DNA of 64,000 nucleotides from Alphaproteobacteria bacterium (lineage in GTDB: Bacteria > Pseudomonadota > Alphaproteobacteria > JAJFFI01), in NCBI GenBank assembly GCA_030066595.1, contig JASJBI010000002.1, positions 1 through 64,000 of the forward strand. The letters are read 5' to 3'. Shown here piece by piece: positions 1 through 64,000 of the stretch. The translations under genes were made by a program, and so were the position numbers. The first letter of the stretch is position 1; every line of letters starts with the position of its first letter. Below the pieces are notes generated by a model, which saw only the letters and a list, made by a program, of their open reading frames with translations, had not been told where the DNA came from and made no database searches.

Positions 1-153
1 AACCGTCATTATGTGACTGCGGCATTCCTCTCTCTCTCCAACCTCCGTGCACCGGAGGCTCAGCGGCCGGCCGCCCGACCGGCACGCCCTCCCCCTTTTT
101 TGCGTGCCGGCTGCGCCAGCTGGGGCGCCAGGCCGTATTAGAGGGTCGGGCCG

Positions 154-441
154 CTAGTTCTTGGACGTCCCCCTAAGTTGCTTCTCGATTTGGGCGAGAA
201 TGAGGTTGGCCTCCTTCGCCTTGCCCTGCTGGCAAAGATCCTCCGCCTTGACCAAGTTGGCCTCCATGCTCTTGTCGCTGATTCGTTGCTGGATCATCGA
301 TGCGTTTGCGTTCTGCACGCGCTTCATGCAATCCGTCGCGGCATCGGCCGGCGTCGGCAGCCCGGTCAGCAATCCAGCTGTCACCACCAGCACAGCACCC
401 GCACCCATTGACGCCACAGACGGTCTGATAGTGCAAAGCAT
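154..441 (-). CDS. small exported protein of unknown function (95 aa)
   Basis: Residues 1-35 look like a signal peptide: a hydrophobic core rich in V, L, A and G followed by a PADAA-type cleavage site. The mature part is about 60 residues, mostly charged and helical, with two cysteines (near residues 38 and 70) that could form a disulfide. The start at 441 is chosen because AAGGAG lies 8 nt upstream; the frame stays open further upstream but has no signal-like sequence there. I recognise no family. The C-terminal half (KAEDLCQQGKAKEANLIL) looks like a short helical pair. It stands alone on the minus strand, so context gives no function. Confidence 0.6.
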   Translation of the reverse strand: MLCTIRPSVASMGAGAVLVVTAGLLTGLPTPADAATDCMKRVQNANASMIQQRISDKSMEANLVKAEDLCQQGKAKEANLILAQIEKQLRGTSKN

Positions 442-628
442 GGCGAGTCTCCTTTGATCTCCGTTCGAGGAAACGTTCGGATACAGCGCCGGCGCTGCGG
501 ACATAGGGGTCGACCACTTAGGTAGACGCGCACCGATGGCGATTATTCCCGAGGATTGCGTCCTCGGCGCAACAGCGGTGCCGGTGTTGACCAAATTGTC
601 ACACTCGGTGAGTCGCAGCGGCCATGGG

Positions 629-844
629 TCAGCAGCTGTTCGGCCTGCCGTGTTTCTGGGCGGGCGGGCAGGGGGCCGTTCCGTAAGAGCAGAAAACGCA
701 GCAGTCGCCCTCTTTGGGCTTGAGCAGTATTCCGCAGCCGGCGCAGTCGTACAAGTACTGACAGGCATCCGTTGGCATGCGCTCGGTCTTTCGATGCCCG
801 CAGGCCGGACAGGAGAGTGTGGACTCGATCTGCACGGTGCTCAT
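629..844 (-). CDS. GDCCVxC-domain small cysteine-rich protein (71 aa)
   Basis: This small protein has two cysteine pairs (SCPACGH near residue 11 and DCAGCG near 34) followed by the hallmark GDCCVFCSYG...CPP. That motif defines the 'GDCCVxC domain-containing (seleno)protein' family, in which the last Cys of GDCCVxC is selenocysteine in some members; here it is a normal Cys codon. The start at 844 is supported by GGGAGGAG about 6 nt upstream. The CxxC pairs suggest a metal-binding or thiol-redox role; in the family it is often seen near mercury or thiol genes, but none are visible here. Family membership is secure; biochemical function is not known. Confidence 0.8.
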   Translation of the reverse strand: MSTVQIESTLSCPACGHRKTERMPTDACQYLYDCAGCGILLKPKEGDCCVFCSYGTAPCPPAQKHGRPNSC

Positions 845-1276
845 GACGCTCCTCCCGGGAGATTGCACGACGAGCCAGAAAGGCGGTCAATAGCCTCGTC
901 GCGGAACGCGGTGCCCGACTCCCGCGTGCACCGCAACAGGGCGCGGCCCCTGCGGCTGACATCGCCCGATGCCTGACAGATCGACCAGGCGCCGGAGAGG
1001 CAAGACGGTTCAATCCGGACGGTCTACGGACCGGCCCGGACCCGCCCCGGAAGGCGCGTCCCGCCTTCCAACATCTCCATCCCTTGTCCGTCGCCGCCGA
1101 CCCAGAAGGTTGGAAGGTATACAATATACCAAATGCTTGATGTGTGTGGCCAATCCGGGGCCCAAGTTGACTTGATCCGGGCGGCGTTCTAGACGTACTT
1201 AATAGATGAAACCGGTGGGGTGGGCGCCGTTTCCGGCCGAATCGGCTGAGCCTACCCGCCGTTCTACGAGGACTTC
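845..1276. other. non-coding stretch upstream of sdhC
   Basis: No convincing gene is visible in these 432 bases. They hold a perfect inverted repeat at 1116-1130 (separate entry) and a weak promoter candidate, TTGACT at 1167-1172 with a poor -10-like TAGACG 17 nt later. This is probably the regulatory region of the sdh operon. Confidence 0.5.
1116..1130. promoter_or_regulatory. inverted repeat upstream of sdh, candidate operator
   Basis: GGTATA-CAA-TATACC is a perfect 6-bp inverted repeat with a 3-base centre, in AT-rich sequence that stands out from its GC-rich surroundings. It lies about 145 bp before the sdhC start. The shape resembles sites bound by FCD-type GntR regulators (TNGTATACNA-like). 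Which regulator binds, and whether it controls sdh, is inference; no gntR gene is in the window. Confidence 0.4.
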
Positions 1277-1666
1277 ATGACCACCGGCAATCGGCCGCTC
1301 AGCCCGCATCTGCAGGTCTACCGGCCTCAACTCACCTCGATGCTATCCATACTGCACCGCGTCACAGGTGTGGCCTTGGCGGTTGGAGCATTGCTGTTGG
1401 TGTGGTGGCTGCTGGCGGTCGCCGCGGGGCCGGACGCCCATGCAACCGTGAACGGCTTCCTGATCAGCTGGATCGGCCGGCTGTTGCTGTTCGGCTGGTC
1501 GTTCGCCCTATTCTACCACCTTTGTACCGGGATCCGGCACCTGTTCTGGGACGCGGGCCTGGGCATGGAGCTCAAGCAGGTCTACGCCTCGGGCTGGACC
1601 GTGGTGGCGGTTTCGCTGGCCATGACGCTGATCGCCTGGATCGCCGGATACGGAGTCGCCGGATGA
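1277..1666 (+). CDS. sdhC: succinate dehydrogenase, cytochrome b556 subunit
   Basis: Membrane anchor of complex II. The family signature RPLSPHLQVYRP...SILHRVTG is at residues 6-31; S24 and R28 match the quinone-site residues of the family. Three membrane helices follow (about 30-50, 62-85, 104-126). H81, in HLCTGIRHLFWD, is the expected haem b axial ligand. Length (129 aa) is normal. The start has a GAGGA Shine-Dalgarno sequence. The stop overlaps the sdhD start (ATGA), so the two anchors are translationally coupled, and sdhA and sdhB follow in the usual order. Confidence 0.97.
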   Translation: MTTGNRPLSPHLQVYRPQLTSMLSILHRVTGVALAVGALLLVWWLLAVAAGPDAHATVNGFLISWIGRLLLFGWSFALFYHLCTGIRHLFWDAGLGMELKQVYASGWTVVAVSLAMTLIAWIAGYGVAG

Positions 1667-2043
1667 GCGGGCGGACCGCCCTCGGCCGCGTGCGCGGGCT
1701 GGGTGCCGCCAAGGACGGCACCCATCACTGGTGGGTCCAGCGCCTCACCTCGATCGCTTTGGTGCCGTTGACCCTTTGGTTCGTGGTGTCCGTGGTGCGC
1801 TTGGTGGGTGCAGATCACGGCGCGGTGGCGGGCTGGATCGCGTCGCCGGTACCGGCGGTCTTGCTGGTCCTGTTCATTGCGGTCACCTTCCATCACATGC
1901 AGCTCGGCCTGCAGGTGGTGATCGAAGACTACGTTCATAACGAGGCGGCCAAGATTGGCACCATCATCTTGGTGAAGTTTGCTGCTGCCCTGCTGGGCCT
2001 GGGCGCGGTCTTTGCCGTCCTCAAGATTGCCTTCGGAGGGTAA
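1663..2043 (+). CDS. sdhD: succinate dehydrogenase, hydrophobic membrane anchor
   Basis: The second membrane anchor of complex II, 126 aa, starts inside the sdhC stop codon. It opens with the alphaproteobacterial pattern [22 protein letters not shown] and has three hydrophobic segments (about 28-48, 60-83, 99-122). [15 protein letters not shown] at 77-91 carries the conserved His region before the ubiquinone-site Asp-Tyr. The identification rests on this pattern and on its place between sdhC and sdhA. Confidence 0.95.
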
Positions 2044-2050
2044 CGGAAAG

Positions 2051-3889
2051 ATGGCGGAGAGCACTGGCGGCAACGGAACGGGGAATGCCCCCGGCACCAA
2101 CGGCCAGGCCTATCCGGTCGAGGACCACAGCTATGATGTCCTGGTGGTGGGCGCCGGTGGGGCCGGCCTGCGGGCCACCTTCGGGATGGCGGAGAAGGGC
2201 CTGCGCACGGCCTGCATCTCCAAACTTTTCCCCACCCGCAGCCACACCGTGGCGGCGCAGGGCGGTATCAGCGCCGCGCTCGGCAATATGGGCGAAGACG
2301 ATTGGCGCTGGCACATGTATGACACGGTCAAGGGCTCGGACTGGCTCGGCGACCAGGACGCGATTGAGTACATGTGCCGCGAGGCGATCCCGGCGATCAT
2401 CGAGCTCGAGCATTACGGCGTGCCTTTCTCGCGCACCCCGGAAGGCAAGATCTATCAGCGGCCGTTCGGCGGCATGACGACCAATTTCGGCGAGGGCATC
2501 GCCCACCGCACCTGCGCCGCCGCCGACCGCACAGGACATGCCATCCTGCACACGCTCTATCAGCAGTCGCTCAAGCACGACGCCGAGTTCTTCATCGAGT
2601 ACGTCGTCCTCGATCTGATCATGGACCCGGATGACGGCAGCTGCCGCGGTGTCGTGGCCTGGAACCTGGACGACGGCAGAATCCATCGCTTTCTCGCGCA
2701 AATGACGGTGCTGGCGACCGGCGGCTACGGCCGCACCTTCTTTTCCTGCACCGGCGCCCATACCCAGACCGGCGACGGCAACGCGATGGTCTTGCGCGCC
2801 GGCCTGCCGTTGCAGGACATGGAGTTCATCCAGTTCCATCCCACCGGCATCTACGGTGCCGGCACGCTGATCACAGAAGGGGCCCGGGGCGAAGGCGGCT
2901 ACCTGACGAACTCGGAGGGCGAGCGCTTCATGGAGCGCTACGCGCCTTCGGCGAAGGATCTGGCTTCACGCGACGTCGTCAGCCGCTCGATGACCATCGA
3001 AATCCGCGAGGGCCGCGGCGTCGGGCCGAACAATGACCACATTTTCCTGCATCTCGAACATCTGGGCGCCGATATCCTGGCCGCGCGCCTGCCGGGCATC
3101 TCTGAATCCGCGCAGATCTTCGCTGGCGTCGACGTCACCAAGGAGCCGATCCCGGTGCTGCCGACGGTGCACTACAACATGGGCGGCATTCCGACCAACT
3201 ATCACGGTGAGATGGTGTCCAAGTCCAACGGCAGCATGGAGGTGGTGCCCGGGCTGATGGCGATCGGCGAGGCCGCCTGCGTTTCCGTGCACGGCGCCAA
3301 TCGTCTCGGCTCGAACTCGCTCCTGGACCTGGTGGTGTTCGGCCGTGCGGCCGCCAACCGCTGTGCCGAGATCCTGAAGCCCGGCGCGGCGCACAAGCCG
3401 GTGGCCAAGGATGCCGGCGATTCCGCCCTGGACCGGCTGGACCGCTTCCGCCATGCCAAGGGCGGGACGGGGACCGCGGCGCTGCGACTCGAGATGCAGC
3501 AGACCATGCAGACCTACTGCGCCGTGTTCCGCACCGGCGAGACCCTGCAAGAGGGCGTCGCCAAGCTGAACGAAAGCTGGGCCAAGCGCCGCGACATCGG
3601 GGTGACCGACCGCTCGATGATCTGGAACAGCGATTTGGTCGAGACGCTCGAACTGGACAATCTCCTGTTCCAGGCGCAGGTCTCGATCAACGCTGCCATC
3701 AATCGCATGGAGAGTCGCGGCGCGCACGCCCGCGAGGACTATCCCGACCGCGACGACGAAAACTGGCTCAAGCACACCCTGATCTGGTGCGGCGAGGACG
3801 GCAAGACGCGGATCGACTACCGCCCGGTCTCGCTACAGCCGCTCACCAACGAGGTGCAGTCCTTCCCGCCCAAGGCGCGGGTCTACTAG
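2051..3889 (+). CDS. sdhA: succinate dehydrogenase flavoprotein subunit
   Basis: Oxidises succinate to fumarate in complex II. The Rossmann motif [11 protein letters not shown] is at about residues 32-42. The covalent-FAD histidine is H65 in [31 protein letters not shown] and the [14 protein letters not shown] block follow as in the family. The start at 2051 gives 612 aa with a 25-residue polar N-terminal tail (rich in G, N and T) before the FAD fold, slightly longer than usual. It lies 7 nt after sdhD. A REP-like palindrome separates it from sdhB. Confidence 0.97.
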
Positions 3890-3927
3890 GGGCCGGGATC
3901 CTGAGATGAGCACCAACAGCCTCATTG

Positions 3928-4026
3928 CACCCCCCTCCCTAACCCTCCCCCGCAAGGGGGGAGGGTATCCGGTTGGGGCGACCATCTCTCCCTCCCCCTC
4001 GATGGGGGAGGGCCGGGGTGGGGGTG
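3928..4026. repeat. REP-like double hairpin, copy 1
   Basis: Two near-identical hairpins in tandem: CCCTCCCCC-GCAA-GGGGGGAGGG (3943-3965) and CCCTCCCCC-TCGAT-GGGGGAGGG (3990-4012), flanked by CCCCCTCCCT and GGGGTGGGGGTG. A second copy of the same architecture is at 58643-58798. It lies inside the sdh operon between sdhA and sdhB, where it could act as an mRNA stabiliser or attenuator. Confidence 0.85.
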
Positions 4027-4076
4027 AAGGCGAGCGCGTGTGCCCTCTGGCCCGCCGGAATAGAGATAGCTGATCC

Positions 4077-4853
4077 ATGGTTGAGTTTGCGCTTCCCAAG
4101 AACTCGCGCGTGCAGAAGGGCAAGATCTGGCCCGGGCCCAACGGCGCCGCCAATGTCCGCGCCTTCCACGTCTATCGCTACGATCCGGACGCCGACGAAA
4201 ACCCGAGGGTCGACACCTATCAGGTGGATCTGGACAGCTGCGGCCCGATGGTTTTGGACGCGCTGCTCAAGATCAAAGACGAGATCGATCCGACCCTGAC
4301 CTTCCGAAGGTCCTGCCGCGAAGGCGTGTGCGGCAGTTGCGCCTTCAACATCGACGGCACCAACACCCTCGCCTGCACCAAGGCAATCAGCGACATCAAG
4401 GGCGACGTCAAGGTGTATCCGCTGCCGCACATGCCCGTGGTCAAGGATCTGGTTCCGGACCTGTCCGTGCCCTATGCGCAGCTCGCGGCAATCGAGCCCT
4501 GGCTCAAGACCAAGACGCCCGCGCCCGAGCGCGAGCGGCTGCAGTCGCCCGAGGACCGGGCCGAGCTGGACGGGCTCTGGGAGTGCATTCTCTGCTTCTG
4601 CTGCCAGACCAGCTGTCCGAGCTATTGGTGGAACGGCGACCGCTATCTCGGTCCGGCGATCCTGCTGCAGGCCTATCGCTGGGTCGCCGACAGCCGGGAC
4701 GAGTTCACCGGCGAGCGGTTGGATGCGCTGGAGGATCCCTTCCGGCTCTACCGCTGCCACACCATCATGAACTGCACCAAGACCTGCCCCAAACATCTCA
4801 ACCCGGCCAAGTCGATCGCCGAGCTCAAGAAGCTCATGGTGGCCCGGCGGTAG
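4077..4853 (+). CDS. sdhB: succinate dehydrogenase iron-sulfur subunit
   Basis: Electron-transfer subunit of complex II, 258 aa (normal length). [16 protein letters not shown] with the later LAC supplies the [2Fe-2S] ligands. [17 protein letters not shown] and [17 protein letters not shown] supply the [4Fe-4S] and [3Fe-4S] ligands. It follows sdhA after a 187-bp gap that holds a REP-like element, so its expression may be tuned separately from sdhCDA. The upstream Shine-Dalgarno sequence is weak (AGAGATAG). Confidence 0.97.
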
Positions 4854-4888
4854 CGGCTTTACAGCACGGCTGTTCGGCCTGATCTTAG

Positions 4889-4909
4889 GGGCGGGTTTGG
4901 AACCCGCCC
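4889..4909 (+). terminator. hairpin after sdhB, candidate terminator
   Basis: GGGCGGGTT-TGG-AACCCGCCC forms a perfect 9-bp stem 35 bp after the sdhB stop, followed only by a short TTC. It is probably the end of the sdhCDAB transcript, but without a U-tract it could instead be a processing or stability element. Confidence 0.5.
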
Positions 4910-4942
4910 TTCGATATTCAGCCTCTCTTAAGGACGCGCGCC

Positions 4943-5578
4943 ATGGCCGACTACACGCTCTACTGCTTCGCCCAGTCGGGCAACGCCTTCAAAGCCGCCT
5001 CATACCTGCAGATGTGCGGGGCGGACTGGGCGCCGCGGTTCGTCGACTTCTTTGGCGGCGAGACGCGCACGCCCGAATACCGCAAGATCAACGTGATGGG
5101 CGAAGTGCCGGTTCTCGAGCACGGCGATCTGCGACTGGCGCAAACCGGCGTGATTCTCGACTACCTGATTGGGATATTTGGCAGGTTCGGCTGGGAGAAC
5201 GAGGCGGAGCGGCGAGAGGTTTTTCGCTGGCTGTTCTTCGACAACCACAAACTCACCTCTTACACCGCCAGCCTGCGATTCCTGCGCTACTACATGAAAT
5301 CGGAAGATACGGCGGTGCTCGACTTTCTTCAGGGCCGCGCGTTCACCGCCTACAGGGTGCTGGACACCCATCTCGCAGGGAAGACCTTCGTCGTCGGGGA
5401 GCGCCCCACGATCGCCGATCTCTCCATGTGCGGCTATCTGTTCTGGCCCGACGAGATCGGCGTTGATTGGGCCGATTACGACAATATCGGCGCCTGGCTC
5501 GAGCGCATCGCGGCGCTGCCCGGCTGGGTTCATCCCTACGAGCTGATGCCGGGGCATCCCCTTCCGGATAAGAGCTGA
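4943..5578 (+). CDS. glutathione S-transferase family protein
   Basis: A 211-aa protein with the two-domain GST layout. The N-terminal thioredoxin-like domain (about 1-80) includes the cis-proline segment GEVPVLEHGDLRLAQTGVILDYL. The C-terminal helical domain (about 90-205) carries the N-capping segment FVVGERPTIADLSMCGYL. The N-terminal Ser in FAQSGNAFK is a plausible catalytic residue. The substrate cannot be inferred. It is a single gene after the sdh terminator. Confidence 0.88.
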   Translation: MADYTLYCFAQSGNAFKAASYLQMCGADWAPRFVDFFGGETRTPEYRKINVMGEVPVLEHGDLRLAQTGVILDYLIGIFGRFGWENEAERREVFRWLFFDNHKLTSYTASLRFLRYYMKSEDTAVLDFLQGRAFTAYRVLDTHLAGKTFVVGERPTIADLSMCGYLFWPDEIGVDWADYDNIGAWLERIAALPGWVHPYELMPGHPLPDKS

Positions 5579-5665
5579 GGTATAAAGGGGCGCACAACCG
5601 CGCCTAGGCCGATCCGCGACGTCGGGGTCGGGCGCGCATCCGCTGTCCCGAAAGGACCCATTGCC

Positions 5666-6298
5666 ATGTTCGTCCCGCGCCCCTTTGCGGAGGAGGACCG
5701 CGCCACCCTTCACCGGCTGATCCGCGACAACAACTTCGGCCTTTTGATCTCGGTGGTGGACGGCGCGCCCTTCGGCTCGCATCTGCCCTTCATGCTGGAC
5801 GACGACCGCGGTCCGCACGGGACCCTGCTGGTCCACATGGCCCGGGCCAACCCCCAGTGGAAATCCTTCGACGGCGGATCCCAGGTTCTGGCCGTCTTCC
5901 AGGGGCCGCACGCCTATATCTCGCCGGGCTGGTACGATCCCGCGAACAAGGCGGTGCCGACCTGGAACTACGCGGTCGTGCACGCCTATGGCGTGCCGCA
6001 CATCATGGAGGACTCTGACGAGACGCGCGCCCACCAGGAGCGCTTGGTCAACCTGCACGAGGCCGGCATGGCCAACCCCTGGCGCATGGACAGTCAGCCC
6101 GAGGATTACCTCGCGGCAATGCTCAAGGGCATCGTCGCCTGCGAGATCCCCATCGATCGGTTGGAGGGTAAGTTCAAGCTCAACCAAAACCATCCGGAGG
6201 GCAACCGGCGGGGCGCCATCGCAGGCTTGCGGGCCCATGGCGGCGCCGGGGAGCGGGCGATTGCCGAGCTGATGGCGGCGCGCGAAGACGGCGACTGA
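5666..6298 (+). CDS. PaiB-like FMN-binding regulator family protein
   Basis: A 210-aa protein of the PaiB / FMN-binding split-barrel family: MFVPRPF at the start, then HLPFMLD, VFQGPHAYISPGWY and VPTWNYAVVHAYG, all family hallmarks. In Bacillus, PaiB is described as a transcriptional regulator, but many members probably bind FMN or haem as enzymes. No PaiA partner gene is adjacent. The ATG is preceded by AAAGGA. Confidence 0.88.
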   Translation: MFVPRPFAEEDRATLHRLIRDNNFGLLISVVDGAPFGSHLPFMLDDDRGPHGTLLVHMARANPQWKSFDGGSQVLAVFQGPHAYISPGWYDPANKAVPTWNYAVVHAYGVPHIMEDSDETRAHQERLVNLHEAGMANPWRMDSQPEDYLAAMLKGIVACEIPIDRLEGKFKLNQNHPEGNRRGAIAGLRAHGGAGERAIAELMAAREDGD

Positions 6299-6391
6299 TC
6301 CTCCGGACCGGCCGTTCCTTCTCTGGCTGAATGGCCGAAGTGTTCAGGCGGGGCGGATCCGGCGGACTGGAAGGAGAGGGGGGAGAGCGGG

Positions 6392-7393
6392 ATGCGCGCG
6401 ATCATCGGCCTGGCTGCTGTTCTGGTGCTCGCCGCCTGTGCGGGACCCGCGCCGCCGCCGTCGTTCGATCTGCAGGGCCATCGGGGCGCCCGGGGACTCT
6501 GGCCCGAGAACACCCTGCCGGCTTTCGATGGCGCGCTGGCGCTCGGCGTCACCACGCTGGAGATGGATACCGGCGTCACGCGCGACGGCGTGGTGGTCGT
6601 CTCCCATGACCGCAGGCTCAACCCGGACCGAACCCGCCGCGCGGACGGGAGCTGGATCGGCAACCCGTCGCCAACGCTTTCGAGCCTGAGCTATGACGAG
6701 GTGCGCGCCTTCGACGTGGGCCGGCCAAGGCCCGGCGGGGCATCGGCCAAGCGCTTTCCCGAGCAGCGCGTGGTCGACGGTGTGCCGATGCCGCGCCTAG
6801 CCGAGGTCCTGGCCCGGGCCGAAGCCCGCAGCGGCGGGACCATGCGCTACAACATCGAGACCAAGCTTTCGCCCGTGGCGCCGGACGAGACGGTCGCGCC
6901 CGAGCCCTTTGCCCGGGCCCTGGTCGCGGTGCTCGCCGGGGCCGGGCTCGACCGCTCGGACCGGGCCGCGGTGCAGTCCTTCGACTGGCGCACGCTCGAG
7001 GTGGTCCGGCGGATCGCCCCGGCCATACCCACGGTCTGCCTGACGGCCGAGCAGGACTGGAGCGACACGGTGGGGCGCGGTCAGCCGGGTCCCTCGCCCT
7101 GGACCGCCGGCCGGGACGTGGACGATTTCGCGGGCTCGGTGCCGCACATGGTGCGCGCCGCCGGTTGCGCCGTCTGGTCGCCTTATTACGAGGATCTAGA
7201 CGCGTCGTCGTTGTCGGAGGCGGAGGCTATGGATCTGAAGGTCGTGGTCTGGACGGTCAACGAGCCCGAGGACATGCAGCGGCTGATCTCGCTGGGCGTC
7301 GACGGCATCATCACCGACTACCCGGATCGTCTGCGCGCGGTCATGGCCGCGCGGGGCATGCCGCTGCCGCCCGCCTTTCCCGCGGGCGGCTGA
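6392..7393 (+). CDS. lipoprotein glycerophosphodiester phosphodiesterase
   Basis: Cleaves glycerophosphodiesters to glycerol-3-phosphate and an alcohol, probably in the periplasm. A lipobox (LAAC, C16) predicts a lipoprotein. The catalytic set of the GDPD family is visible: H30-R31 in GHRGARG, E39, E57-x-D59 and H72 in SHD. The C-terminal segment WTVNEPEDMQRLISLGVDGIITDYPD is the standard end of the TIM barrel. 333 aa, GlpQ-like. GGAGAGGGGGGAG precedes the ATG. No glycerol-phosphate transporter is adjacent. Confidence 0.93.
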   Translation: MRAIIGLAAVLVLAACAGPAPPPSFDLQGHRGARGLWPENTLPAFDGALALGVTTLEMDTGVTRDGVVVVSHDRRLNPDRTRRADGSWIGNPSPTLSSLSYDEVRAFDVGRPRPGGASAKRFPEQRVVDGVPMPRLAEVLARAEARSGGTMRYNIETKLSPVAPDETVAPEPFARALVAVLAGAGLDRSDRAAVQSFDWRTLEVVRRIAPAIPTVCLTAEQDWSDTVGRGQPGPSPWTAGRDVDDFAGSVPHMVRAAGCAVWSPYYEDLDASSLSEAEAMDLKVVVWTVNEPEDMQRLISLGVDGIITDYPDRLRAVMAARGMPLPPAFPAGG

Positions 7394-7448
7394 GCCGCTT
7401 CTCTCCGGGCGCACCGTCGGGCATACTGGCGGGAAGGCAGGATGCGCC

Positions 7449-7523
7449 ATGAACCTCCACGCCAAGCTCAATGCTCGGGGCGAGGCCGGCGATCCGGTCA
7501 GCGTCGGGATCACACGCCCTTGA
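7449..7523 (+). pseudogene. possible 5' remnant of a SAF-domain dehydrogenase gene
   Basis: A 24-codon frame with a good Shine-Dalgarno sequence (AGGCAGGA) begins MNLHAKLNARGEAGDPVSVGI and then stops. It resembles the first residues of the intact gene at 8711 (MALYTALRERDTPVRVGLI), where the next residues form the NAD-binding loop. The stop falls where the minus-strand exporter gene ends. I read it as the severed start of an older copy, cut when the exporter gene arrived, but the evidence is only about 20 residues. Confidence 0.3.
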
Positions 7524-8532
7524 AGCTTACCTTCCCTTCCAGCTCCACGGCGTCGGAAAGCTGGCGCCGGCTCTCCGCCCGTCGCCGGTAATAGCCGCCG
7601 ATCTGTGCCACGGCGATGCCGGAGAGGATCACCGCACCGCCCGCCAGGACGGGCAGACCCGGCCGTTCGCCGAGCAGCAGGAAGGCGAACACCAACCCCG
7701 CAATCGGCGAGAAGGACGTGGCGAGCGAGGCGTCGGCGGTGCTGGCAGTCCGTATTCCGGTGAACCAAAGCAGCTGCCCGCCGACCACGATGATGGCGCC
7801 GTAGACCACCATCCACTGCCAGAGCAGCGGGCTGAAGGCGTCCTGAAAGTGGTCAATCCCGAACAGGTAGAGCGCCGCGAAGAAGAAGATGATCGTGCCG
7901 ACGCCGGTGCGATAGACGGTGAAGATGCCGATCGGGATATTCTTGAGCCGGACCTTCGAGACGACGGTCGAGCAGGCCAGCGTGGCCGCGGCCGCGGCGG
8001 CCAGGAGCTCGCCCTTGCCAAGCATGACGCCCGTCTCGCGGGCTTGGAGGTAGAAGATCACGCCCACGCCCGCGAGCGAAATCGCGCCGCCCGCCCACGT
8101 CCAGCCGTCGGGGCGCTCCGCGAGCACGAGGACGGACAGGACAAGCAGCAGGGGCGGCTCGATGCGGCCGACCAGAACGACGTTCGTCACCGTCGTGTTC
8201 TCGATGGCGAGGAAGAGCAATGCGGGGGCGAGCGCGCTCGACAGCAGGGCCAGGACGGTCAGGCTGATCCAATCGGCAGGCGTCAGCGCTTTGAGGGTCT
8301 CTCCGGTCCAGGTCCGGCGGTAGATTGCGAACAGCGTCGCGGCGGCACACAGATTGCCTACGAACAGGACGTTGCAAAAGCTGATCGCGTTGCGCCCCTC
8401 GACCGGATTTGCGGCGCCGAGCATGTGCAGCAGTTGCACGATCGAGTTCGCCGCGGCGAAGATCAGAACGGCCGCCCAGACGTAGAGCTGCCCGCGGCCG
8501 CCTTTCGCGATCTCCTTCGTTATCTCCGTCAC
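7510..8532 (-). CDS. EamA/DMT-family transporter
   Basis: An inner-membrane protein of 340 aa with about ten hydrophobic helices in two EamA repeats (roughly 15-150 and 165-300). Each repeat ends in the usual GxExxG-like loop (VLAERPDGWTWAGGAI; LLLGERPGLPVLAGGAV). Members export small metabolites or amino acids; the substrate here is unknown. The start is GTG at 8532 with AGGGGA upstream. It is divergent from the SAF-domain gene, sharing about 180 bp of upstream region. Confidence 0.88.
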   Translation of the reverse strand: MTEITKEIAKGGRGQLYVWAAVLIFAAANSIVQLLHMLGAANPVEGRNAISFCNVLFVGNLCAAATLFAIYRRTWTGETLKALTPADWISLTVLALLSSALAPALLFLAIENTTVTNVVLVGRIEPPLLLVLSVLVLAERPDGWTWAGGAISLAGVGVIFYLQARETGVMLGKGELLAAAAAATLACSTVVSKVRLKNIPIGIFTVYRTGVGTIIFFFAALYLFGIDHFQDAFSPLLWQWMVVYGAIIVVGGQLLWFTGIRTASTADASLATSFSPIAGLVFAFLLLGERPGLPVLAGGAVILSGIAVAQIGGYYRRRAESRRQLSDAVELEGKVSFKGV

Positions 8533-8710
8533 GTCGTCCCCTGCACACCGTGCCGCTTCCGGGCCGCCCTTGCGCTGGCATCGAGGTTAACACCAAGCAG
8601 GGAAGCCGGTGAACCCAATCAACGAGACGGAGCTTGTGGTCCCGGCGGCGGGGCGGAATACTGCGACGGCTACCATTTGGAGACCCGCGACCGCGAAGGG
8701 AACGCAGCCC

Positions 8711-10066
8711 ATGGCTCTGTACACCGCGCTGCGAGAGCGCGATACGCCCGTGCGCGTCGGGCTGATCGGCGCGGGCAAGTTCGGCACCATGTTCCTGGCC
8801 CAGGCGCGGCGCACGCCTGGGCTGCAAGTGCTCGCGGTGGCCGATCTCGACCCGGACCGGGCGCGCCAGTCGTTGACCCGGATCGGCTGGCCGGCTGAGC
8901 AGATTGCGGCCAAGTCCTTTTCCGCGGCGCTCGAGAGCGGCGCCACCCACCTGACCGCGGACGCGGCGGGGCTGATTGCCGCCGACGGGCTCGACGTGGT
9001 GATCGAGGCCACCGGCGGTCCGGCCGCGGGCATCCGACATGCGCTGCTCTCCTGTGAGTACGGTCGGCATGTGGTCATGGTCAACGTCGAGGCCGACGCC
9101 CTGGCGGGGCCGTTGCTGGCGCGCCGGGCGGGCGAGGCCGGGGTGGTCTACTCGCTGGCCTATGGCGACCAGCCGGCGCTGATCGCGGAGTTGGTCGACT
9201 GGGCCCGCGCCGCGGGCTTCGACGTGGTCGCGGCCGGCAAGGGCACCAAATACCTGCCCGAATACCATGCCTCGACGCCGGACACGGTCTGGGACTACTA
9301 CGGCCTCACGCCCGAGGAGGCGCGGGCCGGCGGCATGAACCCGCAGATGTTCAACTCCTTCCTCGACGGCACCAAGTCGGCGATCGAGATGGCGGCGGTG
9401 GCCAACGCCACCGGGCTCACGCCGGCCGCGGACGGGCTCGGCTTTCCGCCCGCCGGCGTCGACGATCTGCCCAATGTCTGCCGGCCGCGGGCCGAGGGCG
9501 GGGCGCTCGCCCGCAAGGGCGCGGTCGAAGTGGTCTCCTCGCTCAACCGGGACGGCACGCCGGTGCACCGGGACCTGCGCTGGGGCGTTTATGTCAGCTT
9601 CGAGGCGGCGTCCGACTATGTCGCGCGCTGCTTCTCCGAGTACGGGCTGGTGACCGACTCGAGCGGCTGGTACGCCGCCATGTACAAGCCCTTCCATCTG
9701 ATCGGGCTGGAGCTTGGTATCTCGGTGGCCTCGGCGGCGCTGCGGGGGGAGCCGACCGGCGCGCCCACGGATTTCCGCGGGGACGTTGTCGCGGTGGCCA
9801 AGCGGGACCTGGCCGCAGGCGAGCTCTTGGACGGGGAGGGGGGCTACACGGTGTGGGGCCGGCTGATGCCCGCCGCCGACTCCCTCGCGGCCGGCGGCCT
9901 GCCGATCGGACTGGCCCACGGCGTGCGCCTGACCCGGGCGGTCGCGGCCGGCAGCATGCTCCGTTGGAGCGATGTCGCGGCGGACGAGGAGAGCCAGGTG
10001 GTGCGCGTCCGCCGGGAGATGGAGGCCGCTTTCACGCCTGCGCCTGTCGTGAAGGCGGGCGAATAA
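8711..10066 (+). CDS. SAF-domain homoserine-dehydrogenase-like oxidoreductase
   Basis: 451 aa. The N-terminal Rossmann fold has VGLIGAGKFGTMFLAQ and AVADLDPDRA. The middle catalytic region contains GDQPALIAELVDWARAAGFDVVAAGKGTKYLP. The C-terminal SAF-like segment (VAVAKRDLAAGELLDGEGGYTVWG) matches the 'predicted homoserine dehydrogenase with C-terminal SAF domain' family. The reaction is unproven. ATG at 8711 is chosen over an in-frame ATG at 8609 because the family begins a few residues before the NAD loop and AAGGGA precedes it. The next gene follows after 5 nt. Confidence 0.85.
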   Translation: MALYTALRERDTPVRVGLIGAGKFGTMFLAQARRTPGLQVLAVADLDPDRARQSLTRIGWPAEQIAAKSFSAALESGATHLTADAAGLIAADGLDVVIEATGGPAAGIRHALLSCEYGRHVVMVNVEADALAGPLLARRAGEAGVVYSLAYGDQPALIAELVDWARAAGFDVVAAGKGTKYLPEYHASTPDTVWDYYGLTPEEARAGGMNPQMFNSFLDGTKSAIEMAAVANATGLTPAADGLGFPPAGVDDLPNVCRPRAEGGALARKGAVEVVSSLNRDGTPVHRDLRWGVYVSFEAASDYVARCFSEYGLVTDSSGWYAAMYKPFHLIGLELGISVASAALRGEPTGAPTDFRGDVVAVAKRDLAAGELLDGEGGYTVWGRLMPAADSLAAGGLPIGLAHGVRLTRAVAAGSMLRWSDVAADEESQVVRVRREMEAAFTPAPVVKAGE

Positions 10067-10071
10067 CGGAG

Positions 10072-10560
10072 ATGCCGATGCAACGACTGACCGCGGTTCT
10101 TGTCGCCGCCGTGCTCTTATCGGGCGTGACCCAGCGTGCGTCCGCGTTCGAGGCCAAGGATTTCCCCTATGCAGGCGTTGAGGTCTTGGCCACCCCGCTT
10201 GACTTCAAGGACATGGTATCTCGTCTCGAGGCGGCGATCGACGCCAACAAGATGGGCCTCGTGACCAAGGCGTCGGCCAGCATCGGCGCGTCCCGTCGCG
10301 GCGTGACGATTCCGGGCAACATGGTCCTCGGCGTGTATCGCAACGACTTTGCCGTGCGCATGCTAGAGGCGAGCGTCCCTGCCGGTATCGAGGCGCCGTT
10401 GCGTTTCTACGTCACGGAGAATCCGGACGGCACTGCCACGCTGACATACCGGAAACCGAGCGCGGTCTTCGCGCCGTACAAGAACGCGGACCTTGATGCC
10501 ATGGCTGCCGAGCTCGACCCCATCTTCGCCAAAATCGCGGCCGAAGCCGCAGGTCGCTAG
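10072..10560 (+). CDS. exported DUF302-family protein
   Basis: 162 aa. Residues 1-24 form a signal peptide (VLVAAVLLSGVTQRASA). The mature part follows the DUF302 pattern: FKDMVSRLEAAIDANKMGLVTKA, then a central strand (GNMVLGVYRN), then PLRFYVTENPDGTATLTYRKPSAVFAPY. DUF302 proteins are small alpha/beta folds without an assigned activity. It starts 5 nt after the SAF-domain gene and is probably cotranscribed with it. Confidence 0.82.
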   Translation: MPMQRLTAVLVAAVLLSGVTQRASAFEAKDFPYAGVEVLATPLDFKDMVSRLEAAIDANKMGLVTKASASIGASRRGVTIPGNMVLGVYRNDFAVRMLEASVPAGIEAPLRFYVTENPDGTATLTYRKPSAVFAPYKNADLDAMAAELDPIFAKIAAEAAGR

Positions 10561-10581
10561 CGAGGCCGGCGAGTAGCGGTT

Positions 10582-11442
10582 CTACCCCGCCGCCGCGGCC
10601 GCTTCCTTGGCCAGATCCAACAACGCCGCCATGACCGGGGTCATGGCCGTGTCCTTGTGCCGGGCAAAGACGGTCGTCGCCCGCGCCATGGGTTCCGGGA
10701 GCGGCTCCAGTCTCAACGCCTCGCGATGCTGGGGCCGCTGGACCACGGATTTGGGCAACAGGGTGATGCCCATGCCCGCCGCCGCGCAGGCCAGAATGGC
10801 ATCGAGCGAGCCCAGCTCGATGATCTGGGATGGCACTTGGCCGTTCTCGCTGAGCCACTGTTCGGTGAGCAGGCGATAGGAGCATCCGTGGCGGAATGCC
10901 AGCATCGCGTCGGGCGTATCCGGCGCCGCGCCGGCCGCGCTGACCAGCACCAGCTCCTCCTCGAACACCGGCTCCTGCACGATCTCCGCCCGCTCGACCG
11001 GGCCGCTCACGAAGACGCCGTCCAGTTTGAAGGCCTGCACCTCGTCCAAGAGATCCGCGGTATGGCCGGTCTTGAGGCTCAGATCGACCTGCGGATAGGC
11101 CTTGTGGTAGTGCGCCAGCACGCCGGGCAGGCGCACCGCGGCCGTACTCTCGAGCGAGCCGATCTTGAGGGAGCCGGCAAACTCCACCGAGCCGCGCACG
11201 GCCTGCTCGGCCTCGCCCACCAGATGCAGCACCCGGTCGGCATAGCCCTGCAGCACGCGGCCCGCGGCAGTCAACGCGACGCCGCGGCTTTGGCGGTGAA
11301 ACAGCCGCGTGTCCAGCTCGTCCTCGAGCTGCTTGATGCGCGCCGACACGTTCGACTGTACGTAGTGCAGCTCCTCGGCGGCGCGGGAAACGCTGCCGGT
11401 CCGGGCCACGGCGGAGAAGATCTCAAGCGCTTTGCTGTCCAT
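10582..11442 (-). CDS. LysR-family transcriptional regulator
   Basis: 286 aa. An N-terminal winged helix-turn-helix (about 1-60, FSAVARTGSVSRAAEELHYVQSNVSARIKQLEDELDTRLFHR) and a LysR substrate-binding domain (about 85-280). It is divergent from a small gene and a nitronate monooxygenase, with 124 bp between that contain an inverted repeat. By the usual LysR arrangement it likely controls that pair and itself; the effector is unknown. Confidence 0.93.
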   Translation of the reverse strand: MDSKALEIFSAVARTGSVSRAAEELHYVQSNVSARIKQLEDELDTRLFHRQSRGVALTAAGRVLQGYADRVLHLVGEAEQAVRGSVEFAGSLKIGSLESTAAVRLPGVLAHYHKAYPQVDLSLKTGHTADLLDEVQAFKLDGVFVSGPVERAEIVQEPVFEEELVLVSAAGAAPDTPDAMLAFRHGCSYRLLTEQWLSENGQVPSQIIELGSLDAILACAAAGMGITLLPKSVVQRPQHREALRLEPLPEPMARATTVFARHKDTAMTPVMAALLDLAKEAAAAAG

Positions 11443-11461
11443 GGGAGTGATATTAATTTAA

Positions 11462-11492
11462 ACGAACGATCATATCAAGATTAATCGTTTGT
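11462..11492. promoter_or_regulatory. candidate LysR operator
   Basis: ACGAACGAT (11462-11470) and ATCGTTTGT (11484-11492) are inverted arms matching at 8 of 9 positions with a 13-bp spacer, 20 bp upstream of the lysR start. The surrounding AT-rich stretch contrasts with the GC-rich genes. Position and length suit a LysR autoregulatory site. Confidence 0.45.
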
Positions 11493-11566
11493 AATGATGT
11501 TTAATCCGGGCCATTCTCAGGGCATCCGGGGGCCGGGCTTTCGAACCAGCCACGAGGAGACCTGAG

Positions 11567-11803
11567 ATGACCATTTGGGACCCGAACCTGCGGCGGATCT
11601 ACGGCATGCGGCCGGATCTGTTCGCGTCCCCGCCGATCCGACGCGACCAGACCGGCGTGATCGATTTCAAGTATTACGCGGCGCGGGCGCATCGCGGCCG
11701 TTCGAATGCCTTTTGGTCCGCGTACCATCGTTTTGTCGGCATGCTGCGGGCGCTGCCGCGCCGCTTTGCCGGAGGCCAGAAAGGAGGCTGCGATGCCGCT
11801 TGA
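11567..11803 (+). CDS. small basic protein upstream of nitronate monooxygenase
   Basis: 78 aa, no signal peptide or membrane helix. The centre (IDFKYYAARAHRGRSNAFWSAYHRF) is aromatic and basic, resembling small DUF1127-like helical proteins, but I cannot place it in a family. GAGGAG lies just upstream of the ATG. Its last 11 nt overlap the start of the monooxygenase gene, and the Shine-Dalgarno sequence of that gene lies inside it, so the two are translationally coupled. Confidence 0.6.
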   Translation: MTIWDPNLRRIYGMRPDLFASPPIRRDQTGVIDFKYYAARAHRGRSNAFWSAYHRFVGMLRALPRRFAGGQKGGCDAA

Positions 11804-12755
11804 GACAGAGCTGACCCAACTGTTGGATATTGAGCATCCGATCCTGCTGGCGCCGATGGATCTGGTGGCCGGCGGCGCGCTGGCGGCGGCCGTTTCCGAT
11901 GCGGGCGGTCTGGGGTTGATAGGCGCGGGCTACGGCCAGGCCGAGTGGATGGAGCGGGAGTTTGCGGCCGCCGGCAACCAGCGCACCGGCGTCGGCTTTA
12001 TTACCTGGAGCCTGGGCGATCGGCTGGAGCTCCTAGACATGGCGCTGGCGCGCAAGCCCCAGGCCCTGATGCTGTCCTTCGGCGACCCGGCCCCCTTTGC
12101 CGGGCGCATCAAGGACGCGGGCGTGCCGTTGATCTGCCAGGTGCAGACCGTGCCCGACGCCCGGGCCGCGGTCGCCGCCGGCGCCGACGTGATCGTCGCC
12201 CAGGGCACCGAGGGCGGTGGCCACGCCCAGTCGCGCTCCACCTTCACGCTCGTCCCCGCCGTGGTCGACGCGGTGGCGCCGGTGCCGGTTGTGGCAGCCG
12301 GCGGCGTCGCCGACGGCCGGGGGCTCGCCGCGGCCCTGATGCTGGGCGCAGCCGGCGTGCTGGTGGGCACCCGGTTCTACGCCACCCAGGAGGCGCTCGG
12401 CCAGGCCGAGGCCAAGGCCCGCATCGTCGCGGCCAGCGGCGAGGACACCGTCCGCGGCAAGCTGTTCGACATCATCCGCGACGCCAAATGGCCCGAGGAG
12501 TTCACCGGCCGGGTGCTGAAGAACGCCTTCTCGGACCGCTGGGACGGCCGCGACGGCGAGCTGGTCGCCGCCATCGACGACGAGCGCACCCGTTTCCAAG
12601 AGGCCGCCGCGCAACAGGATTTCGACATGCTGCCGGTGATCGCAGGCGAGGCGGCGGGCCTGATCCACGACCTGCCGCCGGCAGGCGAACTGGTGCGGCG
12701 CATGGTCGAAGACGCCAAGGCAGCGCTCGCCGCGGGGCGGGCAGGCGTTGGCTGA
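11793..12755 (+). CDS. nitronate monooxygenase family protein
   Basis: Flavin-dependent TIM-barrel enzyme that would oxidise alkyl nitronates. 320 aa. Visible family features are HPILLAPMDLVAGGALAAAVSDAGGLG at the N-terminus, the FMN-phosphate and active-site segment VAQGTEGGGHAQ, and AAGGVADGRGLAAALMLGAAGVLVGTRF. The start at 11793 has AAGGAGG 7 nt upstream. Related enoyl reductases and dioxygenases share this fold, so the substrate is uncertain. It overlaps the small gene before it and is divergent from lysR. Confidence 0.9.
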   Translation: MPLETELTQLLDIEHPILLAPMDLVAGGALAAAVSDAGGLGLIGAGYGQAEWMEREFAAAGNQRTGVGFITWSLGDRLELLDMALARKPQALMLSFGDPAPFAGRIKDAGVPLICQVQTVPDARAAVAAGADVIVAQGTEGGGHAQSRSTFTLVPAVVDAVAPVPVVAAGGVADGRGLAAALMLGAAGVLVGTRFYATQEALGQAEAKARIVAASGEDTVRGKLFDIIRDAKWPEEFTGRVLKNAFSDRWDGRDGELVAAIDDERTRFQEAAAQQDFDMLPVIAGEAAGLIHDLPPAGELVRRMVEDAKAALAAGRAGVG

Positions 12756-12767
12756 GCGTTAAGCGTC

Positions 12768-14078
12768 CTACCCGTGGGTGGCGATGATCTGGCGCGCCGC
12801 CTCGAGTCCGGAGAGATGGGCCCCGGCGAGCTGGGTCGCCCATTCGGGCACGCAGGCTTCGCCTGCGAAGTAAAGGCGATCGCCGACCGGCTCGGCCAGT
12901 ACGCGGCGCATCTTCGCCTGCCCCGGCAGCGCGGCGGAATAGCTGCCGCGGGTCCAGGAATCCTGCCCCCATTCCGTGACGAGGCCCGTGACGAAACGCC
13001 GGTCGGCGGCGTTGCCGAGCAGCTCGCGCACGACCTGCCGTCCGTAGTCGAGCGCGTCGGCCTCGCCGGCCGCTTCGAGCTCCTGTCCGAAACGGCCGCC
13101 GACGAACCCGATCATGAGCTCGGTTCCGAAGGGCCGGACCAGGAAATCGCCCGGCCGCCCCGCCCGGTCCAGGCCGATCAGCCAGGAGCCCGGCGCCACC
13201 TCGAAGGTTCCGGCCCGATACTGCAAGGCCACCTTGTTCAACAGTCCCATCGGTAGGGCTGCGATGGCGTCCCGTTTCCGGGCTGGCAGGGTCGGGGTGA
13301 AGCGGATCGTGCCGGCGGCGAGGATGCCGGTCGAGACGCTGACCAGCGCGGCCTTGGCCTCGAGGTTGCCCCGCGCCGTTTCCACCGATACGCCGCGCGC
13401 GTCCCAGCGCACCGAACGGGCCGGGGTGGACAATTCCACCGGCACGCGGCGTCCATAGAGGTTGACCATGCGCCCGAGACCCTCGCGCACCAGCCACTCC
13501 TCGCCGGTCCCGATCTGCGCGTAGCGGTCGGCAACCGAGAGCCCCTCCAGATCGACGCCATAGCTGACCGATACCGCCAGCGTCGCCGCCAGCCGGTCCC
13601 AGTCGCTGCGCGGCTGAAAGACCGTCGCCGCCGCCACGTCGCGGCCTGACTCGCCGGCCTCGTCCAGGTTCTGATTCAGCCGTGCGAACGCGTCCTCGAG
13701 CGCCTCGCTCTGGTTTTCGTCTTGGAGGCGCCCGCCGCGATAGACCAGAACATCGCCGTCATCCGGCGCGGTGGTCAGCCCCAGCTCGCGAGCGATCGGC
13801 GTCAACGGGTTCTGGTCGGCCGAATGCAGCCAGGCGCAGCCGTGGTCGAAGGGCACGCCGAAGGTCTCGCTTTCGGTGAATGCGCGTCCCCCGATGCGGT
13901 TTCGCGCCTCGAGCACGGTGACGCGCGCCCCGGCCGCAGCGAGCGCGCGTGCCGCCGTCAGCCCGGCCATGCCCGCGCCGATCACGACAACGTCGGTCTC
14001 GGCCGCCGAAGCGATGGCTGGCGCAAGGGGCAGCGTGGTGAGACCCGTGAGAAATACGCGTCGGGAAAGGGGAGTCAT
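12768..14078 (-). CDS. Tat-exported FAD-dependent amine oxidase
   Basis: 436 aa. A twin-arginine leader (SRRVFLTGLTTLPLAPAIASA) directs a folded flavoprotein to the periplasm. The FAD motif VVVIGAGMAGLTAARAL is at about 30-46, followed by VLEARNRIGGRAFTE. The C-terminal flavin block is RLYFAGEACVPEWATQLAGAHLSGLEAA. This is the flavin monoamine / polyamine oxidase family. Its 3' end faces the nitronate monooxygenase gene and it is divergent from the SDR gene. Confidence 0.9.
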   Translation of the reverse strand: MTPLSRRVFLTGLTTLPLAPAIASAAETDVVVIGAGMAGLTAARALAAAGARVTVLEARNRIGGRAFTESETFGVPFDHGCAWLHSADQNPLTPIARELGLTTAPDDGDVLVYRGGRLQDENQSEALEDAFARLNQNLDEAGESGRDVAAATVFQPRSDWDRLAATLAVSVSYGVDLEGLSVADRYAQIGTGEEWLVREGLGRMVNLYGRRVPVELSTPARSVRWDARGVSVETARGNLEAKAALVSVSTGILAAGTIRFTPTLPARKRDAIAALPMGLLNKVALQYRAGTFEVAPGSWLIGLDRAGRPGDFLVRPFGTELMIGFVGGRFGQELEAAGEADALDYGRQVVRELLGNAADRRFVTGLVTEWGQDSWTRGSYSAALPGQAKMRRVLAEPVGDRLYFAGEACVPEWATQLAGAHLSGLEAARQIIATHG

Positions 14079-14182
14079 GGACCCGGGGCTCTGACAGCGC
14101 TATCAGTTGGCCGCAGTTTCTCCAGCCGTGACGAGGCTGGCAAGGCCCGTCGCCGAATGCCGACCGCAAGAGGGAGCCTCGG

Positions 14183-14932
14183 ATGCCTGATCAAGTCGCC
14201 ATCGTGACCGGCGGGTCGCGCGGCATCGGCGCGGCCACCGTGCGCCTGGCCGCTGTTCAGGGTTATGCCGTGTGCGTGAACTACCGGGCCGACGCGACGG
14301 CGGCCGACGGGCTGGTCGAGGAGATCCGCGCGGCCGGCGGGCGCGCCATCGCGGTCGCCGGCGACATGGCCGTCGAGGCGGACGTCGGACTTCTGTTCGA
14401 AACGGTGGACCGGGAGCTCGGCGCTGTCACGGCGCTGGTCAACAACGCCGGCATCACCGGCCTGGCGAGCCGCCTGGTCGAGGCGACGCCGGAGACCATC
14501 CGGCAAGTCGTCGGCCTGAACGTCACCGGCCTGATCCTTTGCACGCAGCAGGCGGTGGCCCGCATGTCCACGGCGCGGGGCGGGGCCGGCGGCGCCATCG
14601 TCAACCTGTCCTCCGTCGCCGCCACCCTCGGCAGCCCGGGGGAGTACACCTGGTACGCCGCGACAAAGGCTGCGGTCGATTGCTTTACCTTCGGCCTGTC
14701 CCAGGAAGTGGCGCGCGAGGGCATTCGGGTCAATGGGGTGGCGCCGGGCCTGATCGAAACCGAGATCCACGCCACCTCCGGACGCCCGGACCGGTTGGAG
14801 AAACTGGCGCCCAGCGTGCCCATGGGCCGCGCCGGCACGGCGGACGAGGTCGCTGAGGCCATCCTGTGGCTCTTGTCCGACAAGGCGTCCTATGTCTCCG
14901 GGACCGTGCTGCGGGTCGGCGGCGCTCGCTGA
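14183..14932 (+). CDS. short-chain dehydrogenase/reductase
   Basis: 249 aa classical SDR. The cofactor loop TGGSRGIG is at 9-16, NNAG at 87-90, and the catalytic Ser (143/144), Y158 and K162 sit in SSVAATLG...YAATK. The C-terminal segment ends SYVSGTVLRVGGAR. N34-Y35-R36 after the second strand suggests preference for NADPH. The substrate is not evident. GAGGGAG lies upstream of the ATG. Confidence 0.92.
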   Translation: MPDQVAIVTGGSRGIGAATVRLAAVQGYAVCVNYRADATAADGLVEEIRAAGGRAIAVAGDMAVEADVGLLFETVDRELGAVTALVNNAGITGLASRLVEATPETIRQVVGLNVTGLILCTQQAVARMSTARGGAGGAIVNLSSVAATLGSPGEYTWYAATKAAVDCFTFGLSQEVAREGIRVNGVAPGLIETEIHATSGRPDRLEKLAPSVPMGRAGTADEVAEAILWLLSDKASYVSGTVLRVGGAR

Positions 14933-14971
14933 GCGGCTCGCCCAGATACACAAAGAACTTGTCATCCTCAT

Positions 14972-15045
14972 CCTTCGAGACGCCGCTTTCATCCTGAGGA
15001 GGCCTGCAAGGCCGTCTCGAAGGAGAAGGCGACTCCTCAGGATGA
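14972..15045. repeat. interleaved inverted-repeat element
   Basis: Two perfect inverted repeats are interleaved. CCTTCGAGACG (14972-14982) pairs with 15013-15023, and TCATCCTGAGGAG (14989-15001) pairs with 15033-15045. The order is A-B-A'-B', so the two stems exclude each other unless a pseudoknot forms. It sits between the convergent ends of the SDR gene and a minus-strand gene. Similar elements are common between genes in alphaproteobacteria. Confidence 0.8.
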
Positions 15046-15124
15046 AGCGTGCAAGTCAAGGACAAAGGGTGGCGATCGAACGACCAAGTGCGCGGGTGGA
15101 CATCGAGCCACTGTCGCTCGCGTG

Positions 15125-15448
15125 TCAGAGCGCTCTGACCTCGTCCGGGCCGACCGCCACCTCGAAATGCTCCGCCTCGTCCGCGAAGCGGATCAGGAAC
15201 GCCTTGTCCTCGGGATAGTAGCGGGCGGTTGCATAGTTCTCGCCGGCGAAGGCCTTGATCGCCTCAATCGAGTCCCACAGCGTGAGCGTCAGGAACTCGA
15301 CCTCCGCGCCCCGATCCCGGCACAGCAGATAGGTGGCGAGATTGCCGGGGGTGGATGCGTAGTCCTTGAGACCGGTGGTCTTGAGATAGTCGACATAGGC
15401 GGCCTTCTTTTCCTTGGGCACCGGTCCGCGCCACATACGGACGATCAT
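15125..15448 (-). CDS. ABM-like dimeric alpha/beta-barrel protein
   Basis: 107 aa, a single ferredoxin-like domain of the antibiotic-biosynthesis-monooxygenase type: MIVRMWRG at the start, then LTLTLWDSIEAIKAFAGENYATARYYPED. Such proteins are cofactorless monooxygenases or small-molecule binders; the catalytic set cannot be judged here. The start at 15448 is supported by GGAGGAG 5 nt upstream. It is divergent from an Lrp-family regulator, its likely controller. A similar domain is at 41707. Confidence 0.78.
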   Translation of the reverse strand: MIVRMWRGPVPKEKKAAYVDYLKTTGLKDYASTPGNLATYLLCRDRGAEVEFLTLTLWDSIEAIKAFAGENYATARYYPEDKAFLIRFADEAEHFEVAVGPDEVRAL

Positions 15449-15488
15449 GGTTCTCCTCCAATGATATTCTCGCGTGTCGCTTGTAACG

Positions 15489-15501
15489 CGAATTTCATTC
15501 G
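15489..15501. promoter_or_regulatory. candidate Lrp-family operator
   Basis: CGAAT-TTC-ATTCG is a perfect 5-bp inverted repeat in the 67-bp AT-rich gap between the divergent ABM-like and Lrp-family genes. The shape and position are what an autoregulating Lrp/AsnC protein would use. Confidence 0.4.
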
Positions 15502-15515
15502 AGTAAAACTCTGTA

Positions 15516-16016
15516 ATGATGAATGTGATTAAGAAACGAACCACATTCGGTTCAGTGGATCAGGCCGGGGCGGGCCTGAAAGACCGGGACCGCACGCTGT
15601 TAGGCCTGCTCAAGGCGGATGCCAGCGCGAAATATGCGGAGCTCGGCCGGGCGGTGCACCTGTCGCCGCCGGCGGTGTTCGAACGGGTCAAAAAGCTCAA
15701 GCGCCTGGGCATCATCCGGCGCACCACGGTGGACATCGATCCCCGGGCGCTCGGGCTCCAGGTGCTCGCCTTCGTCGAGCTCACCTACACCCGGCTCACG
15801 AGCCCGGAGATGGCGGCGGCGCTGGAGGACTTCGCCGAGATCGAGGAGTGCCACAGCATCGCCGGCGCGGCCTGCATGCTGCTCAAGGTGCGTACCCCGG
15901 ATTCGGCCGCGCTCGAGGCGTTCCTGAACGCGTTGCAAAAGCTCCCGCATGTGGAGCGGACGCAGACCACGGTGGTGCTGTCGAGCTATTTCGAGCGTGG
16001 CGTGCGGGTGAACTAG
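15516..16016 (+). CDS. Lrp/AsnC-family transcriptional regulator
   Basis: 166 aa. The N-terminal helix-turn-helix is at about 22-65 (DRTLLGLLKADASAKYAELGRAVHLSPPAVFERVKKLKRLGII) and is followed by the RAM effector domain (about 85-155). Two ATGs in a row make the exact start uncertain by one codon, and no strong Shine-Dalgarno sequence is visible. It is divergent from the ABM-like gene; the pair looks like a local regulator-target unit. Confidence 0.92.
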   Translation: MMNVIKKRTTFGSVDQAGAGLKDRDRTLLGLLKADASAKYAELGRAVHLSPPAVFERVKKLKRLGIIRRTTVDIDPRALGLQVLAFVELTYTRLTSPEMAAALEDFAEIEECHSIAGAACMLLKVRTPDSAALEAFLNALQKLPHVERTQTTVVLSSYFERGVRVN

Positions 16017-16131
16017 CGGACCCGTTGCCCGAAACCGGAGGTCGGTCAGGCATAGCGAATTGCGCACTTGCCGGGCCGGGCCGCGCGGTGCAGATTTGCC
16101 GCCCGCTGTTCGTCTCGCCTAGGCTCCGCGC

Positions 16132-16836
16132 ATGACCCCTCCTGGATCGCCGGCACGACGCCGCGTTGTTCTGTCGGCCGCGCTTCTCTTGTTTGCCGCC
16201 AGCCAAGCGGGGGCGCAATCCGCGCTTACGCCGCCGCAAGGTGGGGAGCCGCCGGAGGCGCCCGCGGCGGTGCCCTCTCCGGTGGTCTATTTCGCGCCGC
16301 TCAGACCCGGCACGAAAATCGTCTATCGCAATGTCGATGCCGATGGCCGGGAAAGCCAGCAGACCTGGACGGTCCTGCCCGAAACCATCTTCAACGGCCG
16401 CCCGGTGACGCCGCTCAGAAGCGGGACCACCATGCAGATCCTCGACAGCAGCGACCGCAACTGGATCGCCACCATGCGCGAAGACGGCGCGGTGGAGGAG
16501 GCCGAACCGCACCGCGGCGTGTTCGTCTGGCCGCTCGTGGTCGGCAAGAACTGGGAGGCGGAATTCATCTATCACGATCGGAGCAGGGACTTCTCCGTAG
16601 GACCGATCGGCACCAGCTGGGCGGTCGAGGCTTGGGAACCGGTAACCACGCCGGCCGGCACCTTCGAAGCCATGCGCCTGCGCGGCGAGCCGCGGCGCAA
16701 CAACACGCGACGGACCCTGCTATGGTACGCGCCCAACCCGGGCGTCATCGTGCGCCGTCAGGTGGTGCAGGCCACCGGCCGGGGCAACGAGCGCGCCGTC
16801 GTGACCTGGGAGCTGATCGATTACACGCCTGGCTGA
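16132..16836 (+). CDS. exported protein of unknown function (234 aa)
   Basis: The signal peptide is RRRVVLSAALLLFAASQAGAQ (end near residue 29), followed by a Pro/Gly-rich linker. The mature domain is beta-strand-rich with many Trp and Tyr (WTVLPETIFNGRPV, VGKNWEAEFIY, LLWYAPNPGVIVRRQV), like soluble periplasmic beta proteins. No family is recognised. It ends 21 nt before zapE on the same strand and may be cotranscribed with it. Confidence 0.65.
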   Translation: MTPPGSPARRRVVLSAALLLFAASQAGAQSALTPPQGGEPPEAPAAVPSPVVYFAPLRPGTKIVYRNVDADGRESQQTWTVLPETIFNGRPVTPLRSGTTMQILDSSDRNWIATMREDGAVEEAEPHRGVFVWPLVVGKNWEAEFIYHDRSRDFSVGPIGTSWAVEAWEPVTTPAGTFEAMRLRGEPRRNNTRRTLLWYAPNPGVIVRRQVVQATGRGNERAVVTWELIDYTPG

Positions 16837-16857
16837 TCTCCAGGCTCCGCCGCGGCC

Positions 16858-17970
16858 ATGACAGAAGGACCGATTTTCGCGTTGCGGGACAAGACCCGCG
16901 CTGGTGAGCTGGAGCCGGATCCGGCGCAGGAACTCGCAGCCGAGAAGCTGCAAAGCCTGCACAACGCGCTCAAACGGTACGAGCCCGCGCGCAAGGGGTC
17001 GTGGAAGGCGCGCTTCGGGCTCACCCGTCGCACCGAGGAACCGCCGCAGGGCCTCTACATCTTTGGCGAGGTCGGGCGCGGCAAGTCCATGCTGATGGAC
17101 ATGTTCTATGCCTCCGCGCCGCTGGAGAAACGACGCCGGGTGCACTTCCACGCCTTCATGCTGGAGGTGCATGAGACGCTGCACCGCTGGCGTCAGGAGG
17201 GGAAGCCGCACGGCCATGTGGACGATCTGCTCATGGTGTTCGCGGACTCCATCGCGGACGAGGCCTGGCTGCTCTGTTTCGACGAGTTCCACGTCACCAA
17301 CATCGCCGACGCCATGCTGCTCGGGCGGCTGTTCCAGAGCTTACTGGACCACGGCGTAATCATCGTGGCCACCTCCAACTGGCCGCCGGACGAGCTCTAC
17401 AAGGACGGGCTCCAGCGGGAGCTGTTCCTGCCGTTCATCGACTTGATCAAGGAGCGGCTCGACGTGCTCGAGCTGACCTCGCCGACGGACTACCGGCTCA
17501 AGCGCCTGATCGGCATGCGCGTCTACCACGTGCCCCTGGGGCCGGCGGCCGACCGCGCGCTCGAGGACGCATTCGCCCAGCTTGCCGACGGGGCCACGGC
17601 GCGGGCGGACCAGATCGAAGTCCAGGGCCGCACGGTTCCGGTGCCCAAGACGGCGCGCGGCGTCGCCTGGTTCGGCTTCGCCGATCTTTGCGCACAGCCG
17701 CTGGGCGCCGCCGACTACCTCGCCCTGGCCGAGCGCTACTCCAGCATCGTGCTCAAGGACATCCCGCGCATGGGGCCGGAGCAGCGCAACGAAGCCAAAC
17801 GGTTCGCGACGCTGATCGACACGCTCTACGAAAAGAAGGTGCGGCTCGTTTGCTCGGCCGCGGCGGCGCCCCAGGACCTCTATGTCGAGGGCACGGGCGC
17901 CAGGGACTTCGAGCGCACGGTCTCGCGCCTGATGGAGATGCAGAGCGCCGCTTATGTGGCTGGGGTGTAG
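16858..17970 (+). CDS. zapE: AFG1/ZapE-type ATPase
   Basis: 370 aa. Walker A GEVGRGKSMLMDMF is at about 63-76 and Walker B LLCFDEFHV at about 138-146. The HFHAFMLEVHE and ATSNWPPDELYKDGLQRELFLPFI segments are typical of the family. ZapE associates with the division ring in enterobacteria; mitochondrial AFG1 handles respiratory proteins. In many alphaproteobacteria this gene directly precedes mdh; here mdh is 14 kb further on, after an accessory block. Confidence 0.93.
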   Translation: MTEGPIFALRDKTRAGELEPDPAQELAAEKLQSLHNALKRYEPARKGSWKARFGLTRRTEEPPQGLYIFGEVGRGKSMLMDMFYASAPLEKRRRVHFHAFMLEVHETLHRWRQEGKPHGHVDDLLMVFADSIADEAWLLCFDEFHVTNIADAMLLGRLFQSLLDHGVIIVATSNWPPDELYKDGLQRELFLPFIDLIKERLDVLELTSPTDYRLKRLIGMRVYHVPLGPAADRALEDAFAQLADGATARADQIEVQGRTVPVPKTARGVAWFGFADLCAQPLGAADYLALAERYSSIVLKDIPRMGPEQRNEAKRFATLIDTLYEKKVRLVCSAAAAPQDLYVEGTGARDFERTVSRLMEMQSAAYVAGV

Positions 17971-18051
17971 TCCACACCGGCCCGGCACGGCGGATCCAAC
18001 AGCATCGTTTGCGGGCACGATCTTAGCGACACCAACTCACTCATTGCAGTA

Positions 18052-18067
18052 AACTAACTAGTCAGTT
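18052..18067. promoter_or_regulatory. candidate TetR operator
   Basis: AACTAACT-AGTCAGTT is a 16-bp dyad whose arms match at 7 of 8 positions, 50 bp before the tetR start at 18118, in an AT-rich patch. Position and length suit autorepression by a TetR protein. Confidence 0.5.
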
Positions 18068-18117
18068 AACTTCATGCGGATGCCACGCTCGGTGGCTGGG
18101 CGGCGGTGGAGTGGTGG

Positions 18118-18726
18118 ATGACCGGAACGTCTGTGAGCGCGCGGGACCGGCTGGTGCAGGCGGCCGCCGATCTCTTTCACGAGGCCGGGATCGTGGCCAC
18201 CAGCGTCGACGAAGTCGTCGCCGCGGCTGGCGTTTCCAAGCCGACGCTCTATGCGAAGTTCAGCTCCAAGTCCGAGCTGCTGCTGGCGGTGCTGGCCTCT
18301 CGCGACGCGGCCCGGCGCCAGGTCCTGACCGATGTGCTTGAGCGGGCGGGCCGGGATCCCGCTGCCCAAATCCTGGCCGTCTTCGGCTGGCTCGCGCGCT
18401 GGCTCGCGGAGGAGAGCTTCCGCGGCTGCGCCCTGGTCAACGCGGCCGCCGAGCTCGGCGGCGTGGAGCCGGGGGTCCGCGAAGCGGCGGCCCGGAACAA
18501 GGCTTGGGTGCGGGCGCGCTTCGCCGCCCTGGCGCGGCGGGCGGGGCTGGCGGCGCCGGACGCGCTGGCCGCGTCCCTGTTGCTGCTGATGGAGGGCGCC
18601 ACGACCATGGCGCTGCTCGAGGGCGGCGGGCAAGCGGGGCGGACGGCGCGGGCGGCGGCCAAGCGGCTGCTTGTTGCGCACGGCTATGACCCGGCGAGCG
18701 ACCAACGCGGCCAGGCACGGAGGTAG
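18118..18726 (+). CDS. TetR/AcrR-family transcriptional regulator
   Basis: 202 aa. The helix-turn-helix is in residues about 10-55 (AAADLFHEAGIVATSVDEVVAAAGVSKPTLYAKFSSKSELL). The ligand domain includes FRGCALVNAAAELGG, a pattern frequent in AcrR-like repressors. The start at 18118 is preferred because GGAG lies 6 nt upstream; an in-frame ATG at 18106 is possible. A NIPSNAP gene follows after 3 nt, so the regulator probably controls its own two-gene operon. Confidence 0.92.
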   Translation: MTGTSVSARDRLVQAAADLFHEAGIVATSVDEVVAAAGVSKPTLYAKFSSKSELLLAVLASRDAARRQVLTDVLERAGRDPAAQILAVFGWLARWLAEESFRGCALVNAAAELGGVEPGVREAAARNKAWVRARFAALARRAGLAAPDALAASLLLLMEGATTMALLEGGGQAGRTARAAAKRLLVAHGYDPASDQRGQARR

Positions 18727-18729
18727 GCC

Positions 18730-19047
18730 ATGCTGATGGAAATCCGCATCTACAAGATCCGCCCGGGCATGCGCCAGAAGTTCATCGAGTTCTTCGAGAG
18801 CAGGACCATCGCGCCGCAGGAGGCCTGCGGCATGCGCATCCTGGGCCAGTTTCGCTCGCTCCAGGACGACAACGTCTTCGTCTGGCTGCGCGCCTTCGAC
18901 GACGCCGCGGACCGGGACATGAAGAAAGAGGCGTTCTACGGCGGCCCGCTCTGGCGCGAGGATCTGGAGGAGGAGGCGTTCTCGATGATCGAGGACTACA
19001 GCAACGTGCTCTTGGTGGAGCCCACCGCCGCGTCGCGCTTGCGGTAG
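18730..19047 (+). CDS. NIPSNAP-family protein
   Basis: 105 aa with one ferredoxin-like NIPSNAP domain: EIRIYKIRPGMRQKFIEFFE, then ILGQFRSLQDDNVFVWLRAFDD. Function in bacteria is poorly defined; members occur in catabolic operons. It begins 3 nt after the tetR stop and its end almost touches the convergent flavin-reductase-like gene. Confidence 0.85.
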   Translation: MLMEIRIYKIRPGMRQKFIEFFESRTIAPQEACGMRILGQFRSLQDDNVFVWLRAFDDAADRDMKKEAFYGGPLWREDLEEEAFSMIEDYSNVLLVEPTAASRLR

Positions 19048-19052
19048 GCTCG

Positions 19053-19682
19053 TCAGCCCCAGGTCGGCCGGCGCATGGTGAAGATGTCGGTGACCTTGAC
19101 GTAGTCGTGCCCGCCCAGCCGGCCGATCGGCACCAGCTTGGTCTGGTCGACGACGCCGTCAGTCAGCACCGAGTCCGAGATGTGCACGCCGACCACCTTG
19201 CCGATGACGATGATGTTGGGCTCGACCCCCTCGTCGGCGAGAAGCTCCACGCTCTTCACATACTCGCATTCCAGATGGACCGGGCTCTCGGCCACGCGCG
19301 GCGCCTTGACCAGCTCCGAGGGCGCCCGGGTGAGCCCCGCATAGTCGAACTCGTCCACCTCCGGCGGCGCGTCGATGGCGGTCTGGTTCATGGCCTCGCG
19401 CAGCGCCCAGGTGGCGAGGTTGACCACGAAATCGCCGGTCGCCTCGATATTGGCGACGCTGTCCTTCTTGGGCGCTTTTTCGCCGGGCGCGGCCAGCCGC
19501 GGGCCGCCGGAGAACATCACCTGCGGCGGCGTGTAGGAGACCCCGTTGAAGAAGGAGTAGGGCGCAAGATTGGCCGAGCCGTCCGGCGCCAGGCTCGAGA
19601 TCCAGCCGATCGGGCGCGGGATCACGAGCGCGTTGAACGGGTTGTGGCGCAGGCCGTGATGCTGGTCGGTGCGATAGAACAT
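19053..19682 (-). CDS. flavin-reductase-like FMN-binding split-barrel protein
   Basis: 209 aa. NALVIPRPIGWISSLAPDGSANLAPYSFFNGVSYTPPQVMFS is the FMN-binding segment of the flavin reductase-like family, and HLECEYVKSVEL and IVIGKVVGVHI complete the barrel. Members reduce FMN for partner monooxygenases or act on flavin-bound substrates. No partner oxygenase is adjacent. It converges with the NIPSNAP gene (5 bp apart). Confidence 0.87.
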   Translation of the reverse strand: MFYRTDQHHGLRHNPFNALVIPRPIGWISSLAPDGSANLAPYSFFNGVSYTPPQVMFSGGPRLAAPGEKAPKKDSVANIEATGDFVVNLATWALREAMNQTAIDAPPEVDEFDYAGLTRAPSELVKAPRVAESPVHLECEYVKSVELLADEGVEPNIIVIGKVVGVHISDSVLTDGVVDQTKLVPIGRLGGHDYVKVTDIFTMRRPTWG

Positions 19683-19789
19683 GGTGCGTGGCGGATTGTG
19701 GCTAAGCGGAGGTGCGGCCGGACCATAGCGCCCGCGCCCGGGCTAGGAAAGCCGGATGCCAGTCGTCCGAGACCCGATCGCGGCCTGTC

Positions 19790-22021
19790 CTAGCGGGCTT
19801 GTTCGTCTGCGCCTAGTTGGATCCGCCGCTGCAGCAGGCGCGCGCGCCGGGAGTTCGGGAACAGGCGGACCAGCCGGTCGGCGTAAGACTTGGCTTGCGC
19901 GTACTTGCCGTCGCCGAGATAGAAGAGCGCCAGGGCCTCGAGGATGCGGGGGTCCCGCTCCTCCAGCCGGTGAGCCGCCAGAAGCTCGGCCTCGGCCTCT
20001 TTGCGCCGTCCGAGATGCTGCAACACCAGGGCATGGTTGTACCGGACGCGCGGTTGGTACGGCAGGCGCCGGGCCGCCGCGCCGAGCGCCTCTGCCGCGT
20101 CGTCATACCGCTGCATTTCGCCCAGCAACAGCCCAAGCGAATAGTAGAGCCGGCCGTCGTCGGGCGCGTTCTCCAGCGCCGCCCGCAGCATCGCCTCGGC
20201 CTCGGTGTTGCGCCCGGTCTGGTTATAGAGGTGGGCGAGCGTGACATAGGCCGGGACGAGCCCGGGCGCGAGCCGCAACGCGGTCTTGTTGGCCCGTTCC
20301 GCGAGGTCCGGCCGGCCCCGGTTCATGTACAGGACACCCAGGTTCAGATGCGCCTCCGGCTGGTCGGCCATGGCCTCTTGTGCCGCCTCGTATTCGGCCA
20401 GCGCGTCTTCAAAGGCCTGGCGCCGGGGCGCCTCCAGTCGCGTCGTCGGCACCGGGGCCAGCACCCGCGCCGCCTCCAGCCGGACCGCGCGCACCGGGTC
20501 GTCCAGCAGGGGCGCGGCGTAGGCCGGCCGCCGGACCGGCGGCAGAGCCTCGATGGCGGCGAGCGCGCCCAAGCGCAGGAGAGGATCGTCGCTCTTGAGT
20601 GCCTCGACGACCGGCGCGAGGCTCCTGCGGCTGGTCGGCCGCAGCAACTGCAGCGCCGTCGCCCGCGCGATTGCGGATTGCGCCGGATCTTCGGCCAGCG
20701 CGACCAGCTTGGCCTCGGCCCCGGCCTGACCGTCGCGGCCGGCGGCGATGGCGTCGCCGAAATGGGCGCCCCGCCGGGCCACGCCGCCGGTCCAGGCCAC
20801 GATCGCGTCGGCCGCCCAGTCCGCCGGCTTATCCGCGTGGCAGCCGGTGCAGGCGTCGGGCGTTTCGAGCCGGGCCGAAAGGTCCGGACGGGGAATGCGA
20901 AAGCTGTGGTCCCGGCGCGGGTCGACCACCATGTAGCTGCGCGCCGGCATGTGGCAGTTGACGCACTGCGCCCCGGGCGAGCCGGCGGGGTGGTGATGGT
21001 GGGCGGGTGTGTCATAGGCCTTGCGGGGCAGGGACTCGAAGCGGGCGTCCGGTGCCTGCCCATGGCAGCGGACGCAGAGCGCGTCGCCGTCCGCTTTCAC
21101 GCGGGCGGTGTGGGGATCGTGGCAGTCGGTGCAGCGCACGCCGGCGCGCTGCATCTTGCTCTGCAGGAACGAGCCGTAAACATAGACCTCGTCCTGGATC
21201 TGGCCGTCCGGGAAGTAGAGCTCTTGGCGCAAGAGCGCCGGCCGGAAGTGGTCCAGGAACGGCGCGCCGTGTTCATAGTGTTGGGTGATCGGCGCGCGCC
21301 GCGCGTGGCACCGGGCGCAGGCCTCGATCTCCCGTCCGGGCGCGTCTTCTTTGAAACCGACGACCAGGCCCGTGTCGGCGTCTTCGGTCTTCTCGCCGGC
21401 CCGCGCCCAGGCGACGTGCCGCGCGCCGGGGCCGTGGCAGGCCTCGCAGCTGACGTTGATCTCGGCCCAGCTCGTCGCGTAGCTTTCGCTTTCGAGATCA
21501 TAGCGCTTGCGATAGCCGGTCGTGTGGCATTCGCCGCAGCGGCCGTTCCAGTTGTGCAGCCGTCCGGTCCAGTGGCGCGGATCGCCGGCCGCGATCTCGG
21601 CGTCGGGCAGCAGGTGGAACCAGCGCTTTCGCTCCGTGTCCCAGGCGATGGTCAGCGCCTGCAGCCGGCCCCCCGGCTGCGCGATCAGGTATTGCTGCAA
21701 GGGGGATATGCCGAAGGTATAGACGATCTCGAAATCGGCGAGCCGGCCGTCGGCGCCATCCGTGTTGACGACGTATTTGCCGTCTTTGCGGAAGAAGCGC
21801 GAGGTGACGCCCGCATGTGTGAATCGCGCGTCGTCGAAGTCGCCGAGGACGGTGTCCTCGGAGGCTTCCCGCATGGCCCAGTCGTGATGGGAGCCGGACC
21901 AGGCCTCTCCCTGCGCCTTGTGGCAGGCGACACAGGTCTCCCGGCCGACGAAATCTGCGGCGGCGGAGGCCGCCGAGCCCGCGTCGGCGGCGAGCCGCGC
22001 GGCCAGCCCGAAGGCCACCAC
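19790..22021 (-). CDS. exported octahaem cytochrome c with HEAT and TPR repeats
   Basis: 743 aa. Eight CxxCH haem motifs are visible (CVACH, CGECH, CEACH, CARCH, CTDCH, CVRCH, CVNCH, CTGCH) in the first 390 residues. HEAT-like helices (about 420-520) and several TPR units (about 540-735) follow. It is probably a periplasmic electron carrier or docking protein. The GTG at 22021 is only the best start in this frame: an ATG at 22116 overlaps the stop of the previous gene (TGATG) but runs into a stop after 22 codons. One extra base in the CCCGGG run at 22067-22072 would join it to a proper signal sequence, so a frameshift is suspected. Confidence 0.85.
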   Translation of the reverse strand: MVAFGLAARLAADAGSAASAAADFVGRETCVACHKAQGEAWSGSHHDWAMREASEDTVLGDFDDARFTHAGVTSRFFRKDGKYVVNTDGADGRLADFEIVYTFGISPLQQYLIAQPGGRLQALTIAWDTERKRWFHLLPDAEIAAGDPRHWTGRLHNWNGRCGECHTTGYRKRYDLESESYATSWAEINVSCEACHGPGARHVAWARAGEKTEDADTGLVVGFKEDAPGREIEACARCHARRAPITQHYEHGAPFLDHFRPALLRQELYFPDGQIQDEVYVYGSFLQSKMQRAGVRCTDCHDPHTARVKADGDALCVRCHGQAPDARFESLPRKAYDTPAHHHHPAGSPGAQCVNCHMPARSYMVVDPRRDHSFRIPRPDLSARLETPDACTGCHADKPADWAADAIVAWTGGVARRGAHFGDAIAAGRDGQAGAEAKLVALAEDPAQSAIARATALQLLRPTSRRSLAPVVEALKSDDPLLRLGALAAIEALPPVRRPAYAAPLLDDPVRAVRLEAARVLAPVPTTRLEAPRRQAFEDALAEYEAAQEAMADQPEAHLNLGVLYMNRGRPDLAERANKTALRLAPGLVPAYVTLAHLYNQTGRNTEAEAMLRAALENAPDDGRLYYSLGLLLGEMQRYDDAAEALGAAARRLPYQPRVRYNHALVLQHLGRRKEAEAELLAAHRLEERDPRILEALALFYLGDGKYAQAKSYADRLVRLFPNSRRARLLQRRIQLGADEQAR

Positions 22022-22115
22022 CGCGGCGCCGCCGGCCAGCGCCGGGATTAAGGACAGGCGATCGATCCCGGGACTCCGTCCCGCGCCGTGGCTCGGGATC
22101 GAGGAGAGGTCGCCA

Positions 22116-23378
22116 TCAGAGCGTCAGGCCGACCCGCTTGTCGACGCTCTCCGTGATCCGGATCCCGCGTCCGGCCGCAGTCTCGCGCAGCAATGGACTG
22201 ACCGTTCCGGTCGTCCAGACATCGAGCTGCCCCCTGAAGCCGGCTGGGCGGAAATTCTCCTGAACATAGCTCATGCGCCGGCCGACGATCTCCTCGTAGA
22301 CGCCGTGGTCCCAGGCGAAGGCAATGACCGCGCGCCCGTTCCTGGCTTGGGCGATCGAAAGGCCCAGCATGACCTGGATCTCCGAGATGGGCGAAACCGA
22401 CTTGTGATAGCCGCTCATCACCTCGGCCACGTTCTGGAAGTAGTTGGCGCCGACCTCGTCCTCGGCCGAGAGCGCCAGCGCGATGAGGCGGTCGCGGCCG
22501 CGGGCGCCGTCGAGCGATTCCAGCGCCGCCGTGATGATGGTGTCGTGGCGGGGCGTGAAGGCCGGATGGTCGAGGAACTGCTTTCTGAGATCCGGCGAGA
22601 TGCCCATGGCCTGGAGCTTGGCGTCGTTGATGATGCGCAGGCGCGCGGGCGGTTCCTCCTTGAGCACCTCGTTCATCTGGTCGGACATGCGGATCGAGCT
22701 GAACACGGTGGCGCCGGTCGCCGAAACCGCCATGGTCGCCCCCGTGACGCTCAGCCCGCCAAGCGCGGCGGCCCAGCCGATCCGGTTGAGCTCCTCCTGC
22801 AGGACCTTGTTGCTGGAGTAGACGTCGCAGCCGTATTGGGCGCAGAAGTCCCGTTTCCAGGAGGAGACGAAGAGCGCCTGCTTGAGCCGGCTGTCCTCGC
22901 TCGGGTCCTGCTTTTCCGTCACCGCCGTGCCCACGTTCCCGAAGATCTGGAAGACCCCGCGCGGCAGGCCGTTCAGCGTGTCGACCGGGTCCTCGATCAG
23001 ATTCTTGCCCAGGCGTATCGGCGACTTCGCCGCGTAGCCCACGGCCTGGAGGTAGGCGTCGGATTTCTGGATCTTTTTCAGCTCCGCGATCACCCGGATC
23101 TCGTTCAGGAGCTTCTGCAGGGCGAAGTTGCCGGTCACCTCGTAGGTGCCGAAGTCCGAGTTCACGGTGTAGGTGTGCATGAACCCATAGGTCACGACCT
23201 TTTCGTCGATCCGATAGTTCGGTCCCTTGAGCACGTCCGCTGGCAGGATATTCGACGCGCGGCGGTTGCTGCCCACCTCGTAAGTCTCCTGCGCCAAGGC
23301 GCTGCCGACGCCGGCGGCCGTGACCGACAGAGCGGCGGCCAGGCAGGCGCCCGCAATCCTGATCAGTACTCCCCTCAT
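22116..23378 (-). CDS. exported protein of unknown function (420 aa)
   Basis: A signal peptide spans residues 1-30 (IAGACLAAALSVTAAGVGSALAQ). The mature protein is largely helical, with two Cys (CAQYGC near 165) and a hydrophobic Gly/Ala-rich stretch near 190-215. No known family is recognised. Its stop overlaps a candidate ATG for the multihaem cytochrome, so the two may act together. GGAGTAAG precedes the ATG at 23378. Confidence 0.65.
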   Translation of the reverse strand: MRGVLIRIAGACLAAALSVTAAGVGSALAQETYEVGSNRRASNILPADVLKGPNYRIDEKVVTYGFMHTYTVNSDFGTYEVTGNFALQKLLNEIRVIAELKKIQKSDAYLQAVGYAAKSPIRLGKNLIEDPVDTLNGLPRGVFQIFGNVGTAVTEKQDPSEDSRLKQALFVSSWKRDFCAQYGCDVYSSNKVLQEELNRIGWAAALGGLSVTGATMAVSATGATVFSSIRMSDQMNEVLKEEPPARLRIINDAKLQAMGISPDLRKQFLDHPAFTPRHDTIITAALESLDGARGRDRLIALALSAEDEVGANYFQNVAEVMSGYHKSVSPISEIQVMLGLSIAQARNGRAVIAFAWDHGVYEEIVGRRMSYVQENFRPAGFRGQLDVWTTGTVSPLLRETAAGRGIRITESVDKRVGLTL

Positions 23379-23466
23379 TTTCTTACTCCGTTGACGTGAA
23401 ATCAGTTTCGGGCGCCGCGACCAGAGACCGGCGCGCTGCACTGTGCCTCTCGCGCATGATCGGCGC

Positions 23467-23823
23467 TCATACCGCGTTGAGCCAGGCCCAGGCCGCGTCC
23501 CTGTCCTGCGGCAAAAAATGACGCAGCCTGCAGTCGAGCTGTTCCGCCAGCTGTCTTGCCGACTCCGCCAGTTTCTCCGGGCCGACCACGGCGATACGCT
23601 CGAAATCGGTCCGGTGTCTGCTTCGAAACAGGAACGCGCCCGACTGTCCCTCCTCGTCCCAGCCCTCGAGTTCCTCCCAATCGACATAGGCACGAACCGT
23701 CCCCCGGTTCCCGAGGAACGCTTCGAACTCGGGCATGAACGACTGATAGTCGGCATCCGTAAGGACACCGCTCGCCTTGACCACGATCACACGATCCGTC
23801 GTCTCCGGCAAAATCTCGAACAT
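23467..23823 (-). CDS. STAS/SpoIIAA-like protein
   Basis: 118 aa. The sequence MFEILPETTDRVIVVKASGVLTDADYQSF, then VRAYVDWEELEGW and FERIAVVGPEKLAE, follows the SpoIIAA-like (STAS superfamily) pattern of short cytosolic proteins. The start at 23823 has GGAGAC upstream; in-frame codons further up look non-coding. A 25-bp motif shared with the sulfatase promoter lies 104 bp upstream. Confidence 0.82.
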   Translation of the reverse strand: MFEILPETTDRVIVVKASGVLTDADYQSFMPEFEAFLGNRGTVRAYVDWEELEGWDEEGQSGAFLFRSRHRTDFERIAVVGPEKLAESARQLAEQLDCRLRHFLPQDRDAAWAWLNAV

Positions 23824-23926
23824 GTCTCCGTTTCCCTCTTCCGGAGCCCAGGATATTCGAACCCAGCGCGGCGGATCGCTGCTCGTGATCCCGCCGCGCC
23901 GGGGGATGGTAGACCGGCGCCCGCGC

Positions 23927-23951
23927 CTGAGAAACTGGCATCTTTGACAGG
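23927..23951 (-). promoter_or_regulatory. 25-bp shared motif, copy 1 (upstream of the STAS gene)
   Basis: Plus-strand consensus of the three copies: TG-R-GA-W-ACTGG-N-A-NN-T-N-T-N-ACAGG. Copies at 23927, 26392 and 31835 agree at 17 of 25 positions with no gaps. The outer CTG...CAG gives weak dyad symmetry. This copy ends 104 bp before the STAS-like gene. Confidence 0.55.
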
Positions 23952-23982
23952 CCTCGCGCAGGCGCAAGGCGTATCGTCCTCC

Positions 23983-24618
23983 CTATTTCGGGCCGTAGAT
24001 CGCGTCGATCCGCTTCTCCAGGTTCTCGCCCCACCGGTCGATCACCTGATAGGCGTGGCCGAGCGATTCGAAGCCGGCGGTGATCCCCATGCGGTTCCCG
24101 GCCCGCTCGTCGGCCGCCGCTATGATCGTCTCGCCGCTGACGGAATCGACCATCTCGGCTTCCATCGCGGCCCCGCCGAGACCCATGCCGCTCAACCGCA
24201 TCAGGGGATGGATGTTCAGCACCGGCTCGGTCTGCTCGACCGAGGTGATGGCTGCACGGAGGCGGGCCACGCCCGGCCCGGATCGATCGACGACCTCGAA
24301 GCGCTGGGACAAGATCCCGATCACCTTGTTCTGCATGTAGCTCGCCACCTCGCCCAGCTTGGCGGCGTCGATGCTGGTGCCCTTGGCGTTCGGCTTGAAG
24401 TGCACCACGATCGGGTCGACCACGAATTTGGTGTACGTCTTCACGTCCTTGTCAGGATTCTGATAGTAGTACTGGGCGAGACCCATGGGGTCGTCTTTCA
24501 GATTCGAATAGTCGCGCAAAAAGCCCGAGAACTGGGACTGCGCATAAGCAGCTGCGGACAGCGCCCCGAGCATGGCCACCGCCATGACCGGGGTCACGAA
24601 TTTTCTGATCGAGACCAT
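23983..24618 (-). CDS. exported DUF3313-family protein
   Basis: 211 aa. The signal peptide ends in SAAAYAQ (near residue 27). FSGFLRDYSNLK directly after it is the start of the DUF3313 pattern, which continues with YTKFVVDPIVVHF and a helical C-terminus. DUF3313 members are periplasmic or lipoprotein-like and uncharacterised; this one lacks a lipobox Cys. AGGAGG precedes the ATG. It lies 89 bp after sulfatase 1 on the same strand. Confidence 0.8.
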   Translation of the reverse strand: MVSIRKFVTPVMAVAMLGALSAAAYAQSQFSGFLRDYSNLKDDPMGLAQYYYQNPDKDVKTYTKFVVDPIVVHFKPNAKGTSIDAAKLGEVASYMQNKVIGILSQRFEVVDRSGPGVARLRAAITSVEQTEPVLNIHPLMRLSGMGLGGAAMEAEMVDSVSGETIIAAADERAGNRMGITAGFESLGHAYQVIDRWGENLEKRIDAIYGPK

Positions 24619-24707
24619 TATCTCCCTCCTAAAGTTTGTCTGGGCAACCCTGTCGGAGCCGACAGCGTCGCTCGCGCGCCGCGCCGACCCCGCCTCATCT
24701 CTCGGCG

Positions 24708-26321
24708 TCAGTCATGCGCCGTCAACTCCGACCCCTTGGGCATCACATCCGACGTGCGGTGCGGAAACTTGGCGATCAGCTGCATGTGCCCGCGCATTGT
24801 AAATTGGATCGGCGTCACCGCATAAAGACCGGGATAGAACTGGCCGCGCTTCTCGGCCGGGTCCCGCATGACGTTGTAGAAGTCCATGGCCGGGAGCCCG
24901 CCGTGGCCGCCGGGCTTGATGTGGATCTTGAAATCCTCGTAGCGGATGGCCGCCAAGGTGCCGCCGCTGTAATGCATCAGGTAGTTGCGCCGCGAATGCC
25001 CCTCGCCCAGCAGCAGGAGCGGCGTCTGGTCGACGCCGTCGGTCACCCGATCGTTGGGGATCTTGTCCATCGCGCCCGCGAGCCGGGCCGCCGTGGTGTA
25101 CAGGTCGGTCAGGTGGATCATGTCGACCGGGTCCTGGTTCGGCTCGATCATGCCGGGCCACCAGGCCATTCCGGGCACGCGCACGCCGCCCTCTAGCACG
25201 TCGCCCTTGGCGCCCCGCAGCCAGGAATAGCCCGAGGTCGGCCAGAAGGCGTACATCGGCCCGTTGTCGCTCCACCACACCACCAGGGTGTTCTCGTCGA
25301 TGCCCTGCTCCTTGAGCGTGTCGAGCAGTTGCCGGATATGGTCGTTGTGCATGGCCATGAACGAGCCCTGCGCGTTGGCGTGGTCCACGTGCGGCGCGTC
25401 CTTGAACGCCTCCGAGCCCATGATCTGCTGGGTGTAGGTCGCCCAATAGATGAAGAAGGGCCTTTCGCTGTTGGCCTTGTCATTGATGAAGTCCTTGATC
25501 TGCTTGATCGACTCGGTTTCGAAGGCCTCCTGCCGCTTGATCCCGAGCTGGCCCGCAATGCCCGGGATCGGCCTGCGGCCCTTGTCCTTCTCGCCGATAT
25601 AGCCGGCGACGGACAGATCGATGCCGGTCCGCCTCTTGTATTCCTCCACGCCGACGAAGTCGTAGAACGGCGGCGCGGCCGGGTTCGGCATGGACTGCTG
25701 ATAGAACTCGGCGCTCATCGGCCAGGCATCGGGTGCGCCGTTGAACAGGCCGTAATAGGCATAGTCATAGCCCTGGTTCTCGGGCGCGTGCTCGGGCAGG
25801 TCGCCAAGATGCCATTTGCCCCACATGGCGGTGTGATAGCCGGCTTCGGAGAGTATCTCGGCGACCGTCACCTCCTCGGGCGACAGCCCCTCGGTCTGAC
25901 CGGGCCACAGCACGCTGAGGAGTCCCGTGCGCACCGGATGGCGGCCGGTGTTGATGGCGATGCGCGACGGCGTGCAAGAGGGCTCGGCATAGGCCGACCA
26001 GAAGCGCATGCCGTCGAAGGCCATCTTGTCGAGCTCGGGCGTCGGCGTGCCGCGGTGCTTGCCGCCGCCCTGCCAGCCGAGCTCGCCCCAGCCCACGTCG
26101 TCGGCCAGGATGTAGATGATGTTCGGTTTCTTGCCGAAGCGCTCTTCCAGGGCGGCGAGTTTGTCGTTGATGGTCTTGTCCTCCCCGGCCCAGGCGGCCT
26201 TGTTCTTCTCTTGATGCGACAGAAAGGGCGCGTCGGGTTGGAAGGCGTTTGCCGCGCCGGACAGCGCGATCGTGGTGGCAAGCACCGCGGCAAGCCGCAC
26301 TGCGTGGATTTCTGCTCTCAT
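24708..26321 (-). CDS. exported arylsulfatase (sulfatase 1)
   Basis: 537 aa. A signal peptide (AAVLATTIALSGAANA) leads into a sulfatase domain: NIIYILADDVGWGE holds the metal-binding Asp pair, and SCTPSRIAINTGRHPVRTG holds the Cys converted to formylglycine in a canonical C-x-P-S-R. GKWHLGD and WWSDNGP are further active-site blocks. It hydrolyses a sulfate (or phosphonate) ester in the periplasm; substrate unknown. AGGAGGGAG lies upstream of the ATG. The shared 25-bp motif and a barrel-gene remnant lie immediately upstream. No anaerobic or FGE-type maturase is in the window. Confidence 0.93.
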   Translation of the reverse strand: MRAEIHAVRLAAVLATTIALSGAANAFQPDAPFLSHQEKNKAAWAGEDKTINDKLAALEERFGKKPNIIYILADDVGWGELGWQGGGKHRGTPTPELDKMAFDGMRFWSAYAEPSCTPSRIAINTGRHPVRTGLLSVLWPGQTEGLSPEEVTVAEILSEAGYHTAMWGKWHLGDLPEHAPENQGYDYAYYGLFNGAPDAWPMSAEFYQQSMPNPAAPPFYDFVGVEEYKRRTGIDLSVAGYIGEKDKGRRPIPGIAGQLGIKRQEAFETESIKQIKDFINDKANSERPFFIYWATYTQQIMGSEAFKDAPHVDHANAQGSFMAMHNDHIRQLLDTLKEQGIDENTLVVWWSDNGPMYAFWPTSGYSWLRGAKGDVLEGGVRVPGMAWWPGMIEPNQDPVDMIHLTDLYTTAARLAGAMDKIPNDRVTDGVDQTPLLLLGEGHSRRNYLMHYSGGTLAAIRYEDFKIHIKPGGHGGLPAMDFYNVMRDPAEKRGQFYPGLYAVTPIQFTMRGHMQLIAKFPHRTSDVMPKGSELTAHD

Positions 26322-26391
26322 CGTTACTCCCTCCTGAATGCGTCCGCCCCCTGGTGTCCCTCTGAGACGGATCGTAATCCGGCGCAAGAGC

Positions 26392-26416
26392 TTGAGAAAC
26401 TGGTACTTCTTACAGG
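26392..26416 (-). promoter_or_regulatory. 25-bp shared motif, copy 2 (upstream of sulfatase 1)
   Basis: Contains ACTGGTACTTCTTACAGG on the plus strand, aligning without gaps to the copies at 23927 and 31835. It lies 70 bp upstream of the sulfatase 1 ATG, where a promoter or operator is expected. Confidence 0.6.
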
Positions 26417-26429
26417 GGACGGCGATTCG

Positions 26430-26459
26430 CCAGCGCAACGGCGCAATAATCGGCGTCAT
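26430..26459 (-). pseudogene. decayed 3' end of a barrel gene (tail A)
   Basis: The minus strand encodes MTPIIAPLRW, matching the end of the intact barrel protein (VAPIIPALF) and, better, the remnant at 31336 (VAPTIAPLRW). 18 plus-strand bases (CCAGCGCAACGGCGCAAT) are identical to the copy near 31336. It precedes sulfatase 1 just as the intact barrel precedes sulfatase 2. Confidence 0.5.
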
Positions 26460-26548
26460 CCCCATCATGAGTGGGGCCGAACAGGTTGCGCCGCGCCAAA
26501 GTCGGCGTCATCCCAATGGCCTGGGTTACGCTCGCGAGCATCGGCTCA

Positions 26549-28324
26549 CTAATTTCCGATCGCCTCCACACCAAGGACGACATCTCTTGCGTCGCCGTAT
26601 ATCTTCAGCCAGGTTCGCACCATGGCTTTCGTCTCCGGCCGCAGATTTTCCACGCCCTCGTATGGCATGCCGCGGGCGGGTTGCCAGTCAGGCCACTTGT
26701 CCTTCATTCGCAGGTGCTGGATGCGCATGCGCACGAAGGGCGTACCTGCCCAGACACCCTGGTATTTTAGGGGGTTATCCTCCCGCGGATCCCAATACAG
26801 GTTGTAGAACTCTGCCATGGCCGGGTTCACGCCCGGCGGCGGCCAGTGGATTTTCATGTTCTGTTTCACGGTCGCCTTGAGCGTGTCCACTTCATAGAGG
26901 TGCACGTAGTCACGGCGCCCATTGGTATCGCCTTTCAGGAGGATGGCGGTCTGATCGACGCCGTCGACGATGCGGTCACGGGGGATGCCGTCTGTGTTGC
27001 CGGCGATCCGGGCGAAGGTGGTGTAGAGGTCGCTGACAAAGACCATGTCCCCGGCGATGGAACCGGGCTCAATTGCGCCCGGCCAACGGATGAAAGCGCC
27101 GACGCGGTGACCGCCTTCCAGCGCCTGCCCTTTGGTGCCGCGAAACAGCCATTCGGAGTAGCCGGAGAGCTCAAGGTCCTGCTTCATCGGGCCGTTGTCG
27201 CCCATGACCATGACAATGGTGTTGTTCTCGATGCCCAGTTTCTTGATTTCGGCCAGGAGCTCGCCGATGTAGCCATCGACAACCGCCATGGCATTGGCCC
27301 AGCGTCCGCAGTTGGGGGTCTGGCACCCGCCGTCATCGGTTGACCTGAGAACAGCCACCGGGATTTGCGGCCAGTAGTTCAGGAAGAAGGGCTTGTCGCC
27401 GCTCGCCAGCGCGCGCAGTGACTCCACCGCTTGTTCCTGGAAACGGTCGTTGACCCTCTTGTAGAACTCGATGTCCGGCTTTTCTCCAGGCTTGATGCCC
27501 CACTCGCGCAATTTGCCGCCGCGCTTGCCCTCCACCTGGGTGACCCAGTCGTACAGTCGGAAGGTCTTGTCCAGCCCGTAGTCGGGGTCGACAGTGGTCG
27601 GTGTAAAAGAGGTCGTTCGGGCATCGAGTTCGGCGTCCCGTGTCAGGAAGCTATAGGCCACTTGGTTGTGCATGGGGAACGACGCGTAATCGAAACCCTG
27701 ATTGGTCGGATAGGCTTCCTTGATGTCACCCATATGCCACTTACCGATGTGGTGAGTCGTATAACCCGCATTGGACAGCAGCTCGGCGATCGTCACCTCT
27801 TTGTCATTAAACCCGACGCCCTCGGGCGGCGTGACCTTTGTGAGCTCCATTCCGGTCCGTACGGCATAGCGCCCGGTCATGAAGGCGACGCGCGTCGAGG
27901 TGCAGATGTTCTCTGCATAGAAACGGGTAAAGGTCATGCCCTCTTTTGCCAGGGTATCGAGGCTCGGTGTACGGCCACCACGGATCTTGTTCAGTTCCGG
28001 CATGCCAAACTCGCCGAAGCCCATGTCGTCGATCAGGATGTACACGATGTTCGGCGGCTTGCCGTCGTTGCGCTCCCTGATCTCGGCGAGCCGCCTATCC
28101 AGTTCCTTGTCCTCGGCGGCCCACTGCTCCGCATACTGATGCAAGAGAACATAGTGCTCCGCGTCATGCCGGATTGGTTGCGCGCTCGCCGCCGAAGCCA
28201 AGACGGCAGAGGCGAACGTAGTGATGCCAACGACTGCCGCGCTTTTGTAGGCGATGGAGCGAACCGCGCCCGACAGCGCACCGAAAAGTGCGGTCTCGCC
28301 GTGCTTTCGCGTCCTCATGTTCAT
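26549..28324 (-). CDS. exported sulfatase-family hydrolase with variant active site (sulfatase 2)
   Basis: 591 aa with an N-terminal export signal (VVGITTFASAVLASAASAQ). The sulfatase fold shows NIVYILIDDMGFGE, GKWHMGD and VMGDNGP, but the formylglycine motif reads ICTSTRVAFMTG. Ser replaces the Pro/Ala of C-x-P-x-R and Thr replaces the following Ser. Whether the Cys is still converted is open. It is longer than sulfatase 1 and only distantly similar. CGGAGAA precedes the ATG. It follows the barrel gene by 76 bp on the same strand. Confidence 0.88.
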   Translation of the reverse strand: MNMRTRKHGETALFGALSGAVRSIAYKSAAVVGITTFASAVLASAASAQPIRHDAEHYVLLHQYAEQWAAEDKELDRRLAEIRERNDGKPPNIVYILIDDMGFGEFGMPELNKIRGGRTPSLDTLAKEGMTFTRFYAENICTSTRVAFMTGRYAVRTGMELTKVTPPEGVGFNDKEVTIAELLSNAGYTTHHIGKWHMGDIKEAYPTNQGFDYASFPMHNQVAYSFLTRDAELDARTTSFTPTTVDPDYGLDKTFRLYDWVTQVEGKRGGKLREWGIKPGEKPDIEFYKRVNDRFQEQAVESLRALASGDKPFFLNYWPQIPVAVLRSTDDGGCQTPNCGRWANAMAVVDGYIGELLAEIKKLGIENNTIVMVMGDNGPMKQDLELSGYSEWLFRGTKGQALEGGHRVGAFIRWPGAIEPGSIAGDMVFVSDLYTTFARIAGNTDGIPRDRIVDGVDQTAILLKGDTNGRRDYVHLYEVDTLKATVKQNMKIHWPPPGVNPAMAEFYNLYWDPREDNPLKYQGVWAGTPFVRMRIQHLRMKDKWPDWQPARGMPYEGVENLRPETKAMVRTWLKIYGDARDVVLGVEAIGN

Positions 28325-28400
28325 GGCTGTTCTCCGCGATGAAAGGTGAAAGCGTAGGGATAGGGATGAAGGCGAAGTGCCGCGATGGCGCGTATGCCGC

Positions 28401-29609
28401 TCAGAACAGCGCCGGAATGATCGGCGCGACGACCACGCGGATGTTCCATTCCTGACCCAGCACGTCCGGCCGTTGCGGCATCCACTGGCCTTCGATCCCG
28501 AACTTGATCGGCATCCTGCCGAAGAAATGTGTCTTGTAGACACCGAAGCCCAAGGGCACGGTCCAGCGATCCCCGCTGTCGGCTTCCCAGTCGGCGGTGA
28601 TGATGGGCGTGCCGCCGATCTGCCAGCCGTCGTCAAAATTGAGGAAATAGAACAGGTTCAGCCAGGTGAAGTTGACGTCCGAGGCGTCGCTGCGGGTGCT
28701 CGCCACCGAGAACCACTGCTGCAGCAGGGCGCCCACGATGAACTTCCGACCGATGAACGCCAGAACGCCCGAGGGGCCCAAGGAGTACTGGTCGGTACCG
28801 AGGCGGGTGTCGCTCGCTGTCGGGAACTGTTGCGTGAGGCCGCCGGCCCAGACCAAATCGCCGCCGCCCCATCGCTCTTGCGGCAGGCTCTGGCCGACGA
28901 GCGAGAAATACACGATATCGCCGAAGCCACTTTTGCTCGTGAACGGCGCGCCGCCGGGTGGGGGGAAGCCCCCGATCTCGGGCGTGGCGCCGCCAATGAG
29001 CGTGCTCTGGACCTGTCCGACATCCGGGATGGAGGCATTCATGATGGTGGGAAAGGTCGGGCGGTTCACCCAGATCCAGTTCTCGCCAAGGGTCTCCGTC
29101 AAGGGAATGGGAATGACCGGTTGGAAGGCCCAGGTGTTCAGGTGGCGGGTCCGGCTGCTGATGTCGCCTTCGAGGAAGTAGTTGTCGAACTGATTGAGCA
29201 GGATCCAGAAGTTGCCGCCGAGCGGGTTCGAAGACTGCCGCGCCGCCTCCTCGACGCTGAGCCCCACGGCGCCCCCCTCTTCGGCGGGAGCCTGCTGATC
29301 GCCCGCAGGCTTTGCCGCAAGCTGCGTGCCGAAGAGATCGAGTTTGCGCAGCTGTGTTTGCCGGGCCGGATCGATCTGCAACGTTGCCCGGTCGGGCAGG
29401 TCTTGTTGTTGGCCGACCCGTTCCTCCGTAACCCGTCCCGGCTGGCCGCCCAAGGCCGGCGGCGGCGTTTTCCAGGATTTTGTCAGGGCGCGCGCAGCGG
29501 CGTCGCCACCTCCGTCGCCTGGCGCCACACCGTCCGCTTGCACGGCCCCCGCCAGCGCCGAGCCGCCGATCAACAAGAGCGCCCCAATGCGTGGTGTCAT
29601 CTCTACCAT
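28401..29609 (-). CDS. outer-membrane beta-barrel protein
   Basis: 402 aa. The signal peptide (ALLLIGGSALAGAVQA) is followed by a polar region to about residue 110. SNPLGGNFWILLNQFDNYFLEGD and alternating aromatic/polar strands end in a C-terminal Phe, as expected for a BAM-dependent barrel. This resembles transporter-type barrels often mis-annotated as 'neuromedin U'. It is the first gene of the minus-strand run leading to both sulfatases and may admit or hold their substrate. Three degraded copies of its 3' end lie nearby. Confidence 0.82.
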   Translation of the reverse strand: MVEMTPRIGALLLIGGSALAGAVQADGVAPGDGGGDAAARALTKSWKTPPPALGGQPGRVTEERVGQQQDLPDRATLQIDPARQTQLRKLDLFGTQLAAKPAGDQQAPAEEGGAVGLSVEEAARQSSNPLGGNFWILLNQFDNYFLEGDISSRTRHLNTWAFQPVIPIPLTETLGENWIWVNRPTFPTIMNASIPDVGQVQSTLIGGATPEIGGFPPPGGAPFTSKSGFGDIVYFSLVGQSLPQERWGGGDLVWAGGLTQQFPTASDTRLGTDQYSLGPSGVLAFIGRKFIVGALLQQWFSVASTRSDASDVNFTWLNLFYFLNFDDGWQIGGTPIITADWEADSGDRWTVPLGFGVYKTHFFGRMPIKFGIEGQWMPQRPDVLGQEWNIRVVVAPIIPALF

Positions 29610-29759
29610 GACTCCCCCGTGCCGCCCCTACTGGCACAAACGGGGCTCGGTATCGCTGTCGACGCAGCGCCCCGCTCTGTGCACGCCGCGGCATGACTTG
29701 CGACGCGCTGTCAGTCTATCATTGCGATGCTAAAAGAAGTGTTTCGCATGCCCAGCTTA

Positions 29760-29775
29760 CATACGCCCACGTATG
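29760..29775. promoter_or_regulatory. inverted repeat between tetR and barrel gene
   Basis: CATACG-CCCA-CGTATG is a perfect 6-bp inverted repeat with a 4-base spacer, 33 bp before the tetR start and 151 bp before the barrel gene start. It is a good candidate for the operator of the divergent TetR protein. Confidence 0.55.
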
Positions 29776-29807
29776 GTACTGACAAGTAGCATGAACGGTC
29801 AACCGTC

Positions 29808-30419
29808 TTGAACGAGCGACAATCAGAGCAGCCGCGCAAACGCTCCGGGAACCGTGCGCGGATGCGCTCTCCGGAGGACTGGCTCAAGCAGGCGCTGGTG
29901 ATCCTGCGGCGCGAGGGCGTCGAGGGCGTGCGCGTGGAGCGACTCGCCCGGGATCTCAGCATCTCCAAGGGGAGCTTCTATTGGCACTTCAGGGACCGTA
30001 GCGATCTCCTCGGACGCATGCTCGACTATTGGGACAGCGAGATGACCGGCGCCATCATCGAAGAAACCGAGCGCAAAGGCGGCACGCCGGTACAGAGGCT
30101 CTGGACGATCATGACCACGGTCAGGCGGCGGCACGCGGCGGACTTCGATGTTGCCGTGCGCGCCTGGGCCGCCTTCGACCGGACTGCCGCCAAGGTGGTC
30201 AAGCGGGTCGACGCCCGGCGGCTCGACTTTGTCCGGAGCAGATTTCGAGAACTCGGCTTCCGAGGCCGCGCGCTCGACACACGAACGCGGCTCTTCGTCC
30301 ACTATGTTTCGACCGAGCCTAGCATTCTCCCGCGCCCACCGGCCGCAGAGGGGGAAAAGCTCGCGCGTGCCGCACTCTCGCTGTTGACGGCGCGGCCAGA
30401 CGACCAAGGGCAAGGCTAG
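29808..30419 (+). CDS. TetR-family regulator divergent from the sulfatase locus
   Basis: 203 aa from a TTG start; an ATG at 29862 would give a more usual N-terminus. The helix-turn-helix is within ALVILRREGVEGVRVERLARDLSISKGSFYWHFRDRSDLL. The C-terminal domain is helical with no recognised ligand signature. It is divergent from the barrel-sulfatase run, with an inverted repeat in the 198-bp gap, so it probably controls that run. Its 3' end abuts a decayed sulfatase fragment. Confidence 0.9.
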   Translation: MNERQSEQPRKRSGNRARMRSPEDWLKQALVILRREGVEGVRVERLARDLSISKGSFYWHFRDRSDLLGRMLDYWDSEMTGAIIEETERKGGTPVQRLWTIMTTVRRRHAADFDVAVRAWAAFDRTAAKVVKRVDARRLDFVRSRFRELGFRGRALDTRTRLFVHYVSTEPSILPRPPAAEGEKLARAALSLLTARPDDQGQG

Positions 30420-30427
30420 CAGTGCAA

Positions 30428-30575
30428 GCGTCCAAGATGGTCTTGTCTTTCTCGGCCCAAGCCGTCTTGTTCTCTTCCAGATGCCAGAGAAGAGGGCCGT
30501 CGGGTCGGAAGGCGCTGGCCGCGCCGGGCAGGACGATGATCGGCGCGCCCCGCGCGACGTTCCGATCCGCGCTCG
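30428..30575 (-). pseudogene. fused remnant: barrel tail B joined to a sulfatase N-terminus
   Basis: Read on the minus strand, RNVARGAPII matches the barrel C-terminus (WNIRVVVAPII) and runs in frame into GAASAFRPDGPLLWHLEEN...KDKTILD. That second part matches the signal-peptide end and start of mature sulfatase 1 (GAANAFQPDAPFLSHQEKN); 22 of 34 residues are identical over the aligned stretch. No sulfatase active site remains. This is a deletion scar of a third barrel-sulfatase unit. Confidence 0.7.
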
Positions 30576-30598
30576 GTAACTGGACCGCGCCTGTGCGG

Positions 30599-30700
30599 CT
30601 ATCTCTCGGCGCGTTGCAAGACCTCGCCGCGGTCGACGTCGTGCTCTCTGACGGATTCCTTGATGAGCTGGCCGTGCGGATGCACGGCCTAGGCTTGCGT
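30599..30700 (-). pseudogene. decayed copy of the 65-residue gene
   Basis: The minus strand encodes PHGQLIKESVREHDVDRGEV, then LQRAER and a stop, matching the C-terminus of the intact gene at 31418 (PHDQLIEEFASEHDIDLGEV, LQRAKK, stop). Upstream of this an in-frame TAG and lost similarity show it is dead. The plus strands are about 80-85% identical by eye over roughly 90 bp. From 30702 to 30871 nothing else is recognisable. Confidence 0.7.
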
Positions 30701-30871
30701 GCACGCGGGTCAGCTCGCCGTGCCGCATGTGCCAAAGTGGCGCTGCATTACCACCGCAGACTTGTGCCAGATCATTTGCGCCACGCTCAGGGCATGCAGA
30801 TTATGACTGGTCTCGAAACGTCCATGCCGTGCTGTATCTGGAACATTTACATCCGCAATTGAGGGGAGGAG

Positions 30872-31261
30872 ATGATCATGCGTTTTTTCGATCCCGCGCG
30901 CTTTCACTTTGTCTTCCTTGTGCCCTTGGTGGCATCGAACCTCACGAGCGACAACGCGATGAGCGCCAAAGACCTGCGCGAGCAGTTCGTCGGCAATACG
31001 GTGGTCGCGCAGTTGCCACAAGGCACCGCATACGCCCTGGTGCGGCCGGACGGGGTCGCGCGCGGCCTGCACCCGGTTGAGGGGCGCATAAACGGCCGCT
31101 ATGAGATCGCAGACGATGGCGTCGTCTGCGTCACCTGGCCCCTTGCTTCGGGCGAAGTCAGGAATTGCGACAAGACCGTCGCGCAAGGAGGTCGGAAATA
31201 TAACTGGGAGGGGAAGACGCTGGAGGTTCTTCCAGGCGATCCAAAGGGGCTGGGCAAGTAA
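30872..31261 (+). CDS. small exported protein of unknown function (129 aa)
   Basis: The N-terminus has a hydrophobic stretch (FHFVFLVPLVASNLTS) that may be a signal peptide. The mature part (MSAKDLREQFVGNTVVAQL, then GRYEIADDGVVCVTW and CDKTVAQGGRKYNW) resembles a widespread family of small periplasmic proteins with a 'DLRxxxxGNTV' start and two Cys. No function is assigned. GGGGAGG lies upstream of the ATG. It is the only plus-strand gene between tetR and mdh. Confidence 0.65.
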   Translation: MIMRFFDPARFHFVFLVPLVASNLTSDNAMSAKDLREQFVGNTVVAQLPQGTAYALVRPDGVARGLHPVEGRINGRYEIADDGVVCVTWPLASGEVRNCDKTVAQGGRKYNWEGKTLEVLPGDPKGLGK

Positions 31262-31335
31262 GGCTGTCTCGATAGACTGAAGAGGGCCATTCAGCTTGGC
31301 CCGTGTGCTGCGGATGGCTGGACGCGAGGAAGCGG

Positions 31336-31386
31336 CCAGCGCAACGGCGCAATGGTCGGCGCGACAAACCAGCGGATGTTCCATTC
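31336..31386 (-). pseudogene. decayed 3' end of a barrel gene (tail C)
   Basis: The minus strand reads EWNIRWFVAPTIAPLRW, against EWNIRVVVAPIIPALF with stop in the intact barrel; the frame then runs on past the old stop. It lies directly downstream of the intact 65-residue gene on the minus strand. Confidence 0.7.
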
Positions 31387-31417
31387 TGGGTGCGACGCCG
31401 GCTCCGCGCCGGCGCGG

Positions 31418-31615
31418 CTATTTTTTGGCGCGCTGCAAGACCTCGCCGAGGTCGATGTCGTGCTCGCTGGCGAATTCCTCGATCAGCTGATCGTGCGGAT
31501 CGCCGGGCTGCATCTGGCCCGCAAGCGGAATGGTCCGACCCGCGTCAACGTGCAGAGCTAGAGCCACCGCCCCGGCAATGAGCAACAGGCCCAAGATCCA
31601 TCTTCCTGATAGCAC
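31418..31615 (-). CDS. 65-residue membrane-anchored protein of unknown function
   Basis: One N-terminal hydrophobic helix (ILGLLLIAGAVALAL) followed by a polar, acidic tail, PGDPHDQLIEEFASEHDIDLGEVLQRAKK. It could be a signal anchor or a cleaved leader. No family is recognised. A decayed copy at 30599 shows selection once kept at least two copies, each next to barrel or sulfatase remnants. The 25-bp shared motif lies 220 bp upstream. I infer it belongs to the sulfatase locus. Confidence 0.6.
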   Translation of the reverse strand: MLSGRWILGLLLIAGAVALALHVDAGRTIPLAGQMQPGDPHDQLIEEFASEHDIDLGEVLQRAKK

Positions 31616-32998
<1,383 letters not shown>

Positions 32999-33022
32999 CC
33001 AACGGCCGCCGGGAGACCGCTG

Positions 33023-34219
33023 ATGAACATCCACGAGTATCAGGCCAAACAGCTCATGGCCAAGTTCGGCGTCGCCGTGCCCAAGGGAGGCGTCGCCTAC
33101 ACGTCCGACGAGGCCGAAAAGGTCGCCAACGAACTGGGCGGCCCGGTCTGGGTGGTGAAATCCCAGATCCACGCGGGCGGCCGCGGCGCGGGCCGCTTCA
33201 AGGACGATCCCGACGGCCCCGGCGGCGTGCGGGTGGTCAAATCGGTCGACGAGGTCAAGGCCAACGCCGCAAAGATGCTTGGCCATGTGCTGGTCACCAA
33301 GCAGACCGGCGATGCTGGCAAGGAGGTCACGCGCATCTATGTCGAGGACGGCTGCGACATCGCGCGCGAGCTCTATCTCGGCATGCTGATCGACCGGGCG
33401 ACCAGCCGGATTACCATCATGGCCTCGACCGAGGGCGGCATGGAGATCGAGGAGGTCGCGGCCCGCACGCCCGAGAAGATCATCAAGGTGGCCATCGATC
33501 CGGCCTCCGGCATGCAGGCGCATCACGCGCGACAGGTCGCCTTCGGCCTCGGCCTCGAAGGCGGTCAGGTCAAGTCGGCGGTGCGCTTTCTCATGGCCAT
33601 GTACCAGGCGTTCACCGAGCTGGATGCCAGCCTGGTGGAGATCAATCCGCTGGTGGTGACCGGCGCGGGTGAGGTGATCGCGCTGGACGCCAAGATGAAC
33701 TTCGACGACAACGCCCTGTTCCGCCACGCCGACGTGGCCGAGCTGCGCGACGAGGACGAGGAGGATCCGGCCGAGCTCGAGGCGGCCAAGCACGATCTCA
33801 ACTACATCAAGCTCGACGGCAATATCGGCTGCATGGTCAACGGCGCCGGGCTGGCCATGGCGACCATGGACATCATCAAGCTTTATGGCGGCGAGCCCGC
33901 GAATTTCCTCGACGTCGGCGGCGGCGCCACCAGGGAGCGGGTGACCACCGCGTTCAAGATCATCCTCTCGGACCCCAATGTCGAAGGCATCCTGGTGAAC
34001 ATTTTCGGCGGCATCATGCGCTGCGACGTGATCGCCGAGGGGGTTGTCGCGGCCGCGCGCGAGGTCAGCCTGCACGTGCCGCTGGTGGTGCGCCTGGAAG
34101 GCACCAATGTCGAGCTGGGCAAGAAGATCCTCTCCGAGTCGGGCCTGCCCATCGTCTCGGCCGACGACCTGGCGGATGCGGCGCAGAAGGTCGTGGCCGC
34201 GGTCAAGGAGGCGGCATAA
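33023..34219 (+). CDS. sucC: succinate-CoA ligase, beta subunit
   Basis: 398 aa. [22 protein letters not shown] begins the ATP-grasp domain (1-240), with [16 protein letters not shown], and the C-terminal ligase domain holds [22 protein letters not shown] and [15 protein letters not shown]. Forms SucCD, converting succinyl-CoA to succinate with nucleotide synthesis. Its last base is the first base of sucD (TAATG overlap). Confidence 0.97.
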
Positions 34220-35094
34220 TGGCGGTACTCGTCGACAAGACCACCAAGGTCGTCTGCCAGGGCTTCACCGGCGCGCAGGGCACCTTCCATTCGGAACAGG
34301 CGATCGCCTACGGCACCCAGATGGTCGGCGGCGTCACCCCGGGCAAGGGCGGCGGTACCCATCTGGACCTGCCGGTGTTCGACACGGTGGCCGCGGCGCG
34401 CGCCGAGACCGGCGCCAACGCCTCGGTGATCTACGTGCCGCCGCCCTTCGCGGCGGACGCCATCCTCGAGGCCATCGACGCGGGCATCGAGTTGATCGTC
34501 TGCATCACCGAGGGCATCCCGGTGCTCGACATGGTCCGGGTCAAGCGGGCACTCGCCAACTCGGGCTCGCGCCTGATCGGGCCCAACTGCCCGGGCATCA
34601 TCACGCCCGACGAATGCAAGATCGGCATCATGCCGGGCCACATCCACAAGCGCGGCCGCGTCGGTATTGTGTCCCGCTCGGGAACGCTTACATACGAGGC
34701 GGTGGCGCAGACCACCGTCACCGGGCTGGGGCAGAGCACCTGCATCGGGATCGGCGGCGACCCGGTCAACGGCACCAACTTCATCGATTGCATCGACCTT
34801 TTCCTTGCGGACGACGAGACGGACGGGATCATCATGATCGGCGAGATCGGCGGCACCGCCGAAGAGGACGCCGCCGACTTCGTCAAGGCGAGCGGCACGT
34901 CCAAACCGGTGGTCGGTTTCATCGCCGGGTTGACCGCGCCGCCGGGCCGTCGCATGGGACACGCCGGCGCTATCATCGCTGGAGGCAAGGGCGGAGCGCA
35001 GGATAAGATCGAGGCGTTGAAGAGCGCCGGTATCGTGGTGGCCGACTCGCCGGCCGCCATCGGGAGCACCATGTTGGAAGTAATGAAGGGGTAA
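34219..35094 (+). CDS. sucD: succinate-CoA ligase, alpha subunit
   Basis: 291 aa. The CoA-binding domain shows [20 protein letters not shown] and [10 protein letters not shown]. The phosphohistidine is in [15 protein letters not shown] near residue 248, and [20 protein letters not shown] and [11 protein letters not shown] are also present. Overlaps the sucC stop by one base, ensuring equal synthesis of both subunits. Confidence 0.97.
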
Positions 35095-35175
35095 GGGCTC
35101 CTTCTTAGTATCGTCTGCTAGGCGTGACGATTTCTCTGACCATGTGACCGCGGCCTCGGGCCGCGCCCCAGAGCC

Positions 35176-38082
35176 ATGACATCCAAGCTCGAACAGACCA
35201 GTTTTCTCTCCGGCGCCAATGCCGGTTTCATCGCGCAACTCTATCGCCGCTTCCTCGACGACCCCGGTTCGGTGGACGCCAGCTGGGCGCAGTTCTTCGC
35301 GGAACTGGGCGACGAGGGCGGCGCCGTCCTGCAGGAACTGGGCGGGGCCAGCTGGACGCCGCATCCCCGGCCGGAAGAGGGCAACGGTGATCTCCTGGCG
35401 CTGGCCTTGCAGGAAGAGCCTTCGGCCCGCCCTGCCGCCAAGCCGCCAGCCGCCGGCGCGCCCGCGGCGATCACGGCCGAGGCGGTCCGCGCCGCGACGC
35501 TCGATTCGATCCGCGCCCTGATGCTGATCCGGTCCTACCGGGTGCGTGGCCATCTCTGGGCCCAGCTCGATCCGCTCGGCATCGAGACCCCCCAGCATCA
35601 CCCGGAGCTCGACTACAAGACTTACGGCTTCACCGAGGCGGATCTCGACCGGGAGATCTTCATCAATCACGTCCTCGGTTTCGAGACCGCGACGCTGCGC
35701 CAGATCATCGAGCGGGTGCAGGCCACCTACAGCAGCAACATCGGCGTCGAGTTCATGCACATCCAGGAGCCCGACCAGAAGGCCTGGATCCAGGAGCGCA
35801 TCGAAGCCATCGAGAACCGCACCGAATTCACCGAGAAGGGCAAGCTGGCGATCCTCGACCGCCTGGTCGAAGGCGAACGGTTCGAGACCTTCCTCGATCG
35901 CAAGTACACCGGCACCAAGCGGTTCGGCCTGGACGGCGGCGAAGCCACGGTGCCGGCGCTGGAACAGATCATCAAGCGCGGCGGCCAGCTGGGCATCGAG
36001 GAGATCGTCATCGGCATGGCGCACCGCGGCCGGCTCAACGTGCTCGCCAACATGATGGGCAAGCCCTATCAGGCGATCTTCTCGGAGTTCCAGGGCGGCG
36101 CGGCCCAGCCCGAATACGTCCAGGGCTCGGGCGACGTCAAATACCATCTCGGCACGTCGTCGGACCGCGAGTTCGACGGCATCCCGGTGCACCTCTCGCT
36201 GACCGCCAACCCGTCCCATCTCGAGGCGGTCGACCCGGTCGTTCTCGGCAAGGTGCGCGCCAAGCAATGGCAGCGTGGCGGCGGCGAGACCGGCATGAAA
36301 AAGGTGATGGGCCTCTTGCTGCACGGCGACGCCGCCTTTTCCGGCCAGGGCCTGGTGGCCGAGACCCTGGATCTCTCCCAGCTCAAGGGCTACCGCACAG
36401 GCGGCACCATCCACTTCATCATCAACAACCAGATCGGGTTCACCACCAAGCCGGCCTTCTCGCGTTCGGGCCCGTATTGTTCCGAAGTGGCCAAGATCGT
36501 GCAGGCGCCGATCTTCCACGTGAACGGGGACGACCCCGAGGCGGTGGTGCACGTTGCCCGCATCGCCACCGAGTTCCGCCAGCGCTTCATGAAGGACGTG
36601 ATCATCGACTTGTTCTGCTATCGCCGGCATGGCCACAACGAGGGCGACGAGCCGATGTTCACCCAGCCGCTGATGTACAAGGCGATCAAGGGACACCCGA
36701 CCACCCGCGAGATCTACGCCAAGAAGCTTGTCGACCAGGGCGTGATCACGCAGCAGCAGGCGGACAGGGTGGTGTCCGACTTCGAGGCCCGTCTGGACGC
36801 GGACTTCGAAGCGGCGACCAGCTACAAGCCCAACAAGGCGGACTGGCTGGAAGGGGCCTGGACGGGGCTGGAGACGGCCCGCGGCGAGGCCCGGCGGGGC
36901 GAGACCGGTGTGCCGGTCGAGGCGCTCAAGAAGGTCGGCGCGGCCCTGACCCGGGTGCCCGACGGCTTCAACCTGAACAGCAAGATCACCCGTCAGCTCA
37001 AGGCCAAGGCCGCCAACATCGAGAAGGGCGAAAGTATCGACTGGGCGACCGGCGAGGCTTTGGCCTTCGGCACCCTGCTCACCGAGGGCACGCCCGTACG
37101 GCTTTCGGGCCAGGACAGCGGCCGCGGCACGTTCTCGCAGCGGCATGCGGTACTGATCGACCAGGGGTCCGAAGACCGTTTCATCCCGCTGAACAATCTG
37201 CTGGACGGACAGGCGGTGTTCGAGGTCATCGACAGCCCGCTGTCGGAGGCGGGCGTGCTGGGCTTCGAATACGGCTACAGCCTGGCCGAGCCCAACATGC
37301 TGATCCTGTGGGAGGGGCAGTTCGGCGACTTCGCCAACGGTGCCCAGGTGATCATCGACCAGTTCATCAGCTCGGGCGAATCCAAGTGGCTGCGCATGAC
37401 CGGGTTGGTCATGCTGTTGCCACACGGCTACGAGGGCCAGGGGCCCGAGCATTCCTCCGCCCGGCTGGAGCGGTACCTGCAGCTCTGCGCCGAGGACAAC
37501 ATGCAGGTCGTCAACTGCACGACGCCGGCGAACTACTTCCACGCGCTCCGGCGCCAGATGCGGCGCAATTTCCGCAAGCCGTTGATCGTGATGACGCCGA
37601 AGTCGCTGCTCCGGCACCGGCTCGCGACCTCCCGCCTCGACGAGATGTCGCCCGAGACGACTTTTCACCGGGTCCTCTACGATAACGAGGTCCTGTGTGA
37701 GGACAAGAAGGTGAAGCGGGTCGTCCTGTGCAGCGGCAAGGTCTATTACGATCTGTTCGAAGAGCGGGCGCGGCGCGGCCAGAAGGACGTCTTCTTCCTG
37801 CGCCTCGAGCAACTCTACCCGTTCCCGCAGCAGGCCTTGCTTCAGGAGCTCGGCCGCTTTCCCCATGCCGAGGTCGTCTGGTGCCAGGAGGAGCCCAAGA
37901 ACATGGGCGCCTGGTTCTTCGTGGAGCCCGAGATCGAGGCGGTGCTGGCCGAGATCGGCGCCAAGCAGGCACGGGCCCGCTATGTCGGCCGGCCTCCGGC
38001 CGCATCGCCCGCCACCGGCCTCTACAGCCGGCATGTTCAGGAGCAGAAAGCTCTGGTCGACGAGGCGCTCACCTTGAAATAA
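35176..38082 (+). CDS. sucA: 2-oxoglutarate dehydrogenase E1 component
   Basis: 968 aa thiamine-diphosphate enzyme that decarboxylates 2-oxoglutarate. The N-terminal SucB-binding helix is [23 protein letters not shown]-region and active-site blocks are [33 protein letters not shown] and [15 protein letters not shown]. The transketolase-like and C-terminal domains follow ([32 protein letters not shown]). It lies 81 bp after sucD. Confidence 0.97.
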
Positions 38083-38123
38083 CTTGGCCGACGGGACGGC
38101 CGGGGACGAAGGGAGACGGCAGC

Positions 38124-39365
38124 ATGGCAACCGACATCGTGGTGCCCACCTTGGGCGAATCCGTGACCGAAGCGACCGTCGCGCAGTGGTTCAAGGCCGT
38201 CGGCGACCAGGTCGACGTGGACGAGCCGATCGTCGAGCTTGAGACCGACAAGGTCACGCTCGAGGTCAACGCGACCGTGGCCGGCGCCATCAGCGAGATC
38301 TTGGTCGACTCCGGCCAGGAGGTCGAGGTGGGCGCGCTGCTAGGCCGCATCGAGGCAGGGGCCGCCGGTGCCGTGGCGCCGAAGGCGGAGGCCAAGGCGG
38401 AAGAGCCCGTTGCCGCCGTGGCCGAGGCGCCCGCCCAGGCGGCGGTTGCCGCCGCGGCGCCCGCTGCCGCCACGGCCGAGGTGGGGCACGGCCCCGCCGT
38501 CGAGAAGATGCTCAAGGAGCAGGGGCTGCAGCCAGCGGAGATTCCCGCCAGCGGCAAGGACGGCCGGCTGACCAAGGGCGACGTGGTCAGCTTCATGGAA
38601 AAGCGCGCCGAAGCGCCCGCGCCCGCCCCGGCTCCGGCGGCCAAGGCGCCGGCCCGCGAACCCGGCGCCCGCGAGGAGCGGGTGCGCATGACCCGGCTGC
38701 GCAAGCGGGTCGCCGAGCGCCTCAAGGAAGCCCAAAACACCGCGGCCATGCTCACCACCTTCAACGAGGTGGACATGAGCAACATCCTGGCGCTCAGGGC
38801 CCAGCACAAGGACGCCTTCGAAAAGAAGCACGGCGTCCGGCTCGGCTTCATGAGCTTCTTTGCCAAGGCCTGTGTGGTCGCGCTCAAGGAGTTCCCGGCG
38901 GTCAACGCCGAGATCGATGGCGACGACATCGTCTACAAGAACCATTACGACATCGGCGTCGCCGTGAGCACGCCTCAGGGTCTGGTGGTGCCGGTGGTCC
39001 GGGACATCGACACCAAGGGCTTCGCCGTGATTGAGCAGGAGATCGTCGATCTCGCCACGCGGGGACGGGACGGCAAGCTGTCCATGGAGGAACTGACCGG
39101 CGGCACCTTCACCATCACCAATGGCGGCGTGTTCGGCTCGCTGATCTCGACGCCGATCCTGAACCCGCCGCAGTCCGGCATCCTGGGCATGCACAAGACC
39201 CAGAAACGGCCGGTCGCTGTAGGCGATGCCATCGAACTCAGGCCGATGATGTATCTGGCGCTGTCCTATGACCACCGAATCATCGACGGGCGCGAGGCGG
39301 TGAGCTTCCTGGTGCGGGTCAAGGAATGTATTGAAGATCCCCAGCGTATCCTGCTGGATATGTGA
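38124..39365 (+). CDS. sucB: 2-oxoglutarate dehydrogenase E2 (dihydrolipoyl succinyltransferase)
   Basis: 413 aa. One lipoyl domain (1-77) with the lipoylated K43 in [11 protein letters not shown], an Ala/Pro-rich linker, an E1/E3-binding domain (about 118-155) and the catalytic domain ending [14 protein letters not shown]. The start at 38124 matches the family ([14 protein letters not shown]). The usual next gene, lpd, is absent here and lies 14 kb downstream at 53227. Confidence 0.96.
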
Positions 39366-39680
39366 CTTAGCGCGTTGCAAGAGGCGCGACGCTTCGGTAA
39401 TGCTTCGCCCCGTTGATCGGAAGAGATAGAATAGGAACCGAGCCCGCCTGCCGGGCGGTGTGAACCGATCTTCTGAGGTGGCCATCTTTACGCCACGATT
39501 GTTCGGCAGCCTAGCGTGACGCTTCGGATCGCGCAGGCCGGAGTCGTCCTGAACCGGGGAATTCGTCGTTGACGGTTATCCGCAAAGGGCGCGGGGGATA
39601 AACAAAGTGTCGACGCCCGTCGGCGACACAGGATGTGACGCGGATCGGCGGGTATCGCCGGCCGCAAACGATCGTCTGGC
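39366..39680. other. intergenic region between sucB and minC
   Basis: 315 bases with no convincing gene. A weak GCCCG/CGGGC hairpin is near 39450. GTGTCG/CGACAC (39607-39629, 6-bp stem) lies about 50 bp before minC and may be part of the min leader. Confidence 0.4.
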
Positions 39681-40466
39681 ATGAACGATACCGTCACTGC
39701 GCGCAAGCCACTCTCGGACTCCCCTGATCTGCAGGCCTTCAAGCTGCGCGGCGGCTCGTTCACGCTGTTGGTCGTGCGCGCCGGCGACGTGACGGACCCG
39801 GGCTTCTTCAGCTGGCTCGAAGGCAAGGTCGCGCAGGCGCCGTATTTCTTCCAGGACGCGCCCATGGTGCTGGATCTGGAGGGCATGGCGGAGGAGGACA
39901 CCTTCGACTTCCCGGCCGTCGCGGGTCTGTTGCGCAAGCGCGGGCTGGTCGCGATCGGCGTGCAGAACGGGACGGACGCCCAAAACCGGGCCGCCGCGGA
40001 GGTGGGGCTCGGGGTCTTTCCCATGTGGCGCGCGGCCGCGCCGATCAGCGAGGTCTCCGACGACATGGCCGAACAGGCCGACCCGGAGGCCGCCGTGGAA
40101 CGCAGCCACGGCCGGGGCCGCGACGAACACCCACGGGGCCCGTCACGGGTGATCGAGGAGCCGGTCCGCTCGGGCCGGCAGATCTACGCCAGGAACAGCG
40201 ACCTCGTCGTGCTCTCGACCGTGAGCCCGGGGGCGGAGCTGTTCGCCGACGGCCATATACACGTCTACGGCCCGCTCAGAGGCCGAGCATTTGCAGGAGT
40301 GGGGGGCAACCACGCGGCGCGGATCTTCTGTCGAAGTTTCGATGCCGAGCTCGTTGCCATTGCCGGGCATTGGCGCGTCCGTGAGGACATGGATGATGCG
40401 CTGATCGGCAAGCCGGTGCAGATCTTCCTGGCCGAGGACCAGGTGATCATCGCGCCGGACGCATGA
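39681..40466 (+). CDS. minC: septum site-determining protein MinC
   Basis: 261 aa. The N-terminal domain (about 12-110: AFKLRGGSFTLLVVRAG, APMVLDLEG) antagonises FtsZ. A Pro/Arg/Glu-rich linker joins it to the C-terminal beta-helix (about 160-258: RSGRQIYARNSDLVVLSTVSPGAELFADGHIHVYGPLRGRA), which binds MinD. First gene of minCDE. Confidence 0.95.
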   Translation: MNDTVTARKPLSDSPDLQAFKLRGGSFTLLVVRAGDVTDPGFFSWLEGKVAQAPYFFQDAPMVLDLEGMAEEDTFDFPAVAGLLRKRGLVAIGVQNGTDAQNRAAAEVGLGVFPMWRAAAPISEVSDDMAEQADPEAAVERSHGRGRDEHPRGPSRVIEEPVRSGRQIYARNSDLVVLSTVSPGAELFADGHIHVYGPLRGRAFAGVGGNHAARIFCRSFDAELVAIAGHWRVREDMDDALIGKPVQIFLAEDQVIIAPDA

Positions 40467-40498
40467 AGCGCGCCAACTGACCAAGTAAGGAGAAGTTC

Positions 40499-41314
40499 GT
40501 GCCAAAGATAATCGTCATGACGTCCGGCAAGGGTGGCGTCGGGAAAACCACAACGAGTGCGTCCTTCGCGGCGGGTCTCGCGATGAAGGGCCACAAGACC
40601 GTGGTGGTGGATTTCGACGTCGGCCTGCGGAATCTCGACCTCGTCATGGGTTGCGAGCGCCGTGTCGTGTTCGACTTCATCAACGTGATCAACGGTGAAG
40701 CGAAGCTTCACCAGGCGCTGATCAAGGACAAGCGTCTCGACAACCTGTACATCCTGCCCACCTCCCAGACCCGGGACAAGGATGCGCTGACCAAGGACGG
40801 CGTGGCCCGCGTGCTCGAGACCCTGAAGCAGGACTTCGACTACATCATCTGCGACAGCCCCGCCGGCATCGAGAAAGGCGCCTACATGGCGCTCTATTTC
40901 GCCGACGAGGCCGTGGTGGTGACCAACCCGGAGGTCTCCTCGGTGCGCGACAGCGACCGCATCCTCGGCATCCTGGCCAGCAAGTCGCGCCGGGCCGAGA
41001 TGAACCTCGATCCGGTGCGCGAGCACCTGCTGCTCACTCGATACGACGCGGACCGGGTCCGCCAGGGCGAGATGTTGGCCGTCGACGACGTGCTCGAGAT
41101 CCTGGCGATCCCGTTGATGGGAGTCATTCCCGAGGACGAGGCGGTGCTGCGCGCCTCCAATGTCGGCGTGCCGGTGATCATGGACGAACGCTCGGGGCCG
41201 GCCCAGGCCTATGCCGATGCGGTCGGCCGCTTTCTCGGCGAGACGATCGAGCATCGCTTCCTCATTCCGGAACGCAAAGGCTTCTTTCAGCGCTTGCTCG
41301 GGAGACCCGCATGA
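40499..41314 (+). CDS. minD: septum site-determining ATPase MinD
   Basis: 271 aa. Deviant Walker A KGGVGKTTTSASFA near residue 11, DFDVGLRNLDLVMGCERRVVFDF, and a C-terminal membrane-targeting helix FFQRLLGRPA. GTG start with AAGGAGAAG upstream. It cycles between membrane and cytoplasm with MinE and recruits MinC. Its stop overlaps the minE ATG. Confidence 0.97.
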   Translation: MPKIIVMTSGKGGVGKTTTSASFAAGLAMKGHKTVVVDFDVGLRNLDLVMGCERRVVFDFINVINGEAKLHQALIKDKRLDNLYILPTSQTRDKDALTKDGVARVLETLKQDFDYIICDSPAGIEKGAYMALYFADEAVVVTNPEVSSVRDSDRILGILASKSRRAEMNLDPVREHLLLTRYDADRVRQGEMLAVDDVLEILAIPLMGVIPEDEAVLRASNVGVPVIMDERSGPAQAYADAVGRFLGETIEHRFLIPERKGFFQRLLGRPA

Positions 41315-41583
41315 ACCTCTTGCAGTTCTTTCGGCGGCCCCGTGTGAGGTCGGCGCAACAGGCGAAGGAACGGCTTCAGGTCCTGTTGACCCACGAGCGG
41401 GGCAGCCGGGGCCTGCCCGACTTCCTGCCGCGGTTGCAGCAGGACCTGCTGAGGGTGCTGGCCCGCTATGTGCGCATCGACCGGGAATCGGTGCAGATGC
41501 AGGTCGAGGACGACGGCGGTGTGTTTACGCTGGAGATCAACGTCGAGCTGCCCGGCGGCGGCGCCCCGGCGATCCACCGCTAG
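41311..41583 (+). CDS. minE: MinE topological specificity factor
   Basis: 90 aa. The N-terminal membrane and MinD-binding helix (MNLLQFFRRP...SAQQAKERLQVLLTHER) is followed by the dimeric beta domain (DLLRVLARYVRIDRESVQMQVE). Starts within the minD stop (ATGA), so the MinD:MinE ratio is fixed by coupling. Confidence 0.96.
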   Translation: MNLLQFFRRPRVRSAQQAKERLQVLLTHERGSRGLPDFLPRLQQDLLRVLARYVRIDRESVQMQVEDDGGVFTLEINVELPGGGAPAIHR

Positions 41584-41706
41584 CTCTGATCAGTCCGCCA
41601 CGCGGCCGGCGATCCGCCGAGGCGGAGCCGATCGCAAGACCATGCAAGACGCCGTCCGTCTAGGCGGCTATATCCGAAGCATGCACCGAGACTGCAGGAG
41701 CCGAGC

Positions 41707-42012
41707 ATGATCGTGCGCGTCTGGACGTCCCGTTTCGACACGGCCCGGCGGGCTGAGCTCGAGGACTTCGCCAACCGGCTCTCGCTGCCCATGTTCCACC
41801 GGCACGACGGATGCCAAGGCGTCCTGTTCGCCTATGACGGCGAGGACTGGGTCACCGTGACCCTCTGGCGCGACAGGGACTCCATCGACCGGCTGAACCA
41901 GTCGGACGACTACCAGGCCACAGTCGACAAGATCCTGGCGGCGGGCTTCCTGCGGGAGCCCCAGACGGTCCGGGAATGGACCCACGCCGGCGGGGATCTG
42001 CCGGCGCGGTAG
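41707..42012 (+). CDS. ABM-like domain protein
   Basis: 101 aa, one ferredoxin-like domain: MIVRVWTSRFD at the start, then GVLFAYDGEDWVTVTLWRDRDSIDRLNQSDDYQATVDKI. Resembles the protein at 15125 in fold and opening residues. Function unknown; such domains often serve aromatic degradation, which fits the monooxygenase gene 175 bp downstream. GGAG precedes the ATG. Confidence 0.75.
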   Translation: MIVRVWTSRFDTARRAELEDFANRLSLPMFHRHDGCQGVLFAYDGEDWVTVTLWRDRDSIDRLNQSDDYQATVDKILAAGFLREPQTVREWTHAGGDLPAR

Positions 42013-42123
42013 GGCATATCTCCCCTTCTTGGCGCGCTTCCGTTTCCCCGATACGCCGCTCCGAACCCGCCGCGACACGCCCCATTCCGCCAACGAGCGT
42101 CGGAACGCACTTCACGCTTGATC

Positions 42124-42157
42124 ATTAATCAGTATTATGATCATAATACTGATTAAT
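42124..42157. promoter_or_regulatory. 34-bp perfect palindrome, candidate MarR operator
   Basis: ATTAATCAGTATTATGA is followed directly by its exact reverse complement, giving 34 bp without mismatch or spacer, 30 bp before the monooxygenase start. It is wholly AT-rich in GC-rich surroundings. The MarR gene two positions down is the natural binding partner. Confidence 0.7.
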
Positions 42158-42187
42158 TTTGTCTGACGGGCAACGGTGGGCACCAGC

Positions 42188-43396
42188 ATGGCGGACAAGC
42201 CGATCCTGATCGCCGGCGGCGGCATTGGCGGGTTCGCCGCGGCGCTCGAGCTCAGCCGGAAGGGCCGCGCGGTGCACCTCCTAGAGCAGGCCTCGGAATT
42301 CGGCGAGGTGGGCGCCGGCATCCAGATCGGTCCGAACGCGTTCCGGATGTTCGAGGTGCTGGACGTGACCGAGGCCATCATGGACGTGGCCGTGCTGCCG
42401 GAAAACCTGGTCATGCGCGACGCGCTCACCGGCGCCGAAATCGTCCGCGTCCCGATCGGCTCGAAGGCGTTCCTGGAGCGCTTCAAGTACCCCTACGGCG
42501 TGATCTACCGGCCCGACCTGCACAACACGCTGATCGAAGCCTGCGCGGAGCAACCCCTGGTCACCGCCAGCGTCAACCAGGCCGTCACCGGTTTCGAGGA
42601 TACCGGCACCGGCGTGCGCGTCCGCACCGAGGACGGGGCAACCCACGAGGGCGCCGCGCTGATCGGCGCCGACGGGCTCTGGTCGAAGGTGCGCGGGCAG
42701 CTCGTCGGCGACGGCAAGCCGCGGGTCTCCGGCCACATCGCCTACCGCGCCGTGCTGCCGACCGAAGACGTGCCGGCGCACATTCGCCAGGACAACGTCG
42801 TACTGTGGGCCGGGCCCAAGACCCATCTGGTGCACTATCCCCTGCATCGCGGGGAGATCTACAACCTGGTCGTGGTCTTTCACAGCGACCGCTACGAGGA
42901 AGGCTGGGACACCTTCGGCGATCCGGACGAGCTGACCGAACGGTTCTCCGGCCAGCATCAGGATGTCCTGGCTATGCTCGACAAGATCGAGAGCTGGCGC
43001 ATGTGGGTGCTGTGCGACCGTGAGCCGATCCGCGACTGGAGCCGCGGCCGCATCACGCTGCTCGGCGACGCCGCGCATCCGATGCTGCAGTACCTGGCCC
43101 AGGGCGCCTGCATGGCGATGGAGGACGGCGTCTGCCTGGCCAGCCGCGTGGCGGCCAACGGCGACGACTTCGAGACCGCCTTCCAGGAGTATCAGTCGCT
43201 GCGCTATCTGCGCACGGCACGGGTCCAGCTCACCGCCCGGCTCTTCGGCGACATCTACCATGCCTCCGGCGCCACCGCCGATCTGCGCAACGCCATGCTG
43301 GGGGGCGTCGACCAAAGCAGGCCCGGAGAGGGCATGGCCTGGCTTTATGAAGGCATCGACGAGACCGGCGCCCAAAGGTTCGAGCTCGGTGCATGA
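42188..43396 (+). CDS. FAD-dependent aromatic hydroxylase, 3-hydroxybenzoate 6-hydroxylase-like
   Basis: 402 aa group A flavoprotein monooxygenase. ILIAGGGIGGFAAALELSRKG binds FAD, GADGLWSKVR is the DG motif, and GDAAHPMLQYLAQGACMAMEDG is the form typical of 3-hydroxybenzoate 6-hydroxylases (making gentisate). Salicylate or hydroxynicotinate hydroxylase cannot be excluded. No ring-cleavage gene is nearby. ATG at 42188 chosen over GTG at 42176 by alignment to the family start. The MarR gene overlaps its end by 4 bp. Confidence 0.85.
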   Translation: MADKPILIAGGGIGGFAAALELSRKGRAVHLLEQASEFGEVGAGIQIGPNAFRMFEVLDVTEAIMDVAVLPENLVMRDALTGAEIVRVPIGSKAFLERFKYPYGVIYRPDLHNTLIEACAEQPLVTASVNQAVTGFEDTGTGVRVRTEDGATHEGAALIGADGLWSKVRGQLVGDGKPRVSGHIAYRAVLPTEDVPAHIRQDNVVLWAGPKTHLVHYPLHRGEIYNLVVVFHSDRYEEGWDTFGDPDELTERFSGQHQDVLAMLDKIESWRMWVLCDREPIRDWSRGRITLLGDAAHPMLQYLAQGACMAMEDGVCLASRVAANGDDFETAFQEYQSLRYLRTARVQLTARLFGDIYHASGATADLRNAMLGGVDQSRPGEGMAWLYEGIDETGAQRFELGA

Positions 43397-43896
43397 CGAC
43401 CAAGGACGTACCGGTGCATGACGCCGGCCGCGCGCCAAGCCGGGACTTCGCCGAAATCACTGACATGCCCGGCCATCTGCTGCGCCGCTGCCAGCAGATC
43501 GCGGTGTCCATTTTTTTGCAGGAGTGCCGCGACCTCGACCTGACGCCGCTGCAATATGTGGTGTTGAGCGCCCTCGACCACCACGGCGAGCTGGACCAGA
43601 ACCGCCTCGGCGGTCTCACGGCCCTCGACCGCAGCACCATCAGCACGGTGATCGGCAAGCTGGAGAGCCGTGGCTTGGTGGCGCGTCGTCGCTCCAAGAT
43701 CGATCGCCGCTTCAACGCCATCACCTGCGCTGCGGCGGGCCGTGACGTCCTGCACCGCGCCCAGCCGGCGGTGGACGCCGCCCAGGCGCGCATTCTCGCG
43801 CCGCTTGAACCCGACGAGCAGGCGCGTTTTCTCGCCTATCTGAAGCGGGTCGCCGACGGCAACAACCAGGAAAGCCGTGCGCCGATGATGCCCTGA
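43393..43896 (+). CDS. MarR-family transcriptional regulator
   Basis: 167 aa. The winged helix-turn-helix is at about 45-115 (LTPLQYVVLSALDHHGELDQNRLGGLTALDRSTISTVIGKLESRGLVARRRS, DRRFNAI). Starts inside the last codons of the hydroxylase gene (ATGA), so the pair is one operon. MarR proteins of aromatic pathways usually repress until the substrate binds; the 34-bp palindrome upstream of the operon is the likely operator. Confidence 0.92.
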   Translation: MTTKDVPVHDAGRAPSRDFAEITDMPGHLLRRCQQIAVSIFLQECRDLDLTPLQYVVLSALDHHGELDQNRLGGLTALDRSTISTVIGKLESRGLVARRRSKIDRRFNAITCAAAGRDVLHRAQPAVDAAQARILAPLEPDEQARFLAYLKRVADGNNQESRAPMMP

Positions 43897-44234
43897 ATAG
43901 GGTAGTCCCGGATCATCCGCCAGCGCGGCGGCGGAAATGCCTTTCGTAGGCACCACGATGGCTGTGGAAACCTCGCCGTGCTGGGGGTGCGGCCAGCCGA
44001 AGGCAGCCCATGCGTCGATAGCGATCACGGCCCGCAAGGCAGGCCGAATCCTGGCCAGGATTGATGCGGTTCTCACCGCTCTTCATAGGGACGGGTGCGT
44101 ACCAAGAGCGTATGCCAAATGCAGCTTGCGCCAGTGCGCAAATCTGAACCTAGAATGCACGCATTCAACACGTGGTCTGCCGATTTACGTATTTCATCAG
44201 ATCACGTCCGAGCTAATCCAAACTTCGGGGGCGC
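43897..44234. other. intergenic region after marR
   Basis: 338 bases. No intact gene. The minus strand is open across about 60 codons (containing WPHPQHGEVSTAIVVPTKGISAAALAD) and reads protein-like, possibly a remnant of a mobile-element or dispersed sequence, but I cannot assign it. Confidence 0.35.
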
Positions 44235-46004
44235 ATGATGAGCATCATCGGGTTTGTTCCTGATCCGGAGACGGCGGCAATGGTGGTCGGTTGGGTCCGG
44301 GCGCTGGCCGAAAAGGACGAAGAGACGACGTTCCTGTGTCTTGAGACGGGATTCGACGGCCGCACCGCCGAGGCGGTTCGCGTAGCCCTGGGCGAACAGG
44401 GCGAGCGCGCCCCGACCGTGACGGCGCTCGACGACCCGATGCCCGTGACGGCGGTGCTGAACCAGGTCCGCAAGAAGGTCCCCCGTCTCCTGGTGACCGG
44501 CCCGTTCGAGTTGCCGCCGGTCAACGACAATGAACAGACGACGGACGCGCTGGTGCAGGCCTCGCCCTGTCAGGCCTTTGCACCGTTGTATGGCGAAAAA
44601 GCGGCTTCCGAGGTGAAGAGGATCCTGTTTGTGGTGACGCCGGAGGCCCACGACCGGTCGGCCTTGCGGCTGGTCGATACACTGCGCCAGCGCCTGCATG
44701 CCCACGTGACCATTGGGGCCGTAGAGGACGAGACCGGCGCCAAGGCGGGGCGGGCGGGCGCGAACTGGATCCGGACGATGCTGCATGACGCGACGCTCGA
44801 TCAGGAGTTATTCGAGTCCAAGGTCGTCGTCGACCGATTGAAACACCGGGGCATCGTCGAGCTCTTTGACGGCCACGACCTGGTCGTGATCGGGGCCAGT
44901 GCCGCGAGCCACGTGCGCCCGTTAAAGCAATCGCTGCGCGACGCCACCGTCGCCATCGTGAAACGGGACCCACCGCTCCGTCTCCGCGCCATGGCCGACT
45001 GGGTACCGCGGATCAATCCGGCCGACCACGCCGATCTGCGCGTGAGTCTGCGTCTGGGGTCGAGTTGGGGTCCCGACTTCGTCGTCATGTTGGGGCTGGC
45101 ATCGGCGATCGCCTCGCTGGGGCTGCTGCAGAACTCGCCGGCCGTGGTCATCGGCTCGATGCTGCTGGCGCCATTGATGACCCCGATGATCGGGCTTGGG
45201 CTTGCCCTGGGGCAGGCGGACCGGCAACTGGCGCGACAATGCGGCAAGTCCATCGTGCTGGGGTTCCTGCTGACCCTGGCGGTCAGCTACCTGATCGGAC
45301 TCATCACCCCCGCCGGCGAGACCCTGTCCGAAGAGGTGCTCGCCCGGGGCGGGCCGAACGTCCTCGACCTGCTGATCGCCGTGTTCGCGGCGGCCGCCGC
45401 GACCTTTGCCATGGCGCGGCCGAACATCGCCGGCGCCATCGCCGGCGTGGCGATCGCCACCGCCCTGGTGCCCCCCGTCTGTTCCGTCGGCATCTCGCTT
45501 GCCCACGGTGCCGCGCTGAACGCCTTTGGCGCTGCGGCGCTGTTTTTCACCAACCTGGTCGCGATCATCGTGATGTCGAGCTTCACCTTTTCGGTTTTGG
45601 GAATCACGGCAGCACGGGCGCTCCCGCGCCGGCGCCGGACGGCCCAAGTGGTACGCGTGACTCTGGTGGTGCTGTTGCTGGTGCTGGCCGGCCCGCTCAG
45701 CACCGCCCTGCTCGCGCAGCTCGAAGAGGGAAAAAACGTACCAGCAGCCCACCCGGTGACGCGGGCGGTTTATAGGGCTCTGTTCGCGCGGGTGGCCCAG
45801 GATGAGGGCGTGGAGATCATGCTCGTTGCGCGCCCGCGGGGTCAGAACAAGGTCCTTATCCACATCGCGTCACATGACTCGCTGCCGCGGTCTTATGCGA
45901 AAGACCTGACGAAAATCGTGCGCGACAAGATGGACGATCCAGAACTTACTGTCAGTGTGGTCGCGGTCCGCGGCTGGTGGCGCAGCGACAGCGGGTCCCA
46001 GTAA
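44235..46004 (+). CDS. DUF389-family membrane protein with N-terminal Usp-like region
   Basis: 589 aa. Residues 1-230 are soluble and include a universal-stress-like half (RILFVVTPEAHDRSALRLVDTLRQRL, then HDLVVIGASAASHV). The DUF389 core (about 270-470) has LGLLQNSPAVVIGSMLLAPLMTPMIGLGLALG and AGVAIATALVPPVCSVGISLA with about six helices. A cytoplasmic C-terminal domain follows. Function of DUF389 is unknown. Fusion to a Usp-like sensor suggests a regulated channel or transporter. Confidence 0.82.
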   Translation: MMSIIGFVPDPETAAMVVGWVRALAEKDEETTFLCLETGFDGRTAEAVRVALGEQGERAPTVTALDDPMPVTAVLNQVRKKVPRLLVTGPFELPPVNDNEQTTDALVQASPCQAFAPLYGEKAASEVKRILFVVTPEAHDRSALRLVDTLRQRLHAHVTIGAVEDETGAKAGRAGANWIRTMLHDATLDQELFESKVVVDRLKHRGIVELFDGHDLVVIGASAASHVRPLKQSLRDATVAIVKRDPPLRLRAMADWVPRINPADHADLRVSLRLGSSWGPDFVVMLGLASAIASLGLLQNSPAVVIGSMLLAPLMTPMIGLGLALGQADRQLARQCGKSIVLGFLLTLAVSYLIGLITPAGETLSEEVLARGGPNVLDLLIAVFAAAAATFAMARPNIAGAIAGVAIATALVPPVCSVGISLAHGAALNAFGAAALFFTNLVAIIVMSSFTFSVLGITAARALPRRRRTAQVVRVTLVVLLLVLAGPLSTALLAQLEEGKNVPAAHPVTRAVYRALFARVAQDEGVEIMLVARPRGQNKVLIHIASHDSLPRSYAKDLTKIVRDKMDDPELTVSVVAVRGWWRSDSGSQ

Positions 46005-46051
46005 CACCGGAGCACCGCGTCCGAGGATTGAGGCAAGCCAACGCCCGCCGG

Positions 46052-47173
46052 TCAATCCGCGTCCCGGTCTGCGAAGAACCGCTGCAGCAGCGGCTGCAGT
46101 TTCTTGCGCGAGATCGCGATATTGCCCTGGCTGAAAAGCTTCGCGTCACCAGGGTCCGCCAGACCCGCCGGCCGCAGCTCGCTCAATTGAAGATCATGCG
46201 CCTCCAGCATCGCCGTTAGACCCGACGCGAGCTTCGGGTCCGGCGCATAGACGGCAAGATCGCGATGGAAGCCGCCGTCGGCGTCCGTGTAGGCCATCAT
46301 CGCCAACAGGCAGACAAGGTCCCGCGACCGCAGAAAGGCGTCCAGACCCGCGACGAGGGCGGGATCCTTGGCGGCCCAGTCCTCGAGCGAGGTCAGCACG
46401 GTGCTTATGCCGTAGGTCCCGGATGGCGTCTCCCAAGCCTTGTAGTCCTTACGCAAGAGATCGCCGGTGCCGAGCGCGGAGACGTTGAACTTCTCCGCCT
46501 CCAGCCTCTCGAACAGACCGTCGGCGTCGGGCCCGGCGACCGGGGCGAGCTTGGCGGCGACGGCCCGGTCCTTCGCCGTCGCCCTTTCCGCGGCAGGGTC
46601 GAGATTGACCGTGTCCAGCAGGATCGTACCCAGCAGCAGCGTCGCCGTCCCCGCCTCGATCAGGTCCGGCTTGTCACGCAGCATTGCTTCGGCGACCAGC
46701 GTCGCGGCCGAGCCTGTCGTCTCGATCACGCGCGGCTCGGCCTGCAGATACTGTCCGCCGTCCGCATGGTGATCGATGATCGCGCCGACCACGTCGCCGT
46801 AGTCCGCCTGATCCGCAGACAGGACGTTGTGATCGACCAAGGTCAGCTGCAGCCGCCTGGCGCCATGCAGCCGATCCAGGTCGACCTCGTCGAGGAACAG
46901 CAGGGCGTCCACGTCGAGGCCGAGCGCGGCGAACAGATAGACCGCTTCGGTCCGTAGGACGAAATCGCTGCGCGGACAATTGACGACCGGCACGGCGGGC
47001 GGCGCGCCCGGAGCCCGTCGCGCCGACGCCAACTGGCCGTAGAGGACCGCCGAGACCATCGAGTCCAGATCCGCGGCCTCGTTGCCGAGCACGATCGGAC
47101 CGGCCTCGGCCCCCTGGACCGCGGCCCTGGCCTCCGCGAGAAACGTGTTAAGCTTGTCGAGGCGCTCGGTCAT
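46052..47173 (-). CDS. PRUNE/PPX1-like DHH-DHHA2 phosphoesterase
   Basis: 373 aa. Motifs of the DHH superfamily: VLGNEAADLDSMVSAVLYG, FLDEVDL, LTLVDHNVLS and AIIDHHADGG. The DHHA2 C-terminal domain (about 215-365) contains TSLEDWAAKDPALVAGL. This is the PRUNE / yeast PPX1 branch, hydrolysing short polyphosphates or related nucleotides. The start at 47173 (GGAG 12 nt upstream) is preferred over 47185. Divergent from a CYTH-like gene. Confidence 0.88.
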   Translation of the reverse strand: MTERLDKLNTFLAEARAAVQGAEAGPIVLGNEAADLDSMVSAVLYGQLASARRAPGAPPAVPVVNCPRSDFVLRTEAVYLFAALGLDVDALLFLDEVDLDRLHGARRLQLTLVDHNVLSADQADYGDVVGAIIDHHADGGQYLQAEPRVIETTGSAATLVAEAMLRDKPDLIEAGTATLLLGTILLDTVNLDPAAERATAKDRAVAAKLAPVAGPDADGLFERLEAEKFNVSALGTGDLLRKDYKAWETPSGTYGISTVLTSLEDWAAKDPALVAGLDAFLRSRDLVCLLAMMAYTDADGGFHRDLAVYAPDPKLASGLTAMLEAHDLQLSELRPAGLADPGDAKLFSQGNIAISRKKLQPLLQRFFADRDAD

Positions 47174-47242
47174 GGCAGGCGACATCTCCGCCGTGCGCAC
47201 ATGATACGCGCCAGTTCTACCAACAACTGCGGAGGAGTCCAA

Positions 47243-47824
47243 ATGGCCGAGATCATACCGCGCTGGGAATGGCGCACCTTCGCACGAACGATCGAGACGC
47301 AGATTGACTTGGCTGCCCATCCGCAGACCCGCCACGTGGAGTCCTCAGAGACTTACCTCGCTTCCCCCACCTCCGAGGACAATCCGAAAATCCGCAATGA
47401 ACTCATCGACATCAAGGCGTTGCAACAGGTCAATGATGACGGTCTGGAACAGTGGACGGTGGCCCTGAAGGCCTCCTTTCCGCTGTCCGGAGATCAAGTC
47501 TCGGCGGTCTATCGCGCCCTCAAGCTCGACGCGCCGCCGGCCTCGGGGGAGTGCGACTTCGACACGCTCTTGCGGATGATCGAAGAGGACGGTCGGGCCT
47601 GGGCCGTTTCCGCCGACAAGGTCCGCGATCTGTACGATGTCGACGGGTGCACCGTCGAGGCGTCCCGGGTGACGCTCGACGGCGAGGCCTTCGAGACCGT
47701 CGCCGCCGAGGACCCGGACCCGGTCAAGGTCTGGAACACCGTCGGCAAGCTCGGGCTCCAAGAGCGCGAGAACATGAGCTACGTCAAGGCGATTCAGCGC
47801 TTCAAGGCGGGCGCGCTGGCGTAA
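47243..47824 (+). CDS. possible CYTH/TTM-like protein (193 aa)
   Basis: The N-terminal part (RWEWRTFAR, SSETYLAS, NPKIRNELIDIKAL, LEQWTVALKASFPL) follows the order of short charged strands seen in triphosphate-tunnel (CYTH) enzymes, but the canonical ExExK start is not clear. GGAGGAG lies before the ATG at 47243. It is divergent, 69 bp away, from the PRUNE-like polyphosphatase, which would fit a shared role in inorganic polyphosphate or triphosphate chemistry. This is inference. Confidence 0.5.
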   Translation: MAEIIPRWEWRTFARTIETQIDLAAHPQTRHVESSETYLASPTSEDNPKIRNELIDIKALQQVNDDGLEQWTVALKASFPLSGDQVSAVYRALKLDAPPASGECDFDTLLRMIEEDGRAWAVSADKVRDLYDVDGCTVEASRVTLDGEAFETVAAEDPDPVKVWNTVGKLGLQERENMSYVKAIQRFKAGALA

Positions 47825-47959
47825 TCTCCGTGCCGGGTCCGGCTGGCCGGGCGCCTGCGGCTTTGCTATGCCCAGGAAGGCCGCGCTTGGGGTATTTCAT
47901 CAATCGGGCTGATAATCGCCGGCGGGGACGTAACACCACCACGCTTGAGGGAGGTGGCG

Positions 47960-48868
47960 ATGAACCCGGACCAGACGCAGTGGCCACAAAAGACCCGGGA
48001 GTTCCAGAACCACCATTTCGACTCGACGATCTGGAACGACTTCCGCTTTCGCGATGACGATATCGTCATCGCGACTTACGCGAAATCCGGCACCACTTGG
48101 CTGCAACAGATCGTCGCTCAGCTCATCTTCAACGGCGAAGAAGGCCTTCCGGTGGCGGAGATGTCGCCCTGGCTGGACCTGCGCGTCCCACCCAAGGACG
48201 TCAAGCTCCCGGAGGTGGAAAAGCAGACGCACCGCCGCTTCGTGAAAACCCATCTGCCGGTCGACGCGCTCGTCTTCTCGCCGAAGGCCAAGTACATCTA
48301 CATCGGCCGGGACGGGCGCGACGTGGTCTGGAGCCTGTACCACCACCACGCCACGGCCAACGATCTGTGGTACGAGGCACTGAACGAGACCCCGGGCCGC
48401 GTCGGCCCGCCGATCGAACCGCCGCCCGACGACGTCAGGCAGTATTTTCTGGATTGGCTCGATCAGGACGGCTTTCCGTTTTGGCCGTTCTGGGAAAACG
48501 TCCGATCCTGGTGGGAGATCCGCGATCTGCCGAACGTGATGCCGGTCCATTTCGCCAAGCTGAAGGCGGATATGCCCGGCGAGATCCAACGCATCGCCGG
48601 CTTTCTCGAGATTCCCATCGACGAGGCCAAGTGGGACGCCATCCTCGAGCACTGCAGCTTCGACTACATGAAGGCACACGCGACGGAGAGCGTGCCTCTG
48701 GGCGGCGCCTTCTGGGACGGGGGCGCCCGGACCTTCATGCACAAGGGCACCAACGACCGTTGGCGCGACACGCTGAGCGCGGAAGAATGCGCCGCCTATG
48801 AAGAAAGGGCGGTCGCCGAGCTCGGCGCCGACTGCGCCCGGTGGCTGCTCACCGGTGATCTGCCCTAG
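47960..48868 (+). CDS. sulfotransferase domain protein
   Basis: 302 aa. The PAPS 5'-phosphosulfate loop is TYAKSGTTWLQQIV (near residue 32), the 3'-phosphate motif is YIGRDGRDVVWSLYHHH, and the C-terminal KGTNDRWRDTLS closes the site. THLPVD supplies the likely catalytic His region. Cytosolic aryl/alcohol sulfotransferase type; acceptor unknown. ATG at 47960 with AGGGAGG upstream. No PAPS synthesis genes are nearby. Confidence 0.9.
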   Translation: MNPDQTQWPQKTREFQNHHFDSTIWNDFRFRDDDIVIATYAKSGTTWLQQIVAQLIFNGEEGLPVAEMSPWLDLRVPPKDVKLPEVEKQTHRRFVKTHLPVDALVFSPKAKYIYIGRDGRDVVWSLYHHHATANDLWYEALNETPGRVGPPIEPPPDDVRQYFLDWLDQDGFPFWPFWENVRSWWEIRDLPNVMPVHFAKLKADMPGEIQRIAGFLEIPIDEAKWDAILEHCSFDYMKAHATESVPLGGAFWDGGARTFMHKGTNDRWRDTLSAEECAAYEERAVAELGADCARWLLTGDLP

Positions 48869-49253
48869 GGCACTGATCGATCGCAGCCGCGGCCGGACCC
48901 GAGTGCCATGCGGGTTCGTCGACGCCGTGTGCAGCATTCCTTGCGTTTCTCGAGCTTGTTACACATGGGCGTTTGACTCGCCTGAGAACCGGGGAATATC
49001 CTGATCGTCATACAAGAGGGGGGAGGCTCGGGTTAACGCCGGTCGAACGATGCCCAGCGAGGCGCGGTTGGCCGGCGTCGCTGTTTGTGGACCTCGAAAC
49101 AACACCACGACAAGCGCGCCGCGACAAGCGGCCCGCCTTGGTCCCGTGCACCCCTGCCGACCCCGCGCCGGCGCACGGACGCGTATTCCGTTTGGTTCGT
49201 GCGGTGTGGTTTGGCGGTCGCGTTCGCGCGGCCTTTCAGGGGGGGCAATCCGG
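48869..49253. other. intergenic region before the Cys-rich secreted protein gene
   Basis: 385 bases. No gene, repeat or strong hairpin is recognised. A frame is open upstream of 49254 but lacks protein-like composition. Confidence 0.4.
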
Positions 49254-50165
49254 ATGAGGACACTTCATGGAAGTCTCAAGGCGGCGTTGGCGACGCTCGT
49301 TTGGGCGACCGCTCTGTTTGTCTTTGCGACGAGCGCGTTTGCCGATGACGATGACGATGACAGGAAACAGGGGAAGAAAATCCGAAACTGTACGGTAATT
49401 TCGGAACCGGGGGTCTACACGGTTGCGCGGGACCTTCCGGCCGGCCGCGGACTCCTGGCCGGGGACGATTGTATCTCGGTGCAGGCCAGTTCGGTCGTCT
49501 TGGACCTGAACAACAAATCGATCACCGGGCCGGGCACCGCAACCGGGTCCGCCATTACCGACGGCGGAGTCGCGCAGACGCACGTCATGGTCCGCCGCGG
49601 CACGATCTCGGGCTTTTCGAACGGGATCGACCTCCTTGCCTCCTCCGGGAGCGTGGTGGAGTACGTCAAGGCATTCGAGAACGCGGCCGACGGTATCGCC
49701 ATCGGCATTCGAAGCGTCGCGCTCTACAACATCGCGGTTCAGAACGATCGCGGTCTTGTGCTGAGCTGCCCGGCAAACGCGATCGGAAACTCGGCCTGGG
49801 ACAACGTGTCCGACGACCTCTTCCGGGTCGACCCCGGTTCGTGTTCACTGTCGGACGGCCTCAACAGCTTCGGGTCTTCGGGCGGCGGCGGCGGCGGGGG
49901 AAGCTGCGCATCCTTGGGGTTTACGGATTGCTCCGGGACATGCACCGACACGCAGACGAACGAGGCGAGTTGCGGTGCCTGCGGTGTAAGCTGTTCGGCC
50001 GGAGAAGTCTGCAGCGGCGGAACCTGTGCGCTAACGTGCCAGGCCGGACTGAACAACTGCAGCGGTGTGTGCAGCAATCTGCAAAAGGACGAAGAGAACT
50101 GCGGTGGCTGCGGTGTGACCTGCAATGCGGGCGAGTCCTGCGTCGGCAGCGTGTGCACACCCTGA
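49254..50165 (+). CDS. secreted beta-helix protein with Stig1-like Cys-rich tail
   Basis: 303 aa. Signal peptide (ALATLVWATALFVFATSAFA), then an Asp/Lys-rich stretch. A right-handed beta-helix-like domain (about 45-195) contains SVVLDLNNKSITGPGT and HVMVRRGTISGFSNGIDLL. After a Gly-rich linker come two copies of a Cys repeat, C-SG-C...CG-CG--C--GE-C-G--C (about 218-303). Such tails are typical of myxobacterial and other deltaproteobacterial surface proteins and are unusual in alphaproteobacteria. Transfer is likely. Surface adhesion or polysaccharide binding is a guess. Confidence 0.8.
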   Translation: MRTLHGSLKAALATLVWATALFVFATSAFADDDDDDRKQGKKIRNCTVISEPGVYTVARDLPAGRGLLAGDDCISVQASSVVLDLNNKSITGPGTATGSAITDGGVAQTHVMVRRGTISGFSNGIDLLASSGSVVEYVKAFENAADGIAIGIRSVALYNIAVQNDRGLVLSCPANAIGNSAWDNVSDDLFRVDPGSCSLSDGLNSFGSSGGGGGGGSCASLGFTDCSGTCTDTQTNEASCGACGVSCSAGEVCSGGTCALTCQAGLNNCSGVCSNLQKDEENCGGCGVTCNAGESCVGSVCTP

Positions 50166-50211
50166 GCGCGACTGGGGACTTTCCGCGCCGGTCCCATGAC
50201 CGCAGCCGGCC

Positions 50212-51099
50212 TCACCGCCGGCGGCGGCGATGGCCGTCGACCAGGCAGACCACCTTGGCGACCGTGAGCTCCCGGCGCAGCCGCGTGCCGTAGCGCGGGA
50301 AGGTCTGCGCGGACGGGAGTCCGGCATCGGCGCCCACGCCGGCGCCGCCGGGGAGGCGCAGGCTGGCCCTTCGGACCGCGTTGGCCATGGAGACGGGGGC
50401 GGCCGAGATGATGCGCCCGCGCCGGATCGATGCCGCCACCGTCACGCCGACCACCCTGCCCGAATCGTCCAGCACCGGCCCGCCGCTCATGCCGCCCAGG
50501 CTGTCGAACTGGGGCTGGCGCCGACGTTCGCTCCAGGCGATCGTCGGCTCCACCGTGCGGACGCCGCGCCCGACGGTCCGCAAACGGCTGCGGCCGATCA
50601 GCGACGAATAGGCGTCGCCGGGCCGCCCGCCCGGGTAGCCGACATGGAAACCCTCCTGGCCGACGCGCAACACGTCCGGCGACAAAGTGAGCGCGAGCGG
50701 CGGCGCGCCGCGCCCGGTCCACAGGACGCTCACATCCGCGCCCGGCTCGGACAGCACCCGCCGGACCTTGAGCCCGCGCCGAGGCCCGGTGAGGATGCCG
50801 ATCTCGGTGCAGCCCTCGACCACGTGCCGCGCCGTCATCCAGATCCCGCCGTCGTCGATCGCGAAGGCCGTGCCCGTGCTCGGCGCCGGCGCCTCTTTTT
50901 CGACCACGAACTCGGGATCCAAGGGAGAGGCCTGTGGCAGCGGCTGCCCCGGCGGAGGGGCTTGCTCGATCGTGGGCGGAGGCGCGAAGGCGTCGACCGC
51001 GGGCCGGCGCACATCGCCGCCGCCGCCGAACATCCGGTTGACCAAACCCACCCCGACCAGGATCACGATGATCAGGACGATGCGGCCGCTGCTGCCCAT
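50212..51099 (-). CDS. membrane-anchored trypsin-like serine protease
   Basis: 295 aa. An uncleaved N-terminal membrane helix (IVLIIVILVGVGLV), a Pro-rich linker, then a trypsin-like domain with the triad H92 (TARHVVEG), D122 (GADVSVLW) and S205 (GGMSGGPVLDDSG). No PDZ domain. Probably periplasmic. It has a basic C-terminal tail (HRRRRR). The DUF350 gene lies upstream on the same strand, ending 15 bp before this gene's start. Confidence 0.88.
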   Translation of the reverse strand: MGSSGRIVLIIVILVGVGLVNRMFGGGGDVRRPAVDAFAPPPTIEQAPPPGQPLPQASPLDPEFVVEKEAPAPSTGTAFAIDDGGIWMTARHVVEGCTEIGILTGPRRGLKVRRVLSEPGADVSVLWTGRGAPPLALTLSPDVLRVGQEGFHVGYPGGRPGDAYSSLIGRSRLRTVGRGVRTVEPTIAWSERRRQPQFDSLGGMSGGPVLDDSGRVVGVTVAASIRRGRIISAAPVSMANAVRRASLRLPGGAGVGADAGLPSAQTFPRYGTRLRRELTVAKVVCLVDGHRRRRR

Positions 51100-51114
51100 T
51101 GGCGTCTGCGCCCG

Positions 51115-51528
51115 CTAGCCAGCGACGGCGGCGGCGGTGATCGCGGCGATGCCCAGCTTGGCGGCGGACAGCACGATCGCCGGGCCGATCTCGTCCGCCT
51201 CGACCCGCGCCGGAATGTCCTTCAGGAGAAAATCCACCACCCGGTAGACCAGGATCTGCAGGGCCACCGTAACCGCGCCCCAAATGAGGATATCGAACAC
51301 GTTGACGCTCGCCGCCATGCAGAAGGCCAGCGGCACGGCAAGCCCGACCACCGCACCGGACAGGGTGACTGCGGCCGCCGTGTTGCCGGCGCGGATTAGC
51401 CGGATCTCGTGATAGGGGGTCGCGAACAGATAGATCGCAACGCCCGCGGAAAGGATCGCGACGGTGACCAGGAAATGCAGGATCAGAACCGGGAACCCGG
51501 CGAACAGGCTTTGAATGACGGCGTCCAT
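51115..51528 (-). CDS. DUF350-family inner-membrane protein
   Basis: 137 aa with four hydrophobic helices in two similar halves, the DUF350 layout (ILHFLVTVAILSAGVAIYLFATPYHEIRLIRAGNTAAAVTLSGAVVGLAVPLA). Function unknown. It ends 15 bp before the protease gene on the same strand, so the two are probably cotranscribed. Confidence 0.85.
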   Translation of the reverse strand: MDAVIQSLFAGFPVLILHFLVTVAILSAGVAIYLFATPYHEIRLIRAGNTAAAVTLSGAVVGLAVPLAFCMAASVNVFDILIWGAVTVALQILVYRVVDFLLKDIPARVEADEIGPAIVLSAAKLGIAAITAAAVAG

Positions 51529-51682
51529 GCGCCGTCCTCTAGCAAGCCGTCTGCAATCCGTCCAGCCTTCACGGGCCTGCCGTTCGCCTCGTGCCGTGCC
51601 GCAGGGTCACGGGTTCTGCATGCCCCCATTGCATCAAACGCGCTTCCCTTGGGACTCTCCCGGTGATATCGCATGTCCCATC

Positions 51683-53098
51683 ATGACAAGGAGTGCCCAC
51701 AACCGCCCCGGCGCCGCGCCGTGGGGGCAAGAGGCCCGCGCGCTTTTGGCGTTGAGCGGTCCCTTGGTGCTGACCAATGTCGGGCAGGTCGCGATCCACA
51801 CGACGGACGTGATCATGCTCGGCTGGCTCGGCGCGCCGGCGCTTGCCGCCGGATCGATGGGCGCGACGCTGATCTTCATGCTGTTGATCATGGGCATCGG
51901 CGTGGTCATGGCGACGGCGCCGATGGTTGCCCAGGATCTGGGCCGCAAGCCCAATGCCGTGCGCGAGCCGCGCCGGACCCTGCGCCAGGGTTTCTGGGTG
52001 TCCGTCGTCCTCGGCGCGCCGGCCATGGCGCTCTTGTCGATGACCGGCCCCATGCTTGTCGTCACGGGCCAGAACCCGGATCTGGCCGCGGGCGCGGCGG
52101 CCTATGTCGAAACCGCGGTCTGGGCCTTCATTCCGACCTTGTGGTTCGTCTGCCTGCGCTGCTTCATCGCGGCCTTCGAGCGGCCCCGGGCCGCACTCGT
52201 GGTCACGGTGATCGGCATCGCCGTGAACGCCGTGGGCGACTATGTGCTGATCTTCGGCGCGCTCGGCCTACCGGCGCTAGGGCTGCGCGGCGCCGGCATA
52301 GCGACCAGCCTGACCAACTTTTTCCTGTTCGCCGCCCTGCTTGGCTTCATTCTGACGGACCGGCGCTTCCGGCGCTTTCAGATCCTCGGCCGGTTCTGGC
52401 GGCCCGATTGGGTCCGCTTTCGCGAGATGTTTCGCATTGGCGTGCCCATGGGTGTCTCCCGCGGCATGGAAGTGGGTCTGTTCGGCTCGGCGATCTTCTT
52501 GATGGGCCTGATCGGCGTCGACGAGGTGGCGGCGCACCAGATTGCGCTGCAATGTGCCGGGATCACCTTCATGGTGCCCATGGGCCTCAGCCAGGCGGCC
52601 ACCGTGCGGGTCGGCCTCGCCGTCGGCCGCGGCGATTCTGAGGGCGTCATGCGCGCGGGTGGCCTCGCTTTCGCCATGGGGGCGGGGTTCATGGCCTGCA
52701 CGGGCATACTCATGGTCTCGTTCCCGCAGGAGATCACCGGGCTGTTTCTCGACCTCGACGACCCGGCCAACCTGCGCGTCTTGGAGCTTGCGGTGCTGTT
52801 CCTCTATGTCGCCGCCGCCTTCCAGATCGCCGACGGCCTGCAGGTCATCGCCGCCGGCGCCTTGGCCGGGCTCAAGGACACGCGCGTACCCATGATCCTG
52901 TCCGGCATCGCCTACTGGCTGGTCGGCCTCGGCACCTGCATTCCCCTGGCCTTCGCCGTGGGCCTGGGCGGCTTCGGCATCTGGATCGGGCTCGCCGTTG
53001 GGCTGTTCGCGGGCGCGGCGTTGCTCATGCACCGGTTCTATGCCCTGCAGGGCGTGTGGCCGATGGGGCTGCGGCGGGTGCGGGCCGCCGAAGTCTGA
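51683..53098 (+). CDS. MATE-family multidrug efflux transporter
   Basis: 471 aa with about twelve membrane helices in two homologous halves. The first opens ALLALSGPLVLTNVGQVAIHTTDVIMLGWLGAPALAAGSMG; the second has GVDEVAAHQIALQCAGITFMVPMGLSQAATVRVG, both typical of MATE (NorM-like) antiporters. The start at 51683 is chosen by family alignment; the Shine-Dalgarno sequence is weak. Stands alone upstream of lpd. Confidence 0.93.
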   Translation: MTRSAHNRPGAAPWGQEARALLALSGPLVLTNVGQVAIHTTDVIMLGWLGAPALAAGSMGATLIFMLLIMGIGVVMATAPMVAQDLGRKPNAVREPRRTLRQGFWVSVVLGAPAMALLSMTGPMLVVTGQNPDLAAGAAAYVETAVWAFIPTLWFVCLRCFIAAFERPRAALVVTVIGIAVNAVGDYVLIFGALGLPALGLRGAGIATSLTNFFLFAALLGFILTDRRFRRFQILGRFWRPDWVRFREMFRIGVPMGVSRGMEVGLFGSAIFLMGLIGVDEVAAHQIALQCAGITFMVPMGLSQAATVRVGLAVGRGDSEGVMRAGGLAFAMGAGFMACTGILMVSFPQEITGLFLDLDDPANLRVLELAVLFLYVAAAFQIADGLQVIAAGALAGLKDTRVPMILSGIAYWLVGLGTCIPLAFAVGLGGFGIWIGLAVGLFAGAALLMHRFYALQGVWPMGLRRVRAAEV

Positions 53099-53226
53099 CG
53101 CGTTTCCGGGTCCGCGATCTATCCAAAGAGAAGGATGACAGGCCCGGTCGCGCTCAGTACCCTGCTTTTGCCCCGCCGCGTCCCGGCGAGACGGGCACAG
53201 GCTAAGCGACAGCGGGAAGCGGTCTC

Positions 53227-54621
53227 ATGAGCGACGGCTACGATCTGGTGATAATCGGCGCGGGCCCGGGCGGCTATGTCGCCGCGATCCGCGCGGCCCA
53301 GCTGGGCATGAAGGTCGCCTGCGTGGACAAGCGGGCGAGCCTCGGCGGCACCTGCCTGAATGTCGGCTGCATTCCGTCGAAGGCGATGCTGCAGTCCTCG
53401 CATCTCTATGCCGAGGCGGCGCACGATTTCGCCAGCCACGGGATCAAGGTCGCGAAGGTCGCTCTGGATCTCAAGACCATGCAGGCGCGCAAGGAGAAGG
53501 TGGTCGAGGATCTGACCAAGGGCGTGGCGTTCCTGTTCAAGAAGAACAAGGTGGATGCGGTGCACGGTGCGGCCCGGATCAAGGGGCCGGGCGAGGTCGA
53601 GATCGACGGCAAGGACGTGCTCAAGACCCAGCGGATCCTGGTCGCCACCGGCTCCGACGTGATGCCTCTGCCGGGGGTCGAGATCGACGAGAAGCAGATC
53701 GTGTCCTCGACCGGCGCCCTGGATCTCGCCAAGGTGCCGAAGCGCATGGTGGTGGTCGGCGCCGGCTATATCGGGCTCGAGATGGGGTCGGTGTGGAGCC
53801 GGCTCGGCGCGGAGGTCACGGTGATCGAGTTCCTCGACCGGATCCTGCCCGGCATGGACGGCGAGATCGCCAAGCAGTTCCAGCGCATCCTCGGCAGGCA
53901 GGGCCTCACCTTCAAGCTGGGCAGCAAGGTGACCGCGGCGGCTAGGAACAAGACCAGCGTGAAGCTCACGGTGGAGCCCGCGAAGGGCGGGGAGGCCGAG
54001 ACCGTGACCGCCGACGTGGTCCTGGTGGCGATCGGCCGCCGGCCCTACACCGAGGGCCTCGGGCTCGAGGCGGTCGGCGTCAAGGTCGACAACCGGGGCT
54101 TCATCATGGTGGACGAGCGTTTCGAGACCAACGTCAAGGGCATCTTCGCCATCGGCGACGCGGTCCCGGGCCCGATGCTCGCGCACAAGGCCGAGGAGGA
54201 AGGCGTCGCCGCGGTCGAGCTCATGGCCGGCCAGGCCGGACATGTGAACTACGGCACCGTCCCCGGCATCGTCTACACCTGGCCGGAAGTGGCGACTGTC
54301 GGCCAGACCGAGGAGCAGCTCAAGGAGGCCGGCGTCGCCTACAAGGTCGGCAAGTTCCCGTTCAGCGCCAACAGTCGCGCCCGCTGCAACCAGGAAACCG
54401 ACGGCCTGGTCAAAGTGCTGGCCGACGCCAAGACCGACCAGGTGCTGGGCGTGCACATCATCGGCCCCGAGGCCGGCGACATGATCCACGAGGCCGTCGT
54501 GCTGATGGAGTTCCGCGGGTCGGCCGAGGACCTGGCGCGCTCCTTCCACGGCCACCCGACCTTCAACGAGGCGGTCAAGGAGGCGGCGCTCGGCGTCGAT
54601 GGCCGGTCCATCCACATCTGA
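53227..54621 (+). CDS. lpd: dihydrolipoyl dehydrogenase (E3)
   Basis: 464 aa. FAD motif IIGAGPGGYVAA, redox disulfide C43/C48 in GGTCLNVGCIPSKAML, NAD motif VVGAGYIGLEMG, and the C-terminal HGHPTFNEAVKEA with H443 and E448. Reoxidises the lipoyl groups of SucB and other E2 proteins. In many relatives it directly follows sucB; here it heads a different operon. Confidence 0.97.
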   Translation: MSDGYDLVIIGAGPGGYVAAIRAAQLGMKVACVDKRASLGGTCLNVGCIPSKAMLQSSHLYAEAAHDFASHGIKVAKVALDLKTMQARKEKVVEDLTKGVAFLFKKNKVDAVHGAARIKGPGEVEIDGKDVLKTQRILVATGSDVMPLPGVEIDEKQIVSSTGALDLAKVPKRMVVVGAGYIGLEMGSVWSRLGAEVTVIEFLDRILPGMDGEIAKQFQRILGRQGLTFKLGSKVTAAARNKTSVKLTVEPAKGGEAETVTADVVLVAIGRRPYTEGLGLEAVGVKVDNRGFIMVDERFETNVKGIFAIGDAVPGPMLAHKAEEEGVAAVELMAGQAGHVNYGTVPGIVYTWPEVATVGQTEEQLKEAGVAYKVGKFPFSANSRARCNQETDGLVKVLADAKTDQVLGVHIIGPEAGDMIHEAVVLMEFRGSAEDLARSFHGHPTFNEAVKEAALGVDGRSIHI

Positions 54622-54934
54622 CGCCGGCCAGCCGGCCGGCCGCAACCGCCGCGGCCGCCGCGGCCGCCCCAACAAGAACGCTCTTCGCCGGGCCGTCTTT
54701 TTCTGGCTCGGCTGGATCTTTGTCTTGCTGGGCATCGCCGGCCTGTTTCTGCCGTTCCTGCAGGGAATCCTCTTTCTGGTCATCGGGATCTTTCTGGTGA
54801 CGCGCAATTCGGCGCGCGCCCGGCTGCTCTTGTTCAGAGTGCGCGAGCGTTATCCCGAGGCGGCGGCGCACTACGACTCCTGGTCCGAACGCGCCCGCGC
54901 CTGGCTGAAGCAGCGGTTCAAGCGCGGGGGCTGA
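54599..54934 (+). CDS. small membrane protein, PGPGW/DUF454-like
   Basis: 111 aa. A basic N-terminal tail (GRNRRGRRGRPNKNALRR) precedes two close hydrophobic helices (AVFFWLGWIFVLLGIAGLFLPFLQGILFLVIGIFLVTR). This resembles small PGPGW or DUF454 membrane proteins. It overlaps the end of lpd by 23 bp. The next gene starts 3 bp after it. Confidence 0.65.
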   Translation: MAGPSTSDAGQPAGRNRRGRRGRPNKNALRRAVFFWLGWIFVLLGIAGLFLPFLQGILFLVIGIFLVTRNSARARLLLFRVRERYPEAAAHYDSWSERARAWLKQRFKRGG

Positions 54935-54937
54935 GCC

Positions 54938-56140
54938 GTGGTGCGCTTGACCTTCGCATTCTGGCTCGCCGAGGTGCTGGGGATGCTCGGCAGCGCGGCC
55001 TTTCCGGCGCTGATGCCCGGCTTCATCGAGCGCTGGGCGCTCTCCAACACCGAGGCGGGGCTGATCGCCGGGCTCTACTATGGCGGTTACATGCTGGGCG
55101 TGCCGGCACTCTCGAGCCTGGCCGACCGGATCGACCCGCGGCGCATCCATATGGCGTCGAGCGGGCTGACCGCCTTTGCCTTTCTGGGCTTCGCGCTGCT
55201 CGCAGACGGCTTCTGGACCGCGCTGCCCTTCCAGATCCTCGCCGGGGTCGGTTTGGCCGGCACCTATATGCCCGGGCTCAAGGCGCTGACCGACCGGATT
55301 GAGGGGCCGCTCCAGTCCCGCTACGTCTCTTTCTATACGGCCGGGTTCGCCATCGGCATGGGGCTCTCCTACTTCGTGGCCGGCGCCGTCGCCGAGGCAC
55401 TCGGCTGGCAATGGGCCTATGGTGCCGCGGCGCTGGGGGCGCTCGCCTCCGTCGGTGTCATGGCCGCGGCCATCCCCGCGGCCGAGCCGCACCATCTGTC
55501 CCGGCACGACACCGGCCTGTTCGACTTTCGCCCCGTGTTGCGGGCGCGGGAGGCCATGGCCTACATCCTGGGCTATGCCGCGCATATGTGGGAGCTGTTC
55601 GCCTTTCGCGGCTGGATCGTCGCCTTTCTCTACTACAGCCAGGGCCTGCAGCCGGGCGGCCGGACGGCCTGGAGCGCCACCGCCATCGCCGCGCTGATCA
55701 ACATCCTGCAGCTGCCGGCGAGCGTCGGCGGCAACGAGATGGCGCTCCGGCTCGGCCGGCGGCGCTGGCTGATCGGGATCATGACGCTCTCGGTGGCCTT
55801 GAGTCTGACGGTCGGCTTCGCCGCGGCATTGCCCTTCGCCCTGGTGGTGATCCTGGCCACGGTCTACGGCTTCGTGCTGGCCGCCGATTCCGCCGCGCTG
55901 ACCGCGGGTGCCGTGGCGGCCGCACCCCCGGGCTATCGGGGCGCCACCATGGCGGTACATTCCACGCTCGGCTTTGGCATGGGGTTCCTCGGCTCGCTGG
56001 CGATCGGCGTGGTGCTCGACCTCGCCGGCGGCATGAGCGTCCTGGCCTGGGGCCTGGCCTTCGCCGCGATGGGGCTGGGATGTGCCTTCGGGCCCGCAGC
56101 ACTCGGGCTGCTCGGGCGGCGCGCGGCGGCGGCGGCATGA
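54938..56140 (+). CDS. MFS transporter
   Basis: 400 aa with about twelve helices. FWLAEVLGMLGSAAFPALMPGFIERW, then AGLIAGLYYGGYMLGVPALSSLADRIDPRRIH (the loop 2-3 motif region). GTG start. Substrate unknown. Its stop overlaps the start of the FkbM methyltransferase gene (ATGA). Confidence 0.88.
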   Translation: MVRLTFAFWLAEVLGMLGSAAFPALMPGFIERWALSNTEAGLIAGLYYGGYMLGVPALSSLADRIDPRRIHMASSGLTAFAFLGFALLADGFWTALPFQILAGVGLAGTYMPGLKALTDRIEGPLQSRYVSFYTAGFAIGMGLSYFVAGAVAEALGWQWAYGAAALGALASVGVMAAAIPAAEPHHLSRHDTGLFDFRPVLRAREAMAYILGYAAHMWELFAFRGWIVAFLYYSQGLQPGGRTAWSATAIAALINILQLPASVGGNEMALRLGRRRWLIGIMTLSVALSLTVGFAAALPFALVVILATVYGFVLAADSAALTAGAVAAAPPGYRGATMAVHSTLGFGMGFLGSLAIGVVLDLAGGMSVLAWGLAFAAMGLGCAFGPAALGLLGRRAAAAA

Positions 56141-56814
56141 GCGACGCCCCCCTCCATTGGCAACGGCTCGCGGGCCTGCTCGACGCCCATGGCGTGACCG
56201 TGGTGCTGGATGTGGGTGCGAATACCGGCCAGTACGCGGGCTATCTGCGCGCCGCCGGCTGGACCGGGCGGATCGTCTCCTTCGAGCCGCAGACGGCGGC
56301 CCATGCCCAACTGACCGAGGCGGCGCGCGCCGATCCCGCCTGGACAGTCGCGCCGCCCGTTGCGCTGGGCGCCGCCGAGGGCGCCCAGGTCCTGCACGTC
56401 TCCGCGGAGTCCGACATGAGCTCGCTCCGCGAGATGCGGGCCGATTTCCTGTCCGTCTCGCCGACCTCGCGCAAGGTCGGCGAGGAGACGGTGCGCGTGG
56501 CGCCATTGGACTCGCTCTTCGACGACCATGTCGGCCCCGCCGACCGGGCGTTCCTGAAAATCGACACCCAGGGCTCCGAAGCCGAGGTGCTCGCGGGCGC
56601 GGGTGCGTCCCTGGCGCGCATCGTCGGCCTGCAGCTCGAGCTTTCCCTGGTGCCGCTCTACGAAGGGGAGGCGGACTACCGGGCCCTGCTCGACCGGGTG
56701 CACGGGCTAGGCTTCGCGCCCTATCTCATCATCCCTGGCTATTGGAGCCGCCATCTGGGCCGCATGGTGCAGTTCGACGGCATCTTCTTTCGCATGGAGG
56801 ACGAGACAGAATGA
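56137..56814 (+). CDS. FkbM-family methyltransferase
   Basis: 225 aa. SAM-binding VVLDVGANTGQYAGYL, then IVSFEPQTAAHAQL, FLKIDTQGSEAEVLAGA and LELSLVPLYEGEADY, the FkbM order. Usually O-methylates sugars or other hydroxyls. Overlaps both neighbours (ATGA at each end), so it is part of a tight operon with the MFS and thioesterase genes. Confidence 0.9.
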   Translation: MSDAPLHWQRLAGLLDAHGVTVVLDVGANTGQYAGYLRAAGWTGRIVSFEPQTAAHAQLTEAARADPAWTVAPPVALGAAEGAQVLHVSAESDMSSLREMRADFLSVSPTSRKVGEETVRVAPLDSLFDDHVGPADRAFLKIDTQGSEAEVLAGAGASLARIVGLQLELSLVPLYEGEADYRALLDRVHGLGFAPYLIIPGYWSRHLGRMVQFDGIFFRMEDETE

Positions 56815-57248
56815 AGGACAGCCTCAAGCCGGGCCTCGACTACACGCTCCGTTTCATTGTGCCGGAGTCCAAGACGGTGCCGAACCTCTTCCCCGAGTCC
56901 GACATCTTCACGTCCATGCCGAACGTGCTGGCGACCGGCTTCATGGTGGGCCTGATGGAATGGGCCTGCACCGAGCTGATGCGCCCGCATCTCGAGGACG
57001 GCGAGGGCAGCCTCGGCGTGCATATCGATGTCTCGCACAGCGCCGCCACGCCGCCCGGCATGACCGTCGAGGTCCATGCGAAATGCCTGGAGGTGGACGG
57101 CCGTCGGCTCAAGTTCCAGGTCAGCGCGCGGGACGAGCGGGACGTGATCGGCGAGGGCATCCACCGCCGATTCGTGGTCAACTGGGACCGCTTCAACAGC
57201 GGCGTCGCCGAGAAGGCGGCCTTGACAGCGGGAAAAGCGCGCGGCTAG
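56811..57248 (+). CDS. FlK-like hotdog thioesterase
   Basis: 145 aa single hotdog fold: SMPNVLATGFMVGLMEWACTELMRPHLEDGEGSLGVHIDVSHSAATPPG, where the Glu in MEWA and the SHSAATPPG loop match the thioesterases related to fluoroacetyl-CoA thioesterase FlK. The natural acyl-CoA is unknown. Starts inside the FkbM stop. Confidence 0.82.
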   Translation: MKDSLKPGLDYTLRFIVPESKTVPNLFPESDIFTSMPNVLATGFMVGLMEWACTELMRPHLEDGEGSLGVHIDVSHSAATPPGMTVEVHAKCLEVDGRRLKFQVSARDERDVIGEGIHRRFVVNWDRFNSGVAEKAALTAGKARG

Positions 57249-57296
57249 CTGCCGGTCGGCAGGGCTTCGGGTTGGTGCATGGCGTCAGCCCTCATA

Positions 57297-57341
57297 CTTC
57301 GACAGGCTCAGCATGAGGACCTCACCCTGAGCTTGTCGAAG
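57297..57341. repeat. TTCGACA...TGTCGAA hairpin repeat, copy 1
   Basis: CTTCGACAGGCTCAG (57297-57311) and CTGAGCTTGTCGAAG (57327-57341) form a near-perfect hairpin. The same element is at 58835. It lies 36 bp before the thiolase start. Confidence 0.85.
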
Positions 57342-57376
57342 GGTGAGCTCCAGGTCAGGCGCCGGAGGAGGCAATC

Positions 57377-58624
57377 GTGACCGATGTGGTGATCATCGAC
57401 GGGGTGCGCACGCCGATCGGGCGCTATGGCGGCGGGCTCTCGACCGTACGGCCGGACGATCTCCTGGCCGCGACCTACACGGCGCTGATGGACCGGGCGG
57501 GTGTCAACCCGGCGCTGTTGGACGACGTCTATGCCGGCTGCGGCAACCAGGCGGGCGAGGACAACCGGGACGTGGCCCGCATGGCGGTGCTGCTGGCGGG
57601 CTTTCCGGTCGAGGTGCCGGGCGTCACCGTGAACCGCAACTGCTCCTCAGCCCTCGAAGCGGTCAACCAGGCGGCCAAGTCGATCCTGGCGGGCGAGGGC
57701 GACGTCTATATCGGCTCGGGTGTCGAGTCCATGAGCCGCGCCCCCTGGTCCATGCCCAAGCCGGAGACCACGCCCACCACCAAGCCGCCCAAGCTCTGGG
57801 ACACCACCGTAGGCTGGCGCTACAACAACCCGAAGATGGACGCGCTCTACCCGATCATCAGCCTCGGCGAGACGGCGGAGAACGTGGCCGAGCAGATGCA
57901 GATCACGCGGGTGGAGCAGGACAAGTTCGCGCTGGAGAGCCACCGCCGCGCCATCGACGCGATCAACGCCGGCCGCTTCCGGGACGAGATCGTGCCGATC
58001 GAAGTGCCCCAGCGCCGCGGTGCGCCGGTCCGTGTCGAGACCGACGAGCACCCGCGCTACCGCAAATCCAACGGCAGCTACGCGCTCGCCACCACACTGG
58101 AACAGCTCGCCCAGCTCAAGCCCGCCTTCCGCAAGGACGGCACCGTCACCGCCGGCAACTCCAGCGGCATCAACGACGGCGCGGCCGCGCTGTTGCTGAT
58201 GCGCGCCGAGCGGGCCGAAGCGCTGGGCCTGAAGCCCATGGCCCGCTGGCTCGGCTCGGCGGTGGCCGGGGTCGACCCCGGAGTCATGGGATTGGGCCCG
58301 GTGCCCGCGACCAAGAAGCTGCTCGACCGGCTCGGCCGCCGCATGGAGGACATCGAGCTGATCGAGCTGAACGAGGCCTTCGCCGCCCAGAGCATCGGCT
58401 GCATGCGCCAGCTCGGCATGGACCCCGCGATCACCAATGTGAACGGCGGCGCCATCGCGCTGGGCCATCCCACCGGCTGTTCCGGGGCACGCATTCTGGT
58501 GACGCTGCTGCACGAGATGAAGCGGCGCGCGCCCGAGGCGCGCCGGCCGTTCTACGGCCTCGCCACGCTCTGCGTCGGCGTGGGCATGGGTGTCTCGACC
58601 CTGGTCGAGTGGATCGGGGACTAG
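57377..58624 (+). CDS. acetyl-CoA C-acyltransferase (thiolase)
   Basis: 415 aa. Nucleophile C89 in [12 protein letters not shown]364 in [17 protein letters not shown] and C399 in LCVGVGMG complete the thiolase triad. The opening [15 protein letters not shown] resembles 3-oxoadipyl-CoA thiolases, but a biosynthetic or beta-oxidation role is equally possible. GTG start with GGAGGAGG upstream. Confidence 0.92.
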
Positions 58625-58642
58625 GCGGTGACGCCGAAGGTC

Positions 58643-58798
58643 GCACCCCCCTCCCTGACCCTCCCCCACAAGGGGGGAGGGAATGCAGTGTCTGCCAGAC
58701 TTGCCACCCCCGCCCTTTCGATGGGGCATGGATCGCCGTGTCGCGCATGTGCTTCAGCCCCCTCCCCCTCGATGGGGGAGGGCTGGGGTCGGGGTGAG
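58643..58798. repeat. REP-like double hairpin, copy 2
   Basis: Hairpins at 58659-58681 and 58760-58782 match those of copy 1 at 3928 (same CCCTCCCCC/GGGGGAGGG arms and flanks). Here the two hairpins are 78 bp apart rather than 24, the extra sequence containing a partial further unit (CCCTTTCGATGGGG). Confidence 0.85.
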
Positions 58799-58834
58799 GC
58801 AGTTTCTGGCATGCCTGGCAGCCCGGCCTTCCTG

Positions 58835-58879
58835 CTTCGACAGGTTCAGCATGAGGGCCTCGTCCTGAGCTTGTCGAAG
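58835..58879. repeat. TTCGACA...TGTCGAA hairpin repeat, copy 2
   Basis: CTTCGACAGGTTCAG (58835-58849) and CTGAGCTTGTCGAAG (58865-58879), with one base different from copy 1. It ends 14 bp before the CoA-transferase ATG, and its edge supplies the Shine-Dalgarno-like GGGCGAGG. Confidence 0.85.
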
Positions 58880-58893
58880 GGCGAGGCGCAGTC

Positions 58894-60117
58894 ATGACCG
58901 ACCGGCCGCTCTCCGGCGTGCGCGTCATCGGGCTCGAACAGTACATGGCCGGGCCCTATTGCACCCTCTTGCTCGCCGACGCCGGGGCGGAGGTCATCAA
59001 GATCGAGCGTCCCGGCCTGGGCGACCCGCGCCGCGCCATGCCGCCTTTCGCCGAGAAGGAGGGTGCGAAGAAAGCCGCGGGCTTCATGGGCTACAACCGC
59101 AACAAAAAGAGCCTCGCCCTGGACCTCTCCAAGCCCGAGGGGCGCGACGTGTTCAAGCGCTTGGCCGCGACCGCCGACGTGGTGGTGGAGAATCTGCGCC
59201 CCGGCTCGATCGACCGCATGGGGCTCGGCTATGCCGCACTCAAGGATCTGAACCCGCGGCTGATCTATGCGGTGATCTCGGGCTTCGGCCGCCTGCCGGG
59301 CTACGAGGGGCCCTATGGCGACCGGCCCGCCTTCGACATCGTCGCCGAGGCGATGAGCGGGATCATGCATCTCGTGGGCTTCGAGGACAAACCGCCCTCC
59401 TGGACCATCTACGGCATGGCCGATCTCTATTCGGGCATGTGCACCGCCTTCGGCGTGATGCAGGCGCTCTACATGCGCGAACGCACGGGCGCGGGACAGC
59501 TCGTGGATTCCGCCATGTACGACAACATGCTGTCCCTGAACGAGAGCATCGTGGCCCTCCATTCGGTGGCCGGCCAGTCGCCCCATCGCGGCCGGCCGCG
59601 CAACGCCTATCCCCGGGGCGCCTACGAGACCCGAGACGGCTACATCGCCTTGAACGTGCCGGACGAGCGCATCTGGCAGCGCCTCGCCGAGACCATCGGC
59701 CGGCCCGACCTCGCGACGGACGAGCGCAGCAACAGCGGCACGGCCCGGGCCGCGAACCGCGAATTCCTCGACCCGATCATCGAAGGCTGGCTCAAGGCGC
59801 GCGGCCGGGACGAGGCGGTCGACGTCCTGAACGAGGCCGGCGTGCCCTGCGGGCCGGTGCACACGGCCGAGGACATCTTCGCCTGCCCCCAGGTCGCGGC
59901 CCGCCACATGCTGATGGAGATCGACGACCCCGAGGTCGGCCCGTTTCGGTTCGCCCGGACGCCCCTGCACCTTTCGTCCGCGCCCGAACCGCCCCGCGCG
60001 GCTGCGCCGCGGCTCGGCCAGCATACCCGGGCGGTGCTGCGCGGCCTGGACTACGCCGACGACGAGATCGACGGCCTGGCGGAGGCCGGCGTGGTGGAGG
60101 TGGCGGGCGCGGGTTAA
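58894..60117 (+). CDS. class III (CaiB/BaiF) CoA-transferase
   Basis: 407 aa. Opens PLSGVRVIGLEQYMAGPYCTLLLADAGAEVIKIERPGLGD; NRNKKSLALDLSKPEG; the catalytic Asp is D177 in YGMADLYSGM. The late GVPCGPVHTAEDIF is typical. Transfers CoA between carboxylic acids. It follows the thiolase and may act with it in acyl-CoA catabolism. Confidence 0.92.
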   Translation: MTDRPLSGVRVIGLEQYMAGPYCTLLLADAGAEVIKIERPGLGDPRRAMPPFAEKEGAKKAAGFMGYNRNKKSLALDLSKPEGRDVFKRLAATADVVVENLRPGSIDRMGLGYAALKDLNPRLIYAVISGFGRLPGYEGPYGDRPAFDIVAEAMSGIMHLVGFEDKPPSWTIYGMADLYSGMCTAFGVMQALYMRERTGAGQLVDSAMYDNMLSLNESIVALHSVAGQSPHRGRPRNAYPRGAYETRDGYIALNVPDERIWQRLAETIGRPDLATDERSNSGTARAANREFLDPIIEGWLKARGRDEAVDVLNEAGVPCGPVHTAEDIFACPQVAARHMLMEIDDPEVGPFRFARTPLHLSSAPEPPRAAAPRLGQHTRAVLRGLDYADDEIDGLAEAGVVEVAGAG

Positions 60118-60182
60118 GCCTCTAGGCGCACAAAGGGGATGCGCTGCCTCGACGTCGCTTTCGGCCCATTGCGGACTCCGAG

Positions 60183-61940
60183 TTACTCCAGTCCGGCCAG
60201 TCGGAATCCTTCCACGTAGCGCTCAAGATCCTGCGGACGCACCCAGGGGCCGTATTTGCGAGCCCAGGCCAGCGAAATCGTCGGCTGCAGACGTTTGGTT
60301 TCGGCCAGGGCGCGTCGCGCCTCGTCCAGCTCGCCCAGATGGGCGTTGGTGATCGTAAACAGGCGCCAAGCGCCCACCATGTCGGGCCGGGCCTTGATCG
60401 TTTCGCGGGCAAGATCCCGCGCCTCGGCGTCGCGCTCGGCCGTGAATAGTCCGATCGACCGGAGCACAGGCAGCAGCACGTTGAATGGATCGCGGGGGCT
60501 GATGCGGAAGGCCCGGTCGATCGCTTCCATCGCCTCCTCGACCTTGCCCGCATAGCCCATGATGGCTCCGAGCCAGAAATAGGCGAACGAGAAGTTTGGG
60601 TTTAGCTGGAGGGCTTTGCGCAGAGAATCGACCGCGTCCTCGTGGCGCCGGGCATAACCGTGGATAGCACCCACGACCAAGTGCGCCCACGGGTCTTGCT
60701 CGTCGAGCGCCATGGCGCGCCGCGCCATTGATTCGGCCTCGGGGATCAGCCGGGTCGGATCCTCGCCCCACCCCATCCAAGCGTGCCAGATGTTCGAAAA
60801 ACCAAGGAGACCGTAAGCCTGTGCATAGCCAGGGTCGCGGTCGATCGCGGCCTGAAGCAACTCCTGCGCCCGCGCGTTGTCGGGCGCTGTCATTCGCCAC
60901 AGGTGGTGCATCGAGCGCATGGCCAAGTCCCAGGCATCGAGGCTTTCGGGCGGCTTGCGCTTGGCCCGCTCGCTTTCGGCCACGTAGAGTTGGGGTTCGA
61001 TGGTGGCGACGACGGTCTCGGTGATCTCGTCCTGGACGACGAAGACATCGGTGAGCTCGCGGTCATAGCGCTCGGCCCAGAGATGGTTTCCCGTGGCCGC
61101 GTCGATCAGCTGAACCGAAATACGCGCCCGATTGCCCGATTTGCGCACGCTGCCTTCGAGTACGTAGCGCACGCCGAGTTCCTGCGAGACCGCCTTGATA
61201 TCCACCGCACGGCCTTTGTAGGTGAAGCTCGAATTGCGTGCGCTGACGAAGAGCCAACGCATGCGCGAGAGCCCCGTGATGATATCCTCGGCGATGCCGT
61301 CGGCGAAGTATTCCTGCTCGGGATCTCCCGACATGTTGTCAAACGGCAGCACCGCGATCGATGGCTTGTCCGGGAGGTCGAGCGAGACGCGCCCTGCTTC
61401 TAGGGTCACGGTCGCGGCGCCCGGATCGCCGAGTTGGATTCTGTGGACCCGCACGGGCTCGGCGATGTTCTTGACCTCCTGGGCGCCGAGATCGTCGAAG
61501 CCGATATCAAGCTTGCCCCTTACGCTCTGATATACGACATCCGAGACGCAAATTCCGCCCGGCTCCGCCAATCCCTCCAAGCGGGCCGCGATGTTAACGC
61601 CGTCGCCGAGGATGTCGTCGCCGTCGATGACGATGTCGCCGAGATTGACGCCGACCCGGTAGGCAATACGTTCGTCGCCGGCAAAATCAGCTTCGCGCGT
61701 GACCATCGCTTCTTGAACTTCCACGGCGCAGCGCACGGCATCCACGACGCTGTTGAATTCGATCAGCAAGCCATCGCCCATTGTCTTGACGATACGACCC
61801 TTGTACTGCGCGATCATCGGGTCGATCAGGTCGGCGCGATGCGCTTTTTGACGCGCAATCGTGCCTTCCTCGTCCGCTTCCATGAGGCGTGAGTAACCGA
61901 CCATGTCGGCGGCAAGAATGGCGGCTAGCCGGCGCTCCAT
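60183..61940 (-). CDS. class III adenylate cyclase with TolB-like and TPR domains
   Basis: 585 aa. The cyclase domain (about 1-170) shows AAILAADMVGYSRLM and MGDGLLIEF with the metal-binding Asp pair. A TolB/FlgO-like region (about 190-310: SIAVLPFDNMSGDPEQEYFADGIAEDIITGLSR) and TPR units (about 350-570) follow. Likely a soluble sensor making cAMP. GGGAGGG precedes the ATG. A paralogue lies at the window end. Confidence 0.9.
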   Translation of the reverse strand: MERRLAAILAADMVGYSRLMEADEEGTIARQKAHRADLIDPMIAQYKGRIVKTMGDGLLIEFNSVVDAVRCAVEVQEAMVTREADFAGDERIAYRVGVNLGDIVIDGDDILGDGVNIAARLEGLAEPGGICVSDVVYQSVRGKLDIGFDDLGAQEVKNIAEPVRVHRIQLGDPGAATVTLEAGRVSLDLPDKPSIAVLPFDNMSGDPEQEYFADGIAEDIITGLSRMRWLFVSARNSSFTYKGRAVDIKAVSQELGVRYVLEGSVRKSGNRARISVQLIDAATGNHLWAERYDRELTDVFVVQDEITETVVATIEPQLYVAESERAKRKPPESLDAWDLAMRSMHHLWRMTAPDNARAQELLQAAIDRDPGYAQAYGLLGFSNIWHAWMGWGEDPTRLIPEAESMARRAMALDEQDPWAHLVVGAIHGYARRHEDAVDSLRKALQLNPNFSFAYFWLGAIMGYAGKVEEAMEAIDRAFRISPRDPFNVLLPVLRSIGLFTAERDAEARDLARETIKARPDMVGAWRLFTITNAHLGELDEARRALAETKRLQPTISLAWARKYGPWVRPQDLERYVEGFRLAGLE

Positions 61941-62275
61941 GCCAACCCTCCCTCGAGCGGGAGAGTAGTCAATGTTGGTGTTGATTGCCATGCGCTCAAG
62001 GAATGCGCCCATGACCGCATCAAGCCACACGCGGTCCTTTGGCCACGCCCGGCATTGTGGACGGTCTCGGTCCTGGAGCAGCGCTCGCCGCCTTGACACA
62101 GCCCGACCGAGCTGCGGGACGGTGTTGTATGCACCGGGCGCGCGGCGTGGCGCATAGCCGGTGCCTGCAACACCTGCCACCAGGCGTTCCGGAAAGAGGC
62201 GTGGCGCGCCCGCAAGTGACCCGACGGGCACGCCCACGCGTGTGTTATGTTCCCGACATCGGAAAGGACGGCGCG
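61941..62275. other. divergent intergenic region
   Basis: 335 bases between the cyclase and the rubredoxin/MBL gene. No gene or clear operator is recognised; it should hold both promoters. GGAAAGGA lies before the plus-strand ATG. Confidence 0.4.
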
Positions 62276-62989
62276 ATGTCCGAGAAACAGTGGGTCTGCA
62301 CGGTCTGCGGCTACAACATGATCGGCGAGAGGCCGGACGTGTGCCCGTTCTGCGGCGCGCGCCACGACACCTTCGTCACCTGGGAGGAGGCCGAGAGGAC
62401 CTACCGGGTCTCGCCGCGCCCGGTGACCGACGCCGTCACGCAGCTGATGTCGGTGCCGCGCCTTGGCATGGAGCATGCTGCCTATCGCATCGAGACGGGC
62501 GGTGCGGCGGTCTGGATCGACTGCCCCTCCGCCTTCAACCGCGACCTGCCGCCGGTCGACGCGATCTACTTTACGCATAAGGATTTCATGGGCGCGTCCA
62601 ACCAGTATCGCGCGCTCTGGGACGCCAGGGTCGGCCTGCACGCCCGGGACGCGGAACATCCGCTGGCCCGGCCGTTCCCGGTGGACGACCGTTTCACCGG
62701 CGACTTCGCCGCGCACGGCATCGAGGCCTTTCACATCGGCGGGCACACGCCCGGCTTCACCATGTACATCCATGGGCCGGTGCTGTTCGTCTGCGACTAC
62801 GCCTTCCCGCCGGGCCCGGCGATGCGCCTCAACCCCTACGGGCCCAAGGACGAGACCCGCGCGCGTGGCAAGCGGGTGCTGGAGATCGCCGCCGACCGGC
62901 CGCTCGAGACCGTCTGCGGCTACAACTATGTCGCGGAGTTCGACGCCTGGCGCCGCGACTTCGAACGCGCGCTTGAGCAGTCAGGGTGA
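62276..62989 (+). CDS. rubredoxin-like / degenerate MBL-fold protein
   Basis: 237 aa. Residues 1-35 form a rubredoxin-like metal site (C8, C11, C23, C26: WVCTVCGYNMIGERPDVCPFCGA). The rest resembles the metallo-beta-lactamase fold (HIGGHTPGFTMYIHGPVLFVCDYAF), but the HxHxDH motif is reduced to FTHKDFMGASN. It is probably a redox or structural protein rather than a standard hydrolase. Placed between two cyclase paralogues. Confidence 0.75.
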   Translation: MSEKQWVCTVCGYNMIGERPDVCPFCGARHDTFVTWEEAERTYRVSPRPVTDAVTQLMSVPRLGMEHAAYRIETGGAAVWIDCPSAFNRDLPPVDAIYFTHKDFMGASNQYRALWDARVGLHARDAEHPLARPFPVDDRFTGDFAAHGIEAFHIGGHTPGFTMYIHGPVLFVCDYAFPPGPAMRLNPYGPKDETRARGKRVLEIAADRPLETVCGYNYVAEFDAWRRDFERALEQSG

Positions 62990-63091
62990 GCGGGCCGGTT
63001 CGCCTGAAAAACGGTGCGACGCGCGCCAGCCGGCGTGGCGGAGGCAGCAGGCTATGGCACGGGCCCATTTTCGTTCAGAACGTCAAAGAGG

Positions 63092-63125
63092 ACGCGGCGG
63101 ACGGCCTTCTAGGAGGCCGCGTTTT
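63092..63125 (+). terminator. candidate terminator
   Basis: ACGCGGC (63092-63098) pairs with GCCGCGT (63116-63122), with a further inner GGCCT/AGGCC option, followed by TTTT. It lies 100 bp after the rubredoxin/MBL gene and 13 bp before the end of the convergent cyclase gene. Confidence 0.45.
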
Positions 63126-63137
63126 GACCCATCTCGA

Positions 63138-64000
63138 TCATTCCGGCAGCCCCGCCCTCCGAAGGGCGTCCAGCAGCCGCCGCGTACGGGTGCCCGGCCG
63201 GTCCTTGGAAACGCCGTAGACATTCCTCATGCGAGAGATCGACAGCGTGGGTTCGAGGCGGAGAGCCTGCTGCAATGCCTTGCGCCCCTCTGTCTCTCGC
63301 CCCTGCACGAAGCAGAGGGCCGCGAGGGTTGCAGCGGGCACGTACTGCGCCGTGGGAAACTCGCAAACCTTCTCGAAGATCTCGATTGCCCGGTCGAATT
63401 CGTCGAGCCTCATATAGGCCGACCCCTTGTAGTGCAGCATGACCATCTTCAGTGGATCGTTCGGACTTAACCGGATGGCCGTTTCCGCGTAGTCGATTGC
63501 CTTCTTCGGATCCCCGCCATAGACGTGCGCCGCCGCAAGACCAAGGTATCCGAGCGCGAAATTCGGATTGATGCTCACGCATGATTCCAGAGCCCGAAAG
63601 GCGGCTTGGTGTTCACCTTGCAACGTCTTCAAGCGTCCGAGCGCATGAAGAGCGAAGTGATCCCGCTGATCGATGCCGAGCGCCTTGCCGGCGTCTTCGA
63701 GACCTTGCTCGAGGACTTCGTTGCGATCGTCGGCCCACTCATAGACGAGGAGCAACAGGCTGCAATACGCCAAGTGACCATAGGCCCGACCGAAGCTCGG
63801 ATCGAATTCGATGGCTTGACGGATGAGCCGCATCCCTTGGTTGAGGTCTGCGAGATTATGCTGCCACATGAGTGACACGCCCTGTTGGAAGAGATCCCAG
63901 GCGTCCAAATGCTCCGTCGGCTTGCGTTTTGACCGCTCGCGCTCCGATCCGGCCAATTCCGGTTCAACGGCCGCGGCAATCGTCGAGGTGATCTCGTCCT
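63138..64000 (-). CDS. C-terminal part of a second adenylate cyclase/TPR protein (runs off the window)
   Basis: About 286 codons are visible and the frame is open at the right edge. The first visible residues (DEITSTIAAAVEPELAGSERER, then DAWDLFQQG) align with residues about 300-345 of the cyclase at 60183 (DEITETVVATIEPQLYVAESER, DAWDLAMRS), so the missing N-terminus should carry the cyclase and TolB-like domains. TPR units fill the remainder. Tandem paralogue with diverged repeats. Confidence 0.85.
   Translation of the reverse strand, partial: DEITSTIAAAVEPELAGSERERSKRKPTEHLDAWDLFQQGVSLMWQHNLADLNQGMRLIRQAIEFDPSFGRAYGHLAYCSLLLLVYEWADDRNEVLEQGLEDAGKALGIDQRDHFALHALGRLKTLQGEHQAAFRALESCVSINPNFALGYLGLAAAHVYGGDPKKAIDYAETAIRLSPNDPLKMVMLHYKGSAYMRLDEFDRAIEIFEKVCEFPTAQYVPAATLAALCFVQGRETEGRKALQQALRLEPTLSISRMRNVYGVSKDRPGTRTRRLLDALRRAGLPE

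Follow-up and report, generated by a model that had tools for sequence, protein, structure and literature searches.

S1 sulfatases are generally seen as simple hydrolases whose reaction requires no redox partner, and the catalytic octahaem enzymes (HAO, ONR, OTR and MccA) have a specific active-site haem and specific residues. The closest described relatives of the locus analyzed here are an arylsulfatase-HAD-cytochrome cluster on pSymA of Sinorhizobium meliloti, the ssu/ats organic-sulfur clusters of Sinorhizobium medicae, and the membrane-bound FAD-dependent sugar/alcohol dehydrogenases that carry a trihaem cytochrome. By our mapping of locus tags the S. meliloti cluster is probably SMa1683-SMa1682-SMa1680, and the published passages that came to our attention (among them PMC4560400) mention its genes singly, in tables or in passing. 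A literature search, some matches of which were judged from their listing, brought up no published report of a sulfatase paired with an octahaem cytochrome.

The locus lies in a 64-kb stretch of alphaproteobacterial DNA (the window), where seven consecutive minus-strand ORFs (A to G) occupy positions 19790-29609 and are flanked, on their upstream side, by a divergent TetR gene (H) with a TTG start (Table 1). With the start codons chosen the gaps within the run are 82-227 bp, and terminator-like sites are about as frequent in the region as in shuffled sequence (10, against a shuffle mean of 7.9, sd 3.0). The first-pass annotation had described this arrangement, and the ORFs and the Pfam matches bear it out (Sulfatase PF00884 twice, DUF3313 PF11769, SpoIIAA-like PF11964, TPR and multihaem families, TetR_N), while the barrel, the inverted repeat and some of the export signals described with it are weaker than stated. 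Export signals or barrel features had been claimed for six of the seven genes; inspection of the translations by eye supports exported proteins for A, B, C, D and F, whereas G, when read from its GTG start at 22021, has a weak signal peptide, the true start being uncertain, and E has none by eye and is presumably cytosolic.

Table 1 Features of the gene run and its flank in the window.
Feature	Position	Strand	Basis
A: exported protein, presumed outer-membrane barrel, 'transporter' type	28401..29609	-	homology to plasmid relatives
B: exported S1 sulfatase, 589 aa, active-site motif CTSTR	26549..28318	-	PF00884 E 2.2e-36
C: exported S1 sulfatase, motif CTPSR	24708..26321	-	PF00884 E 1e-42
D: exported DUF3313 protein	23983..24618	-	PF11769 E 8.3e-38
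E: SpoIIAA/STAS-like protein, ATG start at 23823	23467..23823	-	PF11964 E 2.6e-20
F: exported protein, rare family, signal-peptide-like start	22116..23378	-	translation by eye
G: octahaem c-type cytochrome, repeat (TPR) C-terminal half	19790..22021	-	TPR + multihaem families (Pfam)
H: divergent TetR-family regulator	29808..30419	+	TetR_N PF00440 E 3.5e-8
Candidate operator CATACG-CCCA-CGTATG (CATACG-N4-CGTATG)	29760..29775		exact position; within chance by itself

Both sulfatases pass the PF00884 cut-off of 25 bits by a wide margin, B with 126.2 and C with 147 bits; the start of C was set at MRAEIH, and its open frame extends further. The modification motif of S1 sulfatases is given as (C/S)-X-(P/A)-X-R (PMC6189696). 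C fits this motif, and B departs from it with a Ser replacing the Pro or Ala (not CxPxR), similar to the CTSSR of an Aureibacter sulfatase (locus L113). The nearest named relatives of B are three Ruegeria plasmid sulfatases that are 43-51% identical and have the motif CTPTR, and no B-type sulfatase was found at E<=1e-60 outside its own genome among 398 genomes of the phylum. B-type sulfatases are rare overall, yet present on Ruegeria plasmids.

The presumed barrel assignment of A comes from homology to plasmid proteins, some of which are annotated 'transporter'. At E 0.01 A itself matches nothing in Pfam or NCBIfam, and one relative (in L109) matches PF13557 (Phenol_MetA_deg) below cut-off. 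A second copy of A in the same genome, at C31, is 44% identical over residues 107-398. D and E exceed their family cut-offs clearly (130.5 against 26.1 bits and 73.5 against 25 bits, respectively), and our literature search found no paper on DUF3313 together with a sulfatase. F has no Pfam or NCBIfam match, and its AF2 model, built from 15 sequences (mean pLDDT 72.7), has no Foldseek match under 1e-3. The C-terminal part of F weakly resembles restriction-endonuclease-like folds of the PD-(D/E)XK kind, with matches (best Z 6.5 for 1y88, then EndoMS with 5.9) that fall below the trustworthy level of Z 8. A nuclease role for F was considered and is not favored; the protein has a signal-peptide-like start, and no ExK motif was noted by eye.

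The inverted repeat previously seen upstream of the TetR gene is indeed exact, and it is unique in the window even when one mismatch is allowed. When the 198-bp gap between A and H (29610-29807) is shuffled, a comparable repeat arises 42% of the time, which is within chance, and calling a TetR operator from the repeat alone is unsupported.

Protein G contains exactly eight CXXCH motifs, all of them plain. It shows the features that define the octahaem TPR family in our own alignment, i.e. the eight CXXCH motifs with conserved spacing and the DGQ, QSKM/QSRM..GV.C..CH and PRPD blocks. Eight CXXCH motifs are present in all 37 held-out G proteins, and six further histidines are invariant in 17 out of 17 aligned sequences. 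The haem domain is conserved as far as Gammaproteobacteria and Bacteroidota, while the TPR part is absent from some relatives (L109, L111, L112). Among the structures listed for the G profile, the first non-repeat match is PDB 6i5b with E 1.9e-27, a score to which the repetition of CXXCH may add. This entry is listed as 'Uncharacterized protein' and we take it to be the multihaem cytochrome OcwA of Thermincola; its function is not transferable to G.

The cytochrome had been regarded as an unexpected addition to the run, a view that the genomic neighborhoods do not bear out, since G adjoins S1 sulfatases repeatedly and far above chance. Counting the window itself, 8 of the 11 G loci considered in eight genomes of its class have a sulfatase within 5 kb (0.21 expected), as do 21 of the 37 held-out loci (0.75 expected), where the expected numbers assume independent loci and randomly scattered sulfatases, neither of which fully holds. 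Neighbor families at the held-out loci were assigned with phmmer at E<=1e-10 in about 6 kb on each side (L151 is cut by a contig end), and the numbers of G loci per genome are lower bounds, at most 2 or at most 4 candidates having been scored in each genome. In 16 of the 21 held-out pairs G shares its strand with the nearest sulfatase, and the two genes are no more than 505 bp apart, again in 16 of 21. Among named plasmid records, 147 had a match; 14 were examined, and in 13 of these a sulfatase is no more than 5 kb from G. Two types of sulfatase adjoin G in unrelated parts of a 57-row tree, from which three sequences that are cut short or frame-broken (L016, L082, L084) and two near-copies (L116, L119) were left out. 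The labels change 14 times along this tree, compared with a mean of 24.0 after shuffling, and none of 200 shuffles gave a value as low. The pairing is not universal: 16 of the 37 held-out loci lack a sulfatase in the 5 kb around G, every one of the six with family code f194 among them (one of these, L155, has the sulfatase 5,014 bp away), and in genome G010 the nearest sulfatase is 460 kb from G.

The recurrent core is the sulfatase with the octahaem cytochrome, rather than all seven genes. When co-occurrence in other genomes, proposed as a check in the first-pass annotation, was followed gene by gene, the sulfatase and G were found together widely and a relative of A accompanies both at four loci (L070, L075, L109, L161). 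The F family occurs at 14 loci in the genome contig collection, four of them from one MAG, and no sulfatase was found at any of the 14 in the available flanks, several contigs being short; a single conserved seven-gene operon is therefore rejected. Within that MAG, the one other genome in which F was seen beside a DUF3313 gene, F adjoins that gene in L015/L023 and G in L016/L026. DUF3313 adjoins G once in the held-out set (L155), and a STAS gene like E was not seen beside G or F elsewhere, at a held-out limit of 1e-10, which is a severe one given the small size of E.

In some genomes other neighbors of G are redox proteins. In Aureibacter (Bacteroidota) genes for a cytochrome b (PF00033) and a Rieske protein (PF00355) lie between the sulfatase and G, and in Methylosinus the order is sulfatase, G, and then [2Fe-2S] and Mo-hydroxylase genes; these two were the only sulfatase-G loci matched by the redox-partner queries. 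At loci with no sulfatase within 5 kb, G is found with FAD-SLDH, GMC and trihaem cytochrome genes (L156), with FAD-SLDH and trihaem cytochrome genes (L157, L159), or with a Mo-hydroxylase set and an aldose epimerase (L168). These neighbors fit the earlier idea of a coupling to respiration. The first-pass reading as a whole is supported in part, for the recurring pair rather than for the joint occurrence of all the genes.

As the best explanation, to which we assign a probability of about 45%, the run may be an inducible envelope module for the use of a sulfated organic compound in which desulfation is coupled to electron transfer. The compound would enter through the presumed outer-membrane protein A, and removal of its sulfate in the periplasm would fall to the exported sulfatase C and probably also to B, as expected from their family. 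G would link this periplasmic process to the respiratory chain by electron transfer, the most likely electron source being a periplasmic dehydrogenase that oxidizes the desulfated sugar, alcohol or aldehyde. This step, for which the window's run has no dehydrogenase of its own, is proposed because of the neighbors of G in other genomes, and the direction of electron flow and the nature of the substrate are likewise inferred. The TetR protein would control the run, and D, E and F are in this explanation lineage-specific extras.

The most probable alternative, which we nevertheless consider unlikely, is that the sulfatases and G serve envelope maintenance or stress: they would reshape or shield the envelope of the cell itself (e.g. 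sulfated surface polymers or lipids), G acting against oxidants and MoxR/VWA proteins in assembly, with nothing taken up as food. Parts of a MoxR-DUF58-VWA-VWA block, which we take to be Bat-like, lie within 5 kb of G at 14 of the 37 held-out loci and near G also in L078, L080, L111 and L118, and they are as compatible with a function in assembly or stress as with one in substrate oxidation. The window's run contains no ABC importer and no glycoside hydrolase, and the regulators differ between G loci, with a sensor kinase and response regulators in Rhizobiaceae and TetR in the window. According to PMC4560400, SMa1686, which by our gene-to-locus mapping is probably a regulator adjoining the S. 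meliloti copy, is RirA-regulated. The envelope role is opposed by the relative of A that accompanies the sulfatase-G pair at four loci, and by the sugar or aldehyde dehydrogenases that replace the sulfatase beside G at others.

Sulfur scavenging, in which the sulfatases would serve to provide sulfate while the cytochrome and the other genes would be bystanders located in one accessory region with them, appears improbable. It agrees with the export signals of the S1 sulfatases and with S. medicae, whose arylsulfatases beside ssu transport genes are described as organic sulfur utilisation (PMC4053727), but the run has no ssu/tau transporter or sulfonatase and the pairing with the cytochrome recurs far above chance.

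Finally, G, with MoxR/VWA helpers in some lineages, could be redox machinery that specifically serves S1 sulfatases. It would mature or reactivate their active-site cysteine in the envelope by an electron-withdrawing route to formylglycine in cells without FGE and anSME. PF00884 matches are present in 40/40 G-bearing genomes (8/8 and 32/32), an FGE relative (E<=1e-30) in 6/40, anSME over cut-off in 8/40 and neither in 26/40, absences that are soft because one FGE query protein and one anSME model were used. The FGE cysteine pair was found in two of 24 PF03781 loci in the first eight genomes, but PF03781 proteins occur in all 8 genomes tested and the anSME model has matches under its cut-off in 15 more genomes. 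The distance between G and an anSME is about 10-16 kb in G439, G610, G542 and G685. We know of no G in E. coli. An unidentified sulfatase maturation route is nevertheless reported for this species, and a putative FGE for S. meliloti, which bears the pair (PMC6189696). A sulfatase is within 5 kb at 12 of 14 held-out G loci with FGE or anSME in the genome compared with 9 of 23 with neither, the opposite of what this reading predicts, so that maturation by G is disfavored and seems highly improbable; if true, it would supply one missing route in cells with Cys-type sulfatases and no recognizable FGE or anSME.

The occurrence of G beside two sulfatase types across Alpha- and Gammaproteobacteria, and in one bacteroidote as well, suggests that many bacteria, Sinorhizobium and marine groups among them, connect desulfation with electron transfer. 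Respiration and the degradation of sulfated compounds may be joined here by a link that has so far gone unstudied. A testable role is thereby offered for genes that carry the annotation 'tetratricopeptide repeat protein' or 'multiheme c-type cytochrome', and the pair is present in laboratory strains.

Compared with known systems, the seven genes and TetR contain, by Pfam, no glycoside hydrolase, lyase or SusCD/TonB-type uptake protein, which sets the run apart from a sulfatase polysaccharide-utilisation locus. Nor do they contain a sulfonate or sulfate-ester ABC transporter, as an ssu/ats sulfur-scavenging cluster would; arylsulfatase genes are common to the window and the S. medicae clusters, where they are accompanied by sulfonate ABC transporter genes (PMC4053727). 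The FAD-dehydrogenase/trihaem loci (L156, L157, L159) have a relative of G in line with the dehydrogenase genes and no sulfatase within 5 kb, and conversely the window's run has no dehydrogenase. MoxR-DUF58-VWA blocks adjoin the sulfatase-G pair in several lineages and have no match in the window. The S. meliloti cluster differs in having a HAD phosphatase-like gene between the pair, a sensor kinase and two response regulators, and no match to D, E, F or TetR; like the window, it places an S1 sulfatase close to the octahaem TPR cytochrome, at about 1.1 kb from the ortholog of G.

In the window a run of seven minus-strand genes (A to G) is preceded by a divergent TetR gene, and the open reading frames and family matches bear out this arrangement. 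The first-pass annotation had read the locus as serving uptake and desulfation, with the cytochrome G as an unexpected addition. Its importance was rightly sensed, as relatives of G are recurrently paired with sulfatases. Of the export signals that had been claimed, those of A, B, C, D, and F were recognised by eye as signal-peptide-like N-termini and none was seen in E, while the call for G is uncertain because its GTG start lies inside a longer open frame. The proposed inverted repeat is exact, but a comparable one was found in 42% of shuffled gap sequences.

Features of the window and of loci carrying relatives of G or F
Locus	Feature	Position	Strand	Description
Window	A	within 29609-19790	-	presumed outer-membrane barrel
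Window	B, C	within 29609-19790	-	S1 sulfatases
Window	D	within 29609-19790	-	DUF3313
Window	E	within 29609-19790	-	SpoIIAA/STAS-like
Window	F	within 29609-19790	-	exported, without family
Window	G	end of 29609-19790	-	octahaem TPR cytochrome
Window	inverted repeat	29760-29775		exact
Window	TetR gene	29808-30419	+	divergent from the run
Window	C-like fragments	30436-30537; 31335-31361		resemble 5' part of C
Window	ORF	30872-31261	+	between the fragments
L113 (Aureibacter)	sulfatase	4346-5841		split over two reading frames
L156	G relative and dehydrogenase genes	5017-11060
L028	shared neighbour of F relative	468-2351
L032	shared neighbour of F relative	538-2379
L078	MoxR/VWA block	13015-19647
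L080	MoxR/VWA block	14588-20000
L111	MoxR/VWA block	1333-7782		sulfatase as fragment only
L118	MoxR/VWA block	14665-17153		last two genes only

Unlike those of F, relatives of G were seen to adjoin sulfatases on Rhizobium and Ensifer plasmids. Within the window's class, G matches (E<=1e-25) were present in 8 of 372 genomes including its own, and a PF00884 match lay within 5 kb in 8 of their 11 loci, the window itself and G008:C336 (found via the F search) being counted, against 0.21 expected from the sulfatase density. The three misses were G008:C336, which is at a contig edge, a locus with a sulfatase 10.3 kb off, and that of genome G010, where G is shortened and the nearest sulfatase is 460 kb away.

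Before the phylum sample was scored, it was predicted that most G loci would have a sulfatase within 5 kb. Haem-domain matches (E<=1e-40) occurred in 35 of 398 phylum genomes, own genome counted, and 37 loci were held out after removal of those already seen (the window and genomes G023 and G066). A sulfatase was found within 5 kb in 21 of the 37, with 0.75 expected (P ~9e-27 if loci were independent, which they are not, related genomes being present; the 21 span 10 of 14 family codes). The sulfatase was on the same strand as G in 16 of these 21 and at most 505 bp away in 16. Eight CXXCH motifs were counted in each of the 37 G proteins. For 40 of the 57 rows of a haem-domain tree a sulfatase lay within 5 kb, and it was of the ~550-residue type in 29 and of the ~800-residue type in 11. 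Fitting these labels to the tree takes 14 changes (shuffled mean 24.0), and strongly supported branches alone force 8 for the shorter and 3 for the longer type; therefore the pairing has been made or lost several times.

Among 147 plasmid records matching G, 14 were examined, three from the first listing and eleven picked for taxon range, including Rhizobium sullae, whose nearby sulfatase was known before the choice. A sulfatase lay within 5 kb of G in 13, the exception being Alloyangia, with a sulfatase fragment only, 6.8 kb away. The records include Rhizobium, Sinorhizobium pSymA, Ensifer, Roseibium, Methylosinus OB3b, a Rhodobacteraceae isolate, Vibrio, Pseudoalteromonas, and the bacteroidote Aureibacter, and six of the 14 are versions of one Rhizobiaceae order of sulfatase, HAD phosphatase-like gene, and cytochrome. 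Relatives of barrel A are present in L070, L075, and L109.

All 40 G-bearing genomes have PF00884 matches, an FGE relative (one query) was found in 6 and anSME over the cut-off in 8, and 26 showed neither by these two tests, which gave rise to the idea that G itself matures sulfatases. Against this, a sulfatase adjoined G in 12 of 14 held-out loci from genomes with FGE or anSME, compared with 9 of 23 from genomes with neither, and maturation by G stays only as a bold and very unlikely reading.

The redox partners that can be recognised beside G are electron-transfer enzymes of the periplasm or membrane, although such partners were the exception (six loci in all). In Aureibacter, cytochrome b and Rieske genes lie between sulfatase and G; in Methylosinus, sulfatase and G are followed by [2Fe-2S] and Mo-hydroxylase genes, a kind of set also found in L168 together with an aldose epimerase. 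G relatives stand beside FAD-SLDH and trihaem cytochrome genes in L157 and L159, and in line with these and a GMC oxidoreductase in L156, a set that would amount to a sugar/alcohol dehydrogenase to which an octahaem partner has been added. These neighbours support a putative electron-transfer role for G in connection with sugar, alcohol, or aldehyde oxidation. Six non-CXXCH histidines (46, 202, 304, 341, 344, 372) are invariant in 17 of 17 G sequences and H150 nearly so, which would roughly suffice if most haems were bis-histidine ligated, perhaps with one open haem. A MoxR-DUF58-DUF4381-VWA-VWA-unknown gene block was also seen near the pair in unrelated genomes; parts of the MoxR-DUF58-VWA-VWA block lie within 5 kb of G in 14 of the 37 held-out loci, pointing to assembly or stress.

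Sulfatase C has the standard active-site motif CTPSR. That of B is CTSTR, not fitting (C/S)-X-(P/A)-X-R as stated in an excerpt of PMC6189696, and the usual maturation enzymes may act poorly on B; three Ruegeria relatives of B have CTPTR, and its best-scoring solved chain is an arylsulfatase (7aj0). The split Aureibacter sulfatase, which adjoins the cytochrome b, Rieske, and octahaem genes, has CTSSR, and thus shares with B a Ser at +2. Two fragments ~800 bp apart follow downstream of TetR, one resembling C at 80.6% over 103 bp and the other matching 27 bp of its leader; they are probably what is left of a third sulfatase gene that has been broken.

Relatives of F are few (14 loci on genome contigs, none found on plasmids), with varied surroundings and no sulfatase in the examined flanks. 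An AF2 model from 15 sequences had a mean pLDDT of 72.7; Foldseek gave no match below 1e-3, and the best VIA-align Z of 6.5, to restriction-endonuclease-like rows from residue ~305 to the end, is not reliable, so F is best left as a predicted exported protein of unknown fold. The F relatives of one Nitrospinota and one alphaproteobacterial MAG (L028, L032) have another neighbouring gene in common, whose product of ~610 residues matches no Pfam family (48% identity between the two over 579 columns), and L032 has a HupE/UreJ gene nearby.

In the open-access literature searched, with some matches covered as listed entries only, we found no description of a sulfatase-octahaem cytochrome pairing. 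The window locus is one lineage's version of this recurrent pairing, with A also present in a few related loci and with D, E, and F as additions in the window's lineage.

Follow-up and report, generated by a model that had tools for sequence, protein, structure and literature searches.

Organization of the locus

The window, i.e. the whole analyzed stretch of 64,000 nucleotides, harbors a seemingly intact sulfatase operon located beside a number of short relics (Table 1). Read along the minus strand, there are the 65-residue open reading frame (ORF), a barrel tail, a second 65-residue gene represented by a 3′ fragment, a probable barrel tail joined to a sulfatase start, the intact barrel gene, sulfatase 2, another barrel tail and sulfatase 1. 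The position of the intact barrel in front of sulfatase 2, which had been stated in the preliminary description, was borne out by this order (29609-28401, then 28336-26549). Known RNA families were not detected in the region. For the 129-residue ORF lying between the relics, no relative was found in the plasmid collection, while PHROG yielded a single weak match.

Table 1. Genes, relics and upstream elements of the barrel-sulfatase locus (positions in the window)
Feature	Position	Strand	Evidence or remark
Third, partial element copy before the SpoIIAA-like gene	23904-23951	-	Leave-one-out scan, alignment
Sulfatase 1, intact, S1-type, motif CTPSR	24708-26324	-	PF00884, E 1e-42
75-nt element upstream of sulfatase 1	26342-26416	-	Alignment to 31785-31859 with 51 of 75 positions identical, z 7.2
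Barrel 3′ end relic upstream of sulfatase 1	26429-26455	-	25/27 identical to 31335-31361
Sulfatase 2, frame intact, motif CTSTR	26549-28336	-	PF00884, E 2e-36
Intact outer-membrane barrel, COG4313-like channel	28401-29609	-	AlphaFold barrel; best solved match 4rl8
TetR-type regulator gene, transcribed divergently to the barrel operon	29808-30419	+	PF00440, E 3.5e-8
Relic of a second sulfatase 1: signal peptide end and mature N-terminus	30436-30537	-	81% to 26169-26270
Probable barrel 3′ end relic, in frame with the sulfatase relic	30545-30568	-	Weakest relic
Second copy of the 65-residue gene, 3′ fragment with the stop at 30599	30585-30690	-	84.5% over 97 nt
129-residue ORF between relics	30872-31261	+	
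Barrel 3′ end relic directly after the 65-residue gene	31335-31386	-	82% to the intact end
65-residue ORF, orphan, GTG start, hydrophobic N-terminus	31418-31615	-	GC by codon position fits coding
Element copy before the 65-residue ORF	31785-31859	-	51/75 identical to 26342-26416

The intact genes and their products

Sulfatases 1 and 2 scored 147 and 126 bits, respectively, against PF00884 (cut-off 25), and the TetR_N domain of the divergent regulator reached 33.5 bits (cut-off 24). The CTPSR motif of sulfatase 1 fits the activation motif C/S-x-P/A-x-R, and the genome contains three genes for formylglycine-generating enzymes (PF03781, above cut-off). In these properties the locus agrees with known S1 formylglycine sulfatases such as arylsulfatase 7aj0 and arylsulfatase A. 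Sulfatase 2 differs from them by a serine replacing the motif proline, and since its nearest kin have CTPTR at this position, its activation is in doubt. The two sulfatases are only 38-39% identical to each other, while sulfatase 2 is closer to sulfatases of Ruegeria (50%), which have no such barrel adjoining. Judged by these identities, sulfatase 2 belongs to a branch of its own that is older, and it has not been copied recently from sulfatase 1, so that an origin of both from the same recent array is not supported.

The intact barrel protein did not match any Pfam family, and PF13557 was not recognized by sequence either. Its AlphaFold model, analyzed by DSSP, contains approximately 12 strands from residue 134 to 399; pLDDT values are mostly above 75 over this part, with a drop at residues 197-221, and confidence is for the most part good beyond approximately residue 120. 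In a fold search 4rl8 ranked first (E 2.6e-6), with a TM-score of 0.66 by target length and 0.46 by query length. This structure is Pput2725 of Pseudomonas putida, a channel of the COG4313 family, which has been implicated in the uptake of hydrophobic molecules (PMC4493636). The protein thus resembles the COG4313/Phenol_MetA_deg channels in its predicted barrel of about 12 strands and its best solved structural match, but it has an additional long N-terminal part modeled with low confidence, and it lacks a match to PF13557, a family matched by only two of 20 aligned relatives. For the latter reason we term it COG4313-like and not a member of this family.

Relics of the barrel and sulfatase genes

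Comparison of the relic region (30420-31640, about 1.2 kb) with the whole 5.08-Mb genome disclosed exactly three non-self matches, all of which reside within the same locus (26169-26270, 28407-28451 and 26429-26455). The sulfatase relic agrees with the sequence at 26169-26270 in 80.6% of 103 alignment columns (E 5e-19 in the window, 6e-18 for the whole genome), and its deduced protein is 58% identical to sulfatase 1 over 43 residues. Its frame is open (ORF 30319-30735) and continues from a barrel-like A-P-I-I into the sulfatase start.

Among the barrel tails, that at 31342-31386 is a strong case, as it shares 82% of 45 nt with the intact end at 28407-28451 (E 7e-5 genome-wide). The relic upstream of sulfatase 1 is similar to the former (E 0.003 genome-wide), whereas direct comparison with the intact barrel gives weak similarity (p 0.01). 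Its identification is supported by its position, as it ends 105 nt before the ATG of sulfatase 1. The closer relationship between these two relics suggests that the relics and the intact barrel represent two branches. Weakest is the piece at 30545-30568, for which p is 0.0005 with the intact barrel and 0.006 with the relic at 31.3 kb, and both this 24-nt relic and the 27-nt relic, the smallest ones, are near the limit at which similarity can be judged. Shuffle tests agreed with the genome-wide search in that the similarities of the relics are above chance.

In the preliminary description, three minus-strand remnants of the barrel C-terminus had been noticed (26430, 30545 and 31336), one of them in frame with a sulfatase signal peptide and mature N-terminus. 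All three were confirmed, though at the different strengths given above, and the in-frame junction was found as described. As a whole, the observation lies well beyond chance.

Related loci

In the species-genome collection, the closest barrel was that of Desulfobacterales bin36 (CP070746.1, locus L014), which is 66% identical; the barrel of locus L015 is 52% identical. Directly after the L014 barrel there is a sulfatase sharing 73% identical residues with sulfatase 1, and the spacer between the two genes measures 102 nt, compared to 105 nt between the relic and sulfatase 1 in our locus. Based on this order and the similar spacers, a barrel gene probably once preceded sulfatase 1 directly and was later deleted; the bin36 arrangement looks like the ancestral pair. 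The two clusters are not identical, as in bin36 a 416-residue ORF, which we read from its sequence as a FadL-type channel, follows the sulfatase, the barrel gene contains an in-frame stop (either real or a sequencing error), and neither sulfatase 2 nor the 65-residue gene was found. A second sulfatase-FadL copy of bin36 (L127) exhibits 82% DNA identity to the first one and is devoid of a barrel gene. Its sulfatase is 74% identical to sulfatase 1, and a divergent TetR gene encodes a product 37% identical to the TetR protein of our locus over 119 residues. The missing barrel of the second copy, together with the in-frame stop in the first, suggests that loss of the barrel with retention of the sulfatase may have happened more than once.

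The single other genome of the same family and order that was searched (68% complete) did not contain the locus, and samples of class and phylum genomes revealed one distant barrel and no close sulfatase 1. With Pseudomonas excluded, a sulfatase was located within 700 nt of the barrel in 11 out of 58 barrel loci, which supports the view that barrel and sulfatase are a true pair. A description of a recurrent channel-sulfatase partnership was not found in a limited, targeted literature search.

As a side observation, the window also encodes a multihaem cytochrome-TPR protein (19790-22021). When the 58 non-Pseudomonas loci were divided according to whether the stretch fetched for each contained a sulfatase at any position, a relative of this protein was encoded in that stretch in five of 18 loci with a sulfatase and in none of the 40 without (Fisher p 0.002; p 0.085 with Pseudomonas included). 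These p values are a guide only, because the loci are to some degree related by descent and the split was chosen post hoc.

The 65-residue reading frame

The two copies of the 65-residue gene (31404-31500 and 30585-30681) are clearly related (E 2e-24 in the window) and have the stop codon in common. Of the dead copy reported earlier, the copy itself and its conserved stop are real, but it comprises approximately the last 30 codons and not a whole gene, no clear similarity being discernible upstream of about position 30690. The GC contents of the 65-residue ORF at the three codon positions (0.73/0.38/0.74) are like those of a coding gene, and a plausible ribosome-binding site is situated upstream. 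Differences between the copies are evenly spread over the codon positions (6/6/6). Such a pattern is expected if at least one of them is free of protein constraint, but the test is weak as one copy is dead.

Family searches matched no family, and 72,556 plasmids and 50,697 phages contained no relative of the 65-residue protein. Searches of 399 genomes at the phylum level and of the six genomes containing the nearest loci gave only weak matches, which were discarded as chance since nearly all of them are inside larger frames. Small ORFs preceding the Ruegeria sulfatases turned out to be unrelated on inspection. Directly before the intact barrel the gene is absent, and it was not discovered in any relative searched. 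Hence, of the unit for which related genomes had been suggested as a check, the barrel directly before sulfatase 1 was recovered in bin36, but not a 65-residue gene beside a barrel or sulfatase, and the claim that its product is a true member of the system could not be confirmed. The sole points in favor of membership are its co-duplication and the upstream element that it has in common with sulfatase 1. We consider it quite improbable that the ORF encodes a real small membrane protein of an undescribed barrel-sulfatase system, which would be controlled together with sulfatase 1 by the common element and belong to a module repeatedly gained and lost.

The upstream element

A leave-one-out approach applied to 215 kb of the genome detected three copies of the 75-nt element only, with scores of 33-42 compared to values up to about 20 elsewhere. 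Upstream of sulfatase 1 and of the SpoIIAA-like gene, approximately 130 nt can be aligned with gaps (z 9.4). Two candidate functions were rejected: no site matching a sigma-70 promoter was present in the element, and a TetR operator was dismissed as there is no copy between the TetR and barrel genes. The element may be a shared control element or another duplicated scrap; if shared, it could show which genes are controlled together.

Origin of the relics

Taken together, we think it likely that the region consists of what local duplications of a barrel-sulfatase operon have left behind, the surviving operon working as proposed below. The relics, their kinship and the order of barrel and sulfatase 1 in bin36 can be seen directly, and so can a common truncation point: in both copies 30-31 nt separate the stop codon of the 65-residue gene from the barrel tail, and the position reached in the barrel sequence is identical. 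It is hardly to be expected that deletions occurring independently would pick one point. Truncation therefore probably predates duplication, a conclusion resting in part on the weakest relic (30545-30568). So few fragments do not fix the order of events, but we infer that an ancestral barrel-sulfatase 1 pair would have lost most of the barrel. The truncated piece, consisting of the end of the 65-residue gene, the barrel tail and the start of sulfatase 1, would then have been duplicated in tandem and have decayed, sulfatase 1 being preserved. Duplication is also favored by bin36, where sulfatase 1 likewise occurs in two copies and is found without a barrel.

According to the preliminary description, the locus once held at least three or four units that were lost by deletion, from which a putative change of substrate selection was deduced. 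Local duplication with subsequent deletion is upheld by our data, but the number of units is not, as the shared junction of the 65-residue gene and the barrel argues against it. This junction and the distinctness of sulfatase 2 imply that one copied truncated sulfatase 1 unit beside one barrel-sulfatase 2 unit suffices; complete units, three or four in number, may have existed but need not be assumed. That such units, each composed of the 65-residue gene, barrel and sulfatase, lay side by side and were separately deleted would account for the finding of four barrel 3′ ends as well as two ends each of the 65-residue gene and two starts of sulfatase 1. We nevertheless deem it very doubtful, because the junction is identical in two copies, the 65-residue gene is missing before the intact barrel and from the relatives, and sulfatase 2 is no recent copy of sulfatase 1.

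It is possible, albeit on the unlikely side, that truncated sulfatase 1 units formed an older row, into which a block of TetR, barrel and sulfatase 2 genes was inserted later. Such a block (approximately 26.5-30.4 kb) would have its edges at relics, namely the barrel relic at 26455 on one side and the sulfatase 1 relic at 30436 on the other, and sulfatase 2 not only represents a distinct branch but also has a lower GC3 (0.78 versus 0.89 in sulfatase 1). On the other hand, the intact barrel need not be foreign, since its nearest kin is the bin36 barrel preceding sulfatase 1, and no insertion sequence was noticed among the ORFs of the region. The likeness at 26429-26455 might also be explained by a duplicated upstream control region common with the SpoIIAA-like gene. 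The gapped upstream alignment with this gene and the weak direct similarity to the intact barrel would fit, but we regard this explanation as unlikely in view of the 25 of 27 positions identical to a clear barrel relic and the appropriate distance to sulfatase 1 (105 versus 102 nt).

Local duplication and decay of the barrel-sulfatase operon resembles ordinary bacterial tandem duplication with loss of copies, which also leaves short eroded copies beside intact genes; nothing essential differs. The process is ordinary gene duplication and decay, whose remains are unusually readable here.

Proposed function and implications

What survives resembles a COG4313-like channel for hydrophobic molecules under TetR control, combined with two periplasmic S1 sulfatases. 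Hydrophobic sulfate esters would pass the outer membrane through the channel, and the two sulfatases, activated by the formylglycine-generating enzymes of the genome, would strip off the sulfate in the periplasm, while TetR would control the operon of barrel, sulfatase 2 and sulfatase 1. The substrate class is inferred from the fold match to 4rl8 and the uptake in which the COG4313 family has been implicated, and the regulation is suggested by the position of the TetR gene.

The locus indicates that a two-gene module for uptake and desulfation can erode in such a way that the sulfatase is kept and the channel is lost, perhaps likewise in the distant Desulfobacterales genome. Without overturning anything known, it points to a recurrent partnership of channel and sulfatase.

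Barrel and sulfatase genes in this and other genomes

A second member of the family of the outer-membrane barrel (44%) was detected on another contig, C31, of the same genome (locus L009), where no adjoining sulfatase gene was found. In the Desulfobacterales bin36, the sulfatase-FadL pair exists in two copies (L127 and L014) which are 82% identical, one accompanied by a barrel carrying an in-frame stop and the other lacking a barrel. Loci of distant bacteria (L044, L049, L067, L071 and L079) repeatedly carry a multihaem cytochrome-TPR protein close to genes for a barrel and a sulfatase.

Sequences surrounding the relics

Adjoining the barrel relic beside sulfatase 1, GGGATGACGCCGA is present in two copies spaced by about 50 nt, which may represent a deletion edge or an additional barrel scrap. 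One copy of an upstream element precedes sulfatase 1, a second the 65-residue ORF and a third the SpoIIAA-like gene; a scan of 215 kb of the genome disclosed no further copy. The 129-residue ORF matched no Pfam or NCBIfam family and had no relative among the plasmids searched.

Coordinates of the features
Feature	Position	Strand	Remarks
Upstream element, 48-75 nt	26342-26416, 31785-31859, 23904-23951	-	three copies
Doubled GGGATGACGCCGA	26448-26520	-	
129-residue ORF	30872-31261	+	between relics; hydrophobic stretch at N-terminus
Multihaem cytochrome-TPR protein	19790-22021	-	
Sulfatase 2	26549-28336	-	motif near 27890
Second barrel	L009 3069-4433		

Motif of sulfatase 2

Sulfatase 2 contains the motif CTSTR, the nearest relatives having CTPTR. 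Judging from this sequence, activation of sulfatase 2 by the formylglycine-generating enzyme may be impaired.
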